A DNA stretch of 64,000 nucleotides from contig NZ_CP126980.1 of NCBI RefSeq assembly GCF_030252345.1, positions 7,889,501-7,953,500 on the forward strand. Direction: 5' to 3'. Positions within the stretch are counted from its first letter, which is position 1. Each line of letters opens with the position of its first letter. This document shows positions 1 through 64,000 of the stretch, in pieces. The position numbers and the translations under genes are program-made. Under the pieces are notes generated by a model. That model saw nothing but the letters and a program-made list of their open reading frames with translations, was not told the DNA's origin and made no database searches. The stretch is from Actinoplanes oblitus. GTDB lineage: Bacteria; Actinomycetota; Actinomycetes; Mycobacteriales; Micromonosporaceae.

Positions 1-358
1 CCAGTGCGGTGGCCGGGACCAGCACCCCGCCGAGCACGACGTTGAAGAGCAGCTCGCGGCCCGGGAAACGGTACTTGGCCAGGGCGTACCCGCACATCGC
101 GGCGAGCAGGGTGCCGAGCAGCGCGGCACCGCCGGTGTAGAGGACGCTGTTCAGCATCCAGCGCAGGAAGACGCCGTCGCGGTAGTGGAACAGCTCGCTC
201 AGGTTCTGCCCGAGGTGGAAGTCGGCGAACCAGAGCGGCGCGGTGCCGGAGAAGTCGCCGCGGGACTTCGTCGCGCCGACGAACAGCCACCAGATCGGGA
301 TCAGGAAGTACAGCGTGCAGATGCCCATGACGCTCATGGCGGCGGCTTTGGACTTCAC
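1..358 (-). CDS. Sugar ABC transporter permease, MalG type (partial)
   Basis: Inner-membrane permease of a carbohydrate ABC importer. Only the first ~119 residues are here and the gene runs off the left edge. The start is GTG at 358, overlapping the stop of the upstream permease (GTGA). The N-terminus has a positive MKSK stretch, then a hydrophobic segment (LYFLIPIWWLFVGATKS), then an extracellular stretch and the beginning of the second membrane segment (LNSVLYTGGAALLGTL), as in MalG-like (CUT1) permeases. It is the third gene of the operon after the beta-galactosidase and the MalF-type permease, so it probably imports a galactoside. The EAA loop that contacts the ATPase lies outside the window. 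Confidence 0.85.
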   Translation of the reverse strand, partial: MKSKAAAMSVMGICTLYFLIPIWWLFVGATKSRGDFSGTAPLWFADFHLGQNLSELFHYRDGVFLRWMLNSVLYTGGAALLGTLLAAMCGYALAKYRFPGRELLFNVVLGGVLVPATAL

Positions 359-1215
359 TTCTCGCCCCCTCGCTGGGTGAACTTGAGGAAGGTGAACGAG
401 AGGGCGAACGTGGCGACGGCCAGGACCACGCTGAACGCGGCGGCCAGGTTGAAGTTCGGGATCGACGAGGTGGAGTAGACGGTCAGGTTCGGCGTGTAGG
501 TGCTGGAGACCGCCGAGCTGAAGGTGCGGAAGACCTGCGGCTCGGCGAGCAGCTGCAGGGTGCCGATGATCGAGAAGACGGTGGTCAGCACGATCGCCGG
601 CATGACCAGCGGGATCTTGATGGACCAGGCGGTGCGCCACCGGCCGGCGCCGTCGATGGTGGCCGCCTCGTAGACCTCCTGCGGAATCGCCAGCAGGGCG
701 GAGTAGATGATCAACATGTTGTAGCCGACGTAGACCCAGGTCACCACGTTGGCCATGGCCCACAGCACCAGGTCGGCGGAGAGCAGGTCCGCGTTCCGGG
801 TGACAGCGGTGAACGGGGACAGGTTCGGTGAGTAGAGGAAGCCCCACATGATCGCGGCGACCACCCCGGGCACCGCGTAGGGGACGAAGAACGCCAGCCG
901 GAAGAAGCGCCGGCCCTTGACCAGGCCGGAGTCGAGCAGCAGGGCGAGCAGCAGGGCCAGGCCCAGCATGATCGGGACCTGGACCACGCCGAAGAGCAGG
1001 ACCCGGCCGACCGACTCCCAGAACGGGCCGTTCTGGAACACGCGCTGGTACTGCTCCAGGCCGCCGAAGACCTCGCGGGCCGGGCCGAAGGTGCCGGTGC
1101 GGGTGACCTTGTAGAGCGACTGCTTGATCGCGTACCCGATCGGCGCCAGATAGAAGGCGGCGAACAGCAACCCGAACGGGGCGACGAAGAGGAGGATCGA
1201 TCTCTTCTTGATCAC
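355..1215 (-). CDS. Sugar ABC transporter permease, MalF type
   Basis: A 286-residue permease of the CUT1 sugar import family, with about six membrane segments beginning at LLFVAPFGLLFAAFYLAPIGYAI near residue 10. The cytoplasmic EAA-like loop that docks the ATPase is visible around residues 185-205 (YEAATIDGAGRWRTAWSIKIP). The GTG start at 1215 overlaps the beta-galactosidase stop (GTGA), and GAGGAGGAG sits just upstream inside that gene as ribosome binding site, so the two are translationally coupled. No binding protein or ATPase is seen in the window; they may lie further left, or a shared MsiK-like ATPase may serve, as in other actinomycetes. Confidence 0.9.
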   Translation of the reverse strand: MIKKRSILLFVAPFGLLFAAFYLAPIGYAIKQSLYKVTRTGTFGPAREVFGGLEQYQRVFQNGPFWESVGRVLLFGVVQVPIMLGLALLLALLLDSGLVKGRRFFRLAFFVPYAVPGVVAAIMWGFLYSPNLSPFTAVTRNADLLSADLVLWAMANVVTWVYVGYNMLIIYSALLAIPQEVYEAATIDGAGRWRTAWSIKIPLVMPAIVLTTVFSIIGTLQLLAEPQVFRTFSSAVSSTYTPNLTVYSTSSIPNFNLAAAFSVVLAVATFALSFTFLKFTQRGGEK

Positions 1216-3191
1216 GCCGGCTCCTCCTCGCGGACCACTGCCACCCCGCCGCCCTCGACGCGCAGCACGCCGTCCACCCGTGCACCGCTGATGAGGTCGT
1301 GCCCGGTGGCGGGCTGCTCGACGGCGTTCGCCCCGTGGTTCACGACGAAGAGGTAGCTGTTCCCGCCGCCCGTCCGCCGCACCACCTCGAGCCCGTCACC
1401 GAGGCGCTCATCAAGATCAACTTCTGCTTTTCGTACGACATGTCGCGTCAACTCGCGCATGGCGTCATCGTCGAGAGCCGTGGCGGCGTACCACGCCACC
1501 CCGTCGCCGAAGTCGTTGCGCGTGATCGCCGGCGTACCCGGCAGCGGCCCGTCGGCATAGGTGGCCACCGTCTCCGCGGTCGTGGTCCGCAGCCGCTCGG
1601 TCCAGAGCGATCCGGTGGCGCCGTTGCTGAGTCGCACCTCGTGCCCCGGTTTGAGCGGCGCGAACTCCTCGGCCCGCACGCCCAGCACGTCCCGGAACGC
1701 GCCCGGGTAACCGCCCAGCCGGATCCGGTCCCGCTCGTCGACGATCCCGCTGAAGAAGGTGACCAGCAGGTGCCCGCCGCCGGCCACGTAGTCGGCGATC
1801 CGGACCGCCGCCAGGTCACCGACCATGTAGAGACACGGGACGACGACCAGCCGGTATCCGGTGAGGTCCGCGTCCGGGGAGACGACGTCGCAGGTGACGC
1901 CGAGCGCGCGGAGCGCCCGGTGCGCCGCGTGCACCTGGTCGAGGTAGCGCACCGCCTGGGACGGCCGGGCCTCGCCCTCGGCAGCCCACCACGACTCCCA
2001 GCTGAAGACCAGCGCGACGTCGGCCTGGACCGTCGTGCCGGCCACCTCGCCGATCGCGTCGAGGGTGGCGGACAGCCGCAGCACCTCGCGCCAGGCGACC
2101 GTGTCGGTGCCGGCGTGCGGCAGCAACGCGGAGTGGAACTTCTCGGCACCCTGCGCCGAGGCCCGCCACTGGAAGAAGCAGACCGCGTCGGCGCCGCGGG
2201 CCACGTGGGTGAGCGTGTTGCGGAGCATCTCGCCGGGCCCCTTGGTCAGGTTGTGCGGCTGCCAGTTGACCGCGCCGGCCGACTGCTCCATCAGCATCCA
2301 GGGCCGCCCGCCGGCCAGGCCCCGGGTCAGGTCCGCGGCGAAGGACAGCTCGGCCGCCGGGTCACCGAGCCGGTGGTCCAGGTAGTGGTCGTTGGCGATC
2401 ACGTCCATCTCCGGCGCCCAGGACCAGTAGTCCAGATTGCGGATGTGCGCGGTGACCATGAAGTTCGTGGTGACCGGGGCGGCCGAGTGCGCCCGCAGGA
2501 TCTCGGTCTCGCCGCGGTAGTAGTCCAGCAGCTCGTCGGAGCTGAAGCGGTGGAAGTCGACGATCTGCGCCGGGTTGCGGATCGACAGGGCGGCCCGCGG
2601 CGGCTGGATCTCGGCCCAGTCGCCGTACCGCTGGCTCCAGAAGGCGGTGCCCCAGGCCTCGTTCAGGGTTTCGATCTTGCCGTACCGGCGGCGCAGCCAG
2701 GAGCGGAATGCCTCGGCACTGGTCTCGCAGTAGCAGAGCGCGTTGTGGCAGCCCAGCTCGTTGGAGACGTGCCAGAGGGCGAGGGCCGGGTGGTCGCCGT
2801 ACCGCCGGGCGACCTGGCGGACCAGCGCGTAGGCCCGGTCGCGGAACACCGGAGAGCTCGGGCACCAGGCCTGGCGGCCACCCGGGAAGCGGGTGGTGCC
2901 GTCGGCGGCCACCGGCAGTACCTCCGGGTGCAGGGTGGTCAGCCACGGGGGCGGCGAGGAGGTGCCGGTGCCCAGGTTGAGCCGGATGCCGCCGGCGTGC
3001 AGCAGGCCGACGACCTCGTCCAGGTCGTCGAACTCGTACCGGCCGGGGCTGGGCTCCAGGCTGGACCAGCCGAAGATGTTCACCGCGACCAGACCGACGC
3101 CGGCCTCGCGCATCAGCGCGACGTCCTCGCGCCAGACGTCGGGTGTCCACTGCTCCGGGTTGTAGTCACAACCCAGGACGATCTCGCTCAT
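1212..3191 (-). CDS. Beta-galactosidase, GH42 family
   Basis: A 659-residue cytoplasmic glycoside hydrolase that releases terminal beta-galactose. The N-terminal (beta/alpha)8 barrel opens with LGCDYNPEQW. The likely acid/base is Glu145 in HVSNELGCHN and the nucleophile is Glu302 in LMEQSAG. Cys110, Cys148, Cys153 and Cys155 match the zinc-site cysteines of many GH42 enzymes. A trimerisation domain and a small C-terminal domain follow. The start at 3191 is chosen over a longer frame because AGGAG lies just upstream and the longer version would run through the operator palindrome. It is the first gene of the operon with two sugar permeases, so it hydrolyses what they import. No signal peptide is seen. 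Confidence 0.93.
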   Translation of the reverse strand: MSEIVLGCDYNPEQWTPDVWREDVALMREAGVGLVAVNIFGWSSLEPSPGRYEFDDLDEVVGLLHAGGIRLNLGTGTSSPPPWLTTLHPEVLPVAADGTTRFPGGRQAWCPSSPVFRDRAYALVRQVARRYGDHPALALWHVSNELGCHNALCYCETSAEAFRSWLRRRYGKIETLNEAWGTAFWSQRYGDWAEIQPPRAALSIRNPAQIVDFHRFSSDELLDYYRGETEILRAHSAAPVTTNFMVTAHIRNLDYWSWAPEMDVIANDHYLDHRLGDPAAELSFAADLTRGLAGGRPWMLMEQSAGAVNWQPHNLTKGPGEMLRNTLTHVARGADAVCFFQWRASAQGAEKFHSALLPHAGTDTVAWREVLRLSATLDAIGEVAGTTVQADVALVFSWESWWAAEGEARPSQAVRYLDQVHAAHRALRALGVTCDVVSPDADLTGYRLVVVPCLYMVGDLAAVRIADYVAGGGHLLVTFFSGIVDERDRIRLGGYPGAFRDVLGVRAEEFAPLKPGHEVRLSNGATGSLWTERLRTTTAETVATYADGPLPGTPAITRNDFGDGVAWYAATALDDDAMRELTRHVVRKAEVDLDERLGDGLEVVRRTGGGNSYLFVVNHGANAVEQPATGHDLISGARVDGVLRVEGGGVAVVREEEPA

Positions 3192-3208
3192 AAAACTCCT
3201 GGTCACCG

Positions 3209-3228
3209 ATGTGTGCACGTGCACACAT
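3209..3228. promoter_or_regulatory. Operator palindrome upstream of beta-galactosidase
   Basis: A perfect 20-bp palindrome (ATGTGTGCAC and its reverse complement) 17 bp upstream of the beta-galactosidase start. It has the central CG and length typical of LacI-family operators. The LacI-type gene starts about 100 bp away in the opposite direction, so it is the expected binder. Confidence 0.75.
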
Positions 3229-3257
3229 GTCGCCGCGCCGACGAGCGTGTTACGGAT

Positions 3258-3273
3258 GTGTGAACGTGCACAC
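3258..3273. promoter_or_regulatory. Second, imperfect LacI-type operator
   Basis: GTGTGAACGTGCACAC repeats the core of the palindrome at 3209 with one asymmetric position. Its centre is about 47 bp from that of the first site. Two half-helical sites in the divergent promoter would allow cooperative repression of the operon and perhaps of the regulator. Confidence 0.65.
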
Positions 3274-3327
3274 AGTAGGACCGGGTTGGCGGAAGGTCAA
3301 TAGCGCCGCCGGCGCTATCGTGATCGC

Positions 3328-4341
3328 ATGCCCCAGCCCCCGAAACGCGCCACGGTGCACGACATCGCGGCCGCCGCGGGCGTGTCCCGGGGCACTGTCA
3401 GCCGCGTCCTGAACGGCGGATATGTCTCCGCCGAGGCGCGCGCCGCCATCGAAGCCGCCATCCTCGAGGTCGGCTACGTGCCGAACACGGCCGCCCGCAC
3501 CCTGAAGATGCGCCGCTCGCAGGCGGTCGGCTTCGTCGCCCTGGAGCCGCACTCACTCTTCCTCGACGACCCGAACATCGGGGCGATCATGCTGGGCGCC
3601 AACGCCGCTCTCTCCCTCGCCGACCACCAGATGGTCAGCCTGGTGGTCGAGTCGGCGCGCGACATGGAACGGGTCGGCCGCTACCTGAGCGGCGGCTTCG
3701 TCGACGGGGCGATCGTCGTCTCGGCCCGGACCCACGACCCGATCATCCGGGTGATCAGCGACCTGCGGCTGCCCGCCGCGTTCGTCGGGCATCCGCCCGA
3801 CCTGGAGCGGACCATTCCGTACGTCGGCATCGACAACCAGGGCTCGGCCCGCGCCGTCACCGCCCGCCTCGCCGCCACCGGCCGCCGCCGGATCGGCATG
3901 ATCGCGGCCGCTCTGGACCGGGACTCCGGCATCGACCGGCTGGCCGGGTTCCGCGCGGCGCTCGGCGCGACCTTCGACCCGGAGCTGGTCGCCGAGGTCC
4001 CGCACTACGACTACGGCTCCGGGGTGAAGGGCATGCGCCTGCTCCTGGAACGCGACCCGGCCATCGACGGCGTCTTCGCCGCCTCCGACGCGATCGCCGC
4101 CGGCGCCCTGGAAACCCTGCGCGAGGCCGGCCGCACGGTCCCGGGCGACGTCGGCCTGGTCGGCTTCGACGACAGCACCTGGGCGGTCCGCACCCAGCCC
4201 CAACTCTCCACCGTCCACCAGCCGGCCAAGGAGATCGGCGCCGTCGCCGCTCAACTGATCCTCCGCCAGCTCTCCGGGGAGCAGCCCACCCCGGCCGGCC
4301 AGCTGCTCCCCACGCCGGTGATCTGGCGCGACTCCGCCTGA
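3328..4341 (+). CDS. LacI-family transcriptional regulator
   Basis: A 337-residue repressor. The N-terminal helix-turn-helix (residues ~8-30, ATVHDIAAAAGVSRGTVSRV) is followed by the hinge helix (PNTAARTLK) and a periplasmic-binding-protein-like ligand domain to the end (LVGFDDSTWAV near residue 280 is typical). It is divergent from the beta-galactosidase operon with two palindromes between them, so it most likely senses a galactoside and represses that operon. There is no ribosome binding site; a TATCGT hexamer ends 6 bp before ATG, suggesting a leaderless transcript. Confidence 0.92.
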   Translation: MPQPPKRATVHDIAAAAGVSRGTVSRVLNGGYVSAEARAAIEAAILEVGYVPNTAARTLKMRRSQAVGFVALEPHSLFLDDPNIGAIMLGANAALSLADHQMVSLVVESARDMERVGRYLSGGFVDGAIVVSARTHDPIIRVISDLRLPAAFVGHPPDLERTIPYVGIDNQGSARAVTARLAATGRRRIGMIAAALDRDSGIDRLAGFRAALGATFDPELVAEVPHYDYGSGVKGMRLLLERDPAIDGVFAASDAIAAGALETLREAGRTVPGDVGLVGFDDSTWAVRTQPQLSTVHQPAKEIGAVAAQLILRQLSGEQPTPAGQLLPTPVIWRDSA

Positions 4342-4509
4342 CCCGCACCGGACCACGGCGCGCCGACGGCACGGCTCGGCGTCCGGGCGAGCCGACGGGT
4401 CCGCCGAGGCGGCGGGCGGGGCGGATCGGCTGCGGGCGGGCCGGTGAGGGTGGCTCAGGTGCCGGCTGTCGAGGTAGGCGAGGACGGCTCGGAGGTGGTG
4501 GCACGCCAG

Positions 4510-4848
4510 TCAGGCGCTCGGCCTGCACCTTGCGCTTGACCTTGGTCTTGCCCTCCTTCTTGGACTTGGTGGTGACCGTCTCCAGGCTGACCTCGCGCGG
4601 TCCGGAAACGACCAGCAAGACAGCGGCGAATCGCTCGGCCGGCAAGGTGGCGGTGAGGACCGAGAAGGCCGAGCACCTCGTGACCGACGGCCGGGTCCAG
4701 GGTGCCGGTCGGCTCGTCCGCGCAGATCACCTCGGGACGGCCGGCGGTAGAGGGGGGCCGGGAAGGTGGCCGAGACACCGGCCAGGGCGCGCACGCCGGG
4801 GTAGCTCTTCGTGACGTCGATCAGCTCGACGGCTGGGGTGTTCCGCAT
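4510..4848 (-). pseudogene. ABC transporter ATPase remnant (MacB/LolD-like)
   Basis: The first 33 codons from ATG 4848 read as the start of an ABC ATPase (VELIDVTKSYPGVRALAGVSATF). The frame then shifts near 4740 and continues directly with the Walker B and D-loop region (VICADEPTGTLDP, then EVLGLL). The Walker A, Q-loop and signature segments that should lie between, about 120 residues, are missing. A further shift is needed to follow the tail. This is an internally deleted, frameshifted gene. No permease remnant is recognisable next to it. Two nearby stretches, 4342-4509 and 4849-4965, hold nothing I can assign. Confidence 0.75.
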
Positions 4849-4965
4849 GCCGTCGAGCCTGGTCGAGACGAGGGCCCCGGAGAACACGGTGAGCCCTTCA
4901 CCCGGGGTAGGGCAGACCCTACCTTTCGCCCGGCGGAGCGCTCATCGCGTACCCGAGAGCGGGTT

Positions 4966-5376
4966 TCAGGGTTTGAACGCGGAGCGCAGGCGGTGGGCGA
5001 GCGAGGAGGGTGACGGCGGCGGGGCCGGGCGGCCACCCGGGGCTGGGGTGGAACGGCCGATCGGGCGGTCGTAGTCGGCGGTGGCGACGGCGGTGATGAT
5101 CTCGTCGTCGGTGAAGTGCTCGGAGCCGGGGATCGACGGGACGAAACCGACCAGGACACCGTCGCGCATGACCTGCGCCTCGAGGCCGGCGGTGCCGTCG
5201 TTGTCCCAGATGGCCTCGCGACCGTCGGGGAGCACGACCCGGATGCCATATTGCGTCAGGCCGGCGTGCGGAAGTTTCAGATGGGCGAAGACGTTGCGCT
5301 CGCGCAGTCGCTCGACGACCCGGCGGGCCCGGTTCTCTTCCATGCCGGCGACCGTAGCCCGGTTTTCTGGAGACAC
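4966..5376 (-). CDS. Hypothetical protein
   Basis: A 136-residue protein of no recognised family. It starts at GTG 5376, or at an internal ATG (MEENRARR) at 5343; neither has a strong ribosome binding site. The middle (AHLKLPHAGLTQYGIRVVLPDGREAIWDNDGTAG) looks like a small beta-rich fold with alternating hydrophobic residues. The tail is proline-rich and charged, probably disordered. No signal peptide or membrane segment. Its codon use fits the neighbourhood, so it is likely real, but the function is unknown. Confidence 0.6.
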   Translation of the reverse strand: MSPENRATVAGMEENRARRVVERLRERNVFAHLKLPHAGLTQYGIRVVLPDGREAIWDNDGTAGLEAQVMRDGVLVGFVPSIPGSEHFTDDEIITAVATADYDRPIGRSTPAPGGRPAPPPSPSSLAHRLRSAFKP

Positions 5377-5425
5377 GCTGAAGGGCGGCTCCGCAGCCGT
5401 TGAGAACTCGTGACAATCCGCTCAT

Positions 5426-5485
5426 GTAACATCACCCGGAGCCATAACTCCAGGTCACATCGATGCATGTTACTACCCTGTAACA
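5426..5485. promoter_or_regulatory. GTAACA half-site cluster upstream of SGNH hydrolase
   Basis: GTAACA occurs at 5426 and 5480 and its complement TGTTAC at 5468. The last two form an inverted repeat with a 6-bp spacer (5468-5485). The region is more AT-rich than its surroundings and lies 100-160 bp before the secreted hydrolase, so it may be a regulator site. No known regulator could be matched. Confidence 0.35.
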
Positions 5486-5583
5486 GGAAAGTCACCGGAT
5501 TCCATTTCTCACGCCCTTGACTTACTGTGCGGTAACCGAAGCGCTTCGGCCCCACCATCCCCTCGGGATACCGGAGGCCATCG

Positions 5584-6363
5584 ATGAGTAGGGCTACCGT
5601 CCTCGCCTGTCTCGTCTCCTCGTCCATCCTCGCGCTCACCGTCGCCGCCTCCCCCGCCCAGGCGGCCGGCGCCGACTACGTCGCCCTCGGCGACTCCTAC
5701 TCGTCCGGGGTCGGCGCGCCCGGGCAAAGCGGCAGCTGCCTGCGCAGCAACTACAGCTACGCGGCACAGTGGGCCGCGAAGAACAGCCCGGCGTCCTTCC
5801 AGTTCCTGGCGTGCAGCGGCGCGGTCACCGACGACGTCGTGAACACCCAGGTGCCGGCCATGAGCAGCGGGGCCGACCTGGTCAGCATCACCATCGGCGG
5901 CAACGACGCGGGCTTCGCGCCGACCGTGCTGACCTGCCTGACCAGCAGCGACGCCACCTGCGTCAGCAAGGTGAACGCGGGCAAGGCGTACGTCGCGAAC
6001 ACCCTGCCCGGCAAGCTCGACGCCGCCTACCGGGCCATCCGGGCGAAGGCGCCGGCGGCGAAGGTGGTGGTGCTGTCGTACCCGAACATCTTCGACACCG
6101 CGGCGGCGTTCTGCGAGATGAGCGCCACCAAGCGGAAGGCGCTGAACAGCGGCGCCCAGGCCCTCGACGACATGATCAAGTCGCGGGTGGCGGCGGCCGG
6201 GTTCACGTACTCCGACGTACGGGACAACTTCGCGGGGCACGGTGTGTGCGCCTCGAGGCCGTACCTGAACGGGTTGACGATCATCCCGCCGCAGAACTCC
6301 TACCACCCGAACAGCAGCGGTTACACGTACGGTTACCTACCCGCCCTGACCAGCGCCGCCTGA
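5584..6363 (+). CDS. Secreted SGNH/GDSL-family lipase or esterase
   Basis: A 259-residue secreted hydrolase. A Sec signal peptide covers residues 1-28 (hydrophobic core, then SPAQAAGA). The SGNH blocks are present: GDSYSSG with the nucleophile Ser38, GGND with Asn107, and the C-terminal HPN with His241. It resembles Streptomyces extracellular SGNH lipases in length and in its six or so cysteines, which probably form disulfides. The substrate is likely an acyl ester outside the cell. The start has GGAGG about 8 bp upstream. It stands alone and ends at a strong hairpin. Confidence 0.92.
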   Translation: MSRATVLACLVSSSILALTVAASPAQAAGADYVALGDSYSSGVGAPGQSGSCLRSNYSYAAQWAAKNSPASFQFLACSGAVTDDVVNTQVPAMSSGADLVSITIGGNDAGFAPTVLTCLTSSDATCVSKVNAGKAYVANTLPGKLDAAYRAIRAKAPAAKVVVLSYPNIFDTAAAFCEMSATKRKALNSGAQALDDMIKSRVAAAGFTYSDVRDNFAGHGVCASRPYLNGLTIIPPQNSYHPNSSGYTYGYLPALTSAA

Positions 6364-6373
6364 CCGGTCCCGG

Positions 6374-6407
6374 GTTGCCGCGGCGAGCCAACGGCCGCCG
6401 CGGCAAC
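6374..6407 (+). terminator. Hairpin terminator after SGNH hydrolase
   Basis: An 11-bp perfect stem (GTTGCCGCGGC and its complement) with a 12-nt loop begins 11 bp after the hydrolase stop. There is no T-tract, as usual in actinomycetes. Confidence 0.6.
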
Positions 6408-6464
6408 GTCAGCGCAACCCCGCCGTGACCGGAACTGCCGCCCGCGGTGGGCAGGATCGCTGGC

Positions 6465-6749
6465 ATGGCCCGAGTCAACACGCTGCTCTTCCTGGTCACC
6501 GTCGCGCTCGTCGTGGTGGCGGCGATCGACTGCCTGGCTACCGACGAGTCCCGGGTGCGGCACTTCCCGCGCGGCGCCTGGCTGCTGCTGGTGCTCTGCT
6601 GCCCGGTGGCCGGGGCGATCGCCTGGTTCCGGGCCGGGCGGGCGAGCGCCGGCGAGGTAGCGCCCGCCGCGGTGCGCAGCGCGCCGGTCGGGCCGGAGGA
6701 CGACCCCGAGTTCGTGCGGATGCTCGCCGAGGTCGTCCGGAACCGCTGA
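6465..6749 (+). CDS. Small membrane protein, PLDc_N-like
   Basis: A 94-residue protein with two membrane segments (VNTLLFLVTVALVVVAAIDCLA and GAWLLLVLCCPVAGAIAWFRAG). The order of segments, the intervening RHFPRGAW and the terminal WF-R match the phospholipase-D N-terminal domain (PLDc_N) found on many short actinobacterial membrane proteins. The C-terminal tail carries acidic residues and DDPEFVRMLAEVV, a common ending in these proteins. The start at 6465 is chosen so that the protein begins just before the first membrane segment. Role unknown. Confidence 0.75.
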   Translation: MARVNTLLFLVTVALVVVAAIDCLATDESRVRHFPRGAWLLLVLCCPVAGAIAWFRAGRASAGEVAPAAVRSAPVGPEDDPEFVRMLAEVVRNR

Positions 6750-6758
6750 GCCGCGACG

Positions 6759-7421
6759 TCAGCCGAACAGCCGGCGCCAGACGTGCCGGCGCTTCCAGGC
6801 CTCGTCGCCGGCGAGGAACTCGACGAGCAGCCGCTCCGCCTCGGCCCGGTCGGCCGTCTCGGTGCGGAAGTGCCGTTCCGGGCCGCCCTCCCGGTACTCC
6901 AGGGCGTACTCCCCCGGCGCGGCCCCGGCCGCCGGGCCGTAACCCACCTGCACGAACCACCCGTCCGCCCGCTCCAGGATCGCGAAGTGGTCATCCGGGC
7001 CGAGCCGGCCGACCATCCGCGCGATCCGGTCCGGGGTCGGGTCCGGGATGTCCGGGCCGGCCGCCGTCGTCAGGGTGAAGCCGGCGGTGTGGCTCGGCGC
7101 GTTCGGGTTGAGCAGGTGCGACTGCGGCTCGTAGCAGACCAGTCCGTGCTGGCGGGCCAGGGCGACCACCGCCGCGCCCACCTCACCGGCCCGGGACCAG
7201 TCCACGGTCAGGTGCAGGACCAGGTCGGACGGCACCGGGGCGCCGCTCCACGCGCCGGAGTCCGGCGGGAAGCTCGCCAGCAGGGCCGCGTGCATGGCCA
7301 GAACCGCGGGGTGCGGCCGGAAGACCCCGGGTTCCTCCTCGAGCCAGCGCCGCAGTTTGGTCTCTGCGATCGCCGGCGTGATCGACTCCGGCTCGTGCCA
7401 GACGTACAGGTCGAAGCTCAT
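6759..7421 (-). CDS. Hypothetical protein
   Basis: A 220-residue soluble protein, MSFDLYVWHEP at the start, with GGGAGGGGG upstream as ribosome binding site. The N-terminal half resembles the SMI1/immunity-like or 'MSFDLYVW' hypothetical proteins of actinomycetes, but I cannot assign a domain. The middle (HFAILERADGWFVQVGYG and EYALEYREGG) looks like a beta-sheet protein of the kind that measures or binds small partners. No signal peptide or membrane segment. It is convergent with the PLDc_N-like gene with only 9 bp between the stops. Confidence 0.65.
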   Translation of the reverse strand: MSFDLYVWHEPESITPAIAETKLRRWLEEEPGVFRPHPAVLAMHAALLASFPPDSGAWSGAPVPSDLVLHLTVDWSRAGEVGAAVVALARQHGLVCYEPQSHLLNPNAPSHTAGFTLTTAAGPDIPDPTPDRIARMVGRLGPDDHFAILERADGWFVQVGYGPAAGAAPGEYALEYREGGPERHFRTETADRAEAERLLVEFLAGDEAWKRRHVWRRLFG

Positions 7422-7468
7422 GACGGGTAGCCCCCTCCCGTGGTATTGATGGATCTTAGTGGGCTACG

Positions 7469-9091
7469 TCACCAGGTGAAGACACGGCCTCGTGCGGTGT
7501 TGGTCGACGACTGGCCGTCGCGCTCGTACCGGTACGCCATCACCACCGTGTAGTCGCGCCCCCGCCGTGGCGCCGCCCCCGCCGGACCGCACTCCCTCGT
7601 CATCGCGCCCCGGGTGAACGTCAGGCCGGCACACCTGGTCGGCCCGGCCACGGTGGTCCCGGTGTCGGCGTCCCGCAGGGTCACCTCGATGTCGGCGCGA
7701 CCGCCGGCCGGCGCGGTCAGCGACGCCTGGAAGCGCACGTTCCGGCCGACCGAGTGGCACGGGCGCGGGACCAGCGGGCTGCGGGTGGACAGGTCGATGA
7801 CGAAACCCTGGGCGCACTGCCAGGGCCCGTATGCCTCCGGCTCCGGCGACCGGGTCGTCCGATGCGGCCGGGCAGCGGGTCGTTTCACTCGCACCGCCGC
7901 CTTCTTCCGCGCCCGCGACGGGGCCGGCGAGTGCGGCGCGACCCGGGCCGGGTGCGGCTTGCTGGACATGGACGCCACCTGCGGCTGAACGTGCGGCTCG
8001 AGGCCCGGGTGCCACCACGACGTGGCGATGCCGGTGGCGAGCAGCACCCCGGCCAGCACGGCGATCAGGGCGCTGGACCGGAGCCACCGGTGTCGCGGGG
8101 CCACGTTCCGGGGCCGGCGCGCCTGCGGCACGGCATGCCGCCCCGGCAGCCGGATCCCGTCGCGCAGTTCGGGCGGGTCCACCGCCATGTCGTCCGGGTC
8201 GGCCGGCGCCAGGCGGGGTGGCGGGGGCGGCGGCAGCGCCGCGATCCCGGCCAGTTTGCGGGACAGCAGGCGCAGGTCGCGGACCAGCGCCGGGGCGGCC
8301 GGGCGCTGCCGGGGCTTGGCGTGCAGGCAGGCCCGGATCAGTTTCCACAGCTCGTCCGGGATGCCCCGGCGGCGGTGCGGGCGGCCCTCGGCGTGCAGGC
8401 GCATCAGCTCCGGGACCGAGTCGCTGAGGTAGGGCGGCTGCCCGGAGACCAGCTCGTAGAGGAGCACGCCGAGGGCGTACACGTCGGTGGCCGGGCTGGG
8501 CGTGACGCCGTGGAACGCCTCCGGCGCCATGTAGTGCGGCGTGCCGACCACCGCGTTCGGCGTGGTCATGCTGGGCACGTTGAGGATCCGGGCGATCCCG
8601 AAGTCGGTGAGCCGGGTCTCGAGCCGGCCGTCGCGCTCCAGCACCAGGATGTTGTCCGGTTTCAGGTCCCGGTGGATGATCCCCAGCTCGTGCGCCTCGG
8701 CGAGGGCGTCGGCGACCTGCGCGGCGAGCCGGGCCGCCTCGGCCGGGGCGACGGTCCGCACCCGTTCCAGGTGGTCGCGCAGGCTGCCGCCGGCCACCAG
8801 GTCCATCACCAGGCCGAGCGTCTCGCCGACGCTGAACAGGTCGCGGACCCGCACCACGTTGCGGTGCCGCAGCATCAGCAGGATGGTCCGTTCCTGCACG
8901 AACCGGGTGACCAGCCGGGGCTGGCGCAGCAGGCTCTCGTGCAGCAGCTTGACCGCGACGGGTTCCTCGGTGGCGCTGTCCACACCCTGCCAGACGGTGC
9001 CGGTCGCGCCCTGCCCGATCGGTTTCACCAACCGGTACGAATTTCCGACCGAGCGTCCGGCAAGTTCCACGCTGTCCGTGGGATCCTGCAT
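7469..9091 (-). CDS. Membrane-bound serine/threonine protein kinase
   Basis: A 540-residue PknB-type kinase. The kinase domain spans residues ~18-280: glycine loop GQGATGTV, Lys48 in VAVKLL, catalytic HRDLKPDN with Asp142, DFG at 163, and the APE-like MAPE near 188. A proline-rich linker leads to one membrane helix (~338-358, LIAVLAGVLLATGIA), and the last ~180 residues are outside the cell. That outer part has paired cysteines but no PASTA repeats. The start is MQDPTDS at 9091, with AAGGAA upstream; a longer frame has no support. It lies just downstream of a 900-bp gene-free repeat region. Confidence 0.92.
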   Translation of the reverse strand: MQDPTDSVELAGRSVGNSYRLVKPIGQGATGTVWQGVDSATEEPVAVKLLHESLLRQPRLVTRFVQERTILLMLRHRNVVRVRDLFSVGETLGLVMDLVAGGSLRDHLERVRTVAPAEAARLAAQVADALAEAHELGIIHRDLKPDNILVLERDGRLETRLTDFGIARILNVPSMTTPNAVVGTPHYMAPEAFHGVTPSPATDVYALGVLLYELVSGQPPYLSDSVPELMRLHAEGRPHRRRGIPDELWKLIRACLHAKPRQRPAAPALVRDLRLLSRKLAGIAALPPPPPPRLAPADPDDMAVDPPELRDGIRLPGRHAVPQARRPRNVAPRHRWLRSSALIAVLAGVLLATGIATSWWHPGLEPHVQPQVASMSSKPHPARVAPHSPAPSRARKKAAVRVKRPAARPHRTTRSPEPEAYGPWQCAQGFVIDLSTRSPLVPRPCHSVGRNVRFQASLTAPAGGRADIEVTLRDADTGTTVAGPTRCAGLTFTRGAMTRECGPAGAAPRRGRDYTVVMAYRYERDGQSSTNTARGRVFTW

Positions 9092-9450
9092 CAGTCCGGG
9101 GTTCCTTCCACCTGACGGCAGTGCCCCGGAATACTGCGTTTTGTCCGGATGAGCTGGCAAGTCCCCCGCCGCAGATTCGCACGGTCCGGGAGGACTCCCA
9201 CGCTCGCCGTCACGGATTCCGCCAGCGCTCGTTCCCCCGTACAGACCGGATCGCGGTCCCTATGGCGCCTTCCGGCACGGATCGCGGTCCGCTTCGACTT
9301 CTTCCGGCACGACGGATCGCGGTCCGCTTCGGCTTCCGATCGCCATTTTCCGGTACGACTCGGAGTCCCGTGGCCGTCGGCTCGCGAGGCCCGGCCCCCT
9401 TCCGGCCGCCACGCGTGTCGTGCGGGCCCGCCGCCCCTCCCGGTCAAACC
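9092..9450. other. Gene-free stretch with short repeats
   Basis: No gene is supported here. GGATCGCGGTCC occurs three times (9248, 9279, 9314). A 37-bp element at 9351-9387 (CGGTACGACTCGGAGTCCCG...) recurs with a few differences at 33234-33270, each time shortly before a 63-bp repeat array, and in degraded form near 13989. GCGTGTCGTGCGGG is also shared by both loci. Confidence 0.7.
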
Positions 9451-9954
9451 CGGCTGGTCACCACGGTCCCCTCAGACCCCACGACACCACCACCACAACC
9501 AGCCGCAGCCGCCCGGCTGGCCACCACGGTCCCTTCACACCCCGCGAGACCACCACCACGACCAGCCGCAACCGCCCGGCTGGCCACCACGGTTGCCTCA
9601 GACCCCGCGAGACCACCATCAGGACCAGCCGCGGCCGCCCGGCTGGCCACCACGGTTGCCTCACAACCCGCGACACCACCACCACGACCAGCCGCAACCA
9701 CCCGGCTGGCCACCACGGTCCCCTCACACCCCGCGAGACCACCATCAGGACCAGCCGCGGCCGCCCGGCTGGCCACCACGGTCCCCTCACAACCCACGAC
9801 ACCACCACCACGACCAGCCGCAACCACCCGGCTGGCCACCACGGTCCCCTCACACCCCGCGAGACCACCACCAGGACAAGCCGCGGCCACTCGGCTGGCC
9901 ACCACGGTTGCCTCACGGGACGGGGGACCACCATCGGGAGCGGTCGGAGGGGTG
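9451..9954. repeat. 63-bp tandem repeat array, eight copies
   Basis: Copies begin at 9451, 9514, 9577, 9640, 9703, 9766, 9829 and 9892, an exact 63-bp period. Each begins CGGCTGGCCACCACGG and carries GACCACCA...GACCAGCCGC later in the unit. Copies alternate between two slightly different forms. Because 63 is a multiple of three, all six frames stay open and give 21-residue repeats, so open frames here are not evidence of a protein. The array ends 42 bp after the hybrid kinase stop. A related array lies at 33368. Confidence 0.9.
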
Positions 9955-9996
9955 GGTGCGCTCGGGGACGGTGCTCCGGGCGTACCGTGAATCGGT

Positions 9997-12012
9997 CTAC
10001 TCTCGGGTGGGCTGGGGGCCGCACAACGAGCGGATCGCGCCCAGCAGCGTCGATCTGGTGAACGGCTTCTCCAGCAGCATGCTGTTCTCGTCGAGGTGCA
10101 GCTGCGGGCCGAGCGAGGCGGCCGTGTAACCGGACATGTAGAGCACCGGCAGGTCCGGCTGGTGGGTGCGCAGCGCGCCGGCCAGTTCCGGGCCGGTCAT
10201 CGTCGGCATCACCACGTCGGTGATCAGCAGGTCCGGGCGGGCGCCGGAGGCCACCTGGGTGACCGCCATCAGCGCGTCGGTGGCCACCGCGATCTCGTAA
10301 CCGGCCGGCGCGATCAGCCGCTGCACCAGCTGCGCCACGTCCGGCTGGTCCTCGACGATCAGCACCCGGCCGATCACCGCGTTCTTGTCCTTGCGCTCCC
10401 CGGCCGGCTGCGGGCGCTCCTCGGCGGCCGGCAGGTAGATGTGCACGGTGGTGCCCATCCGCGGCTGCGACTCCAGCTCGATGTGCCCGCCCAGGTTCTG
10501 CACGATGCCGGCGGTGGTGGCCAGGCCCAGGCCGGCCGCCGTCGGGCGGGTGGTGAAGAACGGTTCCAGGGCCCGCTTGCGGATCGCCTCGTCCATGCCG
10601 GTGCCGGTGTCGGTCACCACCAGGTGCACCAGCTTGCCGGTGGGCGCGCCCTCGGCCAGCTGGCCGGGCTCGACCACCTCGTTGGTGGCGGCCACCCGCA
10701 GCATGCCGCCGTGCAGCATCGCGTCCCGGGCGTTCGCCGCCAGGTTCACCAGCGCCTGTTCCAGCGGACCGCGCTCGGCCCGGACCGGCCAGACGTCCGG
10801 ATTGAAGGTGAGGTCGAGGCCGATCCGCTCGCCCAGGGTGCGGCTGAACAGCGACTGTACGTCGGTCAGCAGGTCCGGGATCGGGATGACCTCCGGCCGG
10901 TTCCCCTCGCTGCGCCCGAACGCGAGCAGCTGATGGGTGAGCGTCCGCCCGGTGGCCACCGCGTCCATGATGTCCTGGGCCAGCTGGTGCTGCTGGCTGC
11001 CCTCCTCGGACTGGCTGAGGATCATGTCGGCCGAGCCGGCCACCACCGTCATCAGGTTGTTGAAGTCGTGTGACAGGCCGCCGATCAGCTGGCCCAGGCT
11101 GTCCAGCCGGCGCAGGTGGTCGAGCTGCCGTTTGAGGCCGCGGGCGTCGATGTGGTCGGTGGTGTCGGTGATCATGCACAGCACGCCGCCGAAGTCGCCG
11201 TGGTCGTCGCGGACCGGCATCATGCTCATCCGCACGCTGCGCCGCGACCCGTCGGCGCGCATCAGCCGACCGGCGCCGACGGTGGACCGGCCCTGCTTGC
11301 ACTCGGCGATCCGGCGGTCCAGCTCCTTCTGGCCCACGTTGTCCAGGAAGCCGCGCAGCGACACGCCGATCAGCTCGCTGCGGGGCATGCCGAGGACCAC
11401 GCCGATCGGCTCGTTGGCGTAGGTGGCCACCCCTTCCGGGTCGAGCTGCAGCACGCCCTCCGGGATGGTCTCCAGCACCCGGCGGTACCGCTCCTCGGCG
11501 GCGCGCAGCCGTTCCTGGGCGCGGGCGCTGGACACCGCGAGGGACAGCTCGCCGGCGATGTCGCGGGCCAGCTCCACCTCGGGGGTCGAGTAGAACGCGT
11601 CGGGGGTGTGCCGGGTCAGGATCAGGTACCCGGCGTACGTGTTGTCCACGATGACCGGGCTGAGCACCGCTGCCGTGATCCCCTGCTCCGGCGTGGCCAG
11701 GGCGGCGGCCGAGTCACCAGCCAGCACGATCGGGCGCCGGCTGGCGGCGAGCGTGGTCGAGTACTCGTCGTCGGGTGCCTGGCCGGCCCGGTCCAGCACC
11801 CGGGCCAGCGGGCCGGAACGGTCGTCCTCCACGTGGTGGTACGCGATCGGCTCGTACTCGCCGTCGTCGCGCAGCAGTTGGACGCCCGCGCCGTCACCGA
11901 TCATGTCGGCGGCGGCACGGGCGGCGGTGGACCGCACCTCGACCGGGTCCGCCACGGCGCGGCTGAGCGCGAGGGCAAGGTCGGCGAGCGCGTACCGGAG
12001 GGGGTAAGCCAT
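9997..12012 (-). CDS. Hybrid sensor histidine kinase (GAF-PAS-HK-receiver)
   Basis: A ~671-residue cytoplasmic sensor without membrane segments. Domains in order: GAF-like sensor (~1-165), PAS (~170-285), phosphoacceptor helices with His315 in LSHDFNNL, ATPase domain (~400-530; N box VNLAANARDA, G1 VTDTGTGMD, G2 GLGLATTAGI) and a C-terminal receiver (~550-665; LLITDVVMP with the phosphorylatable Asp, and the conserved Lys in LEKPF). LSHDFNN is typical of the group of hybrid kinases that phosphorylate their own receiver. No separate response regulator is next to it. It follows the PRPP synthetase gene by 58 bp on the same strand. The start could also be 5 codons upstream. Confidence 0.9.
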   Translation of the reverse strand: MAYPLRYALADLALALSRAVADPVEVRSTAARAAADMIGDGAGVQLLRDDGEYEPIAYHHVEDDRSGPLARVLDRAGQAPDDEYSTTLAASRRPIVLAGDSAAALATPEQGITAAVLSPVIVDNTYAGYLILTRHTPDAFYSTPEVELARDIAGELSLAVSSARAQERLRAAEERYRRVLETIPEGVLQLDPEGVATYANEPIGVVLGMPRSELIGVSLRGFLDNVGQKELDRRIAECKQGRSTVGAGRLMRADGSRRSVRMSMMPVRDDHGDFGGVLCMITDTTDHIDARGLKRQLDHLRRLDSLGQLIGGLSHDFNNLMTVVAGSADMILSQSEEGSQQHQLAQDIMDAVATGRTLTHQLLAFGRSEGNRPEVIPIPDLLTDVQSLFSRTLGERIGLDLTFNPDVWPVRAERGPLEQALVNLAANARDAMLHGGMLRVAATNEVVEPGQLAEGAPTGKLVHLVVTDTGTGMDEAIRKRALEPFFTTRPTAAGLGLATTAGIVQNLGGHIELESQPRMGTTVHIYLPAAEERPQPAGERKDKNAVIGRVLIVEDQPDVAQLVQRLIAPAGYEIAVATDALMAVTQVASGARPDLLITDVVMPTMTGPELAGALRTHQPDLPVLYMSGYTAASLGPQLHLDENSMLLEKPFTRSTLLGAIRSLCGPQPTRE

Positions 12013-12070
12013 GACACCCATGTGCACATTTTTCGGGTTAAGTGACTGGCGTGCGGGGTGTTCGGCGAAC

Positions 12071-13015
12071 TTAGTGGAAGAGAGCGCTCACCGACTCGCC
12101 GTTGTGGATCCGGCGCATCGCCTCGGCCAGCGCCGACGCCACCGAGATCACGGTGAGTTTCTCGTGCCGCTTGGCGGCCGGGATCGGCACCGTGTTGGTG
12201 CAGACGATCTCCTCGATCTCCTTCTCGGCCGCCAGCCGGCGCACCGCGTCGTTGGTGAACAGGCCGTGCGTACAGGCCACCCGGACGCTGCGCACGTTCC
12301 GCTCGCGCAGGCGGTCGAGCAGCTCGAACACCGTGCTGCCCTTGGCGATCTCGTCGTCCAGCACGATCACGTCCCGGTCGGCGACCTCACCGATGATCGA
12401 GTTGATCACCACCTTGTCGTCGGCGAACCGCTGCTTGGCGCCGGCCGCCACCTCGATGCCGAGCAGCCTGGCGAACGCCGCGGCCTCCTTGGCGTTGCCC
12501 AGGTCCGGGGAGACCACCACGGTGTTGCTCAGGTCGTAGCCGCGGAAGTGGTGGGCCAGCTCGCGCAGCGCGTGCAGGTGGTCGACCGGGATGCTGAAGA
12601 AGCCGTGCACCTGCGGCGAGTGCAGGGTCATGGCCAGCACCCGGTCGGCGCCGGCGGTGGTCAGCAGGTCGGCGACCAGGCGGCCGCCGATCGAGATGCG
12701 GGGGGCGTCCTTCTTGTCGGACCGGGCGTAGGCGTAGTGCGGCAGGACCACGGTGATCCGGCCGGCCGACGCACCCCGGGCGGCGTCGAGCATGAAGAGC
12801 AGCTCGGCGAGATGCTCCTGGGTCGGAGGGACCAGCGGCTGGATCAGGAACACGTCCCGTTCCCGGCAGTTCCCCTGCAGCTGCACCTCGATGCAGTCGT
12901 TGGCGAACCGGGAGATCTTGGTCGGCATCAGCGGGACCGCGAGATGCTCGCAGATCTCCGCGGCCAGTTCAGGATGGGCAGATCCGGTGAAGACGGCGAT
13001 GTCGCGCACGGCCAC
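12071..13015 (-). CDS. Ribose-phosphate pyrophosphokinase (divergent PRPP synthetase)
   Basis: Makes PRPP from ribose 5-phosphate and ATP. The 314 residues cover the whole family fold: N-terminal GSAHPELA, ATP-site ARSDKKDAP (canonical ARQDKK), LHSPQVHGFF (canonical LHTAQIQGFF), and the ribose-phosphate loop VLDDEIAKGST (canonical DD..DTAGT). VSPDLGNAKEA replaces the usual VSPDAGGVKRA. These changes suggest a second PRPP synthetase rather than the main housekeeping copy. The true start is probably GTG 13009: TAGCAT ends 6 bp before it, the pattern of a leaderless promoter. Confidence 0.88.
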   Translation of the reverse strand: MAVRDIAVFTGSAHPELAAEICEHLAVPLMPTKISRFANDCIEVQLQGNCRERDVFLIQPLVPPTQEHLAELLFMLDAARGASAGRITVVLPHYAYARSDKKDAPRISIGGRLVADLLTTAGADRVLAMTLHSPQVHGFFSIPVDHLHALRELAHHFRGYDLSNTVVVSPDLGNAKEAAAFARLLGIEVAAGAKQRFADDKVVINSIIGEVADRDVIVLDDEIAKGSTVFELLDRLRERNVRSVRVACTHGLFTNDAVRRLAAEKEIEEIVCTNTVPIPAAKRHEKLTVISVASALAEAMRRIHNGESVSALFH

Positions 13016-13075
13016 ATGCTAGGTGCCCCGGTTACGGGGTCGTCAGGGACGGTCCGGCACCGTTAGCGTGCTCTC

Positions 13076-13915
13076 ATGAACGGACTGGCGGTCGCGTGCC
13101 GGCGGGTGGTGCACATCTACCGCGCCGAGGCGGGGGACGTGGTGGCCCTGGCCGGGGTTGACCTCTCCATCGCACCGGGCGAGACACTCGCCCTGGTCGG
13201 GCCCTCCGGGTCCGGCAAGTCCACCCTGATCGCGCTGCTCGCGGGCCTGATGCGCCCGTCCGCCGGCCGGATCAACGTGGGCACCTACGACATGGGCAAG
13301 CTCTCCGACGCGGAGATCTCCCGGCTGCGCGGCACCGAGGTCGGCGTGGTCCTCCAGGGCGCCGCCCGCAACCTGCTGCCCTATGCCACGTTGCACCGCA
13401 ACATCTGGCTGGCCCAGCGCCGCGCCGCGCACACCCGCGGCATCAAGCTCGACGATCCGGACCGCATCCTGGACCTGGTCGGCCTGCCCGGTCAGGGCCG
13501 CCGCAAGCTGGCCGACCTCACCCCGGGTGGCCGGCAGCGCGCCGCCCTGGCCGTCGGCATCGCCACCGGCCCGGGACTGCTGCTGGTCGATGAGCCGACC
13601 AGCCGCCTGGACACGGCCGGCCGCGACGAGGTCCTGGACGCACTCGAAACGGTGAACCAGGAACGGGAGACCACGATCGTGGTGGTCACCCACGACAACG
13701 AGGTCGGCTCCCGCCTGGGCCGCGCGGTCACCATCCGCGACGGCCGGGTCGGCGCGGAGGGCCGCGACGGCCAGGACTTCGCCGTGGTCGCCGGGGACGG
13801 CACGGTCCAGCTGCCGCCGGAGGTGCTGGGCTCCTATCCGCCCGGCACCCTGTTCACCGTCCAGCACGTGGACGGCGAGGTCACGCTGGTCCCCGGCGGC
13901 ACCGAGGCCGCCTGA
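13076..13915 (+). CDS. Orphan ABC transporter ATP-binding protein
   Basis: A 279-residue ATPase of the MacB/LolD type. Walker A is GPSGSGKST (~residues 42-50), Q-loop VVLQGAARN, Walker B LLLVDEPTS and H-loop VVVTHDNE. The signature is degenerate (LTPGGRQRAA instead of LSGGQ), which also occurs in some family members. The last ~60 residues after the ATPase core are an extension (FAVVAGDGTVQLPPEVLGSYPPGTLFTVQ). No permease is adjacent. It is divergent from the PRPP synthetase; TAGCGT ends 6 bp before ATG, so it is probably leaderless. Confidence 0.85.
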   Translation: MNGLAVACRRVVHIYRAEAGDVVALAGVDLSIAPGETLALVGPSGSGKSTLIALLAGLMRPSAGRINVGTYDMGKLSDAEISRLRGTEVGVVLQGAARNLLPYATLHRNIWLAQRRAAHTRGIKLDDPDRILDLVGLPGQGRRKLADLTPGGRQRAALAVGIATGPGLLLVDEPTSRLDTAGRDEVLDALETVNQERETTIVVVTHDNEVGSRLGRAVTIRDGRVGAEGRDGQDFAVVAGDGTVQLPPEVLGSYPPGTLFTVQHVDGEVTLVPGGTEAA

Positions 13916-13918
13916 CGG

Positions 13919-13940
13919 TCCGCGCGGCCTCCGGCGCGGA
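13919..13940 (+). terminator. Hairpin after orphan ABC ATPase
   Basis: A 7-bp stem (TCCGCGC and GCGCGGA, 8-nt loop) directly follows the stop. It is a plausible terminator of modest strength. Confidence 0.4.
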
Positions 13941-14068
13941 TCCGGCCCGCTCGGCGGTCACGGATCCAGCATCACGCCAAACCCGATTCGGTACGCCTGT
14001 GCGGAGTCCCGCCGAGCAGCGCGAGGCAGTCCCGCCCCCGGACCGCCCGGCGACCGCCGGGCGGATCG

Positions 14069-14854
14069 TCAGTAATAGCGGCGCCGGCGGCGCTGGCCGG
14101 GCCACATCTTCCGGGTGAACAGCAGCGCCGCGCCGAAGCTGGCGACCACCACCACGATGACCAGCGGGGAGCTGAGGCCGCCCGAGCTCTGGTTCGTGCC
14201 GACCGCGGCGAGCGCCGGTGCGGGCGCAGCCGCCGAGGTCGTGGCGGCGGCCGGCGGCGGCGCGGTGGGCAGCGCGGCGAAGTCGACGATGTTGCTGCTC
14301 TCCAGCAGGGTCATGTGGGTCATCACGAACTGGTTGGCCCGCTGCGCCAGCTTCCGCACGCTGTCGTTGCGGGTGCTGGCCCGGATCGTCGCGATCGCCG
14401 GGAAAATCTTGCCGTGCGCGGCGCGCAGCCGGTCGATGTAGATCTGGTCGAAATCGGCCCCTTCGGCGTTGCGCATCTCGCCGAGCCAGCCCTGCTGATC
14501 GGCGTTGGGCGCGTTGGGCAGCGTGATGCCCAGCTTCTTGGCGGCGGCCCGGTCCATCCGGTCCAGCACCACGTGCTGGGCGGCGATGTTCTTGCCGATC
14601 TGCTGGATCCGCGGGTCCTTCGACTTCTCCTGCGCCATCTGACCGGCCGGAATCTCCCACAGACCGGCCAGCCGGACCTTCACCACGAAGTCCCGGTCGG
14701 CCGCGGAGACCGCGCCGTCCCCGGTGTCGGTGATCAACTGGTTCGGTGGGTCCGGCACCCCCGGCTCGCTCGCCTGGGCGGCCTGAGACTGCAACAGGAC
14801 CAGCGCCAGGACGGCGAAGACGAGCCCGATCCATCTCCGTTCGGTGGCGGCCAC
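14069..14854 (-). CDS. DUF4142 domain protein, secreted and membrane-anchored
   Basis: A 261-residue protein with an N-terminal signal peptide (WIGLVFAVLALVLLQSQAAQA), a DUF4142 helical domain (~40-180; DRDFVVKVRLAGLWEIPAGQMAQ, QHVVLDRM and TRNDSVRKLAQRANQFVMTHM), an Ala/Pro linker, one C-terminal membrane helix (PLVIVVVVASFGAALLFT) and a basic tail RRRRRYY. The start is GTG 14854 because AAGGAGG lies 5 bp before it; an in-frame GTG at 14869 overlaps that site. DUF4142 is ferritin-like in fold, but its function is not known. The protein should sit on the outer face of the membrane. Confidence 0.85.
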   Translation of the reverse strand: MAATERRWIGLVFAVLALVLLQSQAAQASEPGVPDPPNQLITDTGDGAVSAADRDFVVKVRLAGLWEIPAGQMAQEKSKDPRIQQIGKNIAAQHVVLDRMDRAAAKKLGITLPNAPNADQQGWLGEMRNAEGADFDQIYIDRLRAAHGKIFPAIATIRASTRNDSVRKLAQRANQFVMTHMTLLESSNIVDFAALPTAPPPAAATTSAAAPAPALAAVGTNQSSGGLSSPLVIVVVVASFGAALLFTRKMWPGQRRRRRYY

Positions 14855-15251
14855 ACGAACCTCCTTCACAGCCCTCGCACAGCTTCTTATGCACGAGAAC
14901 GGATCCGGACCACCCGATGGATCAATCCGCGCCAGAGTCTTTCGGCCCTGGCGAAATCTTCGTCGAACCGCTAGCCCGTCTCCGGGTCCTCACCCGGCCG
15001 CGATCCCGCACGCCGCACCACGGAGGCTCGGAGTCACCTCTAGACCGAGGCTACGGCGTGGACCCGCATCGCGCCCGGCAGCAGCCGCCGTACACCTAAC
15101 CGCACCGCACGCCGACCCTCGCCGCACACCTAACCGCACCGCACGCCGAATCGCAGCGCACGCCGGACGCCGCCGCACGCCGCACGCCGGACGCCGGACA
15201 CCGGACGCCGCCGCACGCCGCCGCGCGCTCGGCCGGCTGCCGAAACGCCGC
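14855..15251. repeat. Gene-free, low-complexity CGCACGCCG-rich stretch
   Basis: No gene is supported. A 23-bp direct repeat (CACCTAACCGCACCGCACGC...) occurs at 15093 and 15127, and the stretch 15140-15235 is a run of CGCACGCCG/CGGACGCCG variants ending at the last permease gene. It may act as a weak terminator region, but I see no clear hairpin. Confidence 0.6.
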
Positions 15252-18182
15252 CTAACCGACCCGGCGGCGGAGATCCCGCCCGCCGGCCACGGCCGCCACC
15301 AGGTAGGGCAGCAGGACCGCACCCGTCCACCAGAGCAGCACACCCCATCGGGGCTGACCCGGCAACGGCAGGTCCGGTGGGTTCACCCCGGCGAGCGGCA
15401 ACGCCCACCCGGTCAACCGCCAGCCGGCCACCCCGACCAGCATGCCCACCAGCACCGCGGCCGTCACCAGCACCGGATAGGTCCAGAACGTCGCCTGCCC
15501 CGCCGGCCCCCGCCGCAGCCCCTGGATCCGCATCGCCACCAGGTCCTCGGTGCGCCGCCCGCGATCCACCGCGACGGTCAGCACCAGCGCGCCCACCCCG
15601 AGCAGCGTCGCCAGCCCGGCCGCCAGCAGATAGAACCCCAGCGACAGCGCCGGCCCCTGCCGGTCCAGCCGCTCCCGCACCGCCGCCGTCCCGGTGTCGT
15701 CCACCACCGTCAGCCCCTGCGCGGTGAGCCGGTCCACCACGTCCGGCGGCGCCGCCGGGTTCAGCCACACCTGCGCGGCCTGGGCGCGTCTGGTCCCGGA
15801 GGTGAGCAGCCCGGTGTATCCCAGGTCCACCAGGTACGCTCGCCGGCCCAGCTGCGGCACGGCCGGCAGCGCGGCGACCGGATCGACGCGCAGGGTGTCG
15901 TCGGCCAGCCCCTTGATCGCCTCGGGGGCCGCTCCGGCGTACGCGATGGGCAGCGGATCCGGCACCCCGGCGGGCCGCAGCCGGGCCACCTCGCCGTAGG
16001 AGGGTGCGACGGTCACCGCGAGGGTGACGCCGTCCGGCCCGGTGGTCAGCTCGCCGGACTTGCCGGCCAGCCACCGGTCCCCCAGCGAGTGGATCGTCAT
16101 CCGCGCCTTGACCTGTGTCGCCCCGCTGCCGCCGACCTGCAGCCCGTTGATCCGGCAGCCGTGGCGGCAGACCAGTGGCTGCTGCCGGTACGTCGCGCGC
16201 CCGGCCCGCAGCCGCCCGAGGTCGACGGTCGCCTCGCCGTCCGGGGAGGAGACGCTGACGCTGAGCTGGAGCCGATCGCTGTCGCTGGTGACGTCGACGG
16301 CGAGTTCCGGCCCCTCGATCACCGTCGGTTCCGCCTCGACCGGGCGCAGCCGCTGCGCCACGGTGGCCGGCGACTCGGCGTCCAGCGGCCAGGTCGCCAC
16401 GGCGGCCAGCGCCCGGCTGTCCACGGCGAGCCCGGCCACCGGGACGTCGGTGCCGCTGGAGAGCTGGGTGACCGCCATCGCCCACCGCCCGTCCGGGTCG
16501 GCCCCGCGCACCGCGGCCAGCAGCTGCCGGGCGGAGACCGGCTGCACGGTCAGCACCCGGGCCGCGCCGGAGCCGAGCCGGGCCTGGGTGTCCCGCCCGC
16601 GCGCCCCGGTGTCGATGGCACAGGCCGCGTAGCCGGCCACCGCGGCGGCCGCCACCAGCAGCGCGAACAGCCGGGACGCGCCGGGCCGGCGGGTGACCTG
16701 CAGGCCGGCCAGGGCCGGGCCGAGGCGGCCGCGGCGGAGCGCCCCGGCGGCGAACCGGCCGAGCACCGGCAGCAGCGCCCGGGACAGCAGCAGGGCCAGG
16801 GTGAGCAGGATCAGGGCGGGCGCGAACAGCCCGATGCCGGTCAGCGAGCCGTCCGACAGCACCAGCTGGACGCCGGTCAGCACGGCGAGCACCAGCAGCA
16901 CCGCCTCGCCGAACGGGACCCGGCCGGCGCCCGGCGCGGGAATCCGCCGGAGCAGCGCGGCGACCGGGCGGGTGAGCTGGCGTCGCTGGGCGGCGACCGC
17001 GGCGAGCAGCGCGATCAGGGCGGCGATCGGGGCGTAGCGCAGCGAGGACCAGTCGGCGGCCTGGCCGACGCCGGGGAACCGGACGGCGGCCACCGCGTTG
17101 ATCAGGACCTGCCCGGCGAGGCAGCCGGCCAGCGCGCCGGCCAGCACCGCGACCAGGCTCTCCCCCGCCGCCAGCCACCAGCGCGACCACCACCGGGCGC
17201 CGCGCAGCGCGACCACCGCCAGCTCGCTCTGCCGGCCGTCGGCGCCGTAGCCGACGGTCAGGTGGATGCTGAAGCAGGCGAGCAGCACCAGCGGCACGGC
17301 CAGCACCGGGACCAGCAGCCGGGACGCGGCCCGGCCCTCGTCGATCCGGTCCAGCAGTTCCGGGATGTCGGTGTCGATCTGCAGGGTGTCGTCGAGCTCG
17401 GCGGCGGCCTGGTCGAGGCGGCGCAGCTCGGCGCGCAGGCCGTCGATCCGGTGCACGTCGAGCACCCCCGGGGCGGCGACCCCGTCGATCGCCATCTCGG
17501 TGCGCACCCGGTCGGTGGCGGGCATGGTCATCGAGGTGGTGAAGACCGGCTCGCCGGAGCCGACGTCGGCGCCGCCGACGAAGTAGCCGTGCCGCCCCCA
17601 GTACGTCCCGCCGGGCTGCACGGCTCGATAGGTCCCCGCCACGACCAGCGCTTTCGGCTTGCCGGCCGGCACGAAGCGCGGGACGCCGGCGGAGCCGTCC
17701 GGGCTGGCGGCGGCCAGGGTGATCTCGTCGCCCGGGGCCAGGCCGAGCCGGTCCGCGGTCCGCTCGCCGAGCAGCACGTCGCTCTCGCCGAACAGGCAGC
17801 GGCCAGCCACTATCGTGACGTGGGCGCAGACGTCCTGCCGGAAGACCAGCCGGGTCGGGTACCGGTCAGTTTTCTCCAGCCCGACGGTCGGCGTCTCGGC
17901 GGAGTAGAAGTAGCGGAAGCCGGGCAGCGCGATCAGGGTGCCGCCGAGGTTGGCGAAGTCGTCGGTGCCGCCGCCGGCCGTCGCGTCCTGCACGCCGCGG
18001 ACGGTAAGGGTCAGCTCGCCGGTGGACGCGGTGGCGACCTGCCCGGCCGCGACCGCCCGGTCGGCGGCGATCAGGTACGCCGGGGCGGCCACCGCCGAGG
18101 CGACCGCCAGCAGCGACAGCAGGGCGAGCGTGACCGCCTGGCCGCGGCGGTGCCAGACCATCGCCAGGACCAGCGTCAGCAT
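15252..18182 (-). CDS. FtsX-type ABC permease, type B, copy 1
   Basis: A 976-residue permease with two FtsX domains. One N-terminal helix (TLALLSLLAVASAVAAPAYLIA) is followed by a large outer domain, three helices around residues 270-400, then four helices, a second outer domain and three C-terminal helices (~850-970). The start at 18182 overlaps the end of the upstream permease by 7 bp. It is a clear paralogue of the permease at 21901-24951 (LVLAMVW.RRGQAVTLALL at the start, TG..LPLAG..PPDLPLP.WPR..G/QPRWG near the end). It is the last gene of the operon. The family exports lipids, peptides or drugs; the substrate here is unknown. Confidence 0.88.
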   Translation of the reverse strand: MLTLVLAMVWHRRGQAVTLALLSLLAVASAVAAPAYLIAADRAVAAGQVATASTGELTLTVRGVQDATAGGGTDDFANLGGTLIALPGFRYFYSAETPTVGLEKTDRYPTRLVFRQDVCAHVTIVAGRCLFGESDVLLGERTADRLGLAPGDEITLAAASPDGSAGVPRFVPAGKPKALVVAGTYRAVQPGGTYWGRHGYFVGGADVGSGEPVFTTSMTMPATDRVRTEMAIDGVAAPGVLDVHRIDGLRAELRRLDQAAAELDDTLQIDTDIPELLDRIDEGRAASRLLVPVLAVPLVLLACFSIHLTVGYGADGRQSELAVVALRGARWWSRWWLAAGESLVAVLAGALAGCLAGQVLINAVAAVRFPGVGQAADWSSLRYAPIAALIALLAAVAAQRRQLTRPVAALLRRIPAPGAGRVPFGEAVLLVLAVLTGVQLVLSDGSLTGIGLFAPALILLTLALLLSRALLPVLGRFAAGALRRGRLGPALAGLQVTRRPGASRLFALLVAAAAVAGYAACAIDTGARGRDTQARLGSGAARVLTVQPVSARQLLAAVRGADPDGRWAMAVTQLSSGTDVPVAGLAVDSRALAAVATWPLDAESPATVAQRLRPVEAEPTVIEGPELAVDVTSDSDRLQLSVSVSSPDGEATVDLGRLRAGRATYRQQPLVCRHGCRINGLQVGGSGATQVKARMTIHSLGDRWLAGKSGELTTGPDGVTLAVTVAPSYGEVARLRPAGVPDPLPIAYAGAAPEAIKGLADDTLRVDPVAALPAVPQLGRRAYLVDLGYTGLLTSGTRRAQAAQVWLNPAAPPDVVDRLTAQGLTVVDDTGTAAVRERLDRQGPALSLGFYLLAAGLATLLGVGALVLTVAVDRGRRTEDLVAMRIQGLRRGPAGQATFWTYPVLVTAAVLVGMLVGVAGWRLTGWALPLAGVNPPDLPLPGQPRWGVLLWWTGAVLLPYLVAAVAGGRDLRRRVG

Positions 18183-21172
18183 CGGTGCAACCCCCGGATC
18201 AGGGGGCGCAACGCGAGCCAGCCCACCAGGCCGAACAGGATCAGGGCGGCCAGCGCGGCAAGTGTCACCACGCCGGGCGACAGCGGCGCCGGCGTGGACA
18301 GCACCCGCCAGCCGTCGGTGAAGGCCGGCACCGGGGTGCCGGTCGCCGCCACGCTCAGGATCGCGGCCAGCACACCGGTCAGCACGCCGGTGACGATCAG
18401 CGCGGCCGGGCCGGAATAGCCGGCCCCCACCGCGACCCGGGCGGGCAGTCCCTGCCGGCGCAGCGCGGTCAGCTGGTCGGCGAGCGAGCGCCGCTCGGCG
18501 GCGATGCCGACCGCGACGGTCACCGCGGCCAGCAGCATCGCCGCCGTCCCGGTCAGCAGCGCGAACCGGACCACCGCGGCCGGGCCCTGCCCGCGCAGGC
18601 GCTCGGCGAGCTGCCCGGCGGTGGTGTCGGTGCCGATGGTCAGGCCGGCGGCGGTGAGCGCGTCGACGATCCCGGACGGGGCGCCCGGGGCCAGCCAGAC
18701 CTGGAACTCGCCGCCCGGGTCGGCGACCCCGGACAGCCGCCGGGTGGCGTCCAGGTCGACCAGCACCCCGGACCGCCCGACCACCGGGAGCGCCGGGACG
18801 GTGGCGGTCACCTGGACCGGGGCCGGTTCCCCGTACGCCTCCAGCAGCGCGTCCGAGTACCGCCACGCCTCCGGGGTGGGGCCGGCCAGCACCACCGGCA
18901 GCGGCCCGCGCGTCCCGGCCGCCCACAGCTCGGCGCCGACGTGCTGCTGGCCACCGGAGTTCCGGTCGGCGATCAGGCGCAGCGCGCCGCCGGTGGCGGC
19001 CACGTCCAGCGCCGACCCGACCGTGCCGGGCCGCCACCTGGCGATGTCGCCCAGTGTCGTAACGTCCAGCACCACCGGCTCGGCCCCGTCCTGGCGCAGC
19101 TCGCGAACGGTGACCGCGGCACCGGGCGGCGGTGGCCGGGTGCGGCCGGTCCGATCGGGTGCCGAGGTGAGCGACCAGTTGACGATCTGGCAGCCGGGCG
19201 CCTCGGCGCAGCCACCGACCGGCACGTCGACGGTCCGCTCGCCGGCGCCCAGCACCCCGAACGAGACGGTGACCGGCGCCCCGGTGGCCTCGTGCCGCAG
19301 GCTCAGGCTCAGCGCCACCGGCTGCGACCCGTCCCGCCGGTAGCGCAGGGTCAGCCGGTCGCCGGTGATCGGTGGCAGGCCGCCCTGGTTCGCCGCGGCG
19401 GTGGCCAGCGGCAGCGCGGTGACCGGGCCGTAGTCCGGGCGCCAGGCGGCGATCGCGGCGAGCCGGGTGGTGTCCACCTCGAGCACCCGCACCTCGCTGT
19501 CCTGGCTGACCACGGCGGCCATCGCCGCCCGGCCACCCGGGTCGGCCCGGCGAACCGCTTCGACGAGCGCGGTGCGGTTGGTGCCGGGCACCGTGAGGAC
19601 CCGGACCGCGCCCAGGTCGGCGGTGCTGCGCTCGGTGCGGGCCGCGCCCTCCGCCCACTGACCGCCGGCCGCCGTCAGGAACCCGGCCACGCCGACCACG
19701 ACCAGCGCGAAGAGACGCTCCGCGCCGGCCGAGCGGGACAGTTGCAGGGCGCTCAGGCCGAGCCGCAGCCGGCCGCCGCGCAGTGCCGCGCGACCGGCGC
19801 GGGCCGCGACCCGCCCCAGCAGCCGGGCCGCGAGCAGCCCGACGGCCAGGGCGACGAGGGCCGGCGCGGCAGCGTCGACGCCCACCGCGGCGCTCCCGGA
19901 CCGGGCCTGGAAGAGCGCGGCCGCGGCGACGGCGAGCAGCAGCGCGTCGGCCAGGGCGGCCCACCACGGGTTGCCACCGGGGGCCACCGGGCGCAGCAGC
20001 GCCGCCACCGGCCGGCGCAGCACCGCGGCCTCGATCAGGGCCAGCACCGCCAGGCCGCCGAGCAGCACCGCGCCGGCCGCGACCGCCGACCAGGTCAGCG
20101 CGGCGGACCGGTCACCGGCGCCGGGGACCCCGCCGATCAGGACCCGGGCCAGCAGGACGCCGATCGGGGCGCCGAGCAGCACACCGAGCGTGAGCGGCAC
20201 CAGGTGCTGGCCCCAGACCAGCCGGAGCACCCCGGAACGGCCGACGCCGCGCAGTTTGAGCAGCGCGGCGTCCGCGCGCCGGGCCCGGGACGTGTAGCGC
20301 CCGGCCAGGCCGATCGCGAACCAGGTGAGCACGACCAGCTGCACCCCGGCGGTGAGCACGCCGCGCAGCACCGTGGACCGGTCCCGCGCGATGGTGCCGA
20401 GCAGCCGGCGGGTGTTCGTGCTGAGCTGCACCTCGTCGACGCCGAGCCGGCCGTCGGCGGCGGCCAGCTCGGCGGCCAGCGCCCGGTCGCCGCGGATCAT
20501 GGCGTCCGGCAGGACGACGTCGTAGACGCTCGTCGCGGTCCACAGAGTCTTGTCGCGGAACGTGGCGACCGGGACGAAGACCGGGTCGAGCCCGCCGGAG
20601 CCACGGAACGGATCGCTCGCCCAGTAGGGCCCGTCCGGGTCCTGCCGGGTGTAGAGCGCGACGACCCGGACGGTGACCGTCCCGGAGACCATCGAGGTCT
20701 GCGTCTCCAGCGTGCCGCCCCGCCCGACGCCGAGCCGCCGCGCCGACTCCTCGCTGATCGCCGCCTCGCCCGGCGCCGACGGGCACCGGCCGTCGAGGCG
20801 GGCGTGCTCGCAGAACCCGTCCCGGAACGCCACTCGCACCGGCACCCCGGACGCGCCGCGCACCAGGGTCAGCGAGGCGAACAGGCCGGTGACCGGCTCA
20901 CCGATCGGCAGGCGCAACCGGTCGCGGACCCGGCCGGCGAACGCCGTCAGCGCGCCGGCCGGATCGCCCGCGGTGTTCACCCCGCGCTGGGCGGTGAGCA
21001 CCCGCTCGGCGGCGCCGGCCGCCGCCAGGTCGGCGGTCGCCGACCTGTCGGCCGAGGCATAGGCGAACCACGGCCCGGCCACCGCGACGGCGGCCGCGAC
21101 GGTGGCCAGCACCAGAATCGTCAGCACCTGTGCGGTCCGGGTCCGCACCGCGCCGAGCACGAGCGCGAACAT
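18176..21172 (-). CDS. FtsX-type ABC permease, type A, copy 1
   Basis: A 998-residue two-domain FtsX permease beginning LVLGAVRTRTAQVLTILVL. It has an N-terminal helix, a large outer domain with a Cys pair (FCEHARLDGRCP), a membrane block around residues 265-420, a second outer domain (CAEAPGCQIVNW) and three C-terminal helices. The partner type-B permease overlaps its 3' end, so they probably form the two halves of one transporter. It is a paralogue of 24948-27941. A 78-bp gap separates it from the ATPase upstream, the only gap of note in the operon, which may mark the duplication junction. Confidence 0.88.
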   Translation of the reverse strand: MFALVLGAVRTRTAQVLTILVLATVAAAVAVAGPWFAYASADRSATADLAAAGAAERVLTAQRGVNTAGDPAGALTAFAGRVRDRLRLPIGEPVTGLFASLTLVRGASGVPVRVAFRDGFCEHARLDGRCPSAPGEAAISEESARRLGVGRGGTLETQTSMVSGTVTVRVVALYTRQDPDGPYWASDPFRGSGGLDPVFVPVATFRDKTLWTATSVYDVVLPDAMIRGDRALAAELAAADGRLGVDEVQLSTNTRRLLGTIARDRSTVLRGVLTAGVQLVVLTWFAIGLAGRYTSRARRADAALLKLRGVGRSGVLRLVWGQHLVPLTLGVLLGAPIGVLLARVLIGGVPGAGDRSAALTWSAVAAGAVLLGGLAVLALIEAAVLRRPVAALLRPVAPGGNPWWAALADALLLAVAAAALFQARSGSAAVGVDAAAPALVALAVGLLAARLLGRVAARAGRAALRGGRLRLGLSALQLSRSAGAERLFALVVVGVAGFLTAAGGQWAEGAARTERSTADLGAVRVLTVPGTNRTALVEAVRRADPGGRAAMAAVVSQDSEVRVLEVDTTRLAAIAAWRPDYGPVTALPLATAAANQGGLPPITGDRLTLRYRRDGSQPVALSLSLRHEATGAPVTVSFGVLGAGERTVDVPVGGCAEAPGCQIVNWSLTSAPDRTGRTRPPPPGAAVTVRELRQDGAEPVVLDVTTLGDIARWRPGTVGSALDVAATGGALRLIADRNSGGQQHVGAELWAAGTRGPLPVVLAGPTPEAWRYSDALLEAYGEPAPVQVTATVPALPVVGRSGVLVDLDATRRLSGVADPGGEFQVWLAPGAPSGIVDALTAAGLTIGTDTTAGQLAERLRGQGPAAVVRFALLTGTAAMLLAAVTVAVGIAAERRSLADQLTALRRQGLPARVAVGAGYSGPAALIVTGVLTGVLAAILSVAATGTPVPAFTDGWRVLSTPAPLSPGVVTLAALAALILFGLVGWLALRPLIRGLHRC

Positions 21173-21250
21173 CGATCCTCCCCGTTTCTCCGGGCAGGTT
21201 ACGCGCTCGACGCCCGCCGTGGTGCCCGCAAGTTCCGGCCTGTGGACAAC

Positions 21251-21904
21251 TCAGCCGCGAGCCCAGGTCGCGGCGCCGTCGACCAGGTGCAGTTCCCGGT
21301 CGCAGACCGCTGCCGCCTCCGGGTCGTGGGTGGCCAGCACCACCGTCGCGCCGCGGTCCGCCTCGGCGCGGAGCAGCTCCAGGACCTTCTGCCGGTTGGC
21401 CGCGTCCAGCTCGCTGGTCACCTCGTCGGCCAGCACCACCTCGCCGCGCAGGGCCAGTCCCCGGGCGATCGCGGCGCGCTGCTGCTGGCCGCCGGACAGC
21501 TCCTCGATCAGCTGGTTGGCCTGCCCGGCCAGGCCGACGGCGGCCAGCGCGTCGGCGGTCCGGCGGCGGGCGTCGGCGGGCGATCCGCCGGTCGCGATCA
21601 CCGCCACCGAGATGTTCTCGGCGGCGGTGAGGATGGCGGCCAGCCCGTTCTCCTGCGGGATCAGCACCACCCCGCGGCCGACCGCGGCGTCCCGGTCGCC
21701 GAGTGGGTCACCGGCCACCGTCACCGCGCCCGAGCGGGGTGCCAGCAACCCGGCCATCGCGCTCAGCAGAGTCGTCTTGCCGGCTCCGGAAGTTCCGGTG
21801 ATCGCGAGCACCTCCCCGGGGCGCGCGCTGACTGTCACGTCGCGCAGCACCGGTTCACCCGTCCCGTACCCCAGATCCACCGACGCCAGGTCCACCGAAG
21901 TCAT
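21251..21904 (-). CDS. ABC transporter ATP-binding protein, MacB/LolD type
   Basis: A 217-residue ATPase that powers the FtsX permeases around it. Walker A is GTSGAGKTT (Lys43), Q-loop IPQENG, signature LSGGQQQRAAIARGLAL, Walker B VVLADEVTSELD and H-loop LATHD. All catalytic residues are present. The ATG overlaps the upstream permease stop by 4 bp (ATGA). It is the only ATPase for four permease genes, two upstream and two downstream, so it probably serves both pairs. Confidence 0.92.
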   Translation of the reverse strand: MTSVDLASVDLGYGTGEPVLRDVTVSARPGEVLAITGTSGAGKTTLLSAMAGLLAPRSGAVTVAGDPLGDRDAAVGRGVVLIPQENGLAAILTAAENISVAVIATGGSPADARRRTADALAAVGLAGQANQLIEELSGGQQQRAAIARGLALRGEVVLADEVTSELDAANRQKVLELLRAEADRGATVVLATHDPEAAAVCDRELHLVDGAATWARG

Positions 21905-24900
21905 CCGTTCCTCCCGTTCACGGTCTTCGCCTCAACGCGATTGCGCAGGTCACGCCCGGTGGCCAGGGCCACCAGGAAGAGCACGGCGGCCACCGCGCCG
22001 CAGGCGCCCAGCATGGCGCCGGGCCGCGGCCAGGCCGGCAACGGCAGGTCCGGCGGGGTGAGCCCGGCCAGCGGCAGGGTCCACCCGGTCAGCGCCCAGG
22101 CGCCCAGGGCGACGAGCAGGCCGACCACCGTCGCGGCGAAGACCAGGACGGCGTACGTCCAGAGCGTCGCCCGCCCGGCGGCACGCCGTCCCAGCCCCTG
22201 CACCCGCAGCGCGGTGAGGTCCTCGACGCGCCGCCCCCGGTCCACCGCCGCCGCGAGCACCAGCCCACCCGCGCCGAGCAGCACCGCGAGACCGGCCGCC
22301 AGCAGGTGGAACCAGAGCGCGAGCGCCGGACCCTGCGCGGCCAGCCGCAGCGCGGTCAGGCCGGCCCGATGGTCGCCGGTGACGGTCAGGCCCCGCGCCG
22401 ACAACCGGTCCACGATGTCCGCCGGGGCCCGGTCGTTCAGCCACACCTGGGGCAGTTGCGCCTCGGCGGCGTCGACCGCCACCCGGTCGGCGTACTCCAG
22501 GTCGACCAGGGTGCCGTGCCGGCCGAGCAGTGGCACCGCCGGCAGCTCGGCGACCGGTACGGCCGGCAGCGGATCGGCGTCCAGCCCGGTCAGCACCGCG
22601 CCGGGCGGCAGCGGACCGGCGTGCGCGACCGGCAGCGGCCACGGCGTGTCGGCCGGTTGCACCCAGGCCGCCGCGGACAGCCCGCCCGAGGCGTCCAGGT
22701 CGATCCGCAGCCCGTCCGGGTCCGCCGCCAGCCTGCCGTTCGCCGCCATCCGCCACCCGCCAGGGTCCCGCAGGCGCTCGGCCGGCACCGCCGTGGCGAC
22801 CGGGTTCACCGTGCCCAGCTCGTTGATCACCACGCGGCCGGTGATGCCGAGCGCGGTGCCGACAGCGGTCAGCCCGATCCCGTTGAGCCGGCAGCCGCCC
22901 TGGCAGAGCCGCACCCGCTGCTGGTACACCCGCCGCCCGGGCTGGAGCAGGCCGAGCTGTACCTCGGTGTCGCCGCGCCCGTCCACCGAGCTCAGCGCCA
23001 GGCTCAGCCGCAGCCGCCGGCCCACGCCCAGGCCGGTCGTGGTGGCCGCCACGCTGATGTCGGTGCCGGCGAAGGCCGCCGGCTCGGCCGCGTCCGGGCG
23101 CAGCCGGGCGGCCACCGCCCGCACCGCCGGAGCGCCGTCCGGCCAGGCGGCGACCGCGGCCAACCGGGTGCTGTCCACCGCCAGGCCACTCGGCACTGCC
23201 GGGCCGCCGCTGGGCAGCCGGCTGACCGCCATCGCGAAGTCGCCGTTCCGGTCGACCGCGCGGACCGCGGCGAGCAGCTGTTGCCGGTAGACCGGCCCGA
23301 TGTCGAGCACCCGGGCGGCGCCGGTGCCGAGGACCGCCTCGACGTCCCGGCCGCGGGCCGCGGTGTCCACCCCGCAGGCGGCGTACCCGGCCACCCCGAC
23401 CGTGGCCACCAGCAGCGCGAACAGGCGTTCGGCGCCGGGCCGGCGGGACAGCTGGAACCCGGCCAGGGCGGTGCCGGGCCGGCCCCGGCGCAGCGCCCGG
23501 GCCGCCCCGCGGGTCAGCACCGGGACCAGCAGCCGGGCCGCCACCAGCGCGAACGCCAGGATCAGCAGGGCCGGGGCGAACAGGCCCAGGCCGGTCAGCG
23601 AGCCGTTCGAGAGGGCCAGCTGGAGGCCGGCGACCACGGCGAGGACCACCACCACCGCCTCGGTGATCAGCACTCGGCGGCCGCGCCGGGCCGGGTTGCG
23701 GCGCAGCAGCGTGCTGACCGGGCTGAGCAGCTGGCGGTGCTGGGCGGCGACCGCGGCGGCCACCGCGGCGACGGCGGCGAGCGGGGCGTAGCGCAGCGAC
23801 GACCAGCCCGGGTCCACGCCGACGCCTGGGAACCGGCTCGCCGCCACCACGTTGACCAGCAGCTGCCCGGCGAGACAGCCGGCCACCGCGCCGGCCAGGA
23901 CGGCGACCAGGCTCTCCCCGGTGGCCAGCCACCACCGGGTCCACCAGCGGGCGCCGCGCAGCGCGACCACCGCGAGCTCGTCCTGCCGTCCCTCGGCCCC
24001 GTAGCCGACCGCCAGGAAGATGCTGAAGCAGGCGAGCAGCACCAGCGGCACGGCCAGCACCGGGACCAGCTGGCGGGCGGCGGCCCGGCCGGCGTCGATC
24101 CGGTCGAGCAGGCCGGGCAGGCCGGTGCTCAGCTGCACCCCGGAGCCGAGCTTGGCGGCCGTGTCGCCGAGCCGGTCCACCCCGGCGCGCAGGTCACCGA
24201 GGCGGTCCACGTCCAGCGCCGCCGGCCCGGCGGTGCCGTCGATCGACACGTCGCTGCCCGGATGGTCCATCGCGGCCACCGTCGCCATGAGCGTGAAGAC
24301 CGGCTCGCCCGGCCCCCGGCCGGGCGTCGCGGTGAAGTAGCCGTGCGAGCCCCAGTACGCCTCGCCGGCGTCCCGGATCGTGTAGGTGCCGACCACGGTG
24401 AGCCGCTGCGGCACCGCCGCCGGCACGTACCCCGGGGTCTGCGCGTCGTCGTTGAACCGGGCCCCGGTCAGCGTGACCGGGTCGCCGGGGCGCAGCCCGA
24501 GCCGGGCCGCGGTGCGCTCGCCGAGCAGCAGCTCACCCTCCCCGGCCGGACAGCGGCCGGCCCGCAGGGTCAGGTGGTCGCAGACGCCCTGCCGGAAGAC
24601 CATCCGGGAGGCGAACTCCAGGCTCGGCTCGATGCCGACGGCCGGATACTCGGTGGCGTAGACGTAGTCGAACCCGGGCAGGTCGACGAGCGCGGCGGCG
24701 ACGGTGGTGAAGTCCAGCGGCGGCGGGGCGAGCGGGTCCGCACCGGCCCGCGGGTTGAGCGACGCGGCGATACTCAGACCCAGCTCGCCGGGGGCGGCGG
24801 TGGAGATCTGCCCGGCCGCGACCGCCCGGTCGGCGGCGATCAGGTAGGCCGGCGCGGCCACCGCCGACGCGACCGCCAGCATCGCGAGCAGGGCCAGGGT

Positions 24901-24951
24901 GACCGCCTGGCCGCGGCGCCGCCAGACCATGGCGAGGACGAGGCCGGTCAC
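21901..24951 (-). CDS. FtsX-type ABC permease, type B, copy 2
   Basis: A 1016-residue permease with the same layout as 15252-18182: N-terminal helix (TLALLAMLAVASAVAAPAYLIA), outer domain with FRQGVCDHLTLRAGRCP, a membrane block, second outer domain with LCQGGCRLNGIG, and three C-terminal helices. It shares long stretches with copy 1, such as AAPAYLIAADRAVAAGQ. It overlaps its type-A partner upstream and the ATPase downstream by 4 bp each, which means translational coupling. Confidence 0.88.
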   Translation of the reverse strand: MTGLVLAMVWRRRGQAVTLALLAMLAVASAVAAPAYLIAADRAVAAGQISTAAPGELGLSIAASLNPRAGADPLAPPPLDFTTVAAALVDLPGFDYVYATEYPAVGIEPSLEFASRMVFRQGVCDHLTLRAGRCPAGEGELLLGERTAARLGLRPGDPVTLTGARFNDDAQTPGYVPAAVPQRLTVVGTYTIRDAGEAYWGSHGYFTATPGRGPGEPVFTLMATVAAMDHPGSDVSIDGTAGPAALDVDRLGDLRAGVDRLGDTAAKLGSGVQLSTGLPGLLDRIDAGRAAARQLVPVLAVPLVLLACFSIFLAVGYGAEGRQDELAVVALRGARWWTRWWLATGESLVAVLAGAVAGCLAGQLLVNVVAASRFPGVGVDPGWSSLRYAPLAAVAAVAAAVAAQHRQLLSPVSTLLRRNPARRGRRVLITEAVVVVLAVVAGLQLALSNGSLTGLGLFAPALLILAFALVAARLLVPVLTRGAARALRRGRPGTALAGFQLSRRPGAERLFALLVATVGVAGYAACGVDTAARGRDVEAVLGTGAARVLDIGPVYRQQLLAAVRAVDRNGDFAMAVSRLPSGGPAVPSGLAVDSTRLAAVAAWPDGAPAVRAVAARLRPDAAEPAAFAGTDISVAATTTGLGVGRRLRLSLALSSVDGRGDTEVQLGLLQPGRRVYQQRVRLCQGGCRLNGIGLTAVGTALGITGRVVINELGTVNPVATAVPAERLRDPGGWRMAANGRLAADPDGLRIDLDASGGLSAAAWVQPADTPWPLPVAHAGPLPPGAVLTGLDADPLPAVPVAELPAVPLLGRHGTLVDLEYADRVAVDAAEAQLPQVWLNDRAPADIVDRLSARGLTVTGDHRAGLTALRLAAQGPALALWFHLLAAGLAVLLGAGGLVLAAAVDRGRRVEDLTALRVQGLGRRAAGRATLWTYAVLVFAATVVGLLVALGAWALTGWTLPLAGLTPPDLPLPAWPRPGAMLGACGAVAAVLFLVALATGRDLRNRVEAKTVNGRNG

Positions 24952-27941
24952 AGCGCCGCTCGCAGGCGCCGGACGAGCGGCTGAACGGCCAGCCAGCCGG
25001 TCAGGCCGAGCAGGGCGGAAGCGGTCAGCAGGCCGAACCCGAGGGCGAGGCCGCCGAGCACCGGGGGCAGCGGCAGCACGTCCCAGCCGTCGGTGAACGG
25101 CGGCACCCGGGTGCCGGTCAGCGGCCCGGTGAGCAGCGCGGCGAGGGTGCCGCCGAGCAGGCCGGCGAGGATCGGCGCGGCGGTTCCGGCGTACCCGGCG
25201 GCGACCGCCACCCGGGTCGCCAGTCCCTGCACCCGGAGGGCGCGCAACTGGTCACCGGCGCCGCGCCGGTCCACCGCCGCGGCCACCGCGCAGGTGGCCG
25301 CCGCGAGCAGCAGCCCGGCCAGCCCGGCGAGCAGCCCGAATGCGGTGACCGCGGCCGGGCCCTGCCGCCCCAGCTGGGCGAACCGGCCGGCCCGGGTGCT
25401 GTCCCCGGTCACCTGCAGCCCGGCCGCGGTCAGCGCCGCGACCAGGCGGTCCGGCGCGCCGGCCGCCAGCCACACCTGGTACTCGCCCGGCGGCTCGGTG
25501 TCGCCGGTCATCCGGCGCAGCGCCTCCAGGTCGGTGAGCACCCCGGAACGGCCGAGCACCGGCAGCGCCGGCACGCGCCCCCGGATGCTGATCGGTATCG
25601 GACCGGACCCCAGACCGAGGACCGGGTCGTCGAGCTGCCGGGCCTGCGGTCCGGGCCCGGCCAGCACCACCGGCAGCGGCAGCGTGACGTCCGCCGCCCA
25701 GGCCTCCGCGCCGGCCACCGGCAGCATCATCGCGTTCTGGTCGGGGGCCAGGCGCAACACCCCACCGGCGGTGGAGACGTCGAGCGCGGCGCCGTCGCCA
25801 CCGGACCGCCACCGCCGCACATCACCGAGTTCGGCCGGGCCGAGCAGGTCCGCCGCCGGGTTCGCCTGCCACATCTTCCGTACGCCCACCGCACTCCCCC
25901 GCGGCGCCACCTCGGCCGTCACCTCCGGACCGGCGGGCGTGGTCACCGCCCAGCGGACGATCCGGCAGCCGGGCGCCGTCGCGCAGCCCCGCACCGGCGC
26001 GCTGACCTGCTGCTCCCCCGGCCCGAGCACGCCGAACGACACCGTCTCCGGCACGCCGGTCCCGTCCTGCCGCAGGGTGAGCGTGAGCTGCACCGGAGCC
26101 GGACCGTCCCGGCGCACCCGCACGGTCAGCCGGTCACCGGTGACCAGCGGCAACCCCGGCCCGGCGGTCCCGGTCCCGGGCGGTGACACGGCCAGCGGCT
26201 CGCGGTCGGCGACCGCGGCGTACCGTCCGCTGTCCACCGACAGCACCGGCGGGTCGGTGGTGGTGTCGACCACCGCGGCCATCGCGGTTCGGCCGTCCGG
26301 GTCGGCCGCGCGGACCGCGGTGAGCAGGGCGGTCCGGTTCGCCGCCCGCACCCGCAGCACCCGGGGCGCGCCCTGCTCGGCGGCGCCGCGCTCGTCCCGG
26401 GCGACGCGTTCGCCGGACCAGGCGCCGGCCGCGGTGAGGAAGACCGCTACCGCCACCACCAGCAGCGCGACCACCCGATCGGTGCCGGGCTGCCGGGACA
26501 CCCGCAGCGCGGTGAGCCCGGCCGGCAGGTGCCCGCCGCGCACCCAGGCGGCGCCGCCCCGATCCGCGGCCCGGGCCAGCAGCCGGGCCAGCAGCAGCGC
26601 CACCGTCAGCGCGAGCAGCGGCGGGGCGGCGCGGGCCAGCCCGCTGCCGGCGCCACCAGCCCGGGACTGGTAGACGGCGGCGCCGGCCACCGCCACCAGC
26701 AGCAGGTCGACCAGGCCGGACCGCCAGGTCGCGGACGTCGCGGCGCCGGCCCCGCGCAGCAGGTCGGGCACCGGCCGCCGGAGCACCAGCGCCTCCAGCA
26801 CGGCGAGCACGAGCAGGCCGCCGGCCAGCACGGCGGCGACCGCGGCGAGCGACAGCAGCAGCGCCGCCCGCCGGTCGCCCGGGTCGGTGACCGGGCCGGC
26901 CAGCAGCCGGGCCAGCAGATACCCGGCGGGCGCGCCGAGCAGGGCGCCGGCCAGCAGCGGGACCAGATGCTGGCCCCAGACCAGGCGCAGCGTGCCGAGC
27001 CGGGTCGCGCCGCGCAACTTGAGCAGGGCGGCGTCGGCGCGGCGGTCCCGGCCGGTGTAGCGGCCGGCCAGGCCGACAGCGAACCAGGTGAGGACCAGCG
27101 TCTGCACGGCGGCGGTGACCACCCCGTCGCGGATGGTCACCCGGTCCCGGTGCAGGGTGGTGAGCAGGCCGGCGCTGGTGGTGACCAGGCGGACCTTGGC
27201 GGCGGCCAGCCGGGCGTCGGTCTCGCGCAGCTGGGCGGCCAGGTCGAAGCCGCCGGCACCGCGGAAGAGCCGGTCCGGGATCCGGCCGTCGAGGGTGAGC
27301 GTGGGCGACTGGAGCGCCTCGGCGGCGAATGTCGACAGTGGGGTGAACGCCGGGTCGAGTCCCTGGTCCTTGCGGTACAGCGGATCACTCCAGTACGGAC
27401 CGTCCGGTTCGGCGGGCGTGTAGCGGGCCACGACGGTGAGCACCACCGGGACCCGCCCCGGCGTCTCGACCAGGCTGACCCGGTCGCCGAGACCGAGGCC
27501 GAGACGCTGCGCCGCGTCCCGGCTGATCGCCGCCTCACCGGCTCGGCGCGGGCACCGCCCGTCCAGGCCGGCCCGGTCACAGAACTGCTCGCGGAACGCC
27601 GCGGCGAGCACCGGCCGGGTCGCGCCGCCGGCTACGTTCAGGGGCTTGACCAGGCCGAACACCGGCTCGTCGAGGGGCATCGGGAGCATCCGGCGTACCG
27701 AATCCCGGAAGTCCTCCAGGGCCCCGGCGGCGTCGCCACCGGTGAGCGCACCCTGCCTGATGGACAGCATCCGCTGCGCCGCGGGCGCGGCGGCGAGATC
27801 CGCCTCGGCGGCCCGGGCGGTGGCGGCCGCCGCGTACCAGGGCCCGGCGGCGACGACCGCTGTGGCCACGACGGTCAGCGCCAGAATGGTGAGCACCTGC
27901 GCGGTCCTGGTCCGCACGGCACCGAGAACGAGCGCAAGCAT
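24948..27941 (-). CDS. FtsX-type ABC permease, type A, copy 2
   Basis: A 997-residue permease, first gene of the operon, paralogous to 18176-21172 (LVLGAVRTRTAQVLTIL at the start, and shared GLAGRYT.R.RRADAALLKLRG and LRLVWGQHLVPL in the middle). It has ten or so membrane segments and two outer domains with Cys pairs (FCDRAGLDGRCP and CATAPGCRIVRW). The start at 27941 has GGGGTGATG upstream. The promoter must lie in the short stretch before it, right next to the inverted-repeat element at 27971. Confidence 0.88.
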   Translation of the reverse strand: MLALVLGAVRTRTAQVLTILALTVVATAVVAAGPWYAAAATARAAEADLAAAPAAQRMLSIRQGALTGGDAAGALEDFRDSVRRMLPMPLDEPVFGLVKPLNVAGGATRPVLAAAFREQFCDRAGLDGRCPRRAGEAAISRDAAQRLGLGLGDRVSLVETPGRVPVVLTVVARYTPAEPDGPYWSDPLYRKDQGLDPAFTPLSTFAAEALQSPTLTLDGRIPDRLFRGAGGFDLAAQLRETDARLAAAKVRLVTTSAGLLTTLHRDRVTIRDGVVTAAVQTLVLTWFAVGLAGRYTGRDRRADAALLKLRGATRLGTLRLVWGQHLVPLLAGALLGAPAGYLLARLLAGPVTDPGDRRAALLLSLAAVAAVLAGGLLVLAVLEALVLRRPVPDLLRGAGAATSATWRSGLVDLLLVAVAGAAVYQSRAGGAGSGLARAAPPLLALTVALLLARLLARAADRGGAAWVRGGHLPAGLTALRVSRQPGTDRVVALLVVAVAVFLTAAGAWSGERVARDERGAAEQGAPRVLRVRAANRTALLTAVRAADPDGRTAMAAVVDTTTDPPVLSVDSGRYAAVADREPLAVSPPGTGTAGPGLPLVTGDRLTVRVRRDGPAPVQLTLTLRQDGTGVPETVSFGVLGPGEQQVSAPVRGCATAPGCRIVRWAVTTPAGPEVTAEVAPRGSAVGVRKMWQANPAADLLGPAELGDVRRWRSGGDGAALDVSTAGGVLRLAPDQNAMMLPVAGAEAWAADVTLPLPVVLAGPGPQARQLDDPVLGLGSGPIPISIRGRVPALPVLGRSGVLTDLEALRRMTGDTEPPGEYQVWLAAGAPDRLVAALTAAGLQVTGDSTRAGRFAQLGRQGPAAVTAFGLLAGLAGLLLAAATCAVAAAVDRRGAGDQLRALRVQGLATRVAVAAGYAGTAAPILAGLLGGTLAALLTGPLTGTRVPPFTDGWDVLPLPPVLGGLALGFGLLTASALLGLTGWLAVQPLVRRLRAAL

Positions 27942-27970
27942 CCATCACCCCCGATAACCGGGGACGGTAC

Positions 27971-28056
27971 TAGGTTCTGTCGCGGGATTCACGTGCGAGC
28001 GAGGCGAGGTTCAGGTGGGGGCTGCAGGGCCCGCGTGAATCCCGCGACAGAACCTA
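27971..28056. mobile_element. 86-bp inverted-repeat element, MITE-like
   Basis: A perfect 23-bp inverted repeat (27971-27993 and 28034-28056, starting TAGGTTCTGTCGCGGG) encloses 40 bp. The arms begin and end with TA, as if GGTTCTGTCGC ends were inserted at a TA target, as Tc1/mariner-IS630 type elements do. The right end supplies the corA stop codon (TAG at 28056-28054), so insertion has set the CorA C-terminus. It could equally work as a terminator between corA and the permease operon. No transposase is nearby. Confidence 0.5.
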
Positions 28057-29055
28057 TAGCCAGCCGCGTTTCTTGAGGTAGAAGAAGAGGGCGCTGGCCG
28101 AGACGGCGATCAGTGCGAGGCTCTGCAGGAATCCCCAGAACTTCCCGAATCCGGGATAGGGCAGGTTCTGCCCGAAGTAGCCGGTGAGCGCGGTCGGCAC
28201 CGCGATGATCGCGGCCCAGGCGGCGAGCTTGCGGGTGACGTCGTTGAGCACGTTGCTCTGCTCGGCGAGGTCGGCGTCGAGCAGCTCGTTGATCCGGGTG
28301 AGCGAGTGCTCGATCGACTCGACGGTCCGCTGGGCATGGTCCTCGACATCCCGGTAATACGGCTTCAGATGGTCGTTCACCAGCTCGATCTCGGCCCGGT
28401 CGACCTCGTGGACCAGGTCCGGCATGGGAGCCACCGCCCGGCGCAGGGCGGCCAGCGCGCGGCGCAGGGCGAAGCCGCGCAGCCGGACCGGCCGGGGCGC
28501 GCCGCCCTCCCCGAGCATCACGTCCTCGACCGAGTCCATCGCCTCGTCGATCGCCCGGGCCGCCGCGTACTGCCCGTCGACGACCAGGTCGAGCAGACCG
28601 TAGACCAGGTAGTTCACGCCGCCCTGGACGGCCAGGTGCGGTTCGGTGTCCCAGCGCTCGATCAGCCGGCGCACGTCGGAGTCCGCCTTGCGCACCGTGA
28701 TCAGCACCCGCTTGGTGATGAACGCGCTGATCTCGGTCTTGTCTGTCCGCGGACCGGTCTCGGCGGGCCGGTACTCCACCGCGTAGACGTTGATGAACAG
28801 GTGACCGGGATAGTGGTCCAGCTTGGGGCGTTCGTGCTCGGCGAGGGCGTCCTCGACGGCGAGCGGGTGCAGGTCGAACTCCTCGGCGACGGCCGCGAGA
28901 TCGGCCGGCTGCGGCTGGTAGAGGTCCACCCAGGCGAACGACGCGGGATGCTCACGCAGGTGGCCGGCGAGTGCGTCGAACCCGAAGTCCTGCTCGATCA
29001 CCCGGCCCTCGGCGTAGAGCCGGGTCTGCACCGGACAGGAGATCACTGTGGTCAC
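28054..29055 (-). CDS. CorA-family divalent cation transporter
   Basis: A 333-residue protein. The large cytoplasmic N-terminal domain ends in the long stalk helix (ESIEHSLTRINELLDADLAEQSN), then two membrane helices (~275-295 and 305-325) and a basic tail KKRGW. The loop motif is YFGQN rather than the usual YGMNF: Gln replaces Met of GMN, a variant also seen in other actinobacterial homologues. It probably carries Mg2+ or another divalent cation. The GTG start has CATAGT 6 bp upstream and no ribosome binding site. The gene ends inside the inverted-repeat element. It is divergent from pnuC with 43 bp between. Confidence 0.88.
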   Translation of the reverse strand: MTTVISCPVQTRLYAEGRVIEQDFGFDALAGHLREHPASFAWVDLYQPQPADLAAVAEEFDLHPLAVEDALAEHERPKLDHYPGHLFINVYAVEYRPAETGPRTDKTEISAFITKRVLITVRKADSDVRRLIERWDTEPHLAVQGGVNYLVYGLLDLVVDGQYAAARAIDEAMDSVEDVMLGEGGAPRPVRLRGFALRRALAALRRAVAPMPDLVHEVDRAEIELVNDHLKPYYRDVEDHAQRTVESIEHSLTRINELLDADLAEQSNVLNDVTRKLAAWAAIIAVPTALTGYFGQNLPYPGFGKFWGFLQSLALIAVSASALFFYLKKRGWL

Positions 29056-29098
29056 CGTCCCACTATGCCCAACGGGGGAAACGGGTCTACCTTGAGCC

Positions 29099-29812
29099 GT
29101 GACTTGGCTCGACCATCTGCTGACCTCGTTCTACACCGCCAAGTGGCAGGTGACCCCGGACCAGGCGATCTACTGGCGCGAGATCGTCGGTAACGCGTTC
29201 GGGCTCGGTTCGGCGCTGTTCGGCCTGCGCCGCAACGCCTGGGCGTGGCCGGTCGGGATCGTCGGCAACGTGCTGCTGTTCACCGTCTTCCTGGGCCAGG
29301 CGCTCGGCAACGACCAGGGCACCCCGCTGTACGGCCAGGCCGCCCGCCAGGTGTTCTTCCTGATCACCAGCGTTTACGGCTGGTGGCGCTGGCAGCGCAA
29401 CCGGCGGCTCGACCACGGCACCGCGGTGGTCCCGCACTGGGCCGGCCACCGGCAGCGCCTGATCTTCGTTCCCGCCGCGCTGGCCGCCGTGGCCGGCTGC
29501 TTCTTCGTGTTCCGCGCGATCGGCGCCGGCTTCCCGGTCCCCTGGTGGTACTACCTGGCCGACTCGTGGATCTTCGTGGGGTCGATGCTGGCGACGTTCG
29601 CGATGGCCCGCGGCTGGGTGGAGTTCTGGCTCTGCTGGATCGCCGTCGACCTGGTCGGCGTACCGGAGCTGCTGCACTTCGGCTACTACCCGTCAGCGGT
29701 GCTCTACGCGGTCTACGCGGGCTTCGTCATCTGGGGTTTCGTCGTCTGGCTGCGGCTCTCGCGGCGCTTTGAAACGCGTCAGGACCAGGTGTACGCCCAC
29801 ACCGGCGACTAG
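29099..29812 (+). CDS. pnuC: PnuC-family nicotinamide riboside transporter
   Basis: A 237-residue membrane protein with seven or so helices that facilitates uptake of nicotinamide riboside or a related vitamin. The family motif is visible as VYGWWRWQRN near residue 95, and the C-terminal helices carry WIAVDLVGVPELLHFGYYPSAVLYAVY, the conserved substrate-side segment. The start is GTG 29099 with TACCTT 5 bp before it, so it may be leaderless. The last 120 bp overlap the 3' end of benE on the other strand. No NadR-type kinase is nearby. Confidence 0.88.
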   Translation: MTWLDHLLTSFYTAKWQVTPDQAIYWREIVGNAFGLGSALFGLRRNAWAWPVGIVGNVLLFTVFLGQALGNDQGTPLYGQAARQVFFLITSVYGWWRWQRNRRLDHGTAVVPHWAGHRQRLIFVPAALAAVAGCFFVFRAIGAGFPVPWWYYLADSWIFVGSMLATFAMARGWVEFWLCWIAVDLVGVPELLHFGYYPSAVLYAVYAGFVIWGFVVWLRLSRRFETRQDQVYAHTGD

Positions 29813-30916
29813 TCCCCAGAAGGCCGCGCCGACGTGCGCCACGGTCATCCCGGACGCGGTGGCGGCCAGGGTGACCAGGGCGCCCTCGCGGGCCGGCCGG
29901 TCGTCGAGGGCGCCGGCCAGGCTGCCCAGCAGCGCGCCCAGCAGGGCGACCCCGCAGACCGCGGCGACCAGCGGTTTCGGCAGCGCGGTGAAGAAGCCGA
30001 CCAGGCCGGTGCCGAGCAGGCCGCAGACCAGGTAGAAGGCGCCGCAGGCGACCCCGGCCACGTAGCGCAGCCGCGGGTTCGGGTGGGCCTGCTCGCCGGT
30101 GCAGATCGCCGCGGTGATCGCCGCCAGGTTGATCCCGTGACTGCCGAACGGGGCGAGCAGCACCGAGGTGAGGCCGGTGCCGGTGAGCAGCAGCCGGTCG
30201 TCCGGCTGGTATCCGCTGCTCTTCAGCACCGCGAGGCCCGGCGCGTTCTGCGAGGCCATCGTGACGATCAGCAGCGGCAGGCCGATGCTGACCAGCGCCG
30301 ACCAGTTGAGACTCGGCACCGTCAGGTGCGGGAGGGTGATCCGCACCGGGATCCCGCCGAGGTGCAGGTCGTGGCCGAGCGCGGCGACCAGGGTGCCCGC
30401 CGCGAGGGCGAACAGCACCGCGTAGTTGGGCAGCAGGCGCCGGCCCAGGAAGTACCCCACGAGCACCGACAGGACGATCGCCGGCGCGCCCGGCAGCTGG
30501 CGGAACGCCTCCAGCGCGAACGGCAGCAGGATGCCGGCCAGCATCGCCGAGATGATGCCCCGCGGCACCCGGGCCAGGATCCGGCCGAACAGCCCGGAGA
30601 AGCCGAGGATGGTCATCCCGGCGGCGGCGAACAGGAACGCGCCGATCGCGTCCGAGTATCGGTACGCGCCCAGCGAGCCGACCAGCAGCGCCGCACCGGG
30701 CGTGGACCACGCGGTGATCACCGGCATCCGGGTGACCAGGCTGAGCACCAGGCCGGACAGACCACTGCCGACAGCGATCGCCCAGACCCACGAGGTGGTC
30801 TGGGCGGTGGTCAGGTGGGCGGCCGAGGCGGCGGTGAGCACCACCACGAACGGGCCGGAGAAGCTCACCAGGACGGCGACTAGGCCCGCTACCAGGGCGC
30901 TGATCGGTACCTTCAC
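29693..30916 (-). CDS. BenE-family benzoate transporter
   Basis: A 407-residue transporter with 11-12 membrane helices from the first residues on (ISALVAGLVAVLVSFSGPFVVVL). Family traits include TAWSTPGAALL, GFSGLFGRI, TMASQNAPGLAVL and FGSHGINLAAITAAICTG. BenE proteins move benzoate or related aromatic acids with protons, but no aromatic catabolic genes are near. After the last helix, a hydrophilic tail of about 28 residues (REPQPDDETPDDEARVD) lies in the overlap with pnuC. The GTG start lies 3 bp after a strong hairpin (30919-30950). Confidence 0.87.
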   Translation of the reverse strand: MKVPISALVAGLVAVLVSFSGPFVVVLTAASAAHLTTAQTTSWVWAIAVGSGLSGLVLSLVTRMPVITAWSTPGAALLVGSLGAYRYSDAIGAFLFAAAGMTILGFSGLFGRILARVPRGIISAMLAGILLPFALEAFRQLPGAPAIVLSVLVGYFLGRRLLPNYAVLFALAAGTLVAALGHDLHLGGIPVRITLPHLTVPSLNWSALVSIGLPLLIVTMASQNAPGLAVLKSSGYQPDDRLLLTGTGLTSVLLAPFGSHGINLAAITAAICTGEQAHPNPRLRYVAGVACGAFYLVCGLLGTGLVGFFTALPKPLVAAVCGVALLGALLGSLAGALDDRPAREGALVTLAATASGMTVAHVGAAFWGLVAGVGVHLVLTRFKAPREPQPDDETPDDEARVDRVEHR

Positions 30917-30918
30917 CC

Positions 30919-30950
30919 GGAGAAGTCGACCACGGCGGGCCGACTTCTCC
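30919..30950. terminator. Hairpin between MFS pump and benE
   Basis: A 10-bp perfect stem (GGAGAAGTCG and its complement, 12-nt loop) lies 12 bp after the MFS stop and directly before the benE GTG. It can terminate the MFS transcript, or occlude benE start, or be an operator. Sequence alone does not decide. Confidence 0.5.
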
Positions 30951-30961
30951 GATACCGGGCG

Positions 30962-32392
30962 TCAGACCGTCTCAAGAACAGGGACCGGCACCCGCTCCTC
31001 GCTGACCCGCGCCCGCCGCAGCATCCAGAGGCTCACCGGTACCCCGGCCAGCACCAGCAGCGCGGCGACGACCATCGAGAACTGGTACCCGACCAGGTAG
31101 CGGTGCAGCTCGCTGCCGGTGGTGGCGCCGGCCCGGTTGCTCAGGATGGCGCCGAGCACCGTCACGCCGAGCAGGCCGAAGACCTCGCGGGAGACGTTGA
31201 GCATGCCGGAGGCGACACCGGCCCGCTCGGGCGGGAGCGCGCCGACCACGACCTGGCTGAGCGGGATCAGCAGGCCGCCGCCCACGCCGTAGAGGGCGAA
31301 CCAGGGCAGCAGGTCGAGGTACTCGGTGCCCTCGCCGTACCGGGCGATGCCGGCGATCGCGGCACCCATCACGGCCAGACCGAAAGCGGTCACCCGGGCG
31401 ACGCCGAAACGGGCCTCGAAGCGGGGTGCCAGGACCGCGCCGACAGCGGTGATCAGTGCCAGCGGGACGAAGCCGGCGCCGGCCTCGGTGGGCGAGAAGC
31501 CGAGCACGTTCTGCAGGTAGATGGCCATGTAGAAGTAGATGCCGAAGACCCCGAAGGCCCACAGGCCCATGGCCAGCAGGCCACCGGTGAACATCCGCAG
31601 GCGGAAGAAGGCCAGGTTGACCATCGAGTCGGCGGTGCGGGCCTGCTGGACGACGAAGGCCACTGCCGCGGCGGCGGCGACCGCGAATGATCCGAGGATG
31701 AGGCCCGAGGTCCAGCCCTTGGCGTCACCCTCGATGAGGGCGTAGGTGAGGGCGAACAGCGCGAGCGAGGAGAGCGCCAGGCCGAGCGGGTCCAGCCGGC
31801 GCAGCGAGCCGGCGGCCCGGGTGGCGCCGGCGCGGCGCGGCATGGCGATCGCCGACAGGGCGAAGGTGGCCACGCCGATCGGCAGGTTGATCAGGAAGAT
31901 CCAGCCCCACGACACGTGCTGGCTGAGCACGCCGCCGGTGAGCGGGCCGACGGCGAGGGCGAGCGCGCCGACCGCGCCCCAGATGCCGATCGCGGTGCCG
32001 CGCTCCTTCGGATCCGGGAAGAACTCTTGCAGCAGCGCCAGGGCGGCGGGGGAGAGCAGCGCCGCCCCGATGCCCTGGACGGCGCGGGCGCCGATCAGCA
32101 ACTCCTGGCTACCGGCCAGGCCGGCCGCGACCGACGCCACGGTGAAGATCCCCAGACCGGAGAGGAACACCATCCGGTGTCCCAGGACGTCGCCGATGCG
32201 GCCACCGGCCAGCAGCAGGCCGGCGAAGACCAGGATGTACGCGCTGGTGATCCACTCCAGTCCGGAGATGCTCAGGTCGAGCTCCCGCTGAATGCTCGGC
32301 AAGGCGACGTTGACCACGTTGTTGTCGAGGTAGGTCATGAAGGTGCCGAGCGCGACAGCTACCAGCGCCCACCACCGGCGGTTCTTCTCCAT
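30962..32392 (-). CDS. MFS drug efflux transporter, DHA2 (EmrB/QacA) type
   Basis: A 476-residue proton-coupled exporter with about 14 membrane helices. Motif A appears after helix 2 (GGRIGDVLGHR), motif C in helix 5 (GALALAVGPLTGGVL), and the early acidic residue is in MTYLDNNVVNVALP, typical of QacA-like pumps. The start is ATG 32392 with GGGGAGAGGG upstream. It is divergent from a TetR repressor; repeated GTACG sites lie between and cover the promoter. This pump-repressor pair points to inducible efflux of a toxic compound. Confidence 0.9.
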   Translation of the reverse strand: MEKNRRWWALVAVALGTFMTYLDNNVVNVALPSIQRELDLSISGLEWITSAYILVFAGLLLAGGRIGDVLGHRMVFLSGLGIFTVASVAAGLAGSQELLIGARAVQGIGAALLSPAALALLQEFFPDPKERGTAIGIWGAVGALALAVGPLTGGVLSQHVSWGWIFLINLPIGVATFALSAIAMPRRAGATRAAGSLRRLDPLGLALSSLALFALTYALIEGDAKGWTSGLILGSFAVAAAAAVAFVVQQARTADSMVNLAFFRLRMFTGGLLAMGLWAFGVFGIYFYMAIYLQNVLGFSPTEAGAGFVPLALITAVGAVLAPRFEARFGVARVTAFGLAVMGAAIAGIARYGEGTEYLDLLPWFALYGVGGGLLIPLSQVVVGALPPERAGVASGMLNVSREVFGLLGVTVLGAILSNRAGATTGSELHRYLVGYQFSMVVAALLVLAGVPVSLWMLRRARVSEERVPVPVLETV

Positions 32393-32407
32393 CGGTCCCT
32401 CTCCCCT

Positions 32408-32477
32408 GTACGACGTACCTGTACGCCGTCCTTGTACGTTGTACATGTACCTCGTATATGAGACCTGTACGTTGTAT
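32408..32477. promoter_or_regulatory. TetR operator region: GTACGNNGTAC direct repeats
   Basis: GTACGACGTAC, GTACGCCGTCC, GTACGTTGTAC and GTACCTCGTAT begin at 32408, 32421, 32434 and 32447, an exact 13-bp spacing. A fifth copy (GTACGTTGTAT) begins at 32467. A palindrome GTACATGTAC spans 32441-32450. The array fills the gap between the pump and its TetR regulator and overlaps the regulator's likely -10 (TATGGT, 32475-32480). Confidence 0.75.
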
Positions 32478-32486
32478 GGTTGTCAA

Positions 32487-33152
32487 GTGACTCCGGCAGA
32501 ACGACTCAGCAAGGCGGCCGTGGCCGAGCGCGCGCTGCGCCTCGGTGACGAGGAGGGCCTGGACGCCATCACCATTCGCCGCCTGGCCAAGGAGCTGGGC
32601 GTCACCCCGATGGCGCTGTACTGGCACTTCAAGAACAAGGACGAGCTGATGCTGGGCGTGGTCGACCACGTGCTCAGCGGGGTCCGGGCCGACCGCAGCG
32701 CCGGCGATCCATGGCAGAAACAGCTGCGCGCCATCGTCGAGACGGTGGTCGGGGTGATGCGCGCCCACCCGTGCCTGCCCGACCTGCTGCACGCGGCGGA
32801 CAAGACCCGGGCGGACAGCTTCACCCGGGCCACCAACGACACGCTGACCCTGCTGGCCGAGGGCGGATTCGACGTCGAGCAGTCCTACTGGATCGCGACG
32901 TACCTGCTGAACGGCGCGATGGGCCTGGTCGCCGGTCAGCCCGACTGCCCGGCGAACGTGCCGCCCGAGCAGGCCGAGGAGTGGCGCCGCCAGAAACGGA
33001 TCTCGCTGGAGTGCCTGCCCGCCGACAAGTTCCCCATGATGATCGAGTTCGCGAAGACCTATCGGCAGGCGCCGGACGTCGAGCGCTACTACAACTTCGG
33101 CCTCGACCTGCTGATGTCAGCCGTGGAGGCGATGGCCACCCGGGCCCGCTGA
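32487..33152 (+). CDS. TetR-family transcriptional regulator
   Basis: A 221-residue repressor of TetR (class C-like) architecture. The helix-turn-helix is at residues ~10-50 (GLDAITIRRLAKELGVTPMALYWHFKNKDEL), with a TetR_C-like ligand domain after it. The GTG start at 32487 is chosen because TATGGT ends 6 bp before it, consistent with a leaderless transcript that starts in the operator; a longer open frame would run through the repeats. It most likely represses the divergent MFS pump and itself. Confidence 0.9.
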   Translation: MTPAERLSKAAVAERALRLGDEEGLDAITIRRLAKELGVTPMALYWHFKNKDELMLGVVDHVLSGVRADRSAGDPWQKQLRAIVETVVGVMRAHPCLPDLLHAADKTRADSFTRATNDTLTLLAEGGFDVEQSYWIATYLLNGAMGLVAGQPDCPANVPPEQAEEWRRQKRISLECLPADKFPMMIEFAKTYRQAPDVERYYNFGLDLLMSAVEAMATRAR

Positions 33153-33233
33153 TCCCCGGCCCGCCGAGGTTCCCGGCCGCCGGAGACCATCCTCGCTGCC
33201 GCGATGCCGCCCTGGCATTTCCGGATCTTCATT

Positions 33234-33690
33234 CGGTACGACTCGGAGTCCCGTGCCGATCGGCTCGCGATGTCGCGGCCCGGTCCGGACCGCGGCGCGT
33301 GTCGTGCGGGTCCGCTCGGCGCACGCGACACTCCGGCCCGCTCACGACCGCAACGCGCCCCCAACCCCGGCTGGCCCCCACGGTGGCCTCCGGACCCACG
33401 AGACAACCACCACGACCAGCCACGGAACCCCGGCTGGCCCCCACGGTGGCCTCCAGACCCACGAGACAACCACCACGACCAGCCGGGGAACCCCGGCTGG
33501 CCCCCACGGTGGCCTCCAGACCCACGAGACAACCACCACGACCAGCCGGGGAACCCCGGCTGGCCCCCACGGTGGCCTCCAGACCCACGAGACGACCGCC
33601 AGGACCAGCCGGGGAACTCGGGCTGGCTCTCACGGTTGCCTCCGGACCAGCGAGACAACCGCCAGGACCAGCCGCAGGACCTGGTGGCGG
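33234..33690. repeat. Second 63-bp tandem repeat array, five copies, with flank
   Basis: Copies begin at 33368, 33431, 33494, 33557 and 33620, again exactly 63 bp apart. The unit is CGGCTGGCCCCCACGGTGGCC... with GACAACCACCACGACCAGCC, clearly of the same family as the array at 9451. The preceding 37-bp element (33234-33270) also matches that locus. The array sits between the convergent ends of the TetR and aminotransferase genes and reaches the latter's stop. The remaining gap, 33153-33233, holds no gene. Confidence 0.88.
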
Positions 33691-34896
33691 TTACTGGGTG
33701 TAGGTGGACAGGAAGGTGCGGATCCGGCCGACGGCGTCGTCCAGGACCTCGGTGGGTGCCAGGAAGACCAGGCGGAGGTGGTCCGGGGTGTCGATGTTGA
33801 AGCCGGTGCCGTGCGAGATCAGCAGGTGCTGCTGTTCGAGGAGGTCGATGACCAGCCTCTCGTCGTCGTGAATCTTGTGGACCTGGGGGTCCAGCCGGGC
33901 GAAGAGGTAGAGGGCGCCGGACGGCTTGACGCAGTCGACGCCGGGGATCGAGGTGAGCTGGCGCCAGGCGTGGTCGCGCTGTTCGAGGAGGCGGCCGCCG
34001 GGACGGATCAGCTCCTCGATGCTCTGGTAACCGCCGAGCGCGGTCTGGATGGCGTGCTGGGCCGGGACGTTCGGGCAGAGGCGCATGTTGGCGAGCAGCT
34101 GCAGGCCCTCCAGATAGTCCGCGTCACCACCGGGGAAACCGCTGGTGGCGAGCCAGCCGGAGCGGAATCCCGCGGCACGGTAGGTTTTCGACAGGCCACC
34201 CATGCTGACCACCGGCACGTCCGGGGCGAGTGCCGCGAGGGTGTGGTGCCGCGCCCCGTCAAAGACGATCTTGTCGTAGATCTCGTCCGCGAAGATCATC
34301 AGCTGGTGCTGGCGAGCCAGCTCGATCATGCCGAGCAGCGTCTCCTCGGAGTAGACGGCACCGGTCGGGTTGTTCGGGTTGATCACCACCAGGGCGCGGG
34401 TGCGCTCGGTGATGCGGGACGCCAGGTGCTCCAGGTCCGGCTGCCACCCGGTGCTCTCGTCGCAGCGGTAGTGCACCGCCCGGGCGCTGCACAGGTTCAC
34501 CACACCGGTCCACAGCGGATAGTCGGGGCTCGGCACCAGCACCTCGTCACCGGTGTCCAGCAGCGCCTGCAGGCACATCACGATCAGCTCGGAGACCCCG
34601 TTGCCGAGCAGCACGTCGTCCGGCTGCACGCTGGTCACGCCCTGGTTCTGGTAGTACTGCGCGACGGCGACCCGCGCCGAGTAGATGCCCCGCGCGTCGC
34701 TGTAGCCCTGCGCGTCCGCCAGGTTGTGGATCACGTCCGCCATGATCGGCTCCGGCGTGGCCAGGCCCCACGGCGCCGGGTTGCCCAGGTTGAGCTTGAG
34801 GATCCGGTGCCCGGCCGCCTCCAGCTCCTGTGCCCGGCGCAGCACCGGGCCCCGGATGTCGTACTTGACACTCTTCAGCCGCTGCGCCTGCCGCAT
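33691..34896 (-). CDS. Pyridoxal-phosphate aminotransferase (AlaT-like)
   Basis: A 401-residue class I aminotransferase. The PLP lysine is Lys237 in GLSKTYRAAG, and NPNNPTG (173-179), ADEIYD (~203) and the C-terminal RLVFL with its carboxylate-binding Arg are all present. The N-terminal part (SVKYDIRGPVL, LNLGNPAPWG) matches the alanine/valine-type aminotransferases annotated AlaT. It would move an amino group between alanine or a similar amino acid and a 2-oxoacid. The start has AAGGAG at 6-bp spacing. It is a single gene with no linked pathway. Confidence 0.88.
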   Translation of the reverse strand: MRQAQRLKSVKYDIRGPVLRRAQELEAAGHRILKLNLGNPAPWGLATPEPIMADVIHNLADAQGYSDARGIYSARVAVAQYYQNQGVTSVQPDDVLLGNGVSELIVMCLQALLDTGDEVLVPSPDYPLWTGVVNLCSARAVHYRCDESTGWQPDLEHLASRITERTRALVVINPNNPTGAVYSEETLLGMIELARQHQLMIFADEIYDKIVFDGARHHTLAALAPDVPVVSMGGLSKTYRAAGFRSGWLATSGFPGGDADYLEGLQLLANMRLCPNVPAQHAIQTALGGYQSIEELIRPGGRLLEQRDHAWRQLTSIPGVDCVKPSGALYLFARLDPQVHKIHDDERLVIDLLEQQHLLISHGTGFNIDTPDHLRLVFLAPTEVLDDAVGRIRTFLSTYTQ

Positions 34897-35075
34897 CGGA
34901 ACTCCTTCAGCTCGGCATTGCCGGAACCACCCGGCACACCCCGGGAACGATGCCAGCCCGAGCCGGGTTCCTCCAGCGAACCACCCGACAAGGAACCGCC
35001 GGCCTCGGCGAACGCCGCTGTCCGCGTCCCGGATGGTGAGCGCGGACGGCGTACCGGAAGCGGGTCTCGATCGTC

Positions 35076-36269
35076 TCAGGGGTGCTGGGCGAGAGCGGAG
35101 TAGTCCGGGAGGTCGATGGCGTTGGCGGCCTGGTGCAGCGGCGCCATCATCGCGGCCATCATCCGATCGCGGCCGGGCAGGCGGGACAGCACCGCGAGCA
35201 TCACCATCGACATCCGCACCTGGCCGGCGCTGCGGAGCACCATGCGCTTGATGTTGGCCGGGCCGAGTCGCTGGTTGCGCTCGGCGAACTGGCGCATCCG
35301 GCTCTCGTAGGCGGCGAAGCCGGCCCGGTGATCGCCGCCGGCCGCGGCCAGCTCGCCGGCCAGCAGATAGGCCCCCACCAGCGCGAGGCTGGTGCCCTGG
35401 CCGGAGGCCGGGGAGGCGCAGTGCGCCGCGTCGCCGAGCAGCGCGACCGGACCGGCCGACCAGCTGTCCATCCGCACCTGGGCGAGCCGGTCGTAGTAGA
35501 GGTCGGGGGCCTCGGTCACCGCGTCGAGCAGCCGGGGCACCTCCCAGCCCTGCCCGGCGTAGGCCTCGCGCAGGGCCCGGCGCGGGTCGCTCTCGTCGAT
35601 CCCGGCCGGCTCGGTGAACAGGAACATCGCCTTGGCGGTGGACTGGCCGGCGGTGCTGTAGACGAGCGTGGTGCGGCCGGGGCTGACATAGGTCACCTCC
35701 TCCCGGTCGAGGCCCAGGTGGTTGGGGACCGTGCAGATGGCGACCCGGTGACCCATGTCGTGGACGAAGCCGGACTCCGGGCCGAAGGCCAGCTCCCGGG
35801 TCCGCGAGTGCACCCCGTCGGCGCCGACGATCAGGTCGAAGGTCTCGGTGCGGCCGCTCTCGAAGGTGACCGACGTGCCGTCCAGGGCGGCGATCGCGTC
35901 GCCGAACCGGTAGTCCACCTCGTCGCGGGTCAGGTCGAACAGCAGGCGGGTGAGGTCGCCGCGGAGGAGCTCCGCGTCGTGCTCCTCGCGACCACCGAAG
36001 GTGTCCCCGTTCATGCTGGCCACCCGCTTGCCGGTGCGGTCGACCACCGCGCCGGAGCGGACGTCGGTGCGCAGCTCGCGAGCCCGCTCCAGGATGCCGG
36101 TCCGGCGGGCCACCTCGAGGGCGGCACCGCGGATGTCCACCTTGTAGCCGCCGTCGCGCAGGGCCGGGGCCCGCTCGACGACCGTCGGCCGGAAGCCGTG
36201 GCGGCGCAACCAGTACGCCAGCGTGAGGCCGGCGACACCGGCGCCGGAGATCAGGACCGTCTTCGTCAT
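35076..36269 (-). CDS. FAD-dependent monooxygenase
   Basis: A 397-residue flavoprotein of the PHBH/TetX type. The FAD dinucleotide fold is at the N-terminus (VLISGAGVAGLTLAYWLRRHG), the DG motif in DLIVGADGVHSRTRE (~residue 150) and the second FAD motif GPVALLGDAAHCASPASGQGTSLA (~275). This family hydroxylates aromatic or polyketide substrates with NAD(P)H and O2, and includes tetracycline-inactivating enzymes. The TetR regulator is divergent, so it is probably induced by a small molecule. The ATG at 36269 has TATCGT 7 bp before it, which suggests a leaderless transcript. Confidence 0.88.
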   Translation of the reverse strand: MTKTVLISGAGVAGLTLAYWLRRHGFRPTVVERAPALRDGGYKVDIRGAALEVARRTGILERARELRTDVRSGAVVDRTGKRVASMNGDTFGGREEHDAELLRGDLTRLLFDLTRDEVDYRFGDAIAALDGTSVTFESGRTETFDLIVGADGVHSRTRELAFGPESGFVHDMGHRVAICTVPNHLGLDREEVTYVSPGRTTLVYSTAGQSTAKAMFLFTEPAGIDESDPRRALREAYAGQGWEVPRLLDAVTEAPDLYYDRLAQVRMDSWSAGPVALLGDAAHCASPASGQGTSLALVGAYLLAGELAAAGGDHRAGFAAYESRMRQFAERNQRLGPANIKRMVLRSAGQVRMSMVMLAVLSRLPGRDRMMAAMMAPLHQAANAIDLPDYSALAQHP

Positions 36270-36281
36270 GGGAGCGACGAT

Positions 36282-36315
36282 ACACATGTGTGAGACAGTT
36301 GTGCAAGACAGTTGT
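36282..36315. promoter_or_regulatory. Likely TetR operator between monooxygenase and regulator
   Basis: A 10-bp palindrome ACACATGTGT (36282-36291) is followed by a direct repeat AGACAGTTGT at 36293 and 36306, 13 bp apart. The cluster lies over the monooxygenase promoter and upstream of the TetR gene. Confidence 0.5.
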
Positions 36316-36385
36316 CCCAGCACTCTGGACGGTTGAATTGCACGCTTGTTTCAGAGGGACGTCTCAGACGGATACACTCCCTGCC

Positions 36386-36964
36386 ATGGGAAATCGTGAG
36401 GCTCTGCTCGACGGCGCGAAACGCTGTCTCTACGAGAAGGGCTACGCCCGCACCACGGCCCGGGACATCGCCACCGCCGCCGGCACCAGCCTGGCCGCCA
36501 TCGGCTACCACTACCGCTCCACCGAGGCGCTGCTCAACGCCGCGTTGTTCCAGGTCATGCGGGAGTGGGGCGACGAGATGGCCAAGGCCCTCACCGCCGA
36601 CGACCTCGACGACGCCGGCCCGCTGGAGCGATTCCAGGGCGTCTGGGCGCGCATCATCGAGTCGTTCCGGACACAACGGGCCCTGTGGGCGATGCAGCTC
36701 GAGGTGGTCACCCAGAGCCAGCGGCAGCCGGAGATCCGCGAGCAGCTGGCGGCCGGGTTGTCCGAGGCCTATCTGGGGCTGGCCGAGCTCTTCGACACGG
36801 CGCCGGCGCCGGCCACCCCGGCGGAGCGGGCCGCCGTGGGGGCGTTTCACCAGGCGCTGCTCACCGGGGTGCTGACCCAGTGGCTGATCGACCCGGAGAA
36901 GGCGCCGTCGGCGGCCGATCTCACGGCGGCGCTGCGGCGGATCGCGGGGTCCATCGCCACGTGA
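36386..36964 (+). CDS. TetR-family transcriptional regulator
   Basis: A 192-residue repressor. The helix-turn-helix is at residues ~8-45 (YARTTARDIATAAGTSLAAIGYHYRSTEALL), and the C-terminal domain is helical. It is divergent from the FAD monooxygenase and most likely controls it. ATG 36386 has TACACT 7 bp upstream and no ribosome binding site. A longer frame starting at 36290 is rejected because it would translate the operator. Confidence 0.88.
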   Translation: MGNREALLDGAKRCLYEKGYARTTARDIATAAGTSLAAIGYHYRSTEALLNAALFQVMREWGDEMAKALTADDLDDAGPLERFQGVWARIIESFRTQRALWAMQLEVVTQSQRQPEIREQLAAGLSEAYLGLAELFDTAPAPATPAERAAVGAFHQALLTGVLTQWLIDPEKAPSAADLTAALRRIAGSIAT

Positions 36965-37025
36965 GGCGGGCGCGGGGCTCAGCCGTACCGGAAAAGGGTC
37001 TCGGGTTTCACACCGCCTGATCGGG

Positions 37026-37841
37026 GTGGTGGCGTTCGAGCTGACCGGCTGGCGGCCCCTGCTGCTGATCTTCCCGAACACGTTCGAATACTTCTTCATC
37101 GCCTACGAGGCGTACCGCTTGTTCTGGAATCCGGCCCGGGTGGCGTTGCGGTCCTGGGTGATCACCGCGGCCGCGATCTGGGTGTTCGTCAAGCTGCCGC
37201 AGGAGTGGTGGATCCACATCGCACAGCTCGACTTCACCGACACGGTCGCCGAGGTCCCGTGGTTCGGCCCGGCGGTCGTCGCGGCGGTGGTGCTGCTCTA
37301 CCTGGTCTACTGGTTCGCGGTACGCCCGCGGCAGCCCGATCCGGACTGGTCGTGGCACGTCGCCGCCGACCCGTTGCCCGCCGCGGCGGCAGGCGTGGCG
37401 GAGCGCAACCGGTGGACCGCCGCGCACAGCCGGGTCGTCTCCGCCGGGACGCTGGAGAAGGTGACGCTGATCGGCCTGCTCTGGGTGATCTACTCGCAGG
37501 TGCTGCCCGGCACCGCGGCGACACCGGTGCAGCTGTTCCTCGGCACCACGCTGATCGTCGTCGTCAACGCCGTGATCAGCCTCGGCGTCGCCCGGTCCGG
37601 GCGCGGGAGCCAGTTCATGCTGATCGCCTTCGGCATCCGGGTGGTGCTGAACGCGGGCCTGGTGGTGGCGGCCGGATGGCTGCTGGACAATGCCGGCCGG
37701 CACTTCGACCCGGCGGGCGCGCTCTTCTTCGTGCTGCTGCTCAGCCTGCTCACCCTCGTCGACGACAGGTATCGGCCGATCTACGAGATGCGCTTCGCCG
37801 CGGCGCCGGAGCCGATAGGTCACCGGATCGACATGCCTTAG
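37026..37841 (+). CDS. Hypothetical integral membrane protein
   Basis: A 271-residue protein with about six membrane segments, including AVVAAVVLLYLVYWFAV (~85-105), LIGLLWVIYSQVL, LFLGTTLIVVVNAVISLGV, LIAFGIRVVLNAGLVVAAGWLL and LFFVLLLSLLTLV. The N-terminus shows PNTFEYFFIAYEAYRLFWNPARVAL, an amphipathic stretch. No family is recognised. The GTG at 37026 is uncertain; the frame is open further left. Its stop TAG lies within the likely promoter of the next gene, so the following pair may have their own transcript. Confidence 0.65.
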   Translation: MVAFELTGWRPLLLIFPNTFEYFFIAYEAYRLFWNPARVALRSWVITAAAIWVFVKLPQEWWIHIAQLDFTDTVAEVPWFGPAVVAAVVLLYLVYWFAVRPRQPDPDWSWHVAADPLPAAAAGVAERNRWTAAHSRVVSAGTLEKVTLIGLLWVIYSQVLPGTAATPVQLFLGTTLIVVVNAVISLGVARSGRGSQFMLIAFGIRVVLNAGLVVAAGWLLDNAGRHFDPAGALFFVLLLSLLTLVDDRYRPIYEMRFAAAPEPIGHRIDMP

Positions 37842-37852
37842 GCTCTGCGGCC

Positions 37853-38800
37853 GTGTGGTCGATCAAGAAGAAGAGTGACGTTCCGGAGTTCTGTCGCTTC
37901 CTCGACGAGGACGCCGAGCGCCTGCGCCGCGCGCTGCGGGCCCAGGACTGGCCGGCCGCCCGCGGGATCCTCGAGGCGACCGATCCCGAGCATCGCTCCT
38001 ACTACTTCGCGGTCGCCGCGGCCACTGTCGGTGTGGAGCGCTGGGTCACCGACACCCCGGACTCGGTGCTGCCGCTCCTGCTGCGGGGCGCCGGCCTGCT
38101 GACCTCGGCCTGGCAGCTGCGCCGGGACGGCCTCGCCAGCACGATGAGCGCCGCCGGGACGGAACTCTGGTCCCGGCTGGTGCGGCGGGCCGAGGAGTGC
38201 GTCGAGGAGGTGCTCCGTCGGGATCCCGGCCGGGCCGACGCGTGGACCTGGTCGATCGCCCTCAGCCGCGCCCTGGAGCTGCCCGAGCAGGAGCGCCGGC
38301 GGCGGTTCCAGCGGCTGATCGAGATCGAGCCGGACCACTGGTTCGGCCACCAGCAGATGCTTCTCGCCCTGTCCCCACGGTGGGGCGGCAGCTCGGAGGC
38401 GATGTTCGAGTTCGCCCGTACGCGCGCCGCGGCGTTCCCCGGCACGCACCTGGCCGCCCTGATCGTGCTGGCCCACCAGGAGGAGATCGAGCATCGGGCG
38501 TACCTCGCCGAGCCGGACGATCCGGATCGCTCGGAGGACATGGAGTACTGGGAACCGGCGGCCGTGATGGACGAGGTCTGGGAGGCGGCGCAGGCTTCGT
38601 TCTGGCACGACGACTACCGGATCTCGCTGCTGACGCCGATCGTCTGGAACCACTTCGCCTGCGCGTTCGCCTGGGGCGACTTCCACGAGCCGGCCTGGAG
38701 CCTCTTCGAGTCGATCGGCGACGACTGGATCACCAGGGAACCCTGGGGCACCGTCACGTTCTTCGCCCGTACCCGCGCCTACACCGAGAAGAATCGCTGA
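37853..38800 (+). CDS. Hypothetical protein, tandem paralogue 1 (DUF4034-like)
   Basis: A 315-residue soluble, helix-rich protein starting MWSIKKKSD. It is a paralogue of the next gene: shared blocks include RALRAQDWPAARGIL/LALGNRDWPAVRDIL, RFQRLIEIEPDHWFGHQQML/RFDRLIAIDPTHFYGHEQML, SEAMFEFARTRAAA, SFWHDDY and VWNHFA. The layout of repeated helical pairs is like TPR or DUF4034 proteins; the DUF4034 link is from memory and unverified. The GTG start follows TAGGCT by 8 bp. Only 6 bp separate it from the paralogue. Function unknown. Confidence 0.75.
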   Translation: MWSIKKKSDVPEFCRFLDEDAERLRRALRAQDWPAARGILEATDPEHRSYYFAVAAATVGVERWVTDTPDSVLPLLLRGAGLLTSAWQLRRDGLASTMSAAGTELWSRLVRRAEECVEEVLRRDPGRADAWTWSIALSRALELPEQERRRRFQRLIEIEPDHWFGHQQMLLALSPRWGGSSEAMFEFARTRAAAFPGTHLAALIVLAHQEEIEHRAYLAEPDDPDRSEDMEYWEPAAVMDEVWEAAQASFWHDDYRISLLTPIVWNHFACAFAWGDFHEPAWSLFESIGDDWITREPWGTVTFFARTRAYTEKNR

Positions 38801-38806
38801 TCAGTC

Positions 38807-39730
38807 ATGTGGCCTTTCAAGAAGCAACAAGACAGTTCGCCGTACGCCGAGGGCCCCGACCGGCTCGAACTCGCACTCGGCAACCGTGACTGGCCGGCGG
38901 TCCGGGACATCCTCACCGCCTCCGATCCGGAACGCCTGATGTTCCGGCTGAGGTGGCTGTCGCATCATCAGGGCCTGGAGGAGTGGATTCCCGACGTGGT
39001 CCGCGCCGAGCCGGACGCCACCCTGCCGCGGCTGGTCTACGGCGCCCGCGCCATCTCCTGGGCCTGGGAGGCGCGCGGCAACGGCGGCTCCGAAACGGTC
39101 GGCCAGGACCAGTGGAAGATCTGGTTCGATCGGCTCAAGCTGGCCGAGAACTGCCTCGACAAGGTGGTCGACCGTGCCCCGGACTGCGCCGAGGCCTGGC
39201 ACTACCTGGTGATTCTCGGCCGGGCCCGACAGCTGCCACTGGCCGAGCAGTGGCGCCGGTTCGACCGGCTGATCGCGATCGACCCGACGCACTTCTACGG
39301 GCACGAGCAGATGCTCGAGAACCTGATGCCGAAGTGGAGCGGCAGCACCGAGGCGATGTTCGACTTCGCCCGGACCAGGGCCGCCGCCTGTCCCGGCACC
39401 GACATCCCGCTCCTCGTCGCGAAGGCGCACCTGGAACATCGCCGGTCCGCCGGTGGTGCCGGTTATCTGCGGCGCAACGAGGTGGCCGGCGAGATCTACG
39501 CCGCCGCGCACAACTCGTTCTGGCACGACGACTACCAGCGGTCGCGGGCGACCCCGCAGGTCTGGAACCACTTCGCCTACGGCCTCACGATGGGCCGCTA
39601 CTACCGGGAAGCCTGCGCCGTCTACGACCTGATCGGCGACGACTTCGTCCGCACCGCCCCGTGGAACTCCACCGAACGCTTCCTGGAGCTGCGCGACCGC
39701 GCCCGCGACCGGGCCGACGACCTGATCTAG
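38807..39730 (+). CDS. Hypothetical protein, tandem paralogue 2 (DUF4034-like)
   Basis: A 307-residue helix-rich protein, MWPFKKQQDS at the start, paralogous to the gene just upstream along its length. TPR-like spacing of hydrophobic residues and the motifs YGHEQMLENLMPKWSGS and SFWHDDYQRS are the most conserved parts. No signal peptide or membrane segment. It ends at CTAG, where its TAG stop overlaps the stop of the convergent TetR gene. Confidence 0.75.
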   Translation: MWPFKKQQDSSPYAEGPDRLELALGNRDWPAVRDILTASDPERLMFRLRWLSHHQGLEEWIPDVVRAEPDATLPRLVYGARAISWAWEARGNGGSETVGQDQWKIWFDRLKLAENCLDKVVDRAPDCAEAWHYLVILGRARQLPLAEQWRRFDRLIAIDPTHFYGHEQMLENLMPKWSGSTEAMFDFARTRAAACPGTDIPLLVAKAHLEHRRSAGGAGYLRRNEVAGEIYAAAHNSFWHDDYQRSRATPQVWNHFAYGLTMGRYYREACAVYDLIGDDFVRTAPWNSTERFLELRDRARDRADDLI

Positions 39731-40389
39731 GCCGTGGCCCACTGCCGGGCGCCGAGCACGATGAGCCGCAGCTGACGCCCCGCGGCGTCGATCACCCGGG
39801 CCGCGGCGTCGGCGTCGTCCGGCGGGGCGTCGAGCAGCGCCGCGGCGGTCCACACCATGTGGTTGACCATCAGGCTGGTGACCATCCGCAGGTCGGCGGC
39901 GATCCACCGGTCGAAGCGCGGGCCGCCGCGCAGCTTGTCGGCGGCCAGGTCGGCGGCCAGGTCGGCGGCGAACAGGTCGAGCTGCTCGGCGATCGCGGCG
40001 CGGACGGCCGGGACGCCGCCGTGGCGTTCCCGGGCGACGAACCGGAAGTGCTCCCGATGGTCGTGCACCTGCCGGGCGAGGACGCCGATCGACCTGGTGA
40101 TCACCTCGTCGCTGGAGCTGAGCCCGTCCCGGACCGTCCGGATGGTGGCTCGCAGGCTGCCGAGGGACTCGTCGACCAGGGCCACACCGAGGCTGTCGAC
40201 ATCCGGGAAATGCCGGTAGAAGGCGGCCGGGGTGACGCCCACCGCACGGGTGATCTCGCGCAGGCCGATGCTGCTCAGGCTCCGATCCTCCATCAGGCCG
40301 AGCACCGCGTCGAGCAGGGCCTGTCTGGTGCGTGCCTTCTGCTCCGGCCGGGTGATCCGGTCGGGCGGCGTCGAATGGCGGTGGCTCAT
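39727..40389 (-). CDS. FabR-like TetR-family regulator
   Basis: A 220-residue repressor. The N-terminal block (RQALLDAVLGLMEDRS...LREITRAVGVTPAAFYRHFPDVDSLGVALVDES) closely follows E. coli FabR, the repressor of unsaturated fatty-acid genes, though that role cannot be assumed here. The helix-turn-helix is at residues ~20-60. It starts at ATG 40389. Two similar inverted repeats lie between it and the divergent small membrane genes, which are the likely target. Confidence 0.87.
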   Translation of the reverse strand: MSHRHSTPPDRITRPEQKARTRQALLDAVLGLMEDRSLSSIGLREITRAVGVTPAAFYRHFPDVDSLGVALVDESLGSLRATIRTVRDGLSSSDEVITRSIGVLARQVHDHREHFRFVARERHGGVPAVRAAIAEQLDLFAADLAADLAADKLRGGPRFDRWIAADLRMVTSLMVNHMVWTAAALLDAPPDDADAAARVIDAAGRQLRLIVLGARQWATA

Positions 40390-40392
40390 GTC

Positions 40393-40418
40393 ACTCAGTA
40401 AACACCTGTGCACTGAGT
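40393..40418. promoter_or_regulatory. Inverted-repeat operator 1 of FabR-like regulator
   Basis: ACTCAGTAAACACCTGTG...ACTGAGT, 26 bp, with 7-bp perfect outer arms. It lies just before the regulator's ATG and shares CAGTAAACA with operator 2. Confidence 0.7.
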
Positions 40419-40438
40419 TGGCGTAAGCCTATGGTGGA

Positions 40439-40462
40439 TTCAGTAAACAGTTGTCAACTGAA
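40439..40462. promoter_or_regulatory. Inverted-repeat operator 2 of FabR-like regulator
   Basis: TTCAGTAAACAG...TCAACTGAA, 24 bp, arms TTCAGT/ACTGAA plus inner symmetry (CAGTTG/CAACTG). Centre is about 45 bp from operator 1. It ends 12 bp before the small membrane gene's ATG and so should control it. Confidence 0.7.
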
Positions 40463-40474
40463 AGGGGGTCGCAG

Positions 40475-40630
40475 ATGGCCGCCCTGATGGCCGCTCTCGC
40501 GCTGATCGCCCTGTTCGTCGGCCCGGCCCTGCTCACCGGGCAGCCGATGCTCGTCGCGGTCGGCGTGCTGCTGGCCGCCACCGTTCTCCTCGTCACCCGG
40601 CGGGCCGCCGCGCTCGCCCGGCGGCGCTGA
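40475..40630 (+). CDS. Small membrane protein (51 residues)
   Basis: A short gene directly after operator 2. GGGGG lies 7 bp before ATG. The product is almost entirely two hydrophobic segments (LMAALALIALFVGPALL and MLVAVGVLLAATVLLV) and ends with a basic RRAAALARRR. It is followed after 16 bp by another small membrane gene. Function unknown, but its position says it is the first target of the FabR-like regulator. Confidence 0.65.
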   Translation: MAALMAALALIALFVGPALLTGQPMLVAVGVLLAATVLLVTRRAAALARRR

Positions 40631-40646
40631 CCCGGGAGGGATCGTC

Positions 40647-40910
40647 ATGAACTTCGTCAAACGCGTCGGCAGCCTCGACGACCGTGCCGTGGGTGCGCTG
40701 GCCCTGGGCGTGGCCGGCCTGTTCTTCTTCAACATCGTTCTCGGCCCGACAGCCATCGCCCTCGGCGCCGTCACCGCCCGCCGGCACGGCCACGGCACCC
40801 CCAGCCGCAACGCTGGCCTGATCGGCATCGCGCTCGGCGCGGCCGACCTGCTGGTGCTGTTCGCCCTGATGGCCGGCCAGTTGCGCCACGGCGGCCTGGT
40901 CTGGCACTGA
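40647..40910 (+). CDS. Small membrane protein, DUF4190-like
   Basis: An 87-residue protein with GGGAGG upstream. Two membrane segments (VGALALGVAGLFFFNIVLGPTAIALGAV and GLIGIALGAADLLVLFALMAG) flank a short basic loop with RRHGHGTPSR. This is the arrangement of DUF4190-type proteins (GI.sl..G...G..A), which are common and uncharacterised in actinomycetes. It probably shares a transcript with the 51-residue gene before it. Confidence 0.75.
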   Translation: MNFVKRVGSLDDRAVGALALGVAGLFFFNIVLGPTAIALGAVTARRHGHGTPSRNAGLIGIALGAADLLVLFALMAGQLRHGGLVWH

Positions 40911-40919
40911 GGCAGCCGG

Positions 40920-41495
40920 TCAGCGCAGCGGGATCGGCCGGCGGAAGCGGATCTCGGCCGGCATGGTCACCTCGCCCTTGCGGTTCGCGATCACCTGACC
41001 GGCCAGTTCCAGCGTGCCGGTGCACTCCCAGGTCCCGGCCCGGATCGCGGTGAGCGCGCCGTCGGCCACCACGCCGACCAGCCCGCGCAGGGTGAACTCG
41101 AGCAGCGCGCGCATGCCGACGGCGGCGACCGGCAGGTCGGCCAGATGCACCTCCACGCTCGGCCGGTAGTCGACGGTAGCGGTGTGCGTCGCCATCTCCA
41201 CCAGTTCCCGGCCGCCGGGGTTGGCCAGGCTGCGGGTGGCCGCGTCGACCAGTGCGGTGTACCGGTTCCAGCCCTGCTCGACCATGTCGGCCACGCCCAT
41301 GTCCAAAATCCCGTCAGCGACCCTGCCGACCTCGGCGAGCACCGCGTCCTTGCCGGCCGCCGGCATCCGGCCGAGACCGTCGCGGATCTCGCCGGCGGCC
41401 GCGCCGGTGCGCACGGCCTCGGCCAGGGCGGTGACGGCGTCGCCGGGGCTGTCGAAGAACAGGGCTCGGACCGACGGGCCCGTGGGTCCGGTCAT
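40920..41495 (-). CDS. Hypothetical protein
   Basis: A 191-residue soluble protein. The first two thirds are helical (DSPGDAVTALAEAVRTGAAAGEIRDGLGRMPAAGKDAVLAEVGRVADG) and the last third looks like a small beta-sheet (GTWECTGTLELAGQVIANRKGEVTMPAEIRFRRP). ATG 41495 overlaps the stop of the upstream 763-residue gene, and GGAG lies 5 bp upstream, so the two are coupled. No family recognised. Confidence 0.65.
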   Translation of the reverse strand: MTGPTGPSVRALFFDSPGDAVTALAEAVRTGAAAGEIRDGLGRMPAAGKDAVLAEVGRVADGILDMGVADMVEQGWNRYTALVDAATRSLANPGGRELVEMATHTATVDYRPSVEVHLADLPVAAVGMRALLEFTLRGLVGVVADGALTAIRAGTWECTGTLELAGQVIANRKGEVTMPAEIRFRRPIPLR

Positions 41496-43783
41496 GGTGG
41501 CTCCATAAGGTCGTGGACGGCGGGCGGCGGGTGCCGTACGACCAGCCGGACGACCCGGCGCGGGGCGGCCCCCGGGTTGCCGGGCGACACCGCGACCGGC
41601 CCGGCCGGCAGGACGGCGACCACCGCGACGCCGGCCGGCAGCGAGGTGCTCCCGGCGTCCCGGCGGGTCCGCCCGGACCACCGGCGGAGCACGGTCCGCC
41701 CGCCGATCAGGACCACCCCGACGAGCGCTACGGCACCGCTCTTCCAGACCATTCGCCAGAGCTTCTGCCACCAGGATTCGTGCTCCTCCTCGGCGGCCAG
41801 CACACCGATGCCGGTCCGGCCGTCCGCCGTGCCGGGGCCGGCCTGCCCGGCATAGGTCACCTGCCAGAGCAGGGTCGCGATGCCGCGCGGCGCCCCCTCG
41901 GGCACCACGACGTCGGTGACCCAGCCCCGCGGGGTCCTGGTGCACGCGGCCAGCACCCCGCCGGGCGCGATGCCGGCGTTGCAGCCGGTTATCGCGGGCC
42001 CGCCGGCGTAGGACCGGTGCGTGACACGGACGTGCTGGCCGGGCCGGACCGAGGCCGGCTCCACCGCCGCACCGAACTGCGGATCGGCCCGCTCGCGGTC
42101 CAGCACCCGGTACGCGATGGTGCCCTGCCCGGCCCCCGCCCCGGAAGTCACGTCCCAGAGCAGCGGCAGGTCGCCGGGCTCGGCGCTCCTCGGCACCCGC
42201 AGCATCGCTGTCCACCGGCCGCCGACGCCGTCGCATCGCGCGATCCTCCCCCCGTCGAAGGCGGCCCGGCAGCCGGTGACGGTCGTCCCGGGAGTGACGG
42301 CGGTGATCGTGACGCGCACCGCCTGGCCGGGCTTGGCGACCTCCGGTTCGGTGCGGGCCACGAACTCCGGCCGCGGCGCCCCACCCTTCCCGGCCGGCGA
42401 CGGGTCCCGGACGGGCAGGCTGGGCAGGATGGGCGGTGTGGTGGCCGGGGCCACGGTGGGCGACTTCGTCGTTCCCGTCTTGCGCAGGACCTCGAACGGC
42501 AGGTCACCGTCGTCGACGAGGGGTTCGCCGGCCTCGTTCACCGAGGCGACACCCCAGCGCAGCAGGGTGGCGCCGGCCGGTGTCCCGTCCGGCACCACGG
42601 TGTGGACGAGCCAGCGTTCGTCGGTGGCCTGGCAGGTGTCACCGGGCTGGTTCGGGAAGAACCCCAGGCATCTGACGATGGTGACGCCCGGAACCGCCGG
42701 GCCGATCGTCAGTGTCACCTCGTCACCCGGGTAGCCGCTGCCGGGCTGGGCGGTCACCGTGAAGTGCACCGGTACCGCCACCACCTCGACGTCGAGCGTG
42801 CCCGCGGCGGAGCCCGGCTTCTCGTTGGGCCGGGTGCTCCGGTAGGTGAGGGTCCACGGGATCCGCAGGATGCCGCCGACCCGCGCGGTGGCCGGGACGA
42901 TGAGCACCGCGGTGTGCCCGGCGCCGCACCCGGCCGCGCCGCGATAGGTGAGGGCGCAGGTGTCGACGGTGACGCCGGTGGTGCCGCTGCGGAAGGTGAC
43001 GACCAGCGGCAGGCCGGGTTGCGCCGTCGAGGGCGTCACGTCGAACCTCGGTGGCGCCACCGCCACCCAGACCCGCAGGTGCCCGTCGCCCTTGTCGAAG
43101 TCCTCACCGTCGCGTCGCAGGGTGAAGGTCCACGTCAGAGTCAGCTGCCGGCCCCGCGGGGCGTCCTGCGGCACCACGATCCGGACGGTCCTGGTGGTGG
43201 CGGCCTCCGGGGCGCACTCCCCGGTCACCCCGGCGAAGGTGGCATGGCAGTCGGTGAGGCCCACGGCGGCGTCGTTGACCGCGAGGGTGACGTCGAGGGG
43301 CCGGCCCGGCTCGGCGATCCCGGGATCGGTGGTCCCGTCGACCCGCAGGACGGTGAACGGCACGATGCCGGACTCCGGGGCCGGGGGCTCCACCCGGAGG
43401 ACGGCGGGAGGCTTCACCGTGGCGATGCCACCGCGGGTGAAGGTCATCTCCCAGTGCAGTTCACCGCTCTCCGGCACGTCGACCGACACCGAGGCGGACC
43501 GGCCGTCGATGGCGACGCATTCCACCGCGTCCTGCCCGTCGAAGCGCACCGCGCAGGTCGATATCACCCACTCCTCTTTCGTCTCGCGGACGGTCAGGTC
43601 GACCCGGGTCCGGCGGCCGGGTAGCGCCTGCGCCGGTGTCGCTCGCGCACCGGCAAACGGTGCGGCCGCCGCGGCCGGGACGTCGAGGGAGGACGCCGGC
43701 CGGGTGAACGGGGCCGGCGCGAATCCGAGAAGAACCACGACGCAGGTCAACCAGCGCGTGGCGAAACCCTCCACCCTCGCCAC
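41492..43783 (-). CDS. Secreted, membrane-anchored protein with Cys-paired Ig-like repeats
   Basis: A 763-residue surface protein. An N-terminal signal peptide (WLTCVVVLLGFAPAPFT) is followed by at least six repeats of about 90-110 residues. Each has a strand pattern ending in a two-Cys motif such as VISTCAVRF...VECVA, LTDCHATF...GECA, VDTCALTY...AGCG, IVRCLGFF...DTCQ, VTGCRAAF...ARCD and ITGCNAGI...AACTR. A Pro/Thr linker lies near residue 450. One membrane helix (~690-712, GAVALVGVVLIGGRTVLRR) anchors it, with a cytoplasmic tail of about 50 residues. It resembles surface adhesins in design, but no known family was recognised. Confidence 0.75.
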   Translation of the reverse strand: MARVEGFATRWLTCVVVLLGFAPAPFTRPASSLDVPAAAAAPFAGARATPAQALPGRRTRVDLTVRETKEEWVISTCAVRFDGQDAVECVAIDGRSASVSVDVPESGELHWEMTFTRGGIATVKPPAVLRVEPPAPESGIVPFTVLRVDGTTDPGIAEPGRPLDVTLAVNDAAVGLTDCHATFAGVTGECAPEAATTRTVRIVVPQDAPRGRQLTLTWTFTLRRDGEDFDKGDGHLRVWVAVAPPRFDVTPSTAQPGLPLVVTFRSGTTGVTVDTCALTYRGAAGCGAGHTAVLIVPATARVGGILRIPWTLTYRSTRPNEKPGSAAGTLDVEVVAVPVHFTVTAQPGSGYPGDEVTLTIGPAVPGVTIVRCLGFFPNQPGDTCQATDERWLVHTVVPDGTPAGATLLRWGVASVNEAGEPLVDDGDLPFEVLRKTGTTKSPTVAPATTPPILPSLPVRDPSPAGKGGAPRPEFVARTEPEVAKPGQAVRVTITAVTPGTTVTGCRAAFDGGRIARCDGVGGRWTAMLRVPRSAEPGDLPLLWDVTSGAGAGQGTIAYRVLDRERADPQFGAAVEPASVRPGQHVRVTHRSYAGGPAITGCNAGIAPGGVLAACTRTPRGWVTDVVVPEGAPRGIATLLWQVTYAGQAGPGTADGRTGIGVLAAEEEHESWWQKLWRMVWKSGAVALVGVVLIGGRTVLRRWSGRTRRDAGSTSLPAGVAVVAVLPAGPVAVSPGNPGAAPRRVVRLVVRHPPPAVHDLMEPP

Positions 43784-44301
43784 AGTGAACCCGTCGGCCG
43801 TGCCCGTCAGTCATGTCATGGACACCGGAGAGTGAGCGACGGCTCCACCGGACGGCCACGCCGGTTGAGCATGGCCGTCGGCGAAGGGCAGGCCGGCCGG
43901 TGCATCACGGACCAAACGGTGGATAGCAGAATTCATCGCCACCGACTTAGCTGTTCTCAGCAGCCGATCTTGGCTGCCGGGAAGCAATGATCTGCCGGGC
44001 ATCTGGTCGCCCTCGGTCCGGCAGGGAGCTAGAGGCGAAACCGGCCCCGAAGGATTCTCGACCACTGGTCGAGATGCCCATCGAGGAGTACGGACATGAA
44101 GGTCATCTTCCGCACGGCGCGTCGTTCTCGCAGAGAACTCGACGGGTAACGACCCGCAGCCGTCCCTTCCTTTTCGCCTCGCGACCGCGGACTCCGCTGC
44201 CCACGCGAGCGCTGCGTCACTGCGAGTTCGCGCCTTCGTCGCGCGCGGCCGCGGTTCTCCGATCTACCGCCTGCCGCGGTAAGACCAGAAAGCACATTCA
44301 C
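43784..44301. other. Gene-free leader region of the polysaccharide operon
   Basis: About 520 bp divergent between the Ig-like repeat gene and the polysaccharide operon. It contains two consecutive hairpins, CGGTGG/CCACCG (43917-43922 with 43939-43944) and GCAGCC/GGCTGC (43960-43977), which look like part of a structured leader RNA. A 17-codon frame starts at 44096 after GAGGAG. No larger protein is convincing. Confidence 0.5.
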
Positions 44302-44442
44302 ATGCTCGGACAGCATCTCGGCATGCCCGGGGAAACCGGCATCGGGAAGATTGTCATCGCCTGCTTCCTGCTCCTTTTCCTGGCCGTTTTCACCTACCGG
44401 TTCGTCGCCCGCGGTTTCGGGCTGGGTCCGGAGGACACCTGA
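44302..44442 (+). CDS. Small membrane protein before polysaccharide synthase
   Basis: A 46-residue protein with one hydrophobic helix (IVIACFLLLFLAVFTYRFVARGF). Its stop lies one base before the synthase ATG (TGAGATG), so translation is probably coupled. Small membrane helices of this kind often accompany polysaccharide synthases. The frame is open further upstream, but the longer version is compositionally unlike a protein. The exact start (first or second ATG) is uncertain. Confidence 0.6.
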   Translation: MLGQHLGMPGETGIGKIVIACFLLLFLAVFTYRFVARGFGLGPEDT

Positions 44443-44443
44443 G

Positions 44444-45796
44444 ATGAGCCTGCTCACCTCCGGTCCGGACCAGGACACCCTCGTCGAGGCGGCGCCGCGC
44501 CGCGCCGACCGCCACCACGCCGCGCGCCCGGCACGGCCGGCGTCGCTGGCCACCCGCCAGTGGCTGGTTTCGATCTTCGTGGTCGTCGTGCTCGCCGCCG
44601 TGACAGTGCTGGTCCTCGAACAGACCAGCGATCTCGCGATGATCGGCTACTGGTGCCTCGGCGCGTTCATCGTCGCGGCCTGTGTCGTGGCGTTCAGCAA
44701 GGGTCGCCGCTACCTGCACCTCCCGCCGGCGCCGGGTCGCGTGCTGTGCATCGTCCCCGCCTACAACGAGGATCCCGAGGGCCTGCGCAAGACGGTGCTC
44801 GCGCTGCTGCGGCAGACCGTCCCGGTGCGGATCGTCGTCATCGACGACGGCTCCCAGGTGCCGGTGGTGCCGAGTGTCGACGATCCGCGGGTCGAGTGGC
44901 GCCGGCAGGAGAACACCGGCAAGCGGGGAGCGCAGGTCAGCGTGCTGCGCAGCTTCAACCGGGACGACTTCACGTTCGTGCTGACTGTGGACTCCGACTC
45001 CGAGCCGCACCCGGACGCGTGTGAGCAGCTGCTGCGCGCGATGTCGGATCCGCGCGTCCAGGCCGCGACCGGCATGATCTACATCCGGAACCACACGTCC
45101 TCCTGGGTGAGCATGGCCGCCGACATGGACATCGGCACGTCCTGCGTGATGATGCGCGCCTCGCGGTCCATGCTCGGCGCCCTGGAGACCACCTCGGGCG
45201 CGCTGGCGCTGTACCGCAGCGAGCTGCTCTACGACCACCTGGACGCCTACGCGGTGGAGTGCGGCACCGGCGACGACAGGTGGCTGGCCCTGCGCGGGTT
45301 GCGCCGGGGACAGGTCGTCGCGGTGGCCGAGGCCCTCGTCGAGACCGACATGCCGGACACCCTGCGCGGCACGTACAAGCAGCGGCTGCGGTGGGCGCGG
45401 TCCTGGTGGTGGATGCTGCCGTACGTCTTCAAGTACCTCGACGGCCGCCAGCTGCTCAGCCCGCTGTACGGCATCCTCCAGCTGCTGATCACCCCGCTGA
45501 TGACGCTGTACATCGTGCTGGCCACGGTGACCAGCTTCGGCACCCGGTACGCGAGCCACCCAGTCACCCTGCTGGCCTACGTCTGCGCGTACGTCGTGGT
45601 CCGCTACTCCCTGGCGGCGCTGTACCTGATGGGCCGGCCCGGACTGTCCCGCAAGGAGCGGACCCGCCTCTTCTTCCTCGGCACACCGGCGGCCATCCTG
45701 CTGAACGTGATCCTGCTGCTTCCCACCCGCTACCTGGCGCTCGGCAAGCTGTTCGACAACCGCTGGCAGACCCGGGAACTTCCGCCGGCACGGTAG
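44444..45796 (+). CDS. Processive glycosyltransferase 2, hyaluronan/chitin-synthase-like
   Basis: A 450-residue inner-membrane polymerase that both builds and exports a polysaccharide. Two N-terminal membrane helices (~42-58 and 66-84) precede the GT2 domain: VPAYNED (104-110), IDDGS (133-137), the metal-binding DSD (183-185), GTGDDR (274-279) and the QxxRW site QRLRW (313-317) that marks processive enzymes. Three or four C-terminal helices follow. It resembles HasA and NodC, so the polymer is likely a beta-linked amino sugar or uronic-acid polymer. The next two genes modify and feed it. Confidence 0.88.
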   Translation: MSLLTSGPDQDTLVEAAPRRADRHHAARPARPASLATRQWLVSIFVVVVLAAVTVLVLEQTSDLAMIGYWCLGAFIVAACVVAFSKGRRYLHLPPAPGRVLCIVPAYNEDPEGLRKTVLALLRQTVPVRIVVIDDGSQVPVVPSVDDPRVEWRRQENTGKRGAQVSVLRSFNRDDFTFVLTVDSDSEPHPDACEQLLRAMSDPRVQAATGMIYIRNHTSSWVSMAADMDIGTSCVMMRASRSMLGALETTSGALALYRSELLYDHLDAYAVECGTGDDRWLALRGLRRGQVVAVAEALVETDMPDTLRGTYKQRLRWARSWWWMLPYVFKYLDGRQLLSPLYGILQLLITPLMTLYIVLATVTSFGTRYASHPVTLLAYVCAYVVVRYSLAALYLMGRPGLSRKERTRLFFLGTPAAILLNVILLLPTRYLALGKLFDNRWQTRELPPAR

Positions 45797-45836
45797 CGCG
45801 TTCCCCGTCACGCCGACCCCGAAAGGAACCGCTACC

Positions 45837-47180
45837 TTGCACTCCCGAAAAAGCCGACGCCTCGGCGGACTGGCGGCCGCGTCGCTCCTCTTCGCCGGGC
45901 TCGGCATCGCCCCGGCCGCGGCCCGGGCCGACGACTTCCGCCCGATCGCCAACGACTGTTCCGCGGGCTATGTCACCTTCACCTTCGACGACGGCCCGGA
46001 CACCAACACCCCGGCGGTCCTGAACACCTTGACCGGGCTGAATCTCAAGGGCGTCTTCTTCGTCCTCGGGTCCAAGCTCACCAGCGACCCGGCCAACGCG
46101 GCCATCGTGGCCGGCGCGGTGGCCGGCGGGTTCTCGATCCAGAGCCACGCGTTCGACCACTCGTCGTGGACCGGGGCGTCCACCGGATCGGATCCGCTGA
46201 CCGAGGCCCAGATCATCAACGAGCTGGACGCCGCGTCGGCGGCCATCGTCGCGGCCGGCGCACCCAAGCCGACCCTGTACCGGCCGCCGTACGGCGACAT
46301 CAACGCCTGGGCCGACAACATCGCCGAACACCGCGGTTACCGCATCGTCATGCCGTGGGGCACACCGGGCGGCAACATCGTCGACTCGCGGGACTGGACC
46401 GGGATCTCCGCGACGCAGATCGCCGCGAACGTCACCAACGGCTACACCGCCAACGGCAACTCCTACCCGGGGATCAGGAACGAGTCGATAGTCGTCATGC
46501 ACGACGGCGAGTACGACACGACCCGGAACGCCATCGCCGCGCTGCAGCCGATCGTCGACTACATGAACGAGCACCACCTGTGCTCGACGTCGACGATCCG
46601 CGACGACGCGACAGGCGGTGTGGTGCCGCCGCAGGCCTCTCCCCCGCCGGCCACCGGCAACCTGGTCAAGAACGCCTCGCTCGAACAACTGCGGAGCACC
46701 TCGGCGACCTCCGAGCCGGCCTGCTTCCAGCAGTCCGGGGCGGACCTGGCGAACAACGTGGCGACCTGGTCGACCACCGCCGACGCGCACACCGGAGTCG
46801 TCGCCGAACGGGTCGACGTGACCGGTTGGACGGCCGGTGACCGCAAGCTCGTCCCCAGCCAGCGCGCCTCCGAGGCGGCCACCTGCGTCGCACCGGCCAC
46901 GCCGGGCATCCGGTACTCGGCATGGGTCTGGTACAAGGGCGCCTGGGCGTTCACCGGCACGACCCCGACCAAGGTCAGCATCGCCACCTACTACCGCAAC
47001 GCCGCGGGCACCTGGACCTACTGGGCCTCCAGCCCGACGTACGCGCCGAGTTCGGTGTGGAACCTCGCCAACTACGTCACGCCGCCACTGCCCGCCGGCG
47101 CCACCGCCATCAGCTTCGGCCTGGCGATCAACGGCAAGGGCACCCTGATCACCGACGACTACACGCTCCTCGCGAAGTAG
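45837..47180 (+). CDS. Secreted polysaccharide deacetylase with carbohydrate-binding domain
   Basis: A 447-residue secreted enzyme. Signal peptide to about residue 31, then a NodB domain: TFDDGPD with Asp51-Asp52, HAFDH with His104 and His108 for the metal, and RPPYGD near 150. It should remove N-acetyl groups from the polymer made by the upstream synthase. After residue ~275 comes a beta-rich domain (NLVKNASLEQ, WTYWASSPTYAPSSVW, GKGTLITDDYTLL) that looks like a carbohydrate-binding module. The start is TTG 45837 with AAAGGAA upstream, the only start that gives an intact signal peptide. Confidence 0.87.
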   Translation: MHSRKSRRLGGLAAASLLFAGLGIAPAAARADDFRPIANDCSAGYVTFTFDDGPDTNTPAVLNTLTGLNLKGVFFVLGSKLTSDPANAAIVAGAVAGGFSIQSHAFDHSSWTGASTGSDPLTEAQIINELDAASAAIVAAGAPKPTLYRPPYGDINAWADNIAEHRGYRIVMPWGTPGGNIVDSRDWTGISATQIAANVTNGYTANGNSYPGIRNESIVVMHDGEYDTTRNAIAALQPIVDYMNEHHLCSTSTIRDDATGGVVPPQASPPPATGNLVKNASLEQLRSTSATSEPACFQQSGADLANNVATWSTTADAHTGVVAERVDVTGWTAGDRKLVPSQRASEAATCVAPATPGIRYSAWVWYKGAWAFTGTTPTKVSIATYYRNAAGTWTYWASSPTYAPSSVWNLANYVTPPLPAGATAISFGLAINGKGTLITDDYTLLAK

Positions 47181-47221
47181 CGACGTCCCCCCACCGTTCC
47201 AGAACCAGAAAAGGAACAACC

Positions 47222-48481
47222 ATGTCCTTGGACCTTGTCGTCGTCGGTCTCGGATACGTCGGACTCCCGCTGGCCCAGGAAGCCTGCCGGGTGTCCCTGG
47301 CAGTGGCCGGGCTCGACCTGTCGGCTCGCGTCGTGGACGGTCTCAACGACGGGCGCTCCCACGTGGGTGACCTGTCCGACGAGGACGTCAGCCGGATGCT
47401 GGGCGCCGGTTTCCGCGCCACCACCGACCCCGCCGTCATCGCCGAGGCGCACACGGTGGTGATCTGCGTGCCGACGCCGCTGAGCGCGGACGGCGGCCCG
47501 GACCTGAGCGCCGTCCGCTCGGCCGTCGCCACCGTCGCCGCCCACCTGCGCCCGGGGATGCTGGTGATCCTCGAGTCCACCACCTACCCGGGGACGACCG
47601 AGGAGGAGGTGCTGCCCCTCCTGCAGGCCGGCGGGCTCCGGGTCGGTGAGGACTTCTACCTGGCCTTCAGCCCGGAGCGCGTCGACCCCGGCAACACCGA
47701 GTTCGGCATCCGCAACACCCCCAAGGTGGTCGGTGGTGTGGACGAGGCGTCGACCACCGTCGCCGCGGCCTTCTACGGCAAGTTCGTGGACTCGGTGGTG
47801 ACGGCCCGCGGTTCCCGGGAGGCCGAGATGGCCAAGCTGCTGGAGAACACGTACCGGCACATCAACATCGCGCTGGTCAACGAGATGGCCCAGTTCTGCC
47901 GGGAGCTCGACATCGACCTCTGGGACGTCATCCGGTGCGCGTCCACGAAGCCGTTCGGTTTCCAGGCGTTCTACCCCGGCCCCGGTGTCGGCGGGCACTG
48001 CATCCCGATCGACCCGAACTACCTGTCCTACCAGGTCCGGGCGAAGCTGGGCTATCCGTTCCGGTTCGTGGAGCTGGCCCAGGAGATCAACAACAGCATG
48101 CCGGCGTACGTCGTCCAGCGCGTTCAGGAGCTGCTGAACGAGGACTCCAAGCCGCTGCGCGGCGCCGAGGTGCTGTTGCTCGGCGTCACCTACAAGGCGG
48201 ACATCGCCGACCAGCGTCAGTCGCCGGCCGAGCCGCTCGCCCGGCAGCTGCTGAGCCGCGGCGCGCGGGTGTCGTACCACGACCCGTACGTGCCGGTCTG
48301 GCAGCCGGGCGACGAGGTGCTCACCCGGGTGGCCGACCTGGACGCGGCGCTGGCCGGCGCCGACCTGGTCGTGCTCCTGCAGACGCACGGCAGCTACACG
48401 CCGGCGGACATCGCCGACAAGTCGCGGCGGATCCTGGACACTCGCGGCACCCTCGCCGGGGCCGGGGTGGAACGGCTCTAG
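47222..48481 (+). CDS. Nucleotide sugar dehydrogenase (WbpA/Ugd-like)
   Basis: A 419-residue cytoplasmic NAD-dependent enzyme that oxidises UDP-glucose or UDP-N-acetylhexosamine at C6. The NAD fold is GLGYVGLP at the N-terminus, and the catalytic Cys260 sits in GPGVGGHCIPIDP. The central motif KLLENTYRHINIALVNE and the C-terminal LGVTYKADIADQRQSPA are typical. The PGPG.GGHCIPIDP version with ELAQEINNSMP is nearer to the UDP-GlcNAc dehydrogenases than to UDP-glucose ones. It would supply a uronic acid precursor for the synthase. AAAAGGAAC upstream; operon ends at a strong terminator. Confidence 0.9.
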   Translation: MSLDLVVVGLGYVGLPLAQEACRVSLAVAGLDLSARVVDGLNDGRSHVGDLSDEDVSRMLGAGFRATTDPAVIAEAHTVVICVPTPLSADGGPDLSAVRSAVATVAAHLRPGMLVILESTTYPGTTEEEVLPLLQAGGLRVGEDFYLAFSPERVDPGNTEFGIRNTPKVVGGVDEASTTVAAAFYGKFVDSVVTARGSREAEMAKLLENTYRHINIALVNEMAQFCRELDIDLWDVIRCASTKPFGFQAFYPGPGVGGHCIPIDPNYLSYQVRAKLGYPFRFVELAQEINNSMPAYVVQRVQELLNEDSKPLRGAEVLLLGVTYKADIADQRQSPAEPLARQLLSRGARVSYHDPYVPVWQPGDEVLTRVADLDAALAGADLVVLLQTHGSYTPADIADKSRRILDTRGTLAGAGVERL

Positions 48482-48493
48482 CGATACCCGCAC

Positions 48494-48532
48494 GCCGGGG
48501 ACCTGGATCGACTGCCGATCCAGGTCCCCGGC
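48494..48532. terminator. Strong bidirectional terminator
   Basis: A perfect 17-bp stem (GCCGGGGACCTGGATCG and complement) with a 5-nt loop ACTGC. It lies 12 bp after the dehydrogenase stop and 3 bp after the stop of the convergent gene, so it can end both transcripts. Confidence 0.85.
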
Positions 48533-48535
48533 TTG

Positions 48536-49117
48536 TCACATCTGCGGCGCCTGGTACGGGGCCGGCAGCTGGCCGTGCCCGCCCTGCTGGCTCGCCTGCC
48601 ACGCGGCGTACTGCTGCGCGGCCTGCGCGTAGGCGGCCTGCGCGGCCGCCACGAACTGCGGATGCGCCTTCGGGAAGTCGACGGTGGAGCCGTCCCGGGA
48701 CGTGAAGCCCCACGGCAGCACCCGGTAGGTGCCGCGGCTCTGCAGGATCAGGCCGATGAAGGCGAGCACGAGCGCCACCAGGATCAGCACCGGGCCCGCG
48801 TCCCCGAACGAACCCCCGACGGCGATGCTGAGCGGGAACAGGAGCATCAGGCCGATCCCGATGATCAGCCGATTCTTGTGCAGCTTGGCGCACTCCGGGC
48901 AGAACGGCCAGGCCTCCGCCCGCACCTCCTTGCGGATCACCAGCGTCACGATCAGGAACGGCAGCGCCCCGAAGGCGATCAGGAAGTACGACCAGACAGG
49001 CGGCTTGGACCAGAACTTGACCGGCTTGCGCAGCGCGGCGGGCTGGCCGTGCCGCGAGCAGACGTCGGGTATGCCGGTGCCGTTCTGCACCAGGCTGGAC
49101 GGAATTGCGATGCTCAT
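48536..49117 (-). CDS. Membrane protein with Cys pairs
   Basis: A 193-residue protein. Two cysteine-bearing N-terminal motifs (VCSRHGQP at ~20 and FCPECAKLH at ~66) suggest a small zinc site. Two or three hydrophobic segments follow (FLIAFGALPFLIVTLVI, LIIGIGLMLLFPLSIAVGG, PVLILVALVLAFIGLIL), and the C-terminus is Gln/Ala/Pro-rich (AAQAAYAQAAQQYAAWQASQQ). The start at 49117 has AGAGG upstream. A longer frame upstream is compositionally wrong. Function unknown. Confidence 0.7.
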   Translation of the reverse strand: MSIAIPSSLVQNGTGIPDVCSRHGQPAALRKPVKFWSKPPVWSYFLIAFGALPFLIVTLVIRKEVRAEAWPFCPECAKLHKNRLIIGIGLMLLFPLSIAVGGSFGDAGPVLILVALVLAFIGLILQSRGTYRVLPWGFTSRDGSTVDFPKAHPQFVAAAQAAYAQAAQQYAAWQASQQGGHGQLPAPYQAPQM

Positions 49118-49215
49118 GAACGCCTCTGCATAGTGAAATCGTGTCGGGCGCGAGATGCTATCGCGCCGCCCCGACCGGCAGGGGGCCAGCTCACCGCTTC
49201 CCGGCCGCGCGCCGG

Positions 49216-50109
49216 TCAGCCGAGGACCAGGTCGGCGACCTCGTCGGCGCAGCCCCACGACATGGTCATGCCGGCGCCGCCGTGTCCGTAGGCGTGCACG
49301 ATCCGCCCGTCCGGACCGTCGACCGCCTCGACCCGCGGCCCGCCGCGGCGGGCGGGACGCAGCCCGACCCGATCCCCGAGCACCCGCGCGCCGCGTAGTT
49401 CCGGTACCAGGGCGGTGCACCGGTCGATGATCGCCGCGCGTTGCCGCGGGTCGGGCTCCAGGTCGGTGCGATCCGGTTCGAAGGTGCCGCCGAGGACCGT
49501 GTCACGGCGACGCGGGTGGACGTACGTGATGCCCGCGGGGTTGTCCTCGTCGCGTATCGACTCGTCGAGTCCGGGATTGGTCACCAGGACGAGTTGGCCG
49601 CGTACCGGGTAGAGGTCGGGATCCGGCGCGGCCAGGCCGGTCGCGTTGACCACCGCCGCCGACCGGTCGAGGAGCTCCGCCGGGTCCTCGACGCGGCGCC
49701 GGACGAAGCGGCCACCGGACGCGACGATCCGGTCGTGCAACCACGGCAGGTACCTGTCCATCTCGGTCAGTGGTGCGGTGAAGCGCAGATCGTGCGCCGT
49801 GGTGGTCGTGCCCGGCGGCGCCCACCAGGGCGGATCCGCGCGGACCAGCATCCGCGTACGTCGCAGCAGTACGCCCGGAACGCCCGCCTCGGCCTGACCC
49901 AGGAATTCGGCGTAGCTTCGCTCCACCCACCGCCGCACCCGCGGCTCCGGATCGGTGTGGGTCGGGTACCAGACCGCCGCGGCGACCGCCGACACCGTCT
50001 CCAGCGTGCCGGCGGCGCACACGACTGTCACCCGTGCCCCGCGTTGCTGCAGCCGGATCGCCGCTGTCATGCCGATGATCCCGCCGCCCAGAACCGTCAC
50101 GTCTGTCAT
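49216..50109 (-). CDS. DAO-family FAD oxidase (D-amino acid oxidase-like)
   Basis: A 297-residue flavoprotein. It opens with the FAD motif VTVLGGGIIGMTAAIRLQQRG, has VRGQLVLVTNPG (~200) and GLRPARRGGPR (~255), and ends HAYGHGGAGMTMSWGCADEV, the conserved C-terminus of D-amino acid oxidases. It oxidises an amine or D-amino acid to the imine, giving H2O2. A LysR regulator is divergent and probably controls it. The start is ATG 50109; a longer frame lacks a start site. This gene is distinct from the DAO at 60475. Confidence 0.87.
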   Translation of the reverse strand: MTDVTVLGGGIIGMTAAIRLQQRGARVTVVCAAGTLETVSAVAAAVWYPTHTDPEPRVRRWVERSYAEFLGQAEAGVPGVLLRRTRMLVRADPPWWAPPGTTTTAHDLRFTAPLTEMDRYLPWLHDRIVASGGRFVRRRVEDPAELLDRSAAVVNATGLAAPDPDLYPVRGQLVLVTNPGLDESIRDEDNPAGITYVHPRRRDTVLGGTFEPDRTDLEPDPRQRAAIIDRCTALVPELRGARVLGDRVGLRPARRGGPRVEAVDGPDGRIVHAYGHGGAGMTMSWGCADEVADLVLG

Positions 50110-50215
50110 TGACGCATCGTGTGCGGGGCGCGCGCCGGCAGGCCAATAACCGGTGCCGCATTGCCCATAAGAAACGGCTATCACGGCGATTCACCTGCGC
50201 GGATAAGGTCGGCGC

Positions 50216-51109
50216 ATGGCTGACGAGCGGATGACCGGAGTTGACCTGGACCGGCTGCGGTCGTTCCGGGTCCTCGCGGAGGAGCTGCACTTCACCCGGG
50301 CCGCCGCCCGCCTGCACCTGACCCAGCCGGCGCTGAGCCAGCAGGTCCGGGCGCTGGAACGCCAGCTCGGCGCCGAACTGGTGCGACGCGACGCCCGCGG
50401 TTGCACCCTGACCGAGGTGGGCCGGATCGTCGCCGCCGAGGCGCAACGCCTGCTGGCCGAGGTGGACGCGGGTGCCGCCCGGATCAGGGCGGCCGCCGGC
50501 GGTTTCGACGGTCGCCTGCGGCTGGCGTACACCCGCTCGGCGCGCGGCGGCCGGGTCGATGCCCTCATCGCCCGGTTCCGGGAGAGGTACCCGCAGGTCG
50601 AGATCGTCGCGGAGACGGCGTGGACCGCGCCGAACGTGGCGGGTCTGCTCGCCGGGCGCTACGACGCGGCGTTCGTCCGCCCGCCGATCGAGGAGCCGTC
50701 GCTGACCTGCCGGCACGTCGACAGCGAGGAACTGCTGCTGGCCGTGCCGCAGCGGCATCGCCTGGCCGCGTGCCGGCGCGTCCAGCGCAGCGACATCGTG
50801 GAGGAGCCCGCGGTGATGTGGCCACGCGACAACGGCCCGGGAATGTACGACCGGATCATCGCGCAGGTCTGGCCGCACGGCGGCTTCCGCCTGGCTCACC
50901 ACGAGCCGGACGACGAACAACTACTCCGGGCCGTGGCCGGGGGCACGGTGATCGCCGCGGTGCCGGCGGGCCGCGCCCGGGCGCTGACCATGCCGGGGGT
51001 ACGCCTGCGCCGGTTCGCCGCGCCGGTCCCCACCGTGGACACCGCCCTGGCCTACCAGACCAACTCCACCAACCCCGCCGTGCACCGCCTGGCCGCCCTG
51101 CTGGCGTAG
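50216..51109 (+). CDS. LysR-family transcriptional regulator
   Basis: A 297-residue regulator. The helix-turn-helix is at residues ~10-70 (LRSFRVLAEELHFTRAAARLHLTQPALSQQVRALERQLG), and the rest is the two-lobed effector domain. It is divergent from the DAO-family oxidase, the usual arrangement for a regulator and its target. The 106-bp gap contains ATAACCGG and CCATAAG elements that could form a LysR site. ATG 50216 has TAAGGT 6 bp upstream and no ribosome binding site, so it is probably leaderless. Confidence 0.9.
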   Translation: MADERMTGVDLDRLRSFRVLAEELHFTRAAARLHLTQPALSQQVRALERQLGAELVRRDARGCTLTEVGRIVAAEAQRLLAEVDAGAARIRAAAGGFDGRLRLAYTRSARGGRVDALIARFRERYPQVEIVAETAWTAPNVAGLLAGRYDAAFVRPPIEEPSLTCRHVDSEELLLAVPQRHRLAACRRVQRSDIVEEPAVMWPRDNGPGMYDRIIAQVWPHGGFRLAHHEPDDEQLLRAVAGGTVIAAVPAGRARALTMPGVRLRRFAAPVPTVDTALAYQTNSTNPAVHRLAALLA

Positions 51110-51153
51110 GCGTGGCCGCGGGTTGGCGGGAAAGCCGACGACAAGGAGGACGC

Positions 51154-51927
51154 ATGGCGCAGTCGAGAAGTGGTGGCAGTCTCCCGGTGTGGCGAGCGAT
51201 GGTGCTCATCGGCGCCGCGGGGACCGCGGCCGGCCTGATCGGCAAGCTCCCGTGGCTCGGGCTGGTGGCCGGACCGCTGAGCATCATCGGCGTGGTGGGG
51301 CTGCTGGTCGCGCAACGCACCGCCCGGGTGCGGCCGGGGCGCGAGAAATCCCGGGCCCGCCCGGGTGCGGCGGGCGCCGCGCGACGGTGGCCGGCCCGGG
51401 TGTGGGTCGGGGCGGGTGCCGCGGTCGCGGTGGCGATCGGAGCGGCGGCACTGCTGGCCCACCCCTGGTCGCGGGACGACCACCTGGCCAAGCCGGGGGC
51501 GGCCCGGACACCGCTGAGCCTCTACATGGTCCGGGACGTCCTGCCGGGGCCGTGCGAGCCGGGTCTTCCGGACAGCACGACGCGGTACACCAGTGCCGAC
51601 GGCAGTGAATGCGTACGGGTGTCGGCCGACGGCGGGCTCACCGCGCGGCAACTGGAGCAGGTGCGGGTGGACGACGACAGCGCGCAGGGAAACGGCTGGA
51701 CGGTGACGGTGACCTTCGGGAGCGAGGACGCCGCCCGGTTCACCGACCTGTCCGGGCGCCTGAGCGTCCTGCCGCGGCCCCGCAACCAGCTCGCCGTCGT
51801 TCTGGGCTCCCGGATGCTCAGCGATCCGATGATCGAGGATCGCTTGACCGCCGGCACCGCGACGATCGCCACCCGACTGACCCGGGACGAGGCTCAGGCC
51901 GTGGCCGGCGAACTGGGCGCACGCTGA
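51154..51927 (+). CDS. Membrane-anchored protein with SecD P1-head-like domain
   Basis: A 257-residue protein with AAGGAGG 4 bp upstream. Membrane segments are at ~13-60 (MVLIGAAGTAAGLIGKLPWLGLVAGPLSIIGVVGLLVA in two pieces) and ~82-103. The outer part (~120-257) has a Cys pair (GPCEPG, GSECVRV) and ends NQLAVVLGSRMLSDPMIEDRLTAGTATIA, which matches the P1 head subdomain of SecD (NQLAIVLDG..IS.P.I...I.GG.A.I). It is not a SecD, since the permease half is missing; actinomycetes have several such single-domain proteins of unknown role. Confidence 0.7.
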   Translation: MAQSRSGGSLPVWRAMVLIGAAGTAAGLIGKLPWLGLVAGPLSIIGVVGLLVAQRTARVRPGREKSRARPGAAGAARRWPARVWVGAGAAVAVAIGAAALLAHPWSRDDHLAKPGAARTPLSLYMVRDVLPGPCEPGLPDSTTRYTSADGSECVRVSADGGLTARQLEQVRVDDDSAQGNGWTVTVTFGSEDAARFTDLSGRLSVLPRPRNQLAVVLGSRMLSDPMIEDRLTAGTATIATRLTRDEAQAVAGELGAR

Positions 51928-52384
51928 GCACACGCCCCGTCGTACCGGACGCGCCGCCGATCCACGAAACGCCACCGGTCCGGGCGGACTGCGCCGTCAT
52001 TCCCGTCCGGCCGGGCCCCCGGCGACAATCAACGCCTTACCGCATTGCCGCATTGTTGTCCACGACCGGTCGGCCCTTTCCGGCAACGATACCGGTCAGT
52101 CATTGGTTACATCCTTTACACCAGACATTGCCCGCAGACGATCCACGAAACGCACAGATCCCACCGCGTATCCGGCCGATGTCCCAGCTCAGCTGAGTTG
52201 CCGAGATCCACACCAGGGCGGGAAGTCTGATGTAGACATAATGTCGACGAAGTCCTTTCCATACTGTCGGATATTGTCGAAGATGGACCCCTGGACTTAG
52301 ACGTCCATCGCTTTACAATCCAAGCTGCCATCGGGGACGGTGGCCAAGTGGTCTGTCTCAGGTTCTCGCGGTGGAGGGCTCCCC
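51928..52384. other. Gene-free promoter region of the SARP operon
   Basis: About 460 bp without a convincing gene and more AT-rich than usual. It holds GATCCACGAAACGC twice (51959 and 52140), a palindrome CTCAGCTGAG (52188-52197), TGTCGA/TGTCGG repeats around 52241-52280 and an inverted repeat ATGGAC...GTCCAT (52283-52308). The SARP promoter should lie here; I cannot place -10 and -35 boxes with certainty. Confidence 0.5.
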
Positions 52385-52408
52385 ATGACTGACGGCCGGC
52401 TGCGGTGA
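52385..52408 (+). other. Possible 7-codon leader peptide coupled to the SARP gene
   Basis: ATG ACT GAC GGC CGG CTG CGG TGA encodes MTDGRLR. GGAGGG lies about 7 bp before its ATG, whereas the SARP GTG at 52405 has no good site of its own and overlaps this TGA (GTGA). Translation of the leader may bring ribosomes to the regulator start. Confidence 0.4.
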
Positions 52409-55293
52409 GAGGCTGCCACGGGCCACGGGTCCGTCTCCAGGTCCTCGGGCCGCTGCTCGGCTGGCGCGACGACGAGCAGGTCAGCCTCGGTCCGTTGCGC
52501 CAGCAGGTGGTGCTCGCCGTGCTTGCCCTGAGTGCGAACCGGCCGACCGGCCGCGCCGAGCTGATCGAGGCGGTCTGGGGCGAGTCCACCCCGGCGTACG
52601 CGGTGAATCTCGTCCAGAAGTACGTGTCCGGTCTGCGCCGCGTGCTGGAACCGGTGCGGCCCGGCCACCACCCGTCGCAGGTGCTGTCCTGGACCGACGC
52701 CGGATATCTCCTGTCGTTGCCGCACGGCGCACTCGACCTCGAGGAGTTCGACCGCGGGGTGGCCCGCGCCCGGGCCGCCGTCGCGGAGGGTGACCTGAAA
52801 GCGGCGTCCCGATCGCTGCACGCCGCCCTCGAGCTGTGGCGCGGCCCCGCTCTCAACGGCTTGTCGAGCCCGTTGCTGGACGCCGAGCGCAACCGCCTGG
52901 CCGAGCGGCGGATCAGCGCGCTGGAGGAGCGCATCGAGATCGACCTGGCTCTGGGCGATCGCCGTGACCTGGCCGAGGAGGCCGGCCGCCTGGTGGCCGA
53001 GCACCCCCTGCGGGAACGGCTGCGGGCCTTGCTCATGCGGGCGCTGTACCAGCAGGGACGGCAGGGCGAAGCGCTCGCCGCCTTCCGCGCGGCCCGCGAC
53101 CACCTGCGCTCCGAGCTCGGCGTGGAGCCCGCGGCGGAACTGCAGGCGCTGCACAAGCGGATCCTCAACGGCGATCCGGACCTGCTGGCCCCCGGGCCGT
53201 GGCCGCCGCCGGCGCCCGCGCCGGTCTCCCCCCGACCGGACCAGCTCCCCCTCCGCCCGGCCCAGCCGGCACCCCGACCGGCTCAGCTGCCCCACGGGCT
53301 GCCCGAGTTCGTCGGTCGCCGGGCCGAGCTGGACCGCCTCGACGCCCTGGCCGCCAGCGGGCAGAGCGTGATGATCGCGGCCATCACCGGCACCGCCGGT
53401 GTCGGCAAGACCTCACTGGCCGTGCAGTGGGCGCACCGGATCAGCGACCGGTTCCCGGACGGCCAGCTGTACGTGAACCTGCACGGTTTCGAACCGTCCG
53501 GGTCGCTCGCCCGACCGGGCGAGGTGCTGCGCGGCTTCCTCGACGCGCTGGGGGTCGGTGCGCAGCAGATCGCGGGCACGGTCGACGAGTTGGCCGCCCG
53601 CTACCGGAGCCTGCTCGCCGGCCGGCGCCTGCTGCTGGTGCTGGACAACGCCCGCAACACCGAGCAGGTGCACCCGCTGCTGCCCGGGACGCCCGGCTGC
53701 ATGGTCGTGGTGACCAGCCGCAGCCGGCTCGCCGGCCTGGTCGCGGCCGGCGCGGTCCCGGTGACCGTGGACCTGCCGACCGCCGAGGAGGCAGCGGAAC
53801 TGCTGAGCCGCCGGATCGGTCCCGAGCGGGTGGCCACCGAGCCGCAGGCGGCGGCCGCGGTGGTCGCGGCCTGCGCCCGGCTCCCGCTGGCGCTGGCCCT
53901 GGTCGCCTCCAGGGCCGCACCGCACCCGCAGTACCGGCTGTCCGCGCTGGCGGCGGAGCTGCGCCCGGCCCGCGCCGACGTGCTGGACGCGTTCATCGGC
54001 GAGACCGAGAGCACCGACGCGCGGGCCGTCCTGTCCTGGTCGTACCACCAGCTCAGCGACCCGGCGGCCCGGCTGTTCCGGCTGCTCGGGCTGCACCCGG
54101 GACCGGACATCACCGCGCCGGCCGCGGCCAGCCTCGCCGGGGTCCCGGCGCGACAGGCCCGCCGGATGCTGGCCGAACTGTCCGGCGCCCACATGCTCGA
54201 GGAGCACACCCCCGGCCGCTTCGCCTTCCACGACCTCCTGCGGGCGTACGCGGCCGAACAGGTCGAGGAGGAGGAGTCGGCGACCGAGCGGCAGGCGGCG
54301 ACCGAGCGGCTGCTCGACCACTACCTGCACTCCGCGCATGCCGCCGACCGCACCCTGTATCCGTACCGGACGCCGATCATCGTCGGTCCTCCCGGTCCGG
54401 CCGCCACGGTGCTCGCCTTCGCCTCCCCGGACGAGGCGCTGGCCTGGTTCACCGCCGAGCAACCGGTGCTGCTGAACGCTATCGCCCACGCCACCGGGGC
54501 CGGATTCACCGCGTACACCAGCCTTCTCACCTGGACGGTCACCGCGTTCCTCAACTACCAGGGTCAGTTCCACAGCTGGGCCCGGTGCCTGCGGGCGGCC
54601 CTGCTCGCCAGCCGCCAGCTGGGCGACCGGGCCGGCGTGGCGCAGGCCCATCAGCTGCTCAACATCGCCTGCCGTCACCTGGGCCTGATCGCCGAGGCCG
54701 ACACCCACGCCGGGCGCGCGCTCCAGCTGTACGACCAGCTCGGTGACGGGTCCCGCCAGGGCCGGCTGCTGCTCGACATCGCCCGCGGACTGGAACACCG
54801 GGGCGAGTACGAACAGGCCCTGCGGCGGGCCACCCGTGCCCTGTGCCAGTTCCACGACGCCGGCGACCGGATGGGCAAGGCCGACGCGCTGAGCTGGGTC
54901 GGCTGGTACTACAGCCGGCTCGGCGACCACGACGCGGCGATGCGCCACTGTCACGACGCGCTGCGCCTGCACCGCGAGGGCAACTGGCCCGGCCAGGCCG
55001 ACACCTGGGCCATCCTCGGCAACGCCCACCACCACCTCGGTCACTACGACGAGGCACTGAACTCCTATGCGCAGGCGCTCGCCCGGTGGGGTGAGCTCGG
55101 CGACCGCTACGAGGTGGCGATCACCCTGCAGCGCCTCGGCGACACCCAGGAGGCAGCCGGCCGCCTCGACCGGGCCCGGAGCCGATGGCAGCAGGCCCGC
55201 ACGATCTTGGAGGAGCTCGGCCACCCCGACGCCGCACTCCTGCAGGCACGGTTGGACGCTCACGGCGCCGTCGGCGCCGCTAACGAAAGGTGA
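52405..55293 (+). CDS. SARP/AfsR-family regulator with NB-ARC and TPR domains
   Basis: A 962-residue transcriptional activator of natural-product clusters. The winged-helix DNA-binding domain is at ~8-95 and the bacterial transcriptional activation domain (BTAD) at ~100-255 (LDLEEFDRGVARARAAVAEGD, LALGDRRDLAEE). After a Pro-rich linker (265-295) comes the NB-ARC ATPase, with Walker A GTAGVGKT (329-336) and Walker B LLLVLDNAR (~413). TPR repeats fill ~640-960 (YYSRLGDHDAAMRHCHDALRLHREG and similar). It is the first gene of the locus. SARPs bind direct heptamer repeats, and such repeats lie at 57519, ahead of the operon downstream. Confidence 0.92.
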   Translation: MRGCHGPRVRLQVLGPLLGWRDDEQVSLGPLRQQVVLAVLALSANRPTGRAELIEAVWGESTPAYAVNLVQKYVSGLRRVLEPVRPGHHPSQVLSWTDAGYLLSLPHGALDLEEFDRGVARARAAVAEGDLKAASRSLHAALELWRGPALNGLSSPLLDAERNRLAERRISALEERIEIDLALGDRRDLAEEAGRLVAEHPLRERLRALLMRALYQQGRQGEALAAFRAARDHLRSELGVEPAAELQALHKRILNGDPDLLAPGPWPPPAPAPVSPRPDQLPLRPAQPAPRPAQLPHGLPEFVGRRAELDRLDALAASGQSVMIAAITGTAGVGKTSLAVQWAHRISDRFPDGQLYVNLHGFEPSGSLARPGEVLRGFLDALGVGAQQIAGTVDELAARYRSLLAGRRLLLVLDNARNTEQVHPLLPGTPGCMVVVTSRSRLAGLVAAGAVPVTVDLPTAEEAAELLSRRIGPERVATEPQAAAAVVAACARLPLALALVASRAAPHPQYRLSALAAELRPARADVLDAFIGETESTDARAVLSWSYHQLSDPAARLFRLLGLHPGPDITAPAAASLAGVPARQARRMLAELSGAHMLEEHTPGRFAFHDLLRAYAAEQVEEEESATERQAATERLLDHYLHSAHAADRTLYPYRTPIIVGPPGPAATVLAFASPDEALAWFTAEQPVLLNAIAHATGAGFTAYTSLLTWTVTAFLNYQGQFHSWARCLRAALLASRQLGDRAGVAQAHQLLNIACRHLGLIAEADTHAGRALQLYDQLGDGSRQGRLLLDIARGLEHRGEYEQALRRATRALCQFHDAGDRMGKADALSWVGWYYSRLGDHDAAMRHCHDALRLHREGNWPGQADTWAILGNAHHHLGHYDEALNSYAQALARWGELGDRYEVAITLQRLGDTQEAAGRLDRARSRWQQARTILEELGHPDAALLQARLDAHGAVGAANER

Positions 55294-55517
55294 GAAGGTT
55301 GTCACAGAGAGAATCGGAGAAGGACACCGGGAGCACACGCGCCCGGCGGGCCGCTGTCGTCATCCTGCGCGGCCTCGCCGCCGGGGCGGTCCTGAGCGGC
55401 GGGGCCGCCGTGGCCGATCCGGCACCGTCCGTCCACGACCAATTCCAGTCAGCCTTCGTGGCGGGCGCGGCGCAGAGCGACGACGGTCTCAGCCTCCAGA
55501 TCGTTCTGGGGGAGTAA
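55290..55517 (+). CDS. Candidate RiPP precursor peptide (75 residues)
   Basis: GTG 55290 overlaps the SARP stop (GTGA), and the rSAM gene starts 6 bp after its TAA. The N-terminal third is charged (MRRLSQRESEKDTGSTRARR), the middle is hydrophobic (AAVVILRGLAAGAVLSGGAAV) and the C-terminal part (DPAPSVHDQFQSAFVAGAAQSDDGLSLQIVLGE) contains no Cys. Position next to a RiPP-type radical SAM enzyme makes it the candidate substrate. The hydrophobic middle could instead be a signal or membrane segment. It is not AfsS-like although it follows an AfsR-like gene. No known precursor family was recognised. Confidence 0.5.
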   Translation: MRRLSQRESEKDTGSTRARRAAVVILRGLAAGAVLSGGAAVADPAPSVHDQFQSAFVAGAAQSDDGLSLQIVLGE

Positions 55518-55522
55518 CGGCA

Positions 55523-57439
55523 GTGGTCACCGAACTGCCGCTGGTCAGCGGGGACGCCCCGGCCGTCCCCGCGGGTCTCCCCCACCTCGGTGCCGGGCAA
55601 CGGGCGGACTGGCCGGTGGTGCTGGTGGCGATGCCGTTCCTGGAGACCGGCTGGCCCTCCATCCAGATCGGCCTGCTCGCGGCCATCCTGCGGCAGCACG
55701 GCTATCCGGCGCGGACCCTGCACGCGAACCTCGACTTCGCCGCCCGGCTGGGAGCCGACTACTACCACCTCCTGGCCGGGCGCCAGGCCCGGATGGTCGC
55801 GGACTGGCTGTTCTCGCTGGAGGCGTTCGGGTCCGCCGCCCCGGACCCGGACGCCCGGCTGCTGGACGACTACGCCACCGAGCTGGCGGTGCTGGGTGAC
55901 GCCGGCGAGTCGGAGTGGCGCGATCGGCTGCTGCGGGTCCGGCACGAGGACACGCCGGCCTACCTGGACGCGCTCGCCGCCGACCCGGTCTTCCACGGCG
56001 TCCGGGCGGTCGGGTTCACCACCACGTTCCAGCAGAACTCCGCGTCGTTCGCCCTGGCGCGCCGGCTCAAGCAGCGCTACCCCGGCCTGGTCACCATCTT
56101 CGGCGGCGCGAACTTCGACGGCGAGATGGGCCCGGAATGGGTCCGGGCGGTGGACTGCGTCGACATGGCAGTGGTCGGGGAGGCCGACACCGCCCTCCCC
56201 CGGCTGCTGGACTGCCTGGTCGCCGGGGCCAGCCCGGGCACCGTCCCGGGTGTGGTGTACCGGGACGGCGGCGACGTGGTGATCACGCCGCCGGCCCCGC
56301 CGCTCCGTCACCTGGACGACCACCCGCTGCCGGACTACACCGAGTATTTCGAGCGGGCCGGCCGGCTCGGCGTGCTGCCCCGGACCGGCCCGAGCCCCGT
56401 ACCGATTCCCTTCGAGACCGCTCGCGGCTGCTGGTGGGGTGAGAAGCACCACTGCACCTTCTGCGGGCTCAACGGCTCCAGCATGCAGTTCCGGTCGAAG
56501 TCCCCGCAGCGGGTGGCCGACGAACTGCTCGCCCAGGCCCGCCGGTACCGCAGCTTCCGGTTCCACGGCGTGGACAACATCGTCGACATGGCCTATCTGA
56601 CGGACCTGTTCCCGGTGCTGGCGCGGGCCGGCATCACCCTGGACATCTTCTACGAGGTCAAGGCGAACCTGAACCGCGGTCAGGTCCGCGCGTTGGCCCA
56701 GGGCGGGGTGACCGGGATCCAGCCGGGCATCGAATCGCTGAGCTCGAACGTGCTGCGGCTGATGAACAAGGGGGTCCGCGCCGCGCAGAACGTCAACCTG
56801 CTGCGCTGGGCCGCGTACTACGGCGTCGGGTGCGGCTGGAACATCCTCTGGGGTTTTCCGGGCGAGACCGAACAGGATTACCGCGACCAGGCGGCGGTGC
56901 TGCCGCATCTGGTGCACCTCGCGCCGCCGTCCAGCGCCGGGCGGCTGTGGATCGAGCGGTTCAGCCCGCTGTTCACCGCGTCGCCGACGAAGACCCCGGA
57001 ACAGGCGTACGCCTATGTCTACCCCGCCGAGGTCGACCTGCGCCGGACCGCCTACTTCTTCGAGTACGACCTGCCCGGCGCGCTGCCCGACCACGCCTAC
57101 GACGGCGTACGCCAAGGGGTGGCCGACTGGGTGTCGGCCTGGAACGACGGCGGCCGGCCGACGCTGACTTTCTGGTCGTCGCCGGGACTGGTCCAGATCT
57201 ACGACGGCCGGCGTCCGGGTAGCGAGGGCACCTACACGTTCGAGGGACCGATCGCCGATCTGTACACGCTGTGCAGCGACCGGCCGATCGGCGCGGCCGC
57301 GGCCCACGAACGGCTGGGCGGGCGCCTGTCCCCGGACGAGATCCGCGAGGCGTTCGACGAGTTCCAGCAGCGTGGCCTGATGTTCCTGGACGAGTCGCTG
57401 GCCTTGTCCCTGGCGCTGCCGGCCGGCCCGCCACGCTGA
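55523..57439 (+). CDS. B12-dependent radical SAM enzyme, RiPP C-methyltransferase type
   Basis: A 638-residue enzyme. The N-terminal B12-binding region runs to ~250 (PVVLVAMPFLETGWPSIQIGLLAAILRQHG, TIFGGANFDG, VVGEAD). The radical SAM core has RGCWWGEKHHCTFCGLNG, with Cys303, Cys311 and Cys314 for the 4Fe-4S cluster; this C-x7-C-x2-C form and its flanks are typical of the rSAM_ocin_1 / RiPP maturation C-methyltransferase group. GIQPGIESLSSNVLRLMNKG and GWNILWGFPGE follow. The last ~130 residues resemble that group's C-terminal region. It probably methylates unactivated carbons of a peptide. GTG 55523 follows GGGGGAG. Confidence 0.87.
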   Translation: MVTELPLVSGDAPAVPAGLPHLGAGQRADWPVVLVAMPFLETGWPSIQIGLLAAILRQHGYPARTLHANLDFAARLGADYYHLLAGRQARMVADWLFSLEAFGSAAPDPDARLLDDYATELAVLGDAGESEWRDRLLRVRHEDTPAYLDALAADPVFHGVRAVGFTTTFQQNSASFALARRLKQRYPGLVTIFGGANFDGEMGPEWVRAVDCVDMAVVGEADTALPRLLDCLVAGASPGTVPGVVYRDGGDVVITPPAPPLRHLDDHPLPDYTEYFERAGRLGVLPRTGPSPVPIPFETARGCWWGEKHHCTFCGLNGSSMQFRSKSPQRVADELLAQARRYRSFRFHGVDNIVDMAYLTDLFPVLARAGITLDIFYEVKANLNRGQVRALAQGGVTGIQPGIESLSSNVLRLMNKGVRAAQNVNLLRWAAYYGVGCGWNILWGFPGETEQDYRDQAAVLPHLVHLAPPSSAGRLWIERFSPLFTASPTKTPEQAYAYVYPAEVDLRRTAYFFEYDLPGALPDHAYDGVRQGVADWVSAWNDGGRPTLTFWSSPGLVQIYDGRRPGSEGTYTFEGPIADLYTLCSDRPIGAAAAHERLGGRLSPDEIREAFDEFQQRGLMFLDESLALSLALPAGPPR

Positions 57440-57462
57440 CCTGACGGCCCCATCTCCTCTGC

Positions 57463-57500
57463 CGGCCCCCGCTTCGTCCACCTGGACGAGTCGGGGGCCG
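57463..57500 (+). terminator. Strong hairpin terminator after the radical SAM gene
   Basis: CGGCCCCCG pairs with CGGGGGCCG (57492-57500), and inside it TCGTCCA pairs with TGGACGA, giving a nearly continuous 16-bp stem. It lies 24 bp after the rSAM stop and should separate the transcript from the hydroxylase operon. Confidence 0.7.
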
Positions 57501-57518
57501 TCGTGTGCCCGCGGCCCG

Positions 57519-57572
57519 TTCCAGCCCGAGTTCCCGGTCGCTTCCAGCGGTCCTTCCGGCGGGTGTTCCAGG
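57519..57572 (+). promoter_or_regulatory. SARP-type direct repeat array
   Basis: TTCCAGC (57519), TTCCCGG (57531), TTCCAGC (57542), TTCCGGC (57554) and TTCCAGG (57566) are direct repeats 11-12 bp apart, on one face of the helix. SARPs bind heptamer repeats at such spacing just upstream of -10. The array lies about 100-150 bp before the hydroxylase operon, so the SARP encoded upstream is the natural candidate. Confidence 0.55.
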
Positions 57573-57665
57573 GGCACCCCAGACGATCGGGGTGCGGCGG
57601 TCGAGAGCGGTTCCTCACCGGAACGGGCCGATCGCGGGCACGAGCGATAAGTCGAGGTGAGATGC

Positions 57666-58940
57666 ATGACAGACCATGAGGTCGGCATTCTGGCGATCGG
57701 CGCGGGGCCGGCCAATCTGGCTCTCGCAGTGGCGCTTGAGGACTCCGGCCCGGCGGATCTGGCCGGCAGCACGATGCTGCTGGAGCAGAGCCCGGACATC
57801 AAATGGCAGCGCAATCTCCTGATGCCGTGGGCGCGCAGCCAGGTGTCGTTCCTCAAGGACCTGGTGACGTTGCGCAACCCGCGCAGCCGGTTCTCGTTCC
57901 TCAACTTCCTGCACGAGAGCGGCCGCCTGAACGAGTTCGTCAACATGGGCACCTTCCACCCGTTCCGGTGGGAGCTGTCGGACTATCTGCAGTGGGCCGC
58001 CTCCAACCTGGAGCGGGTACGCATCCGCTACAACGCGCGGGCGTCGGCGATCGAGGCGACCGTCGCCGCCGACGGATCGATCGCCGGCTGGCAGGTCACC
58101 CTGACCGACGGCGACACGATCCGCTGCCGTGACCTGGTCATCGGGGGCGGACGGGATCCGCACATCCCGGAGGTCTTCGGCGCGCTCCCGGCCGACCGGG
58201 TCATCCACAGCACCAAGTTCCAGAGCCGGATCGGCCAGATCCCCGACGACCGGCCGGTCCGGGCGGTGGTCATCGGCGGAGCCCAGAGCTCGGCCGAGAT
58301 GTTCTACGCCATGCACCAGAACCTGCCGATGAGCCAGCTGACCTGGGTGATCCGCTCGGTGGGGCTGCAGAACTATCAGACCAGCAAATTCGTCAACGAA
58401 CTGTTCTTCCCGTCGTTCGTCGACGAGTTCTACTCCAGCGCACCGGAGACCCGGGCCCAGATCCTCGACGAGATGCGCCTGACCAACTACGCCGGGCTCG
58501 CCCCGCCGTTCCTCGACGAGCTGTACACGATGCAGTACCAGCAGAAGTTCGTCGGACCGCACCGCTCGTCGATCCGCCCGATGTGCGAGGTCGTCGGGGC
58601 CACCATGGACGGCGGCGACGTGGTGCTGGACCTGCGCGACCGGACCAGCGGCAAGACCGAGCCGTTGCGCTGCGACGTGGTCCTGCTGGGCACCGGGTAC
58701 GACCAGCGGATGCCCCGGATGATGCGGGACCTGGCCGGCCGGATCGGCCTGGACAGCGTCACGGTCAGCCGGTCCTACCGGGTCGACATCGGCGACTCGG
58801 CCTGGGGTGCGCTGTATCTGCAGGGCTTCAACGAGCAGACCCACGGCATCGCCGATTCGCTGATCAGCGTGCTGGCCCACCGCTCGCAGGACATCCTCGA
58901 CGATCTGCTGGCGCGCCGCGCCGAGCAGCCGGTCTCCTGA
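57666..58940 (+). CDS. L-lysine/L-ornithine N-hydroxylase
   Basis: A 424-residue flavin-dependent monooxygenase that turns the side-chain amine of lysine or ornithine into a hydroxylamine. The FAD motif is IGAGPANLALA (~10-20), followed by LLMPWARSQVSFLKDLVTLRNPRSRFSF (~45-72), the NADPH motif VVIGGAQSSAE (~200) and the C-terminal LQGFNEQTHGIADSLISVLAHRS, all of the SidA/IucD/PvdA family. ATG 57666 follows GAGGTGAG. The next gene overlaps it by one base. No siderophore synthetase follows; the neighbours instead match hydrazine-forming pathways, where the enzyme makes N6-hydroxylysine. Confidence 0.9.
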   Translation: MTDHEVGILAIGAGPANLALAVALEDSGPADLAGSTMLLEQSPDIKWQRNLLMPWARSQVSFLKDLVTLRNPRSRFSFLNFLHESGRLNEFVNMGTFHPFRWELSDYLQWAASNLERVRIRYNARASAIEATVAADGSIAGWQVTLTDGDTIRCRDLVIGGGRDPHIPEVFGALPADRVIHSTKFQSRIGQIPDDRPVRAVVIGGAQSSAEMFYAMHQNLPMSQLTWVIRSVGLQNYQTSKFVNELFFPSFVDEFYSSAPETRAQILDEMRLTNYAGLAPPFLDELYTMQYQQKFVGPHRSSIRPMCEVVGATMDGGDVVLDLRDRTSGKTEPLRCDVVLLGTGYDQRMPRMMRDLAGRIGLDSVTVSRSYRVDIGDSAWGALYLQGFNEQTHGIADSLISVLAHRSQDILDDLLARRAEQPVS

Positions 58941-60478
58941 TGACCGAGCGGCTGATGATCGTCGCGCCCGGCCCGACCGCCAACGGCGATCTGCATCTGG
59001 GCCATCTCGCCGGGCCGTTCCTGGCCGCCGACATCTGCGCCCGGTACGCCCGGGCCGTCGGCCAGGACGTGCTGTTCGGCACCGGGATCCACTCGACGCA
59101 GAACTACATCGTCACCACGGCCCGGCGGCTGAACGAGGTACCGGAGGAGCTGCGCGAGCGCGCCGTCGGGCTGGTCCGCGAAAGCCTCGCCACGCTGCGG
59201 GTCCAGGCCGACGGGTTCGTCACGTTCGACGACCGGTACGTCAAGACGGTCATCACCTTCTTCGAGCGCCTGCACAGCCTGGGCAAACTCCGGCTGCGGC
59301 GGGTCCGCTTCCCGTACGTGGCCCGCACCGGCGAGTACCTCACCGACGCGTACGTCCGCGGCAGCTGCCCGGTGTGCCTCGCCGACGGCTGCGCGGGTCT
59401 GTGCGAAAGCTGCGGTACCTGGGTGGCCTCGGGCGACCTGATCGAGCCGCGGTCCACGCTCGACCCCGGCGACGTGGTGGAGCTGCGCGAGGCGACCGTG
59501 CTGGTGCTCCCGGTCGAGGAGTACCGGGCGGGGCTGACCGCGTACGTCGAGAAGCACGGGTCCACGATGCGGCCGCGACTGGCCCGGATGATGGAGGAGA
59601 TGCTGTCCCGGCCGTTACCGGACTATCCGGTGACGCTGCCGATCTCCTGGGGCATCCCGGCGCCGTTCCCGGAGGTCGCCGGGCAGGTCATCTACTCCGA
59701 TGCCGAGACGATCGCCTGGAGCATGCGGTGCACCGCGCTGGCGGCGGAGGCGCGGGGTGAGGTACCGACCGGCGAGGACGAGCTGTGGGACGCCGACGCC
59801 GACGGCCGGGTGATCTACTTCTTCGGCTCGGACGCCACCTACGCGTTCGTGGTGGTGGGCACCGCGATGCTGTTGGCGCTCGGCGGATACGTCCTGCCCG
59901 AGCAGTTCGTCACCAACGAGTTCTACGAGCTGGACAGCGACAAGTTCTCCACCAGCCGCGGACATCTGGTGACCGGCCGGGAGCTGGCCGCCGAGGTTCC
60001 CCGCGACCTCATCCGCTTCTACCTGGCCTCGACCGGGCCGGAGTTCCAGCGCACCAACTTCACCCGCTCCGCCATGGACCGGGTGACCGGGCAACGGCTG
60101 GTCGAGCCGTGGAACCGGGTCGCCGAGAGGGTCAACGCCCTGGCCGGGCGCGGACCACTTCCGGTGTCGCAGGCCTCTCGGGACCGGGCGCTGCTGATGA
60201 TGCGGCGGTTCGGCGGGGACCTCGCGCCGCGCCGGTTCAGCGTCAGCGCGGCCGCGTTCACCCTGACCGAGCAGCTGTCCCGGCTGGACCGGTGGGAGAC
60301 CGGCGCCGACGACGCCGGCGACTTCTGCCACGAGGTCGAGATGTTCCTGCGGTGCGCCGCGCCGATCCTCGTCGATCTGGCGGAGCAGGCGTTGCCGGAC
60401 ACCACCATTCCGGACCGGCCACGGGCCACCCGGATCACTCCCCGGCCGATGCCGCTGCTCACCCTGTCGGCGGCGTGA
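58940..60478 (+). CDS. Methionyl-tRNA-synthetase-like enzyme, candidate hydrazine-synthetase ligase
   Basis: A 512-residue class I synthetase homologue. It has PTANGDLHLGH (HIGH box, 12-22), the zinc knuckle CPVC...CESC (Cys143, 146, 155 and 158) and KFSTS at 335-339 in place of KMSKS. It lacks an extended anticodon-binding or tRNA-binding extension and is shorter than many MetRS. In Spb40-type hydrazine synthetases this domain joins an amino acid (glycine or glutamate) to N6-hydroxylysine, and a fused cupin forms the N-N bond. No cupin is present here. It is coupled to the hydroxylase upstream (TGATG) and the oxidase downstream (GTGA), so it is not the housekeeping MetRS. Confidence 0.82.
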   Translation: MTERLMIVAPGPTANGDLHLGHLAGPFLAADICARYARAVGQDVLFGTGIHSTQNYIVTTARRLNEVPEELRERAVGLVRESLATLRVQADGFVTFDDRYVKTVITFFERLHSLGKLRLRRVRFPYVARTGEYLTDAYVRGSCPVCLADGCAGLCESCGTWVASGDLIEPRSTLDPGDVVELREATVLVLPVEEYRAGLTAYVEKHGSTMRPRLARMMEEMLSRPLPDYPVTLPISWGIPAPFPEVAGQVIYSDAETIAWSMRCTALAAEARGEVPTGEDELWDADADGRVIYFFGSDATYAFVVVGTAMLLALGGYVLPEQFVTNEFYELDSDKFSTSRGHLVTGRELAAEVPRDLIRFYLASTGPEFQRTNFTRSAMDRVTGQRLVEPWNRVAERVNALAGRGPLPVSQASRDRALLMMRRFGGDLAPRRFSVSAAAFTLTEQLSRLDRWETGADDAGDFCHEVEMFLRCAAPILVDLAEQALPDTTIPDRPRATRITPRPMPLLTLSAA

Positions 60479-61533
60479 CCATCGTGGCCGGGACTCGCCG
60501 GGTGCTCGTCGTCGGTGCCGGGGTGACCGGTCTGCTGACCGCTGTCGCCTGTGCCCGCGCCGGGTACCGGGTGACGGTGCTGGACCGGGGCGGCACCCCG
60601 GATCCCGGGGCCGCCTCGTACGACCAGCACCGCGCGTTCCGGGCGTTCGTCGCCGGCGATCCGCGGGCGACCGGGCAGCTGCTCACGGCCCGCCGTCGCT
60701 GGCGGGAACTGGAGGGTTTGCTCGGCGGCACGTTGTTCCGCCGGGTCGGTGTGGTCACCTGCCGGCCGCGCGACCAGGTGGACGCGCTGGCCGCCGAGGC
60801 GACAGCGGCCGGCGCCGCGGTCGACGTCGTCGACCCGGGCGAACTGCCGCACATGGTCTTTCCGGCCGGCTCGGTGGGTCTGCGGGAACACGGCGCCGGG
60901 GTGCTGCTCGCCGCCCGGGTGTTGCGCGCCGCGGCCCGCTGGCTCGCCGGGCAGGACACCGTACAGCTGTGTCCGGGCCAGGCGGTCTCCTCTGTCGACA
61001 CTCAGGCGGGCCAGGTCCGGCTCGCCTCCGGGCGGGTCCTCGGCGCCGATCTGATCCTGGTGGCGGCCGGCGCCTGGACCCGCGACCTGGTCGACAGCCC
61101 GGTGGTGCTGTACCGGCAGACGATGGTGTACCTGCGCCCGCCGGACGACCTGATGGACTGGTGGAACGGTGCCCCGGCGGCCGGTGGGCTCGGCCCGGAC
61201 CGGCGGGCCTGGCTGTTGCCGTCCGGTGCCGGGACCCTGCTCAAGCTCAGCACGGACGCGGTGTGCCGTGAGGTGAGCACCGTCCGGCCGGACGACCCGG
61301 CGCCTCGGTGGGCGCAGCGGGTGCTCGCCGCCCGGATCGTGCGCGACGCCGGCCGGTACACCGTCGTCGGCGTGAAGGACTGCCACTACGCCGCGGCGGC
61401 GGCCGGCGGCGGGGCGCTGCTCGCCCGGGCCGGCCCGACCGTGTGGTCGCGCGCCGCGTGCGGCGGCAGCGGTTTCACCACGGCGCCGCTGGTCGCCGAC
61501 CGCATCGTCCGGGCCCTGACCGAGGCCCTGTGA
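60475..61533 (+). CDS. DAO-type FAD oxidase, Spb39-like
   Basis: A 352-residue flavoprotein with FAD motif VLVVGAGVTGLLTAVACARAGYRVTVLD at the N-terminus, a middle substrate domain (VYLRPPDDLMDWWNG) and a C-terminal FAD-contact region (AACGGSGFTTAPLVADRIVRAL). The GTG overlaps the MetRS-like stop (GTGA). In the s56-p1 and triacsin pathways a similar oxidase cleaves the lysine side from the N-N adduct, releasing hydrazinoacetic acid and an aldehyde. The gene order here supports the same step; the amino acid attached is not known. Confidence 0.82.
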   Translation: MTIVAGTRRVLVVGAGVTGLLTAVACARAGYRVTVLDRGGTPDPGAASYDQHRAFRAFVAGDPRATGQLLTARRRWRELEGLLGGTLFRRVGVVTCRPRDQVDALAAEATAAGAAVDVVDPGELPHMVFPAGSVGLREHGAGVLLAARVLRAAARWLAGQDTVQLCPGQAVSSVDTQAGQVRLASGRVLGADLILVAAGAWTRDLVDSPVVLYRQTMVYLRPPDDLMDWWNGAPAAGGLGPDRRAWLLPSGAGTLLKLSTDAVCREVSTVRPDDPAPRWAQRVLAARIVRDAGRYTVVGVKDCHYAAAAAGGGALLARAGPTVWSRAACGGSGFTTAPLVADRIVRALTEAL

Positions 61534-61570
61534 AAAGCCCCGTGACCACGAGTCAGACAGGAGCGCACCC

Positions 61571-62833
61571 GTGAGCGGCAACCCACAACTGGGAGTCATC
61601 GCCACCCTGCGAATCACCCCCACCCCGGTCCGGCATCTCCTCGCCGGTGTGTTCATCAACCAGCTCGGTGCGTTCGTCCAGACCTTCCTGGTCCTGTACC
61701 TGGCGTTCCGCGGCCAGTCGGCGGGCGCGGCCGCCCTGTGCCTGGCCGCTTACAGCGTCGGCGCCATCTTCGGCACGATGCTCGGCGGCGAACTCACCCA
61801 CCGCGTCGGCGCGCGGCTGACCATCGTCACCGCGATGGCCGTCGCCGGCCCGACGGTGTGGCTGATCCCGTGGATCACCCACACCGGCGTCCTGCCCGCG
61901 CTGATGGTCGTGGTAGCGCTCGCCGGCCTGGCCACCCAGGCCTACCGCCCCGCCGCCGCGGTGATGATCAGCGACCTCATGCCGGAAGAACACCAGGTGA
62001 TGGCGTTCTCGATGATGCGGACCGCGCTGAACCTCGGAGCCGCCCTCGCACCGCTCATCGCCGCCGGGCTCATCCTCGTCGACTGGGACCTGCTCTACTG
62101 GTTCGACGGCGCCACCGCGCTGCTGTACGCGGCGTTCGCCTTCTTCGTGCTCCCCCGCGCCATCGGTCTGACCCCGGACAGCGAGCCGGAGACCGGCGCG
62201 GCACCGAAAGCCACCGGCCGCGAGGTCTACGCCCTGCTGGTACGCGACAGCAGGTTCCTGTGCTACCTGGCCGCGGTCTTCCTCGGCACGATCGCCTACA
62301 CCCAGTCGACCAGCGCCCTGCCCCTGGCGATCGTGGCCGAGCACTACCCGGCCGCCCTGTACAGCGCGGTCCTGACCGTATCGTCGCTGGTCGTCATCCT
62401 CGCCCAGCTGAAGATCACCACGTACGTCACCCGGCTGCCGAAAACCGTGGCCGTGGGCCTCGGGCACCTGATCGACTCGATCGGGCTGGCGGTGCTCGTC
62501 CTGGCCGCCTGGTGGGGCGGGATCTTCGTCATCGGCGTCGTGCTGTCGGTGGGCGGCCTGATGATCGCCGGCCCGAACATGTTCGCCCATCCCGCCACGT
62601 TCCACCCCGTGGTCAAGGCCCGGTACATCGCCACCATGCAATCGGTCGCCGGGCTCGCCACCACGATCGGGCCGCTGTTCGGCGTCCTCACCTGGCACGC
62701 GCTCGGCAGCCCGTTCTGGCTGCTGTGCGCCCTGATCAACGGCGTCGCCGGGGTCCTCGCCGTCCTCGCGCTGCGCGGCACCGCCGAACCGGCCCCAGCC
62801 CTCGCGACCGAGACCGCAGGAGAGTCCTCATGA
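61571..62833 (+). CDS. MFS transporter, likely product exporter
   Basis: A 420-residue membrane protein with 12 helices, from HLLAGVFINQLGAFVQTFLVLYLAF onward. Motif A-like GGELTHRVGARLT follows helix 2. The C-terminal half begins after a central loop at ~200-220. AGGAG precedes GTG 61571. It is followed by the ATP-grasp gene with a 4-bp overlap (ATGA). In this operon it most likely exports the product and gives self-resistance. Confidence 0.85.
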   Translation: MSGNPQLGVIATLRITPTPVRHLLAGVFINQLGAFVQTFLVLYLAFRGQSAGAAALCLAAYSVGAIFGTMLGGELTHRVGARLTIVTAMAVAGPTVWLIPWITHTGVLPALMVVVALAGLATQAYRPAAAVMISDLMPEEHQVMAFSMMRTALNLGAALAPLIAAGLILVDWDLLYWFDGATALLYAAFAFFVLPRAIGLTPDSEPETGAAPKATGREVYALLVRDSRFLCYLAAVFLGTIAYTQSTSALPLAIVAEHYPAALYSAVLTVSSLVVILAQLKITTYVTRLPKTVAVGLGHLIDSIGLAVLVLAAWWGGIFVIGVVLSVGGLMIAGPNMFAHPATFHPVVKARYIATMQSVAGLATTIGPLFGVLTWHALGSPFWLLCALINGVAGVLAVLALRGTAEPAPALATETAGESS

Positions 62834-64000
62834 GCTTCCCGCCCGAGGCCGGCCGGCCGGTGCTGGTCGTCGGCTACGTCGGCGTCACCCTGGCCGCCGT
62901 CGCCCGCTTCCAGGCGGCCGGTTCGGTCATCTACGTCGAGGAACCCGACGTCATCCGCAAGCGCGCCGTCCGCGCGCACCTCGACGGCGTCCCGTTCGTC
63001 AACGACCTGATCGCCTGGGAGTACCTCCGGCCGGGAGCGGCCGACGAGTTCTTCGACGCCCATCCCGGCCTGGACCCGGTGGCGGTCATCCCGGCCATCG
63101 AATACGCCACCACGTTCGCCGCCCGCCTCAGCGAACGCTACGGCCTCCCCGGCGCGGGCCTGCGGGCCGCCGAGATCATGCGGGACAAGCTCACGCTGCG
63201 CGAGGTGACCCGGGCGGCGGGGATCGTCAACCCGGCCAGTGCCGAGGTCACCGGCCCGGACGACGTGACGGCGTTCCTGGCCGGGCGGACCGGGCCGGTG
63301 GTGCTCAAGCCGGCCAACCGCCAGGCCTCGGTGGGCACCGAGGTGATCCACGATCCGGGTGACGTCGCGGCGGTCTGGGAGCGCTGCGGCCGGCAGGACG
63401 AGGGCATCTTCGTGCCCGACCGGCCGATGGACGTCCGCATGCTGGTCGAGGAGTACGTCGCCGGCGACGAGTACAGCGTCGAGATGCTCGTCCGCGACGG
63501 CGTACCACTGTTCACCAACGTGACGGGCAAGCAGCTGTGCCCGGGGCCGCGGCCGGTGGAGCTGGCCCACGTCGTCCCGGCGGACCTCCCCCCGGAGGTC
63601 GCCGCACTGCTCGGCTCGCACACCACCGGCGTCGTCGCGGCCACCGGTTTCGGCACCGGGATCGTGCACTGCGAATGGATCCTCACGGACGGCACGCCGT
63701 ACCTGGTGGAGTGCGCCGGCCGGCTGCCCGGCGACGGGATCGTCGACCTCATCGCGGCCGCGTACCGGATGGACCTGCTGCGCAGCTACTACGCCTTGAT
63801 GAGCGGGGCCGACGTCACGGCCGGCCTGCCGCGGCGGGCGGCCGGCGGTGCCGCGGTGCACTTCGTGACCGCCGCGCCCGGTCTGGTCGAGCAGGTCAGC
63901 GGGGTCGAGGACGCCCGCGCCGTCGACGGGGTGTTCCTGGTCCAGGTCACCGCCGGGCCCGGGGACCGGGTCCCCGCCCTGCGCAGCTCCTGGGACCGGG
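62830..64000 (+). CDS. ATP-grasp ligase (partial)
   Basis: About 390 residues are visible; the gene runs off the right edge. The N-terminal domain (VLVVGYVGVTLAAVARFQ) is followed by the ATP-grasp fold: VVLKPANRQASVGTEVI (~155-175, lysine and glycine loop), MLVEEYVAGDEYSVEMLV (~210) and CEWILTDGTPYLVECAGRLPGDGI (~275-300, metal-binding residues). It is of the carboxylate-amine ligase type (L-amino acid ligase and similar), forming amide bonds from free acids with ATP. It could join a hydrazino or amino acid to another amino acid. AGGAGAG precedes ATG, which overlaps the MFS stop. Confidence 0.85.
   Translation, partial: MSFPPEAGRPVLVVGYVGVTLAAVARFQAAGSVIYVEEPDVIRKRAVRAHLDGVPFVNDLIAWEYLRPGAADEFFDAHPGLDPVAVIPAIEYATTFAARLSERYGLPGAGLRAAEIMRDKLTLREVTRAAGIVNPASAEVTGPDDVTAFLAGRTGPVVLKPANRQASVGTEVIHDPGDVAAVWERCGRQDEGIFVPDRPMDVRMLVEEYVAGDEYSVEMLVRDGVPLFTNVTGKQLCPGPRPVELAHVVPADLPPEVAALLGSHTTGVVAATGFGTGIVHCEWILTDGTPYLVECAGRLPGDGIVDLIAAAYRMDLLRSYYALMSGADVTAGLPRRAAGGAAVHFVTAAPGLVEQVSGVEDARAVDGVFLVQVTAGPGDRVPALRSSWDR

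Follow-up and report, generated by a model that had tools for sequence, protein, structure and literature searches.

A TsrM-containing operon of Actinoplanes oblitus that very probably forms nitrogen–nitrogen bonds

An operon of eleven genes on the forward strand of Actinoplanes oblitus contig NZ_CP126980.1 (57666-71666) very probably forms an N-N bond, a judgement that covers N-N formation alone and excludes the later steps. Hydrazine formation, which the initial annotation had favoured as the best explanation, is supported by a PyrN-class ligase, a cupin and a hydroxylase clade. Coordinates refer to the analysed window, the whole stretch of 64,000 nt; those above 64000 continue its numbering into the locus sequence past the window end, beyond which six of the genes wholly lie.

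The first three genes encode a flavin-dependent Lys/Orn-family N-hydroxylase (424 aa; 57666..58940, ATG to TGA), a MetRS-like ligase (512 aa; 58940..60478, ATG to TGA) and a DAO-family FAD oxidase (352 aa; 60475..61533, GTG start). All three frames are intact, profile searches recovered the families, and the coupling by overlaps of 1-4 bp noted earlier was confirmed: the first junction is TGATG (1-bp overlap) and the second overlaps by 4 bp. They are followed on the same strand by an MFS transporter with a probable role in export (420 aa; 61571..62833), a tandem ATP-grasp L-amino-acid ligase (855 aa; 62830..65397, held by the window up to 64000) and, beyond the window, two HsaA-like flavoproteins (65402-66592 and 66616-67824), TsrM (67835-69556), a cupin encoded by a separate gene (69553-69969), a 107-aa barrel protein (69966-70289) and a berberine-bridge oxidase (70290-71666). 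We placed the operon start after a forward-strand hairpin (57463..57500; 18-nt arms, 89% complementary, fold z -3.0) located 3' of an upstream radical-SAM gene, because this hairpin is the probable end of the upstream transcript. The radical-SAM gene was excluded from the operon, with the hairpin in between and no match to it in 11 loci from named genomes. Promoter and terminator scans returned 0 promoter-like and 1 terminator-like site, not above chance, and no T-tract terminator was found in 54000-64000.

The MetRS-like protein is a member of the PyrN class of cupin/MetRS-like hydrazine synthetases. It matches tRNA-synt_1g (E 1e-60, profile search) and possesses the motifs HLGH (19), CPVC (143), CESC (155) and KFSTSR (335); His19, Gly21, His22 and residues 335-340 are invariant in 11/11 aligned proteins, and no Pfam anticodon-binding domain was matched at E 1e-3. 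The comparison with PyrN proposed in the initial annotation, made with a partial PyrN sequence, identified PyrN as the best match and placed both proteins on the same side of a tree in which 17 housekeeping rows are split from 20 hydrazine-type rows (PyrN included) with support 100/100; this tree is unrooted, with several long branches and a weak PyrN branch (86/56), and the split alone is no proof of a single origin. The grouping with housekeeping MetRS that had been named as contrary to the hydrazine reading was therefore not seen, and a housekeeping identity is rejected both by the split and by the conserved methionine pocket, the residues of which are changed. That a misplaced duplicate or resistance-type MetRS lies beside an unrelated hydroxylase is scarcely credible: the protein does have MetRS ancestry, but the changed pocket, the PyrN match, the split (in a tree composed only of housekeeping and hydrazine-type rows) and the recurring partners all argue against it. 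The Arg found at position 301 of PyrN is Phe here, and reading the substrate off the pocket residues gave no assignment, for glycine and glutamate as for any other amino acid; hydrazinoacetic acid and hydrazinoglutamate, named in the initial annotation, are therefore candidate products only. Nine clade proteins share Asp in place of Trp253 and His in place of the amino-binding Asp52, both absent from the 10 other hydrazine-type rows printed, a contrast confounded by ancestry; TsrM was found in 8/9 loci of this clade, the ninth (L010) being cut by a contig end. From these two shared residues we propose, as a bolder sub-reading, that the MetRS-like enzyme itself may activate a tryptophan-like amino acid.

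The hydroxylase belongs to the Lys_Orn_oxgnase family (E 8.6e-87, profile search). A tree built with a quick method, in which the "siderophore-type" label was given to comparison hydroxylases without a role check, places it in a clade of hydrazine-locus hydroxylases apart from other hydroxylases in related genomes, with three hydroxylases from other hydrazine loci falling outside that clade; a second copy at a contig end (L010) and a split-frame copy (L016) were left out. The grouping with siderophore enzymes against which the initial annotation had warned was not observed, and a siderophore hydroxylase identity was rejected on the same grounds. This placement also bears on a hydroxamate or siderophore route, in which the MetRS-like ligase would acylate the N-hydroxy amine to give a stable iron-binding hydroxamate and no N-N bond. 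Such chemistry has parallels, since the PyrN MetRS domain without a working cupin gives an N-acyl hydroxylamine shunt product (accessible portion of PMC8664883), and a siderophore role was considered in the accessible portion of Aravind 2010 (PMC2922099). The route is nevertheless very improbable: besides the tree, the operon cupin carries the ligand residues of a predicted zinc cupin, essential Glu included (His64, His66, Glu70, His105), and a cupin accompanies the MetRS-like gene at all 11 named loci and all 13 loci of the genus. In agreement with the initial annotation, no NRPS or siderophore-synthetase family was found among the 30 profile-scanned genes of the window (5 operon-side, 8 at E 1e-3, 17 at E 1e-8) out of the 46 called by a simple gene caller. 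HMMER offsets the alignment with the RHS1 cupin by one residue at the ligand site, and the ligand match therefore relies on motif spacing.

Within the preferred hydrazine pathway, the donor amino acid is less firmly assigned. The initial description of a lysine N-hydroxylase held as far as the Lys/Orn family is concerned, lysine itself being an assumption: among solved proteins the closest is PvdA, an ornithine hydroxylase (269 bits), ahead of the lysine enzyme MbtG (229) and of KtzI (214). Use of ornithine or diaminobutyrate, from which the DAO oxidase would free a different hydrazine, is a substantial possibility, albeit well short of probable. It would agree with the PvdA score, with the two hydroxylase copies retained in Lentzea, and with Apy11, which uses diaminobutyrate, and Por9/Por11, linked to an ornithine-type substrate; conversely, Spb38, Tri26, ForK and PyrM are coupled to lysine-active synthetases (both from the accessible portion of PMC11705231), and the family scores leave side-chain length unsettled.

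Concerning the remaining proteins, the oxidase matches the DAO family (E 3.7e-28, profile search) and, by analogy, probably cleaves the hydrazine intermediate. TsrM scores 991 bits against the TIGR04428 equivalog (cut-off 500), with CX3CX2C at 228. The ATP-grasp protein consists of two ligase halves, which are separate genes in Lentzea and Kutzneria, and the two flavoproteins score best, but below the cut-off, with HsaA-like monooxygenases. The 107-aa barrel may be avidin-like; as a blind query it recovered a hydrazine locus in genome G465 below the MetRS-like cut-off (weak barrel matches: 6/35 inspected), and it offers a new search handle for hydrazine loci.

The three leading genes had been regarded as a triad that makes N-N bonds. 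Their membership in such a pathway is supported, but the triad is incomplete: in cupin/MetRS hydrazine synthetases the bond is made by the cupin (accessible portion of PMC8664883), the gene for which lies beyond the window. The grouping is no accident of this one genome: the hydroxylase and MetRS-like pair was present at 11/11 named loci and a clear DAO homologue at 8/11, DAO being weak in L017 and L018 (29 and 54 bits, 2-8 kb upstream) and absent in L019. A profile rerun over 31 loci (L153 being on the same contig as L016) detected DAO at 11/13 loci of the genus counting weak matches and at 8/13 otherwise; by profile, the 20 kb read at 2/13 (L130, L133) held no hydroxylase. The constant gene order assumed at first is not a rule, as some loci have the cupin between hydroxylase and MetRS, or DAO before MetRS; the cupin gene, which in this operon is separated by 9 kb from the MetRS-like gene, is divergently placed in Lentzea and Kutzneria. 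Close relatives of the operon occur in named Lentzea strains (L. aerocolonigenes included) and in Kutzneria.

The distribution of TsrM is pertinent to the possibility that the operon serves two pathways, the hydrazine genes leading to one product and TsrM, the flavoproteins and a ligase half to another. In the class sample, the remaining 15 genomes with TsrM gave no MetRS-like match at E<=1e-40, a cut-off too strict for distant members like L080, and TsrM as a general partner of hydrazine genes is thereby rejected; in addition, Protofrankia (L016) and genome G456 (L127) have similar operons without TsrM. The case for TsrM serving the same product is therefore drawn from its place in the operon and from the Lentzea and Kutzneria loci. 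Against a division, the TsrM/cupin and cupin/107-aa junctions each overlap by 4 bp, TsrM occurs in 2/67 genomes of the genus, exactly the two with an orthologue of this MetRS-like gene, and the combination is retained in Lentzea and Kutzneria with TsrM 70-74% identical. We consider two pathways unlikely and favour a single one.

In this single pathway, outlined by analogy with studied relatives for each reaction, the hydroxylase would N-hydroxylate lysine (alternatively ornithine or diaminobutyrate) at its side-chain amine, and the MetRS-like enzyme would use ATP, but no tRNA, to activate a second amino acid and attach it to the N-hydroxy function as an ester. This unstable ester would be rearranged by the zinc cupin, a separate protein, to form the N-N bond, and the DAO oxidase would cut a C-N bond to leave a hydrazine-bearing acid. 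The two ATP-grasp modules could then join the hydrazine unit to other amino acids, one probably being 2-methyltryptophan from TsrM, with the flavoproteins and the berberine-bridge enzyme oxidizing the product and the MFS protein exporting it. Tentatively, and with somewhat less than even confidence, we suggest that the products are NRPS-free peptides containing hydrazine (or a derived hydrazone, azo or diazo group) and 2-methyltryptophan, an undescribed class, and that a dedicated avidin-like barrel, from a subfamily confined to hydrazine operons, captures an N-N intermediate that is unstable or toxic. Few natural products contain N-N bonds, and those that do are frequently bioactive; here a defined N-N-forming system shares its operon with TsrM, likewise a rare and defined enzyme for a building block, and the product should therefore be traceable by double labelling. 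A literature search, covering few subscription papers, returned no paper joining TsrM with hydrazine and none joining hydrazine, avidin-like proteins and a biosynthetic gene cluster.

The solved cupins closest to that of the operon are 4rd7 and plu4264, which we take to be from the genera Salinispora and Photorhabdus. Both genera are among the carriers in Aravind 2010, where a Met-Lys peptide was predicted (accessible portion of PMC2922099), and we infer that these cupins belong to the same loci. The operons described there resemble ours in the trio of MtRS paralogue, cupin and lysine N6-monooxygenase, in ATP-grasp ligases and in transporters; sections 6 and 7 of the accessible portion include no TsrM or avidin-like barrel, and avidin and lipocalin are absent from its text. 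The Rhodococcus jostii RHS1 pair and albofungin Afn8/Afn9 likewise combine a stand-alone cupin and a MetRS-like gene with a hydroxylase, although the RHS1 system takes glutamate as its substrate and includes a gene of the saccharopine-dehydrogenase type; the accessible portions of the sources mention TsrM with neither. By its TIGR04428 score and CX3CX2C motif, the operon TsrM is, like KsTsrM and thiostrepton TsrM, a tryptophan C2-methyltransferase, but it resides in a hydrazine operon, with no thiopeptide genes beside it in the stretch read. The two flavoproteins fall in the same broad family as the acyl-CoA-dehydrogenase-type hydrazine dehydrogenases AzsF and Tri22, of which AzsF converts a carrier-bound hydrazine to a hydrazone (accessible portion of PMC10445470); the best scores of our two proteins, below the cut-off, are to HsaA-like monooxygenases, and the operon has no carrier protein. 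PyrN (pyrazomycin), Spb40 (s56-p1), Tri28 (triacsin) and AzsN/AzaE (azaserine) have in common with our system the MetRS-like protein, the zinc-cupin motif and an N-hydroxylase, and Spb39, Tri27 and AzsM provide a DAO-type oxidase, as here (accessible portions of PMC11705231 and PMC10445470). Compared with these PyrN-type cupin-MetRS synthetases, the A. oblitus operon has cupin and MetRS as separate, distant genes, pocket residues differing from those of PyrN and no carrier protein or NRPS gene, and it adds TsrM, a tandem amino-acid ligase and a putative avidin-like protein.

The hydroxylase (57666-58940; Pfam Lys_Orn_oxgnase, 8.6e-87), MetRS-like ligase (58940-60478; tRNA-synt_1g, 1e-60) and DAO oxidase (60475-61533; DAO, 3.7e-28), proposed in the initial annotation as a hydrazine-forming triad, are present as it described them, with overlaps of 1 bp and 4 bp, respectively. 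They open an eleven-gene operon, entirely on the + strand, which continues with an MFS gene (61571-62833), a tandem ligase running past the window end (62830-65397) and, wholly beyond it, two HsaA-like flavoproteins (65402-66592 and 66616-67824), the tryptophan 2-C-methyltransferase TsrM (67835-69556), a 138-aa cupin (69553-69969), a 107-aa barrel protein (69966-70289) and a berberine-bridge oxidase (70290-71666). Since the intergenic gaps range from -4 to 37 bp, we infer a single transcript for all eleven genes. The operon is preceded by an 18-nt hairpin, 3' of a radical-SAM gene, and followed by a gene on the other strand that encodes bacterial Ig domains; the source genome is one 9.8-Mb contig, from which stretches L008 and L009 were also drawn.

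Directly upstream (52405-57439) lie a BTAD-type regulator, a 75-aa ORF (55290-55517) and the radical-SAM protein, which scores 596 bits (cut-off 282) to the RiPP C-methyltransferase family TIGR03975; this region is possibly a small RiPP locus. Elsewhere in the window (15252-27896, minus strand), very GC-rich DNA (0.76-0.79) carries four genes of about 1000 aa each, two with weak FtsX matches and two without a match at E 1e-8.

The hydrazine reading proved correct in kind and is now linked to the cupin, which the triad had missed. N-N synthetases are described as using a MetRS-like part to form an unstable ester that a zinc cupin converts into the N-N bond; the two parts may be separate proteins, and the essential cupin glutamate is Glu56 in the fused synthetase PyrN and Glu69 in RHS1, the split Rhodococcus jostii pair (PMC8664883). 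The operon cupin possesses His64, His66, Glu70 and His105, sharing the PyrN pattern HxHx3E, and the last three residues are invariant (10/10) in the cupin family alignment. Its nearest solved relatives are 4rd7 and plu4264; the RHS1 cupin (5UQP) ranks third among solved relatives (1.9e-8) and fourth in the profile search (2.4e-13).

The hydroxylase, whose nearest solved enzyme is PvdA, groups in a quick tree with hydrazine-locus hydroxylases, within 20 rows at SH-aLRT 92 and an inner clade (100) that holds 17 of them, apart from those of related genomes outside such loci (labelled by location, not role); the hydrazine-locus enzymes of L080, L081 and L082 fall elsewhere. Substrates in known systems are lysine, ornithine-type or diaminobutyrate (PMC11705231). 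Five Lentzea loci (L011-L014, L020) each carry two hydroxylase paralogues, the one beside the ligase being nearer the window enzyme than the one beside MetRS (SH-aLRT 94, quick tree). The Protofrankia hydroxylase (L016, 8292-9603; L153 is the same contig) is split over two frames.

Named genomes searched with the MetRS-like query yielded 11 loci, from Lentzea (six, two of them L. aerocolonigenes), Kutzneria, Protofrankia, Actinosynnema, Labedaea and Micromonospora; the Lentzea loci are near copies, and L010 ends at a contig end. Scored by tblastn (E 1e-8), all 11 hold a hydroxylase, a cupin, the 107-aa protein and one or both ligase halves, while MFS is found in 10, DAO in 8, the HsaA-like flavoproteins in 7 and TsrM in 6; L017 and L018 have a weak upstream DAO-family gene (29 and 54 bits). 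The gene order is not fixed: L016-L019 place the cupin between hydroxylase and MetRS. In Kutzneria (L015), a gene between the ligase and barrel genes (19363-20607) exceeds the Pfam tryptophan-dioxygenase cut-off (55 vs 35 bits) and falls below that of NCBIfam (56 vs 391).

Within the genus, the MetRS-like gene was found in 13/67 genomes (E<=1e-45), one of which, G023, carries all eleven operon genes at 91-97% and keeps the upstream regulator and radical-SAM gene. A hydroxylase lies within 10 kb in 11 of the 13 loci, a DAO-family gene is present in 11 (weak match in L081, L082 and G019), and the cupin is separate in 11 and fused in two. One fused locus (L132, 6602-11063) encodes a hydroxylase, a DAO-family gene, a cupin-MetRS-carrier fusion with the domain order given for azaserine AzsN (PMC10445470), and then a 1083-aa gene; the other (L133, 6630-11090) combines fused cupin-MetRS with DAO, a berberine-bridge enzyme and the barrel protein, no hydroxylase being seen in the 20 kb read. 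No barrel protein turned up in L079-L082, L130-L132 or L134; weak relatives of it stand beside a DAO-family gene outside hydrazine loci (L160, L161). Across the phylum sample, 78/396 genomes match the MetRS-like protein (E<=1e-50), and ten of the matches among those placed in the tree are housekeeping; G172 (472 bits) and one G396 match are hydrazine loci, judged by their neighbours, and in both a DAO-type gene adjoins the cupin.

The operon TsrM scores 991 bits, at equivalog level, and TsrM is found in 2/67 genus genomes, the same two that carry the operon-type MetRS-like orthologue. In the class sample it occurs in 16/394 genomes, our own included; the remaining 15 belong to one family, with a MetRS-like match in 0/15 (E<=1e-40, a search without positive control) and no hydrazine genes in the three of their TsrM loci read. 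Loci L135-L137, of a family other than that of the window, hold TsrM genes 61-62% identical and no hydrazine genes. Kutzneria has a second TsrM gene elsewhere (L048, 69% identical), with no hydrazine genes in the 18 kb read. No paper mentioning both TsrM and hydrazine was found in the literature searched, which covered few subscription papers.

For the later steps, Spb39- and Apy10-type oxidases split the conjugate, each at its own C-N bond (PMC11705231), and the operon DAO may act likewise. The acyl-CoA-dehydrogenase-type AzsF oxidises a hydrazine to a hydrazone (PMC10445470), and by analogy the two flavoproteins might oxidise a hydrazine in the same manner.

The chemistry is not new in kind, since the trio of MetRS-like protein, cupin and hydroxylase was already spotted in 2010 (PMC2922099) and split cupin/MetRS-like pairs were tested in 2021. 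As far as our searches reach, two features are novel: hydrazine genes combined with both TsrM and paired amino-acid ligases, and a barrel protein that constantly accompanies the operon's group of loci.
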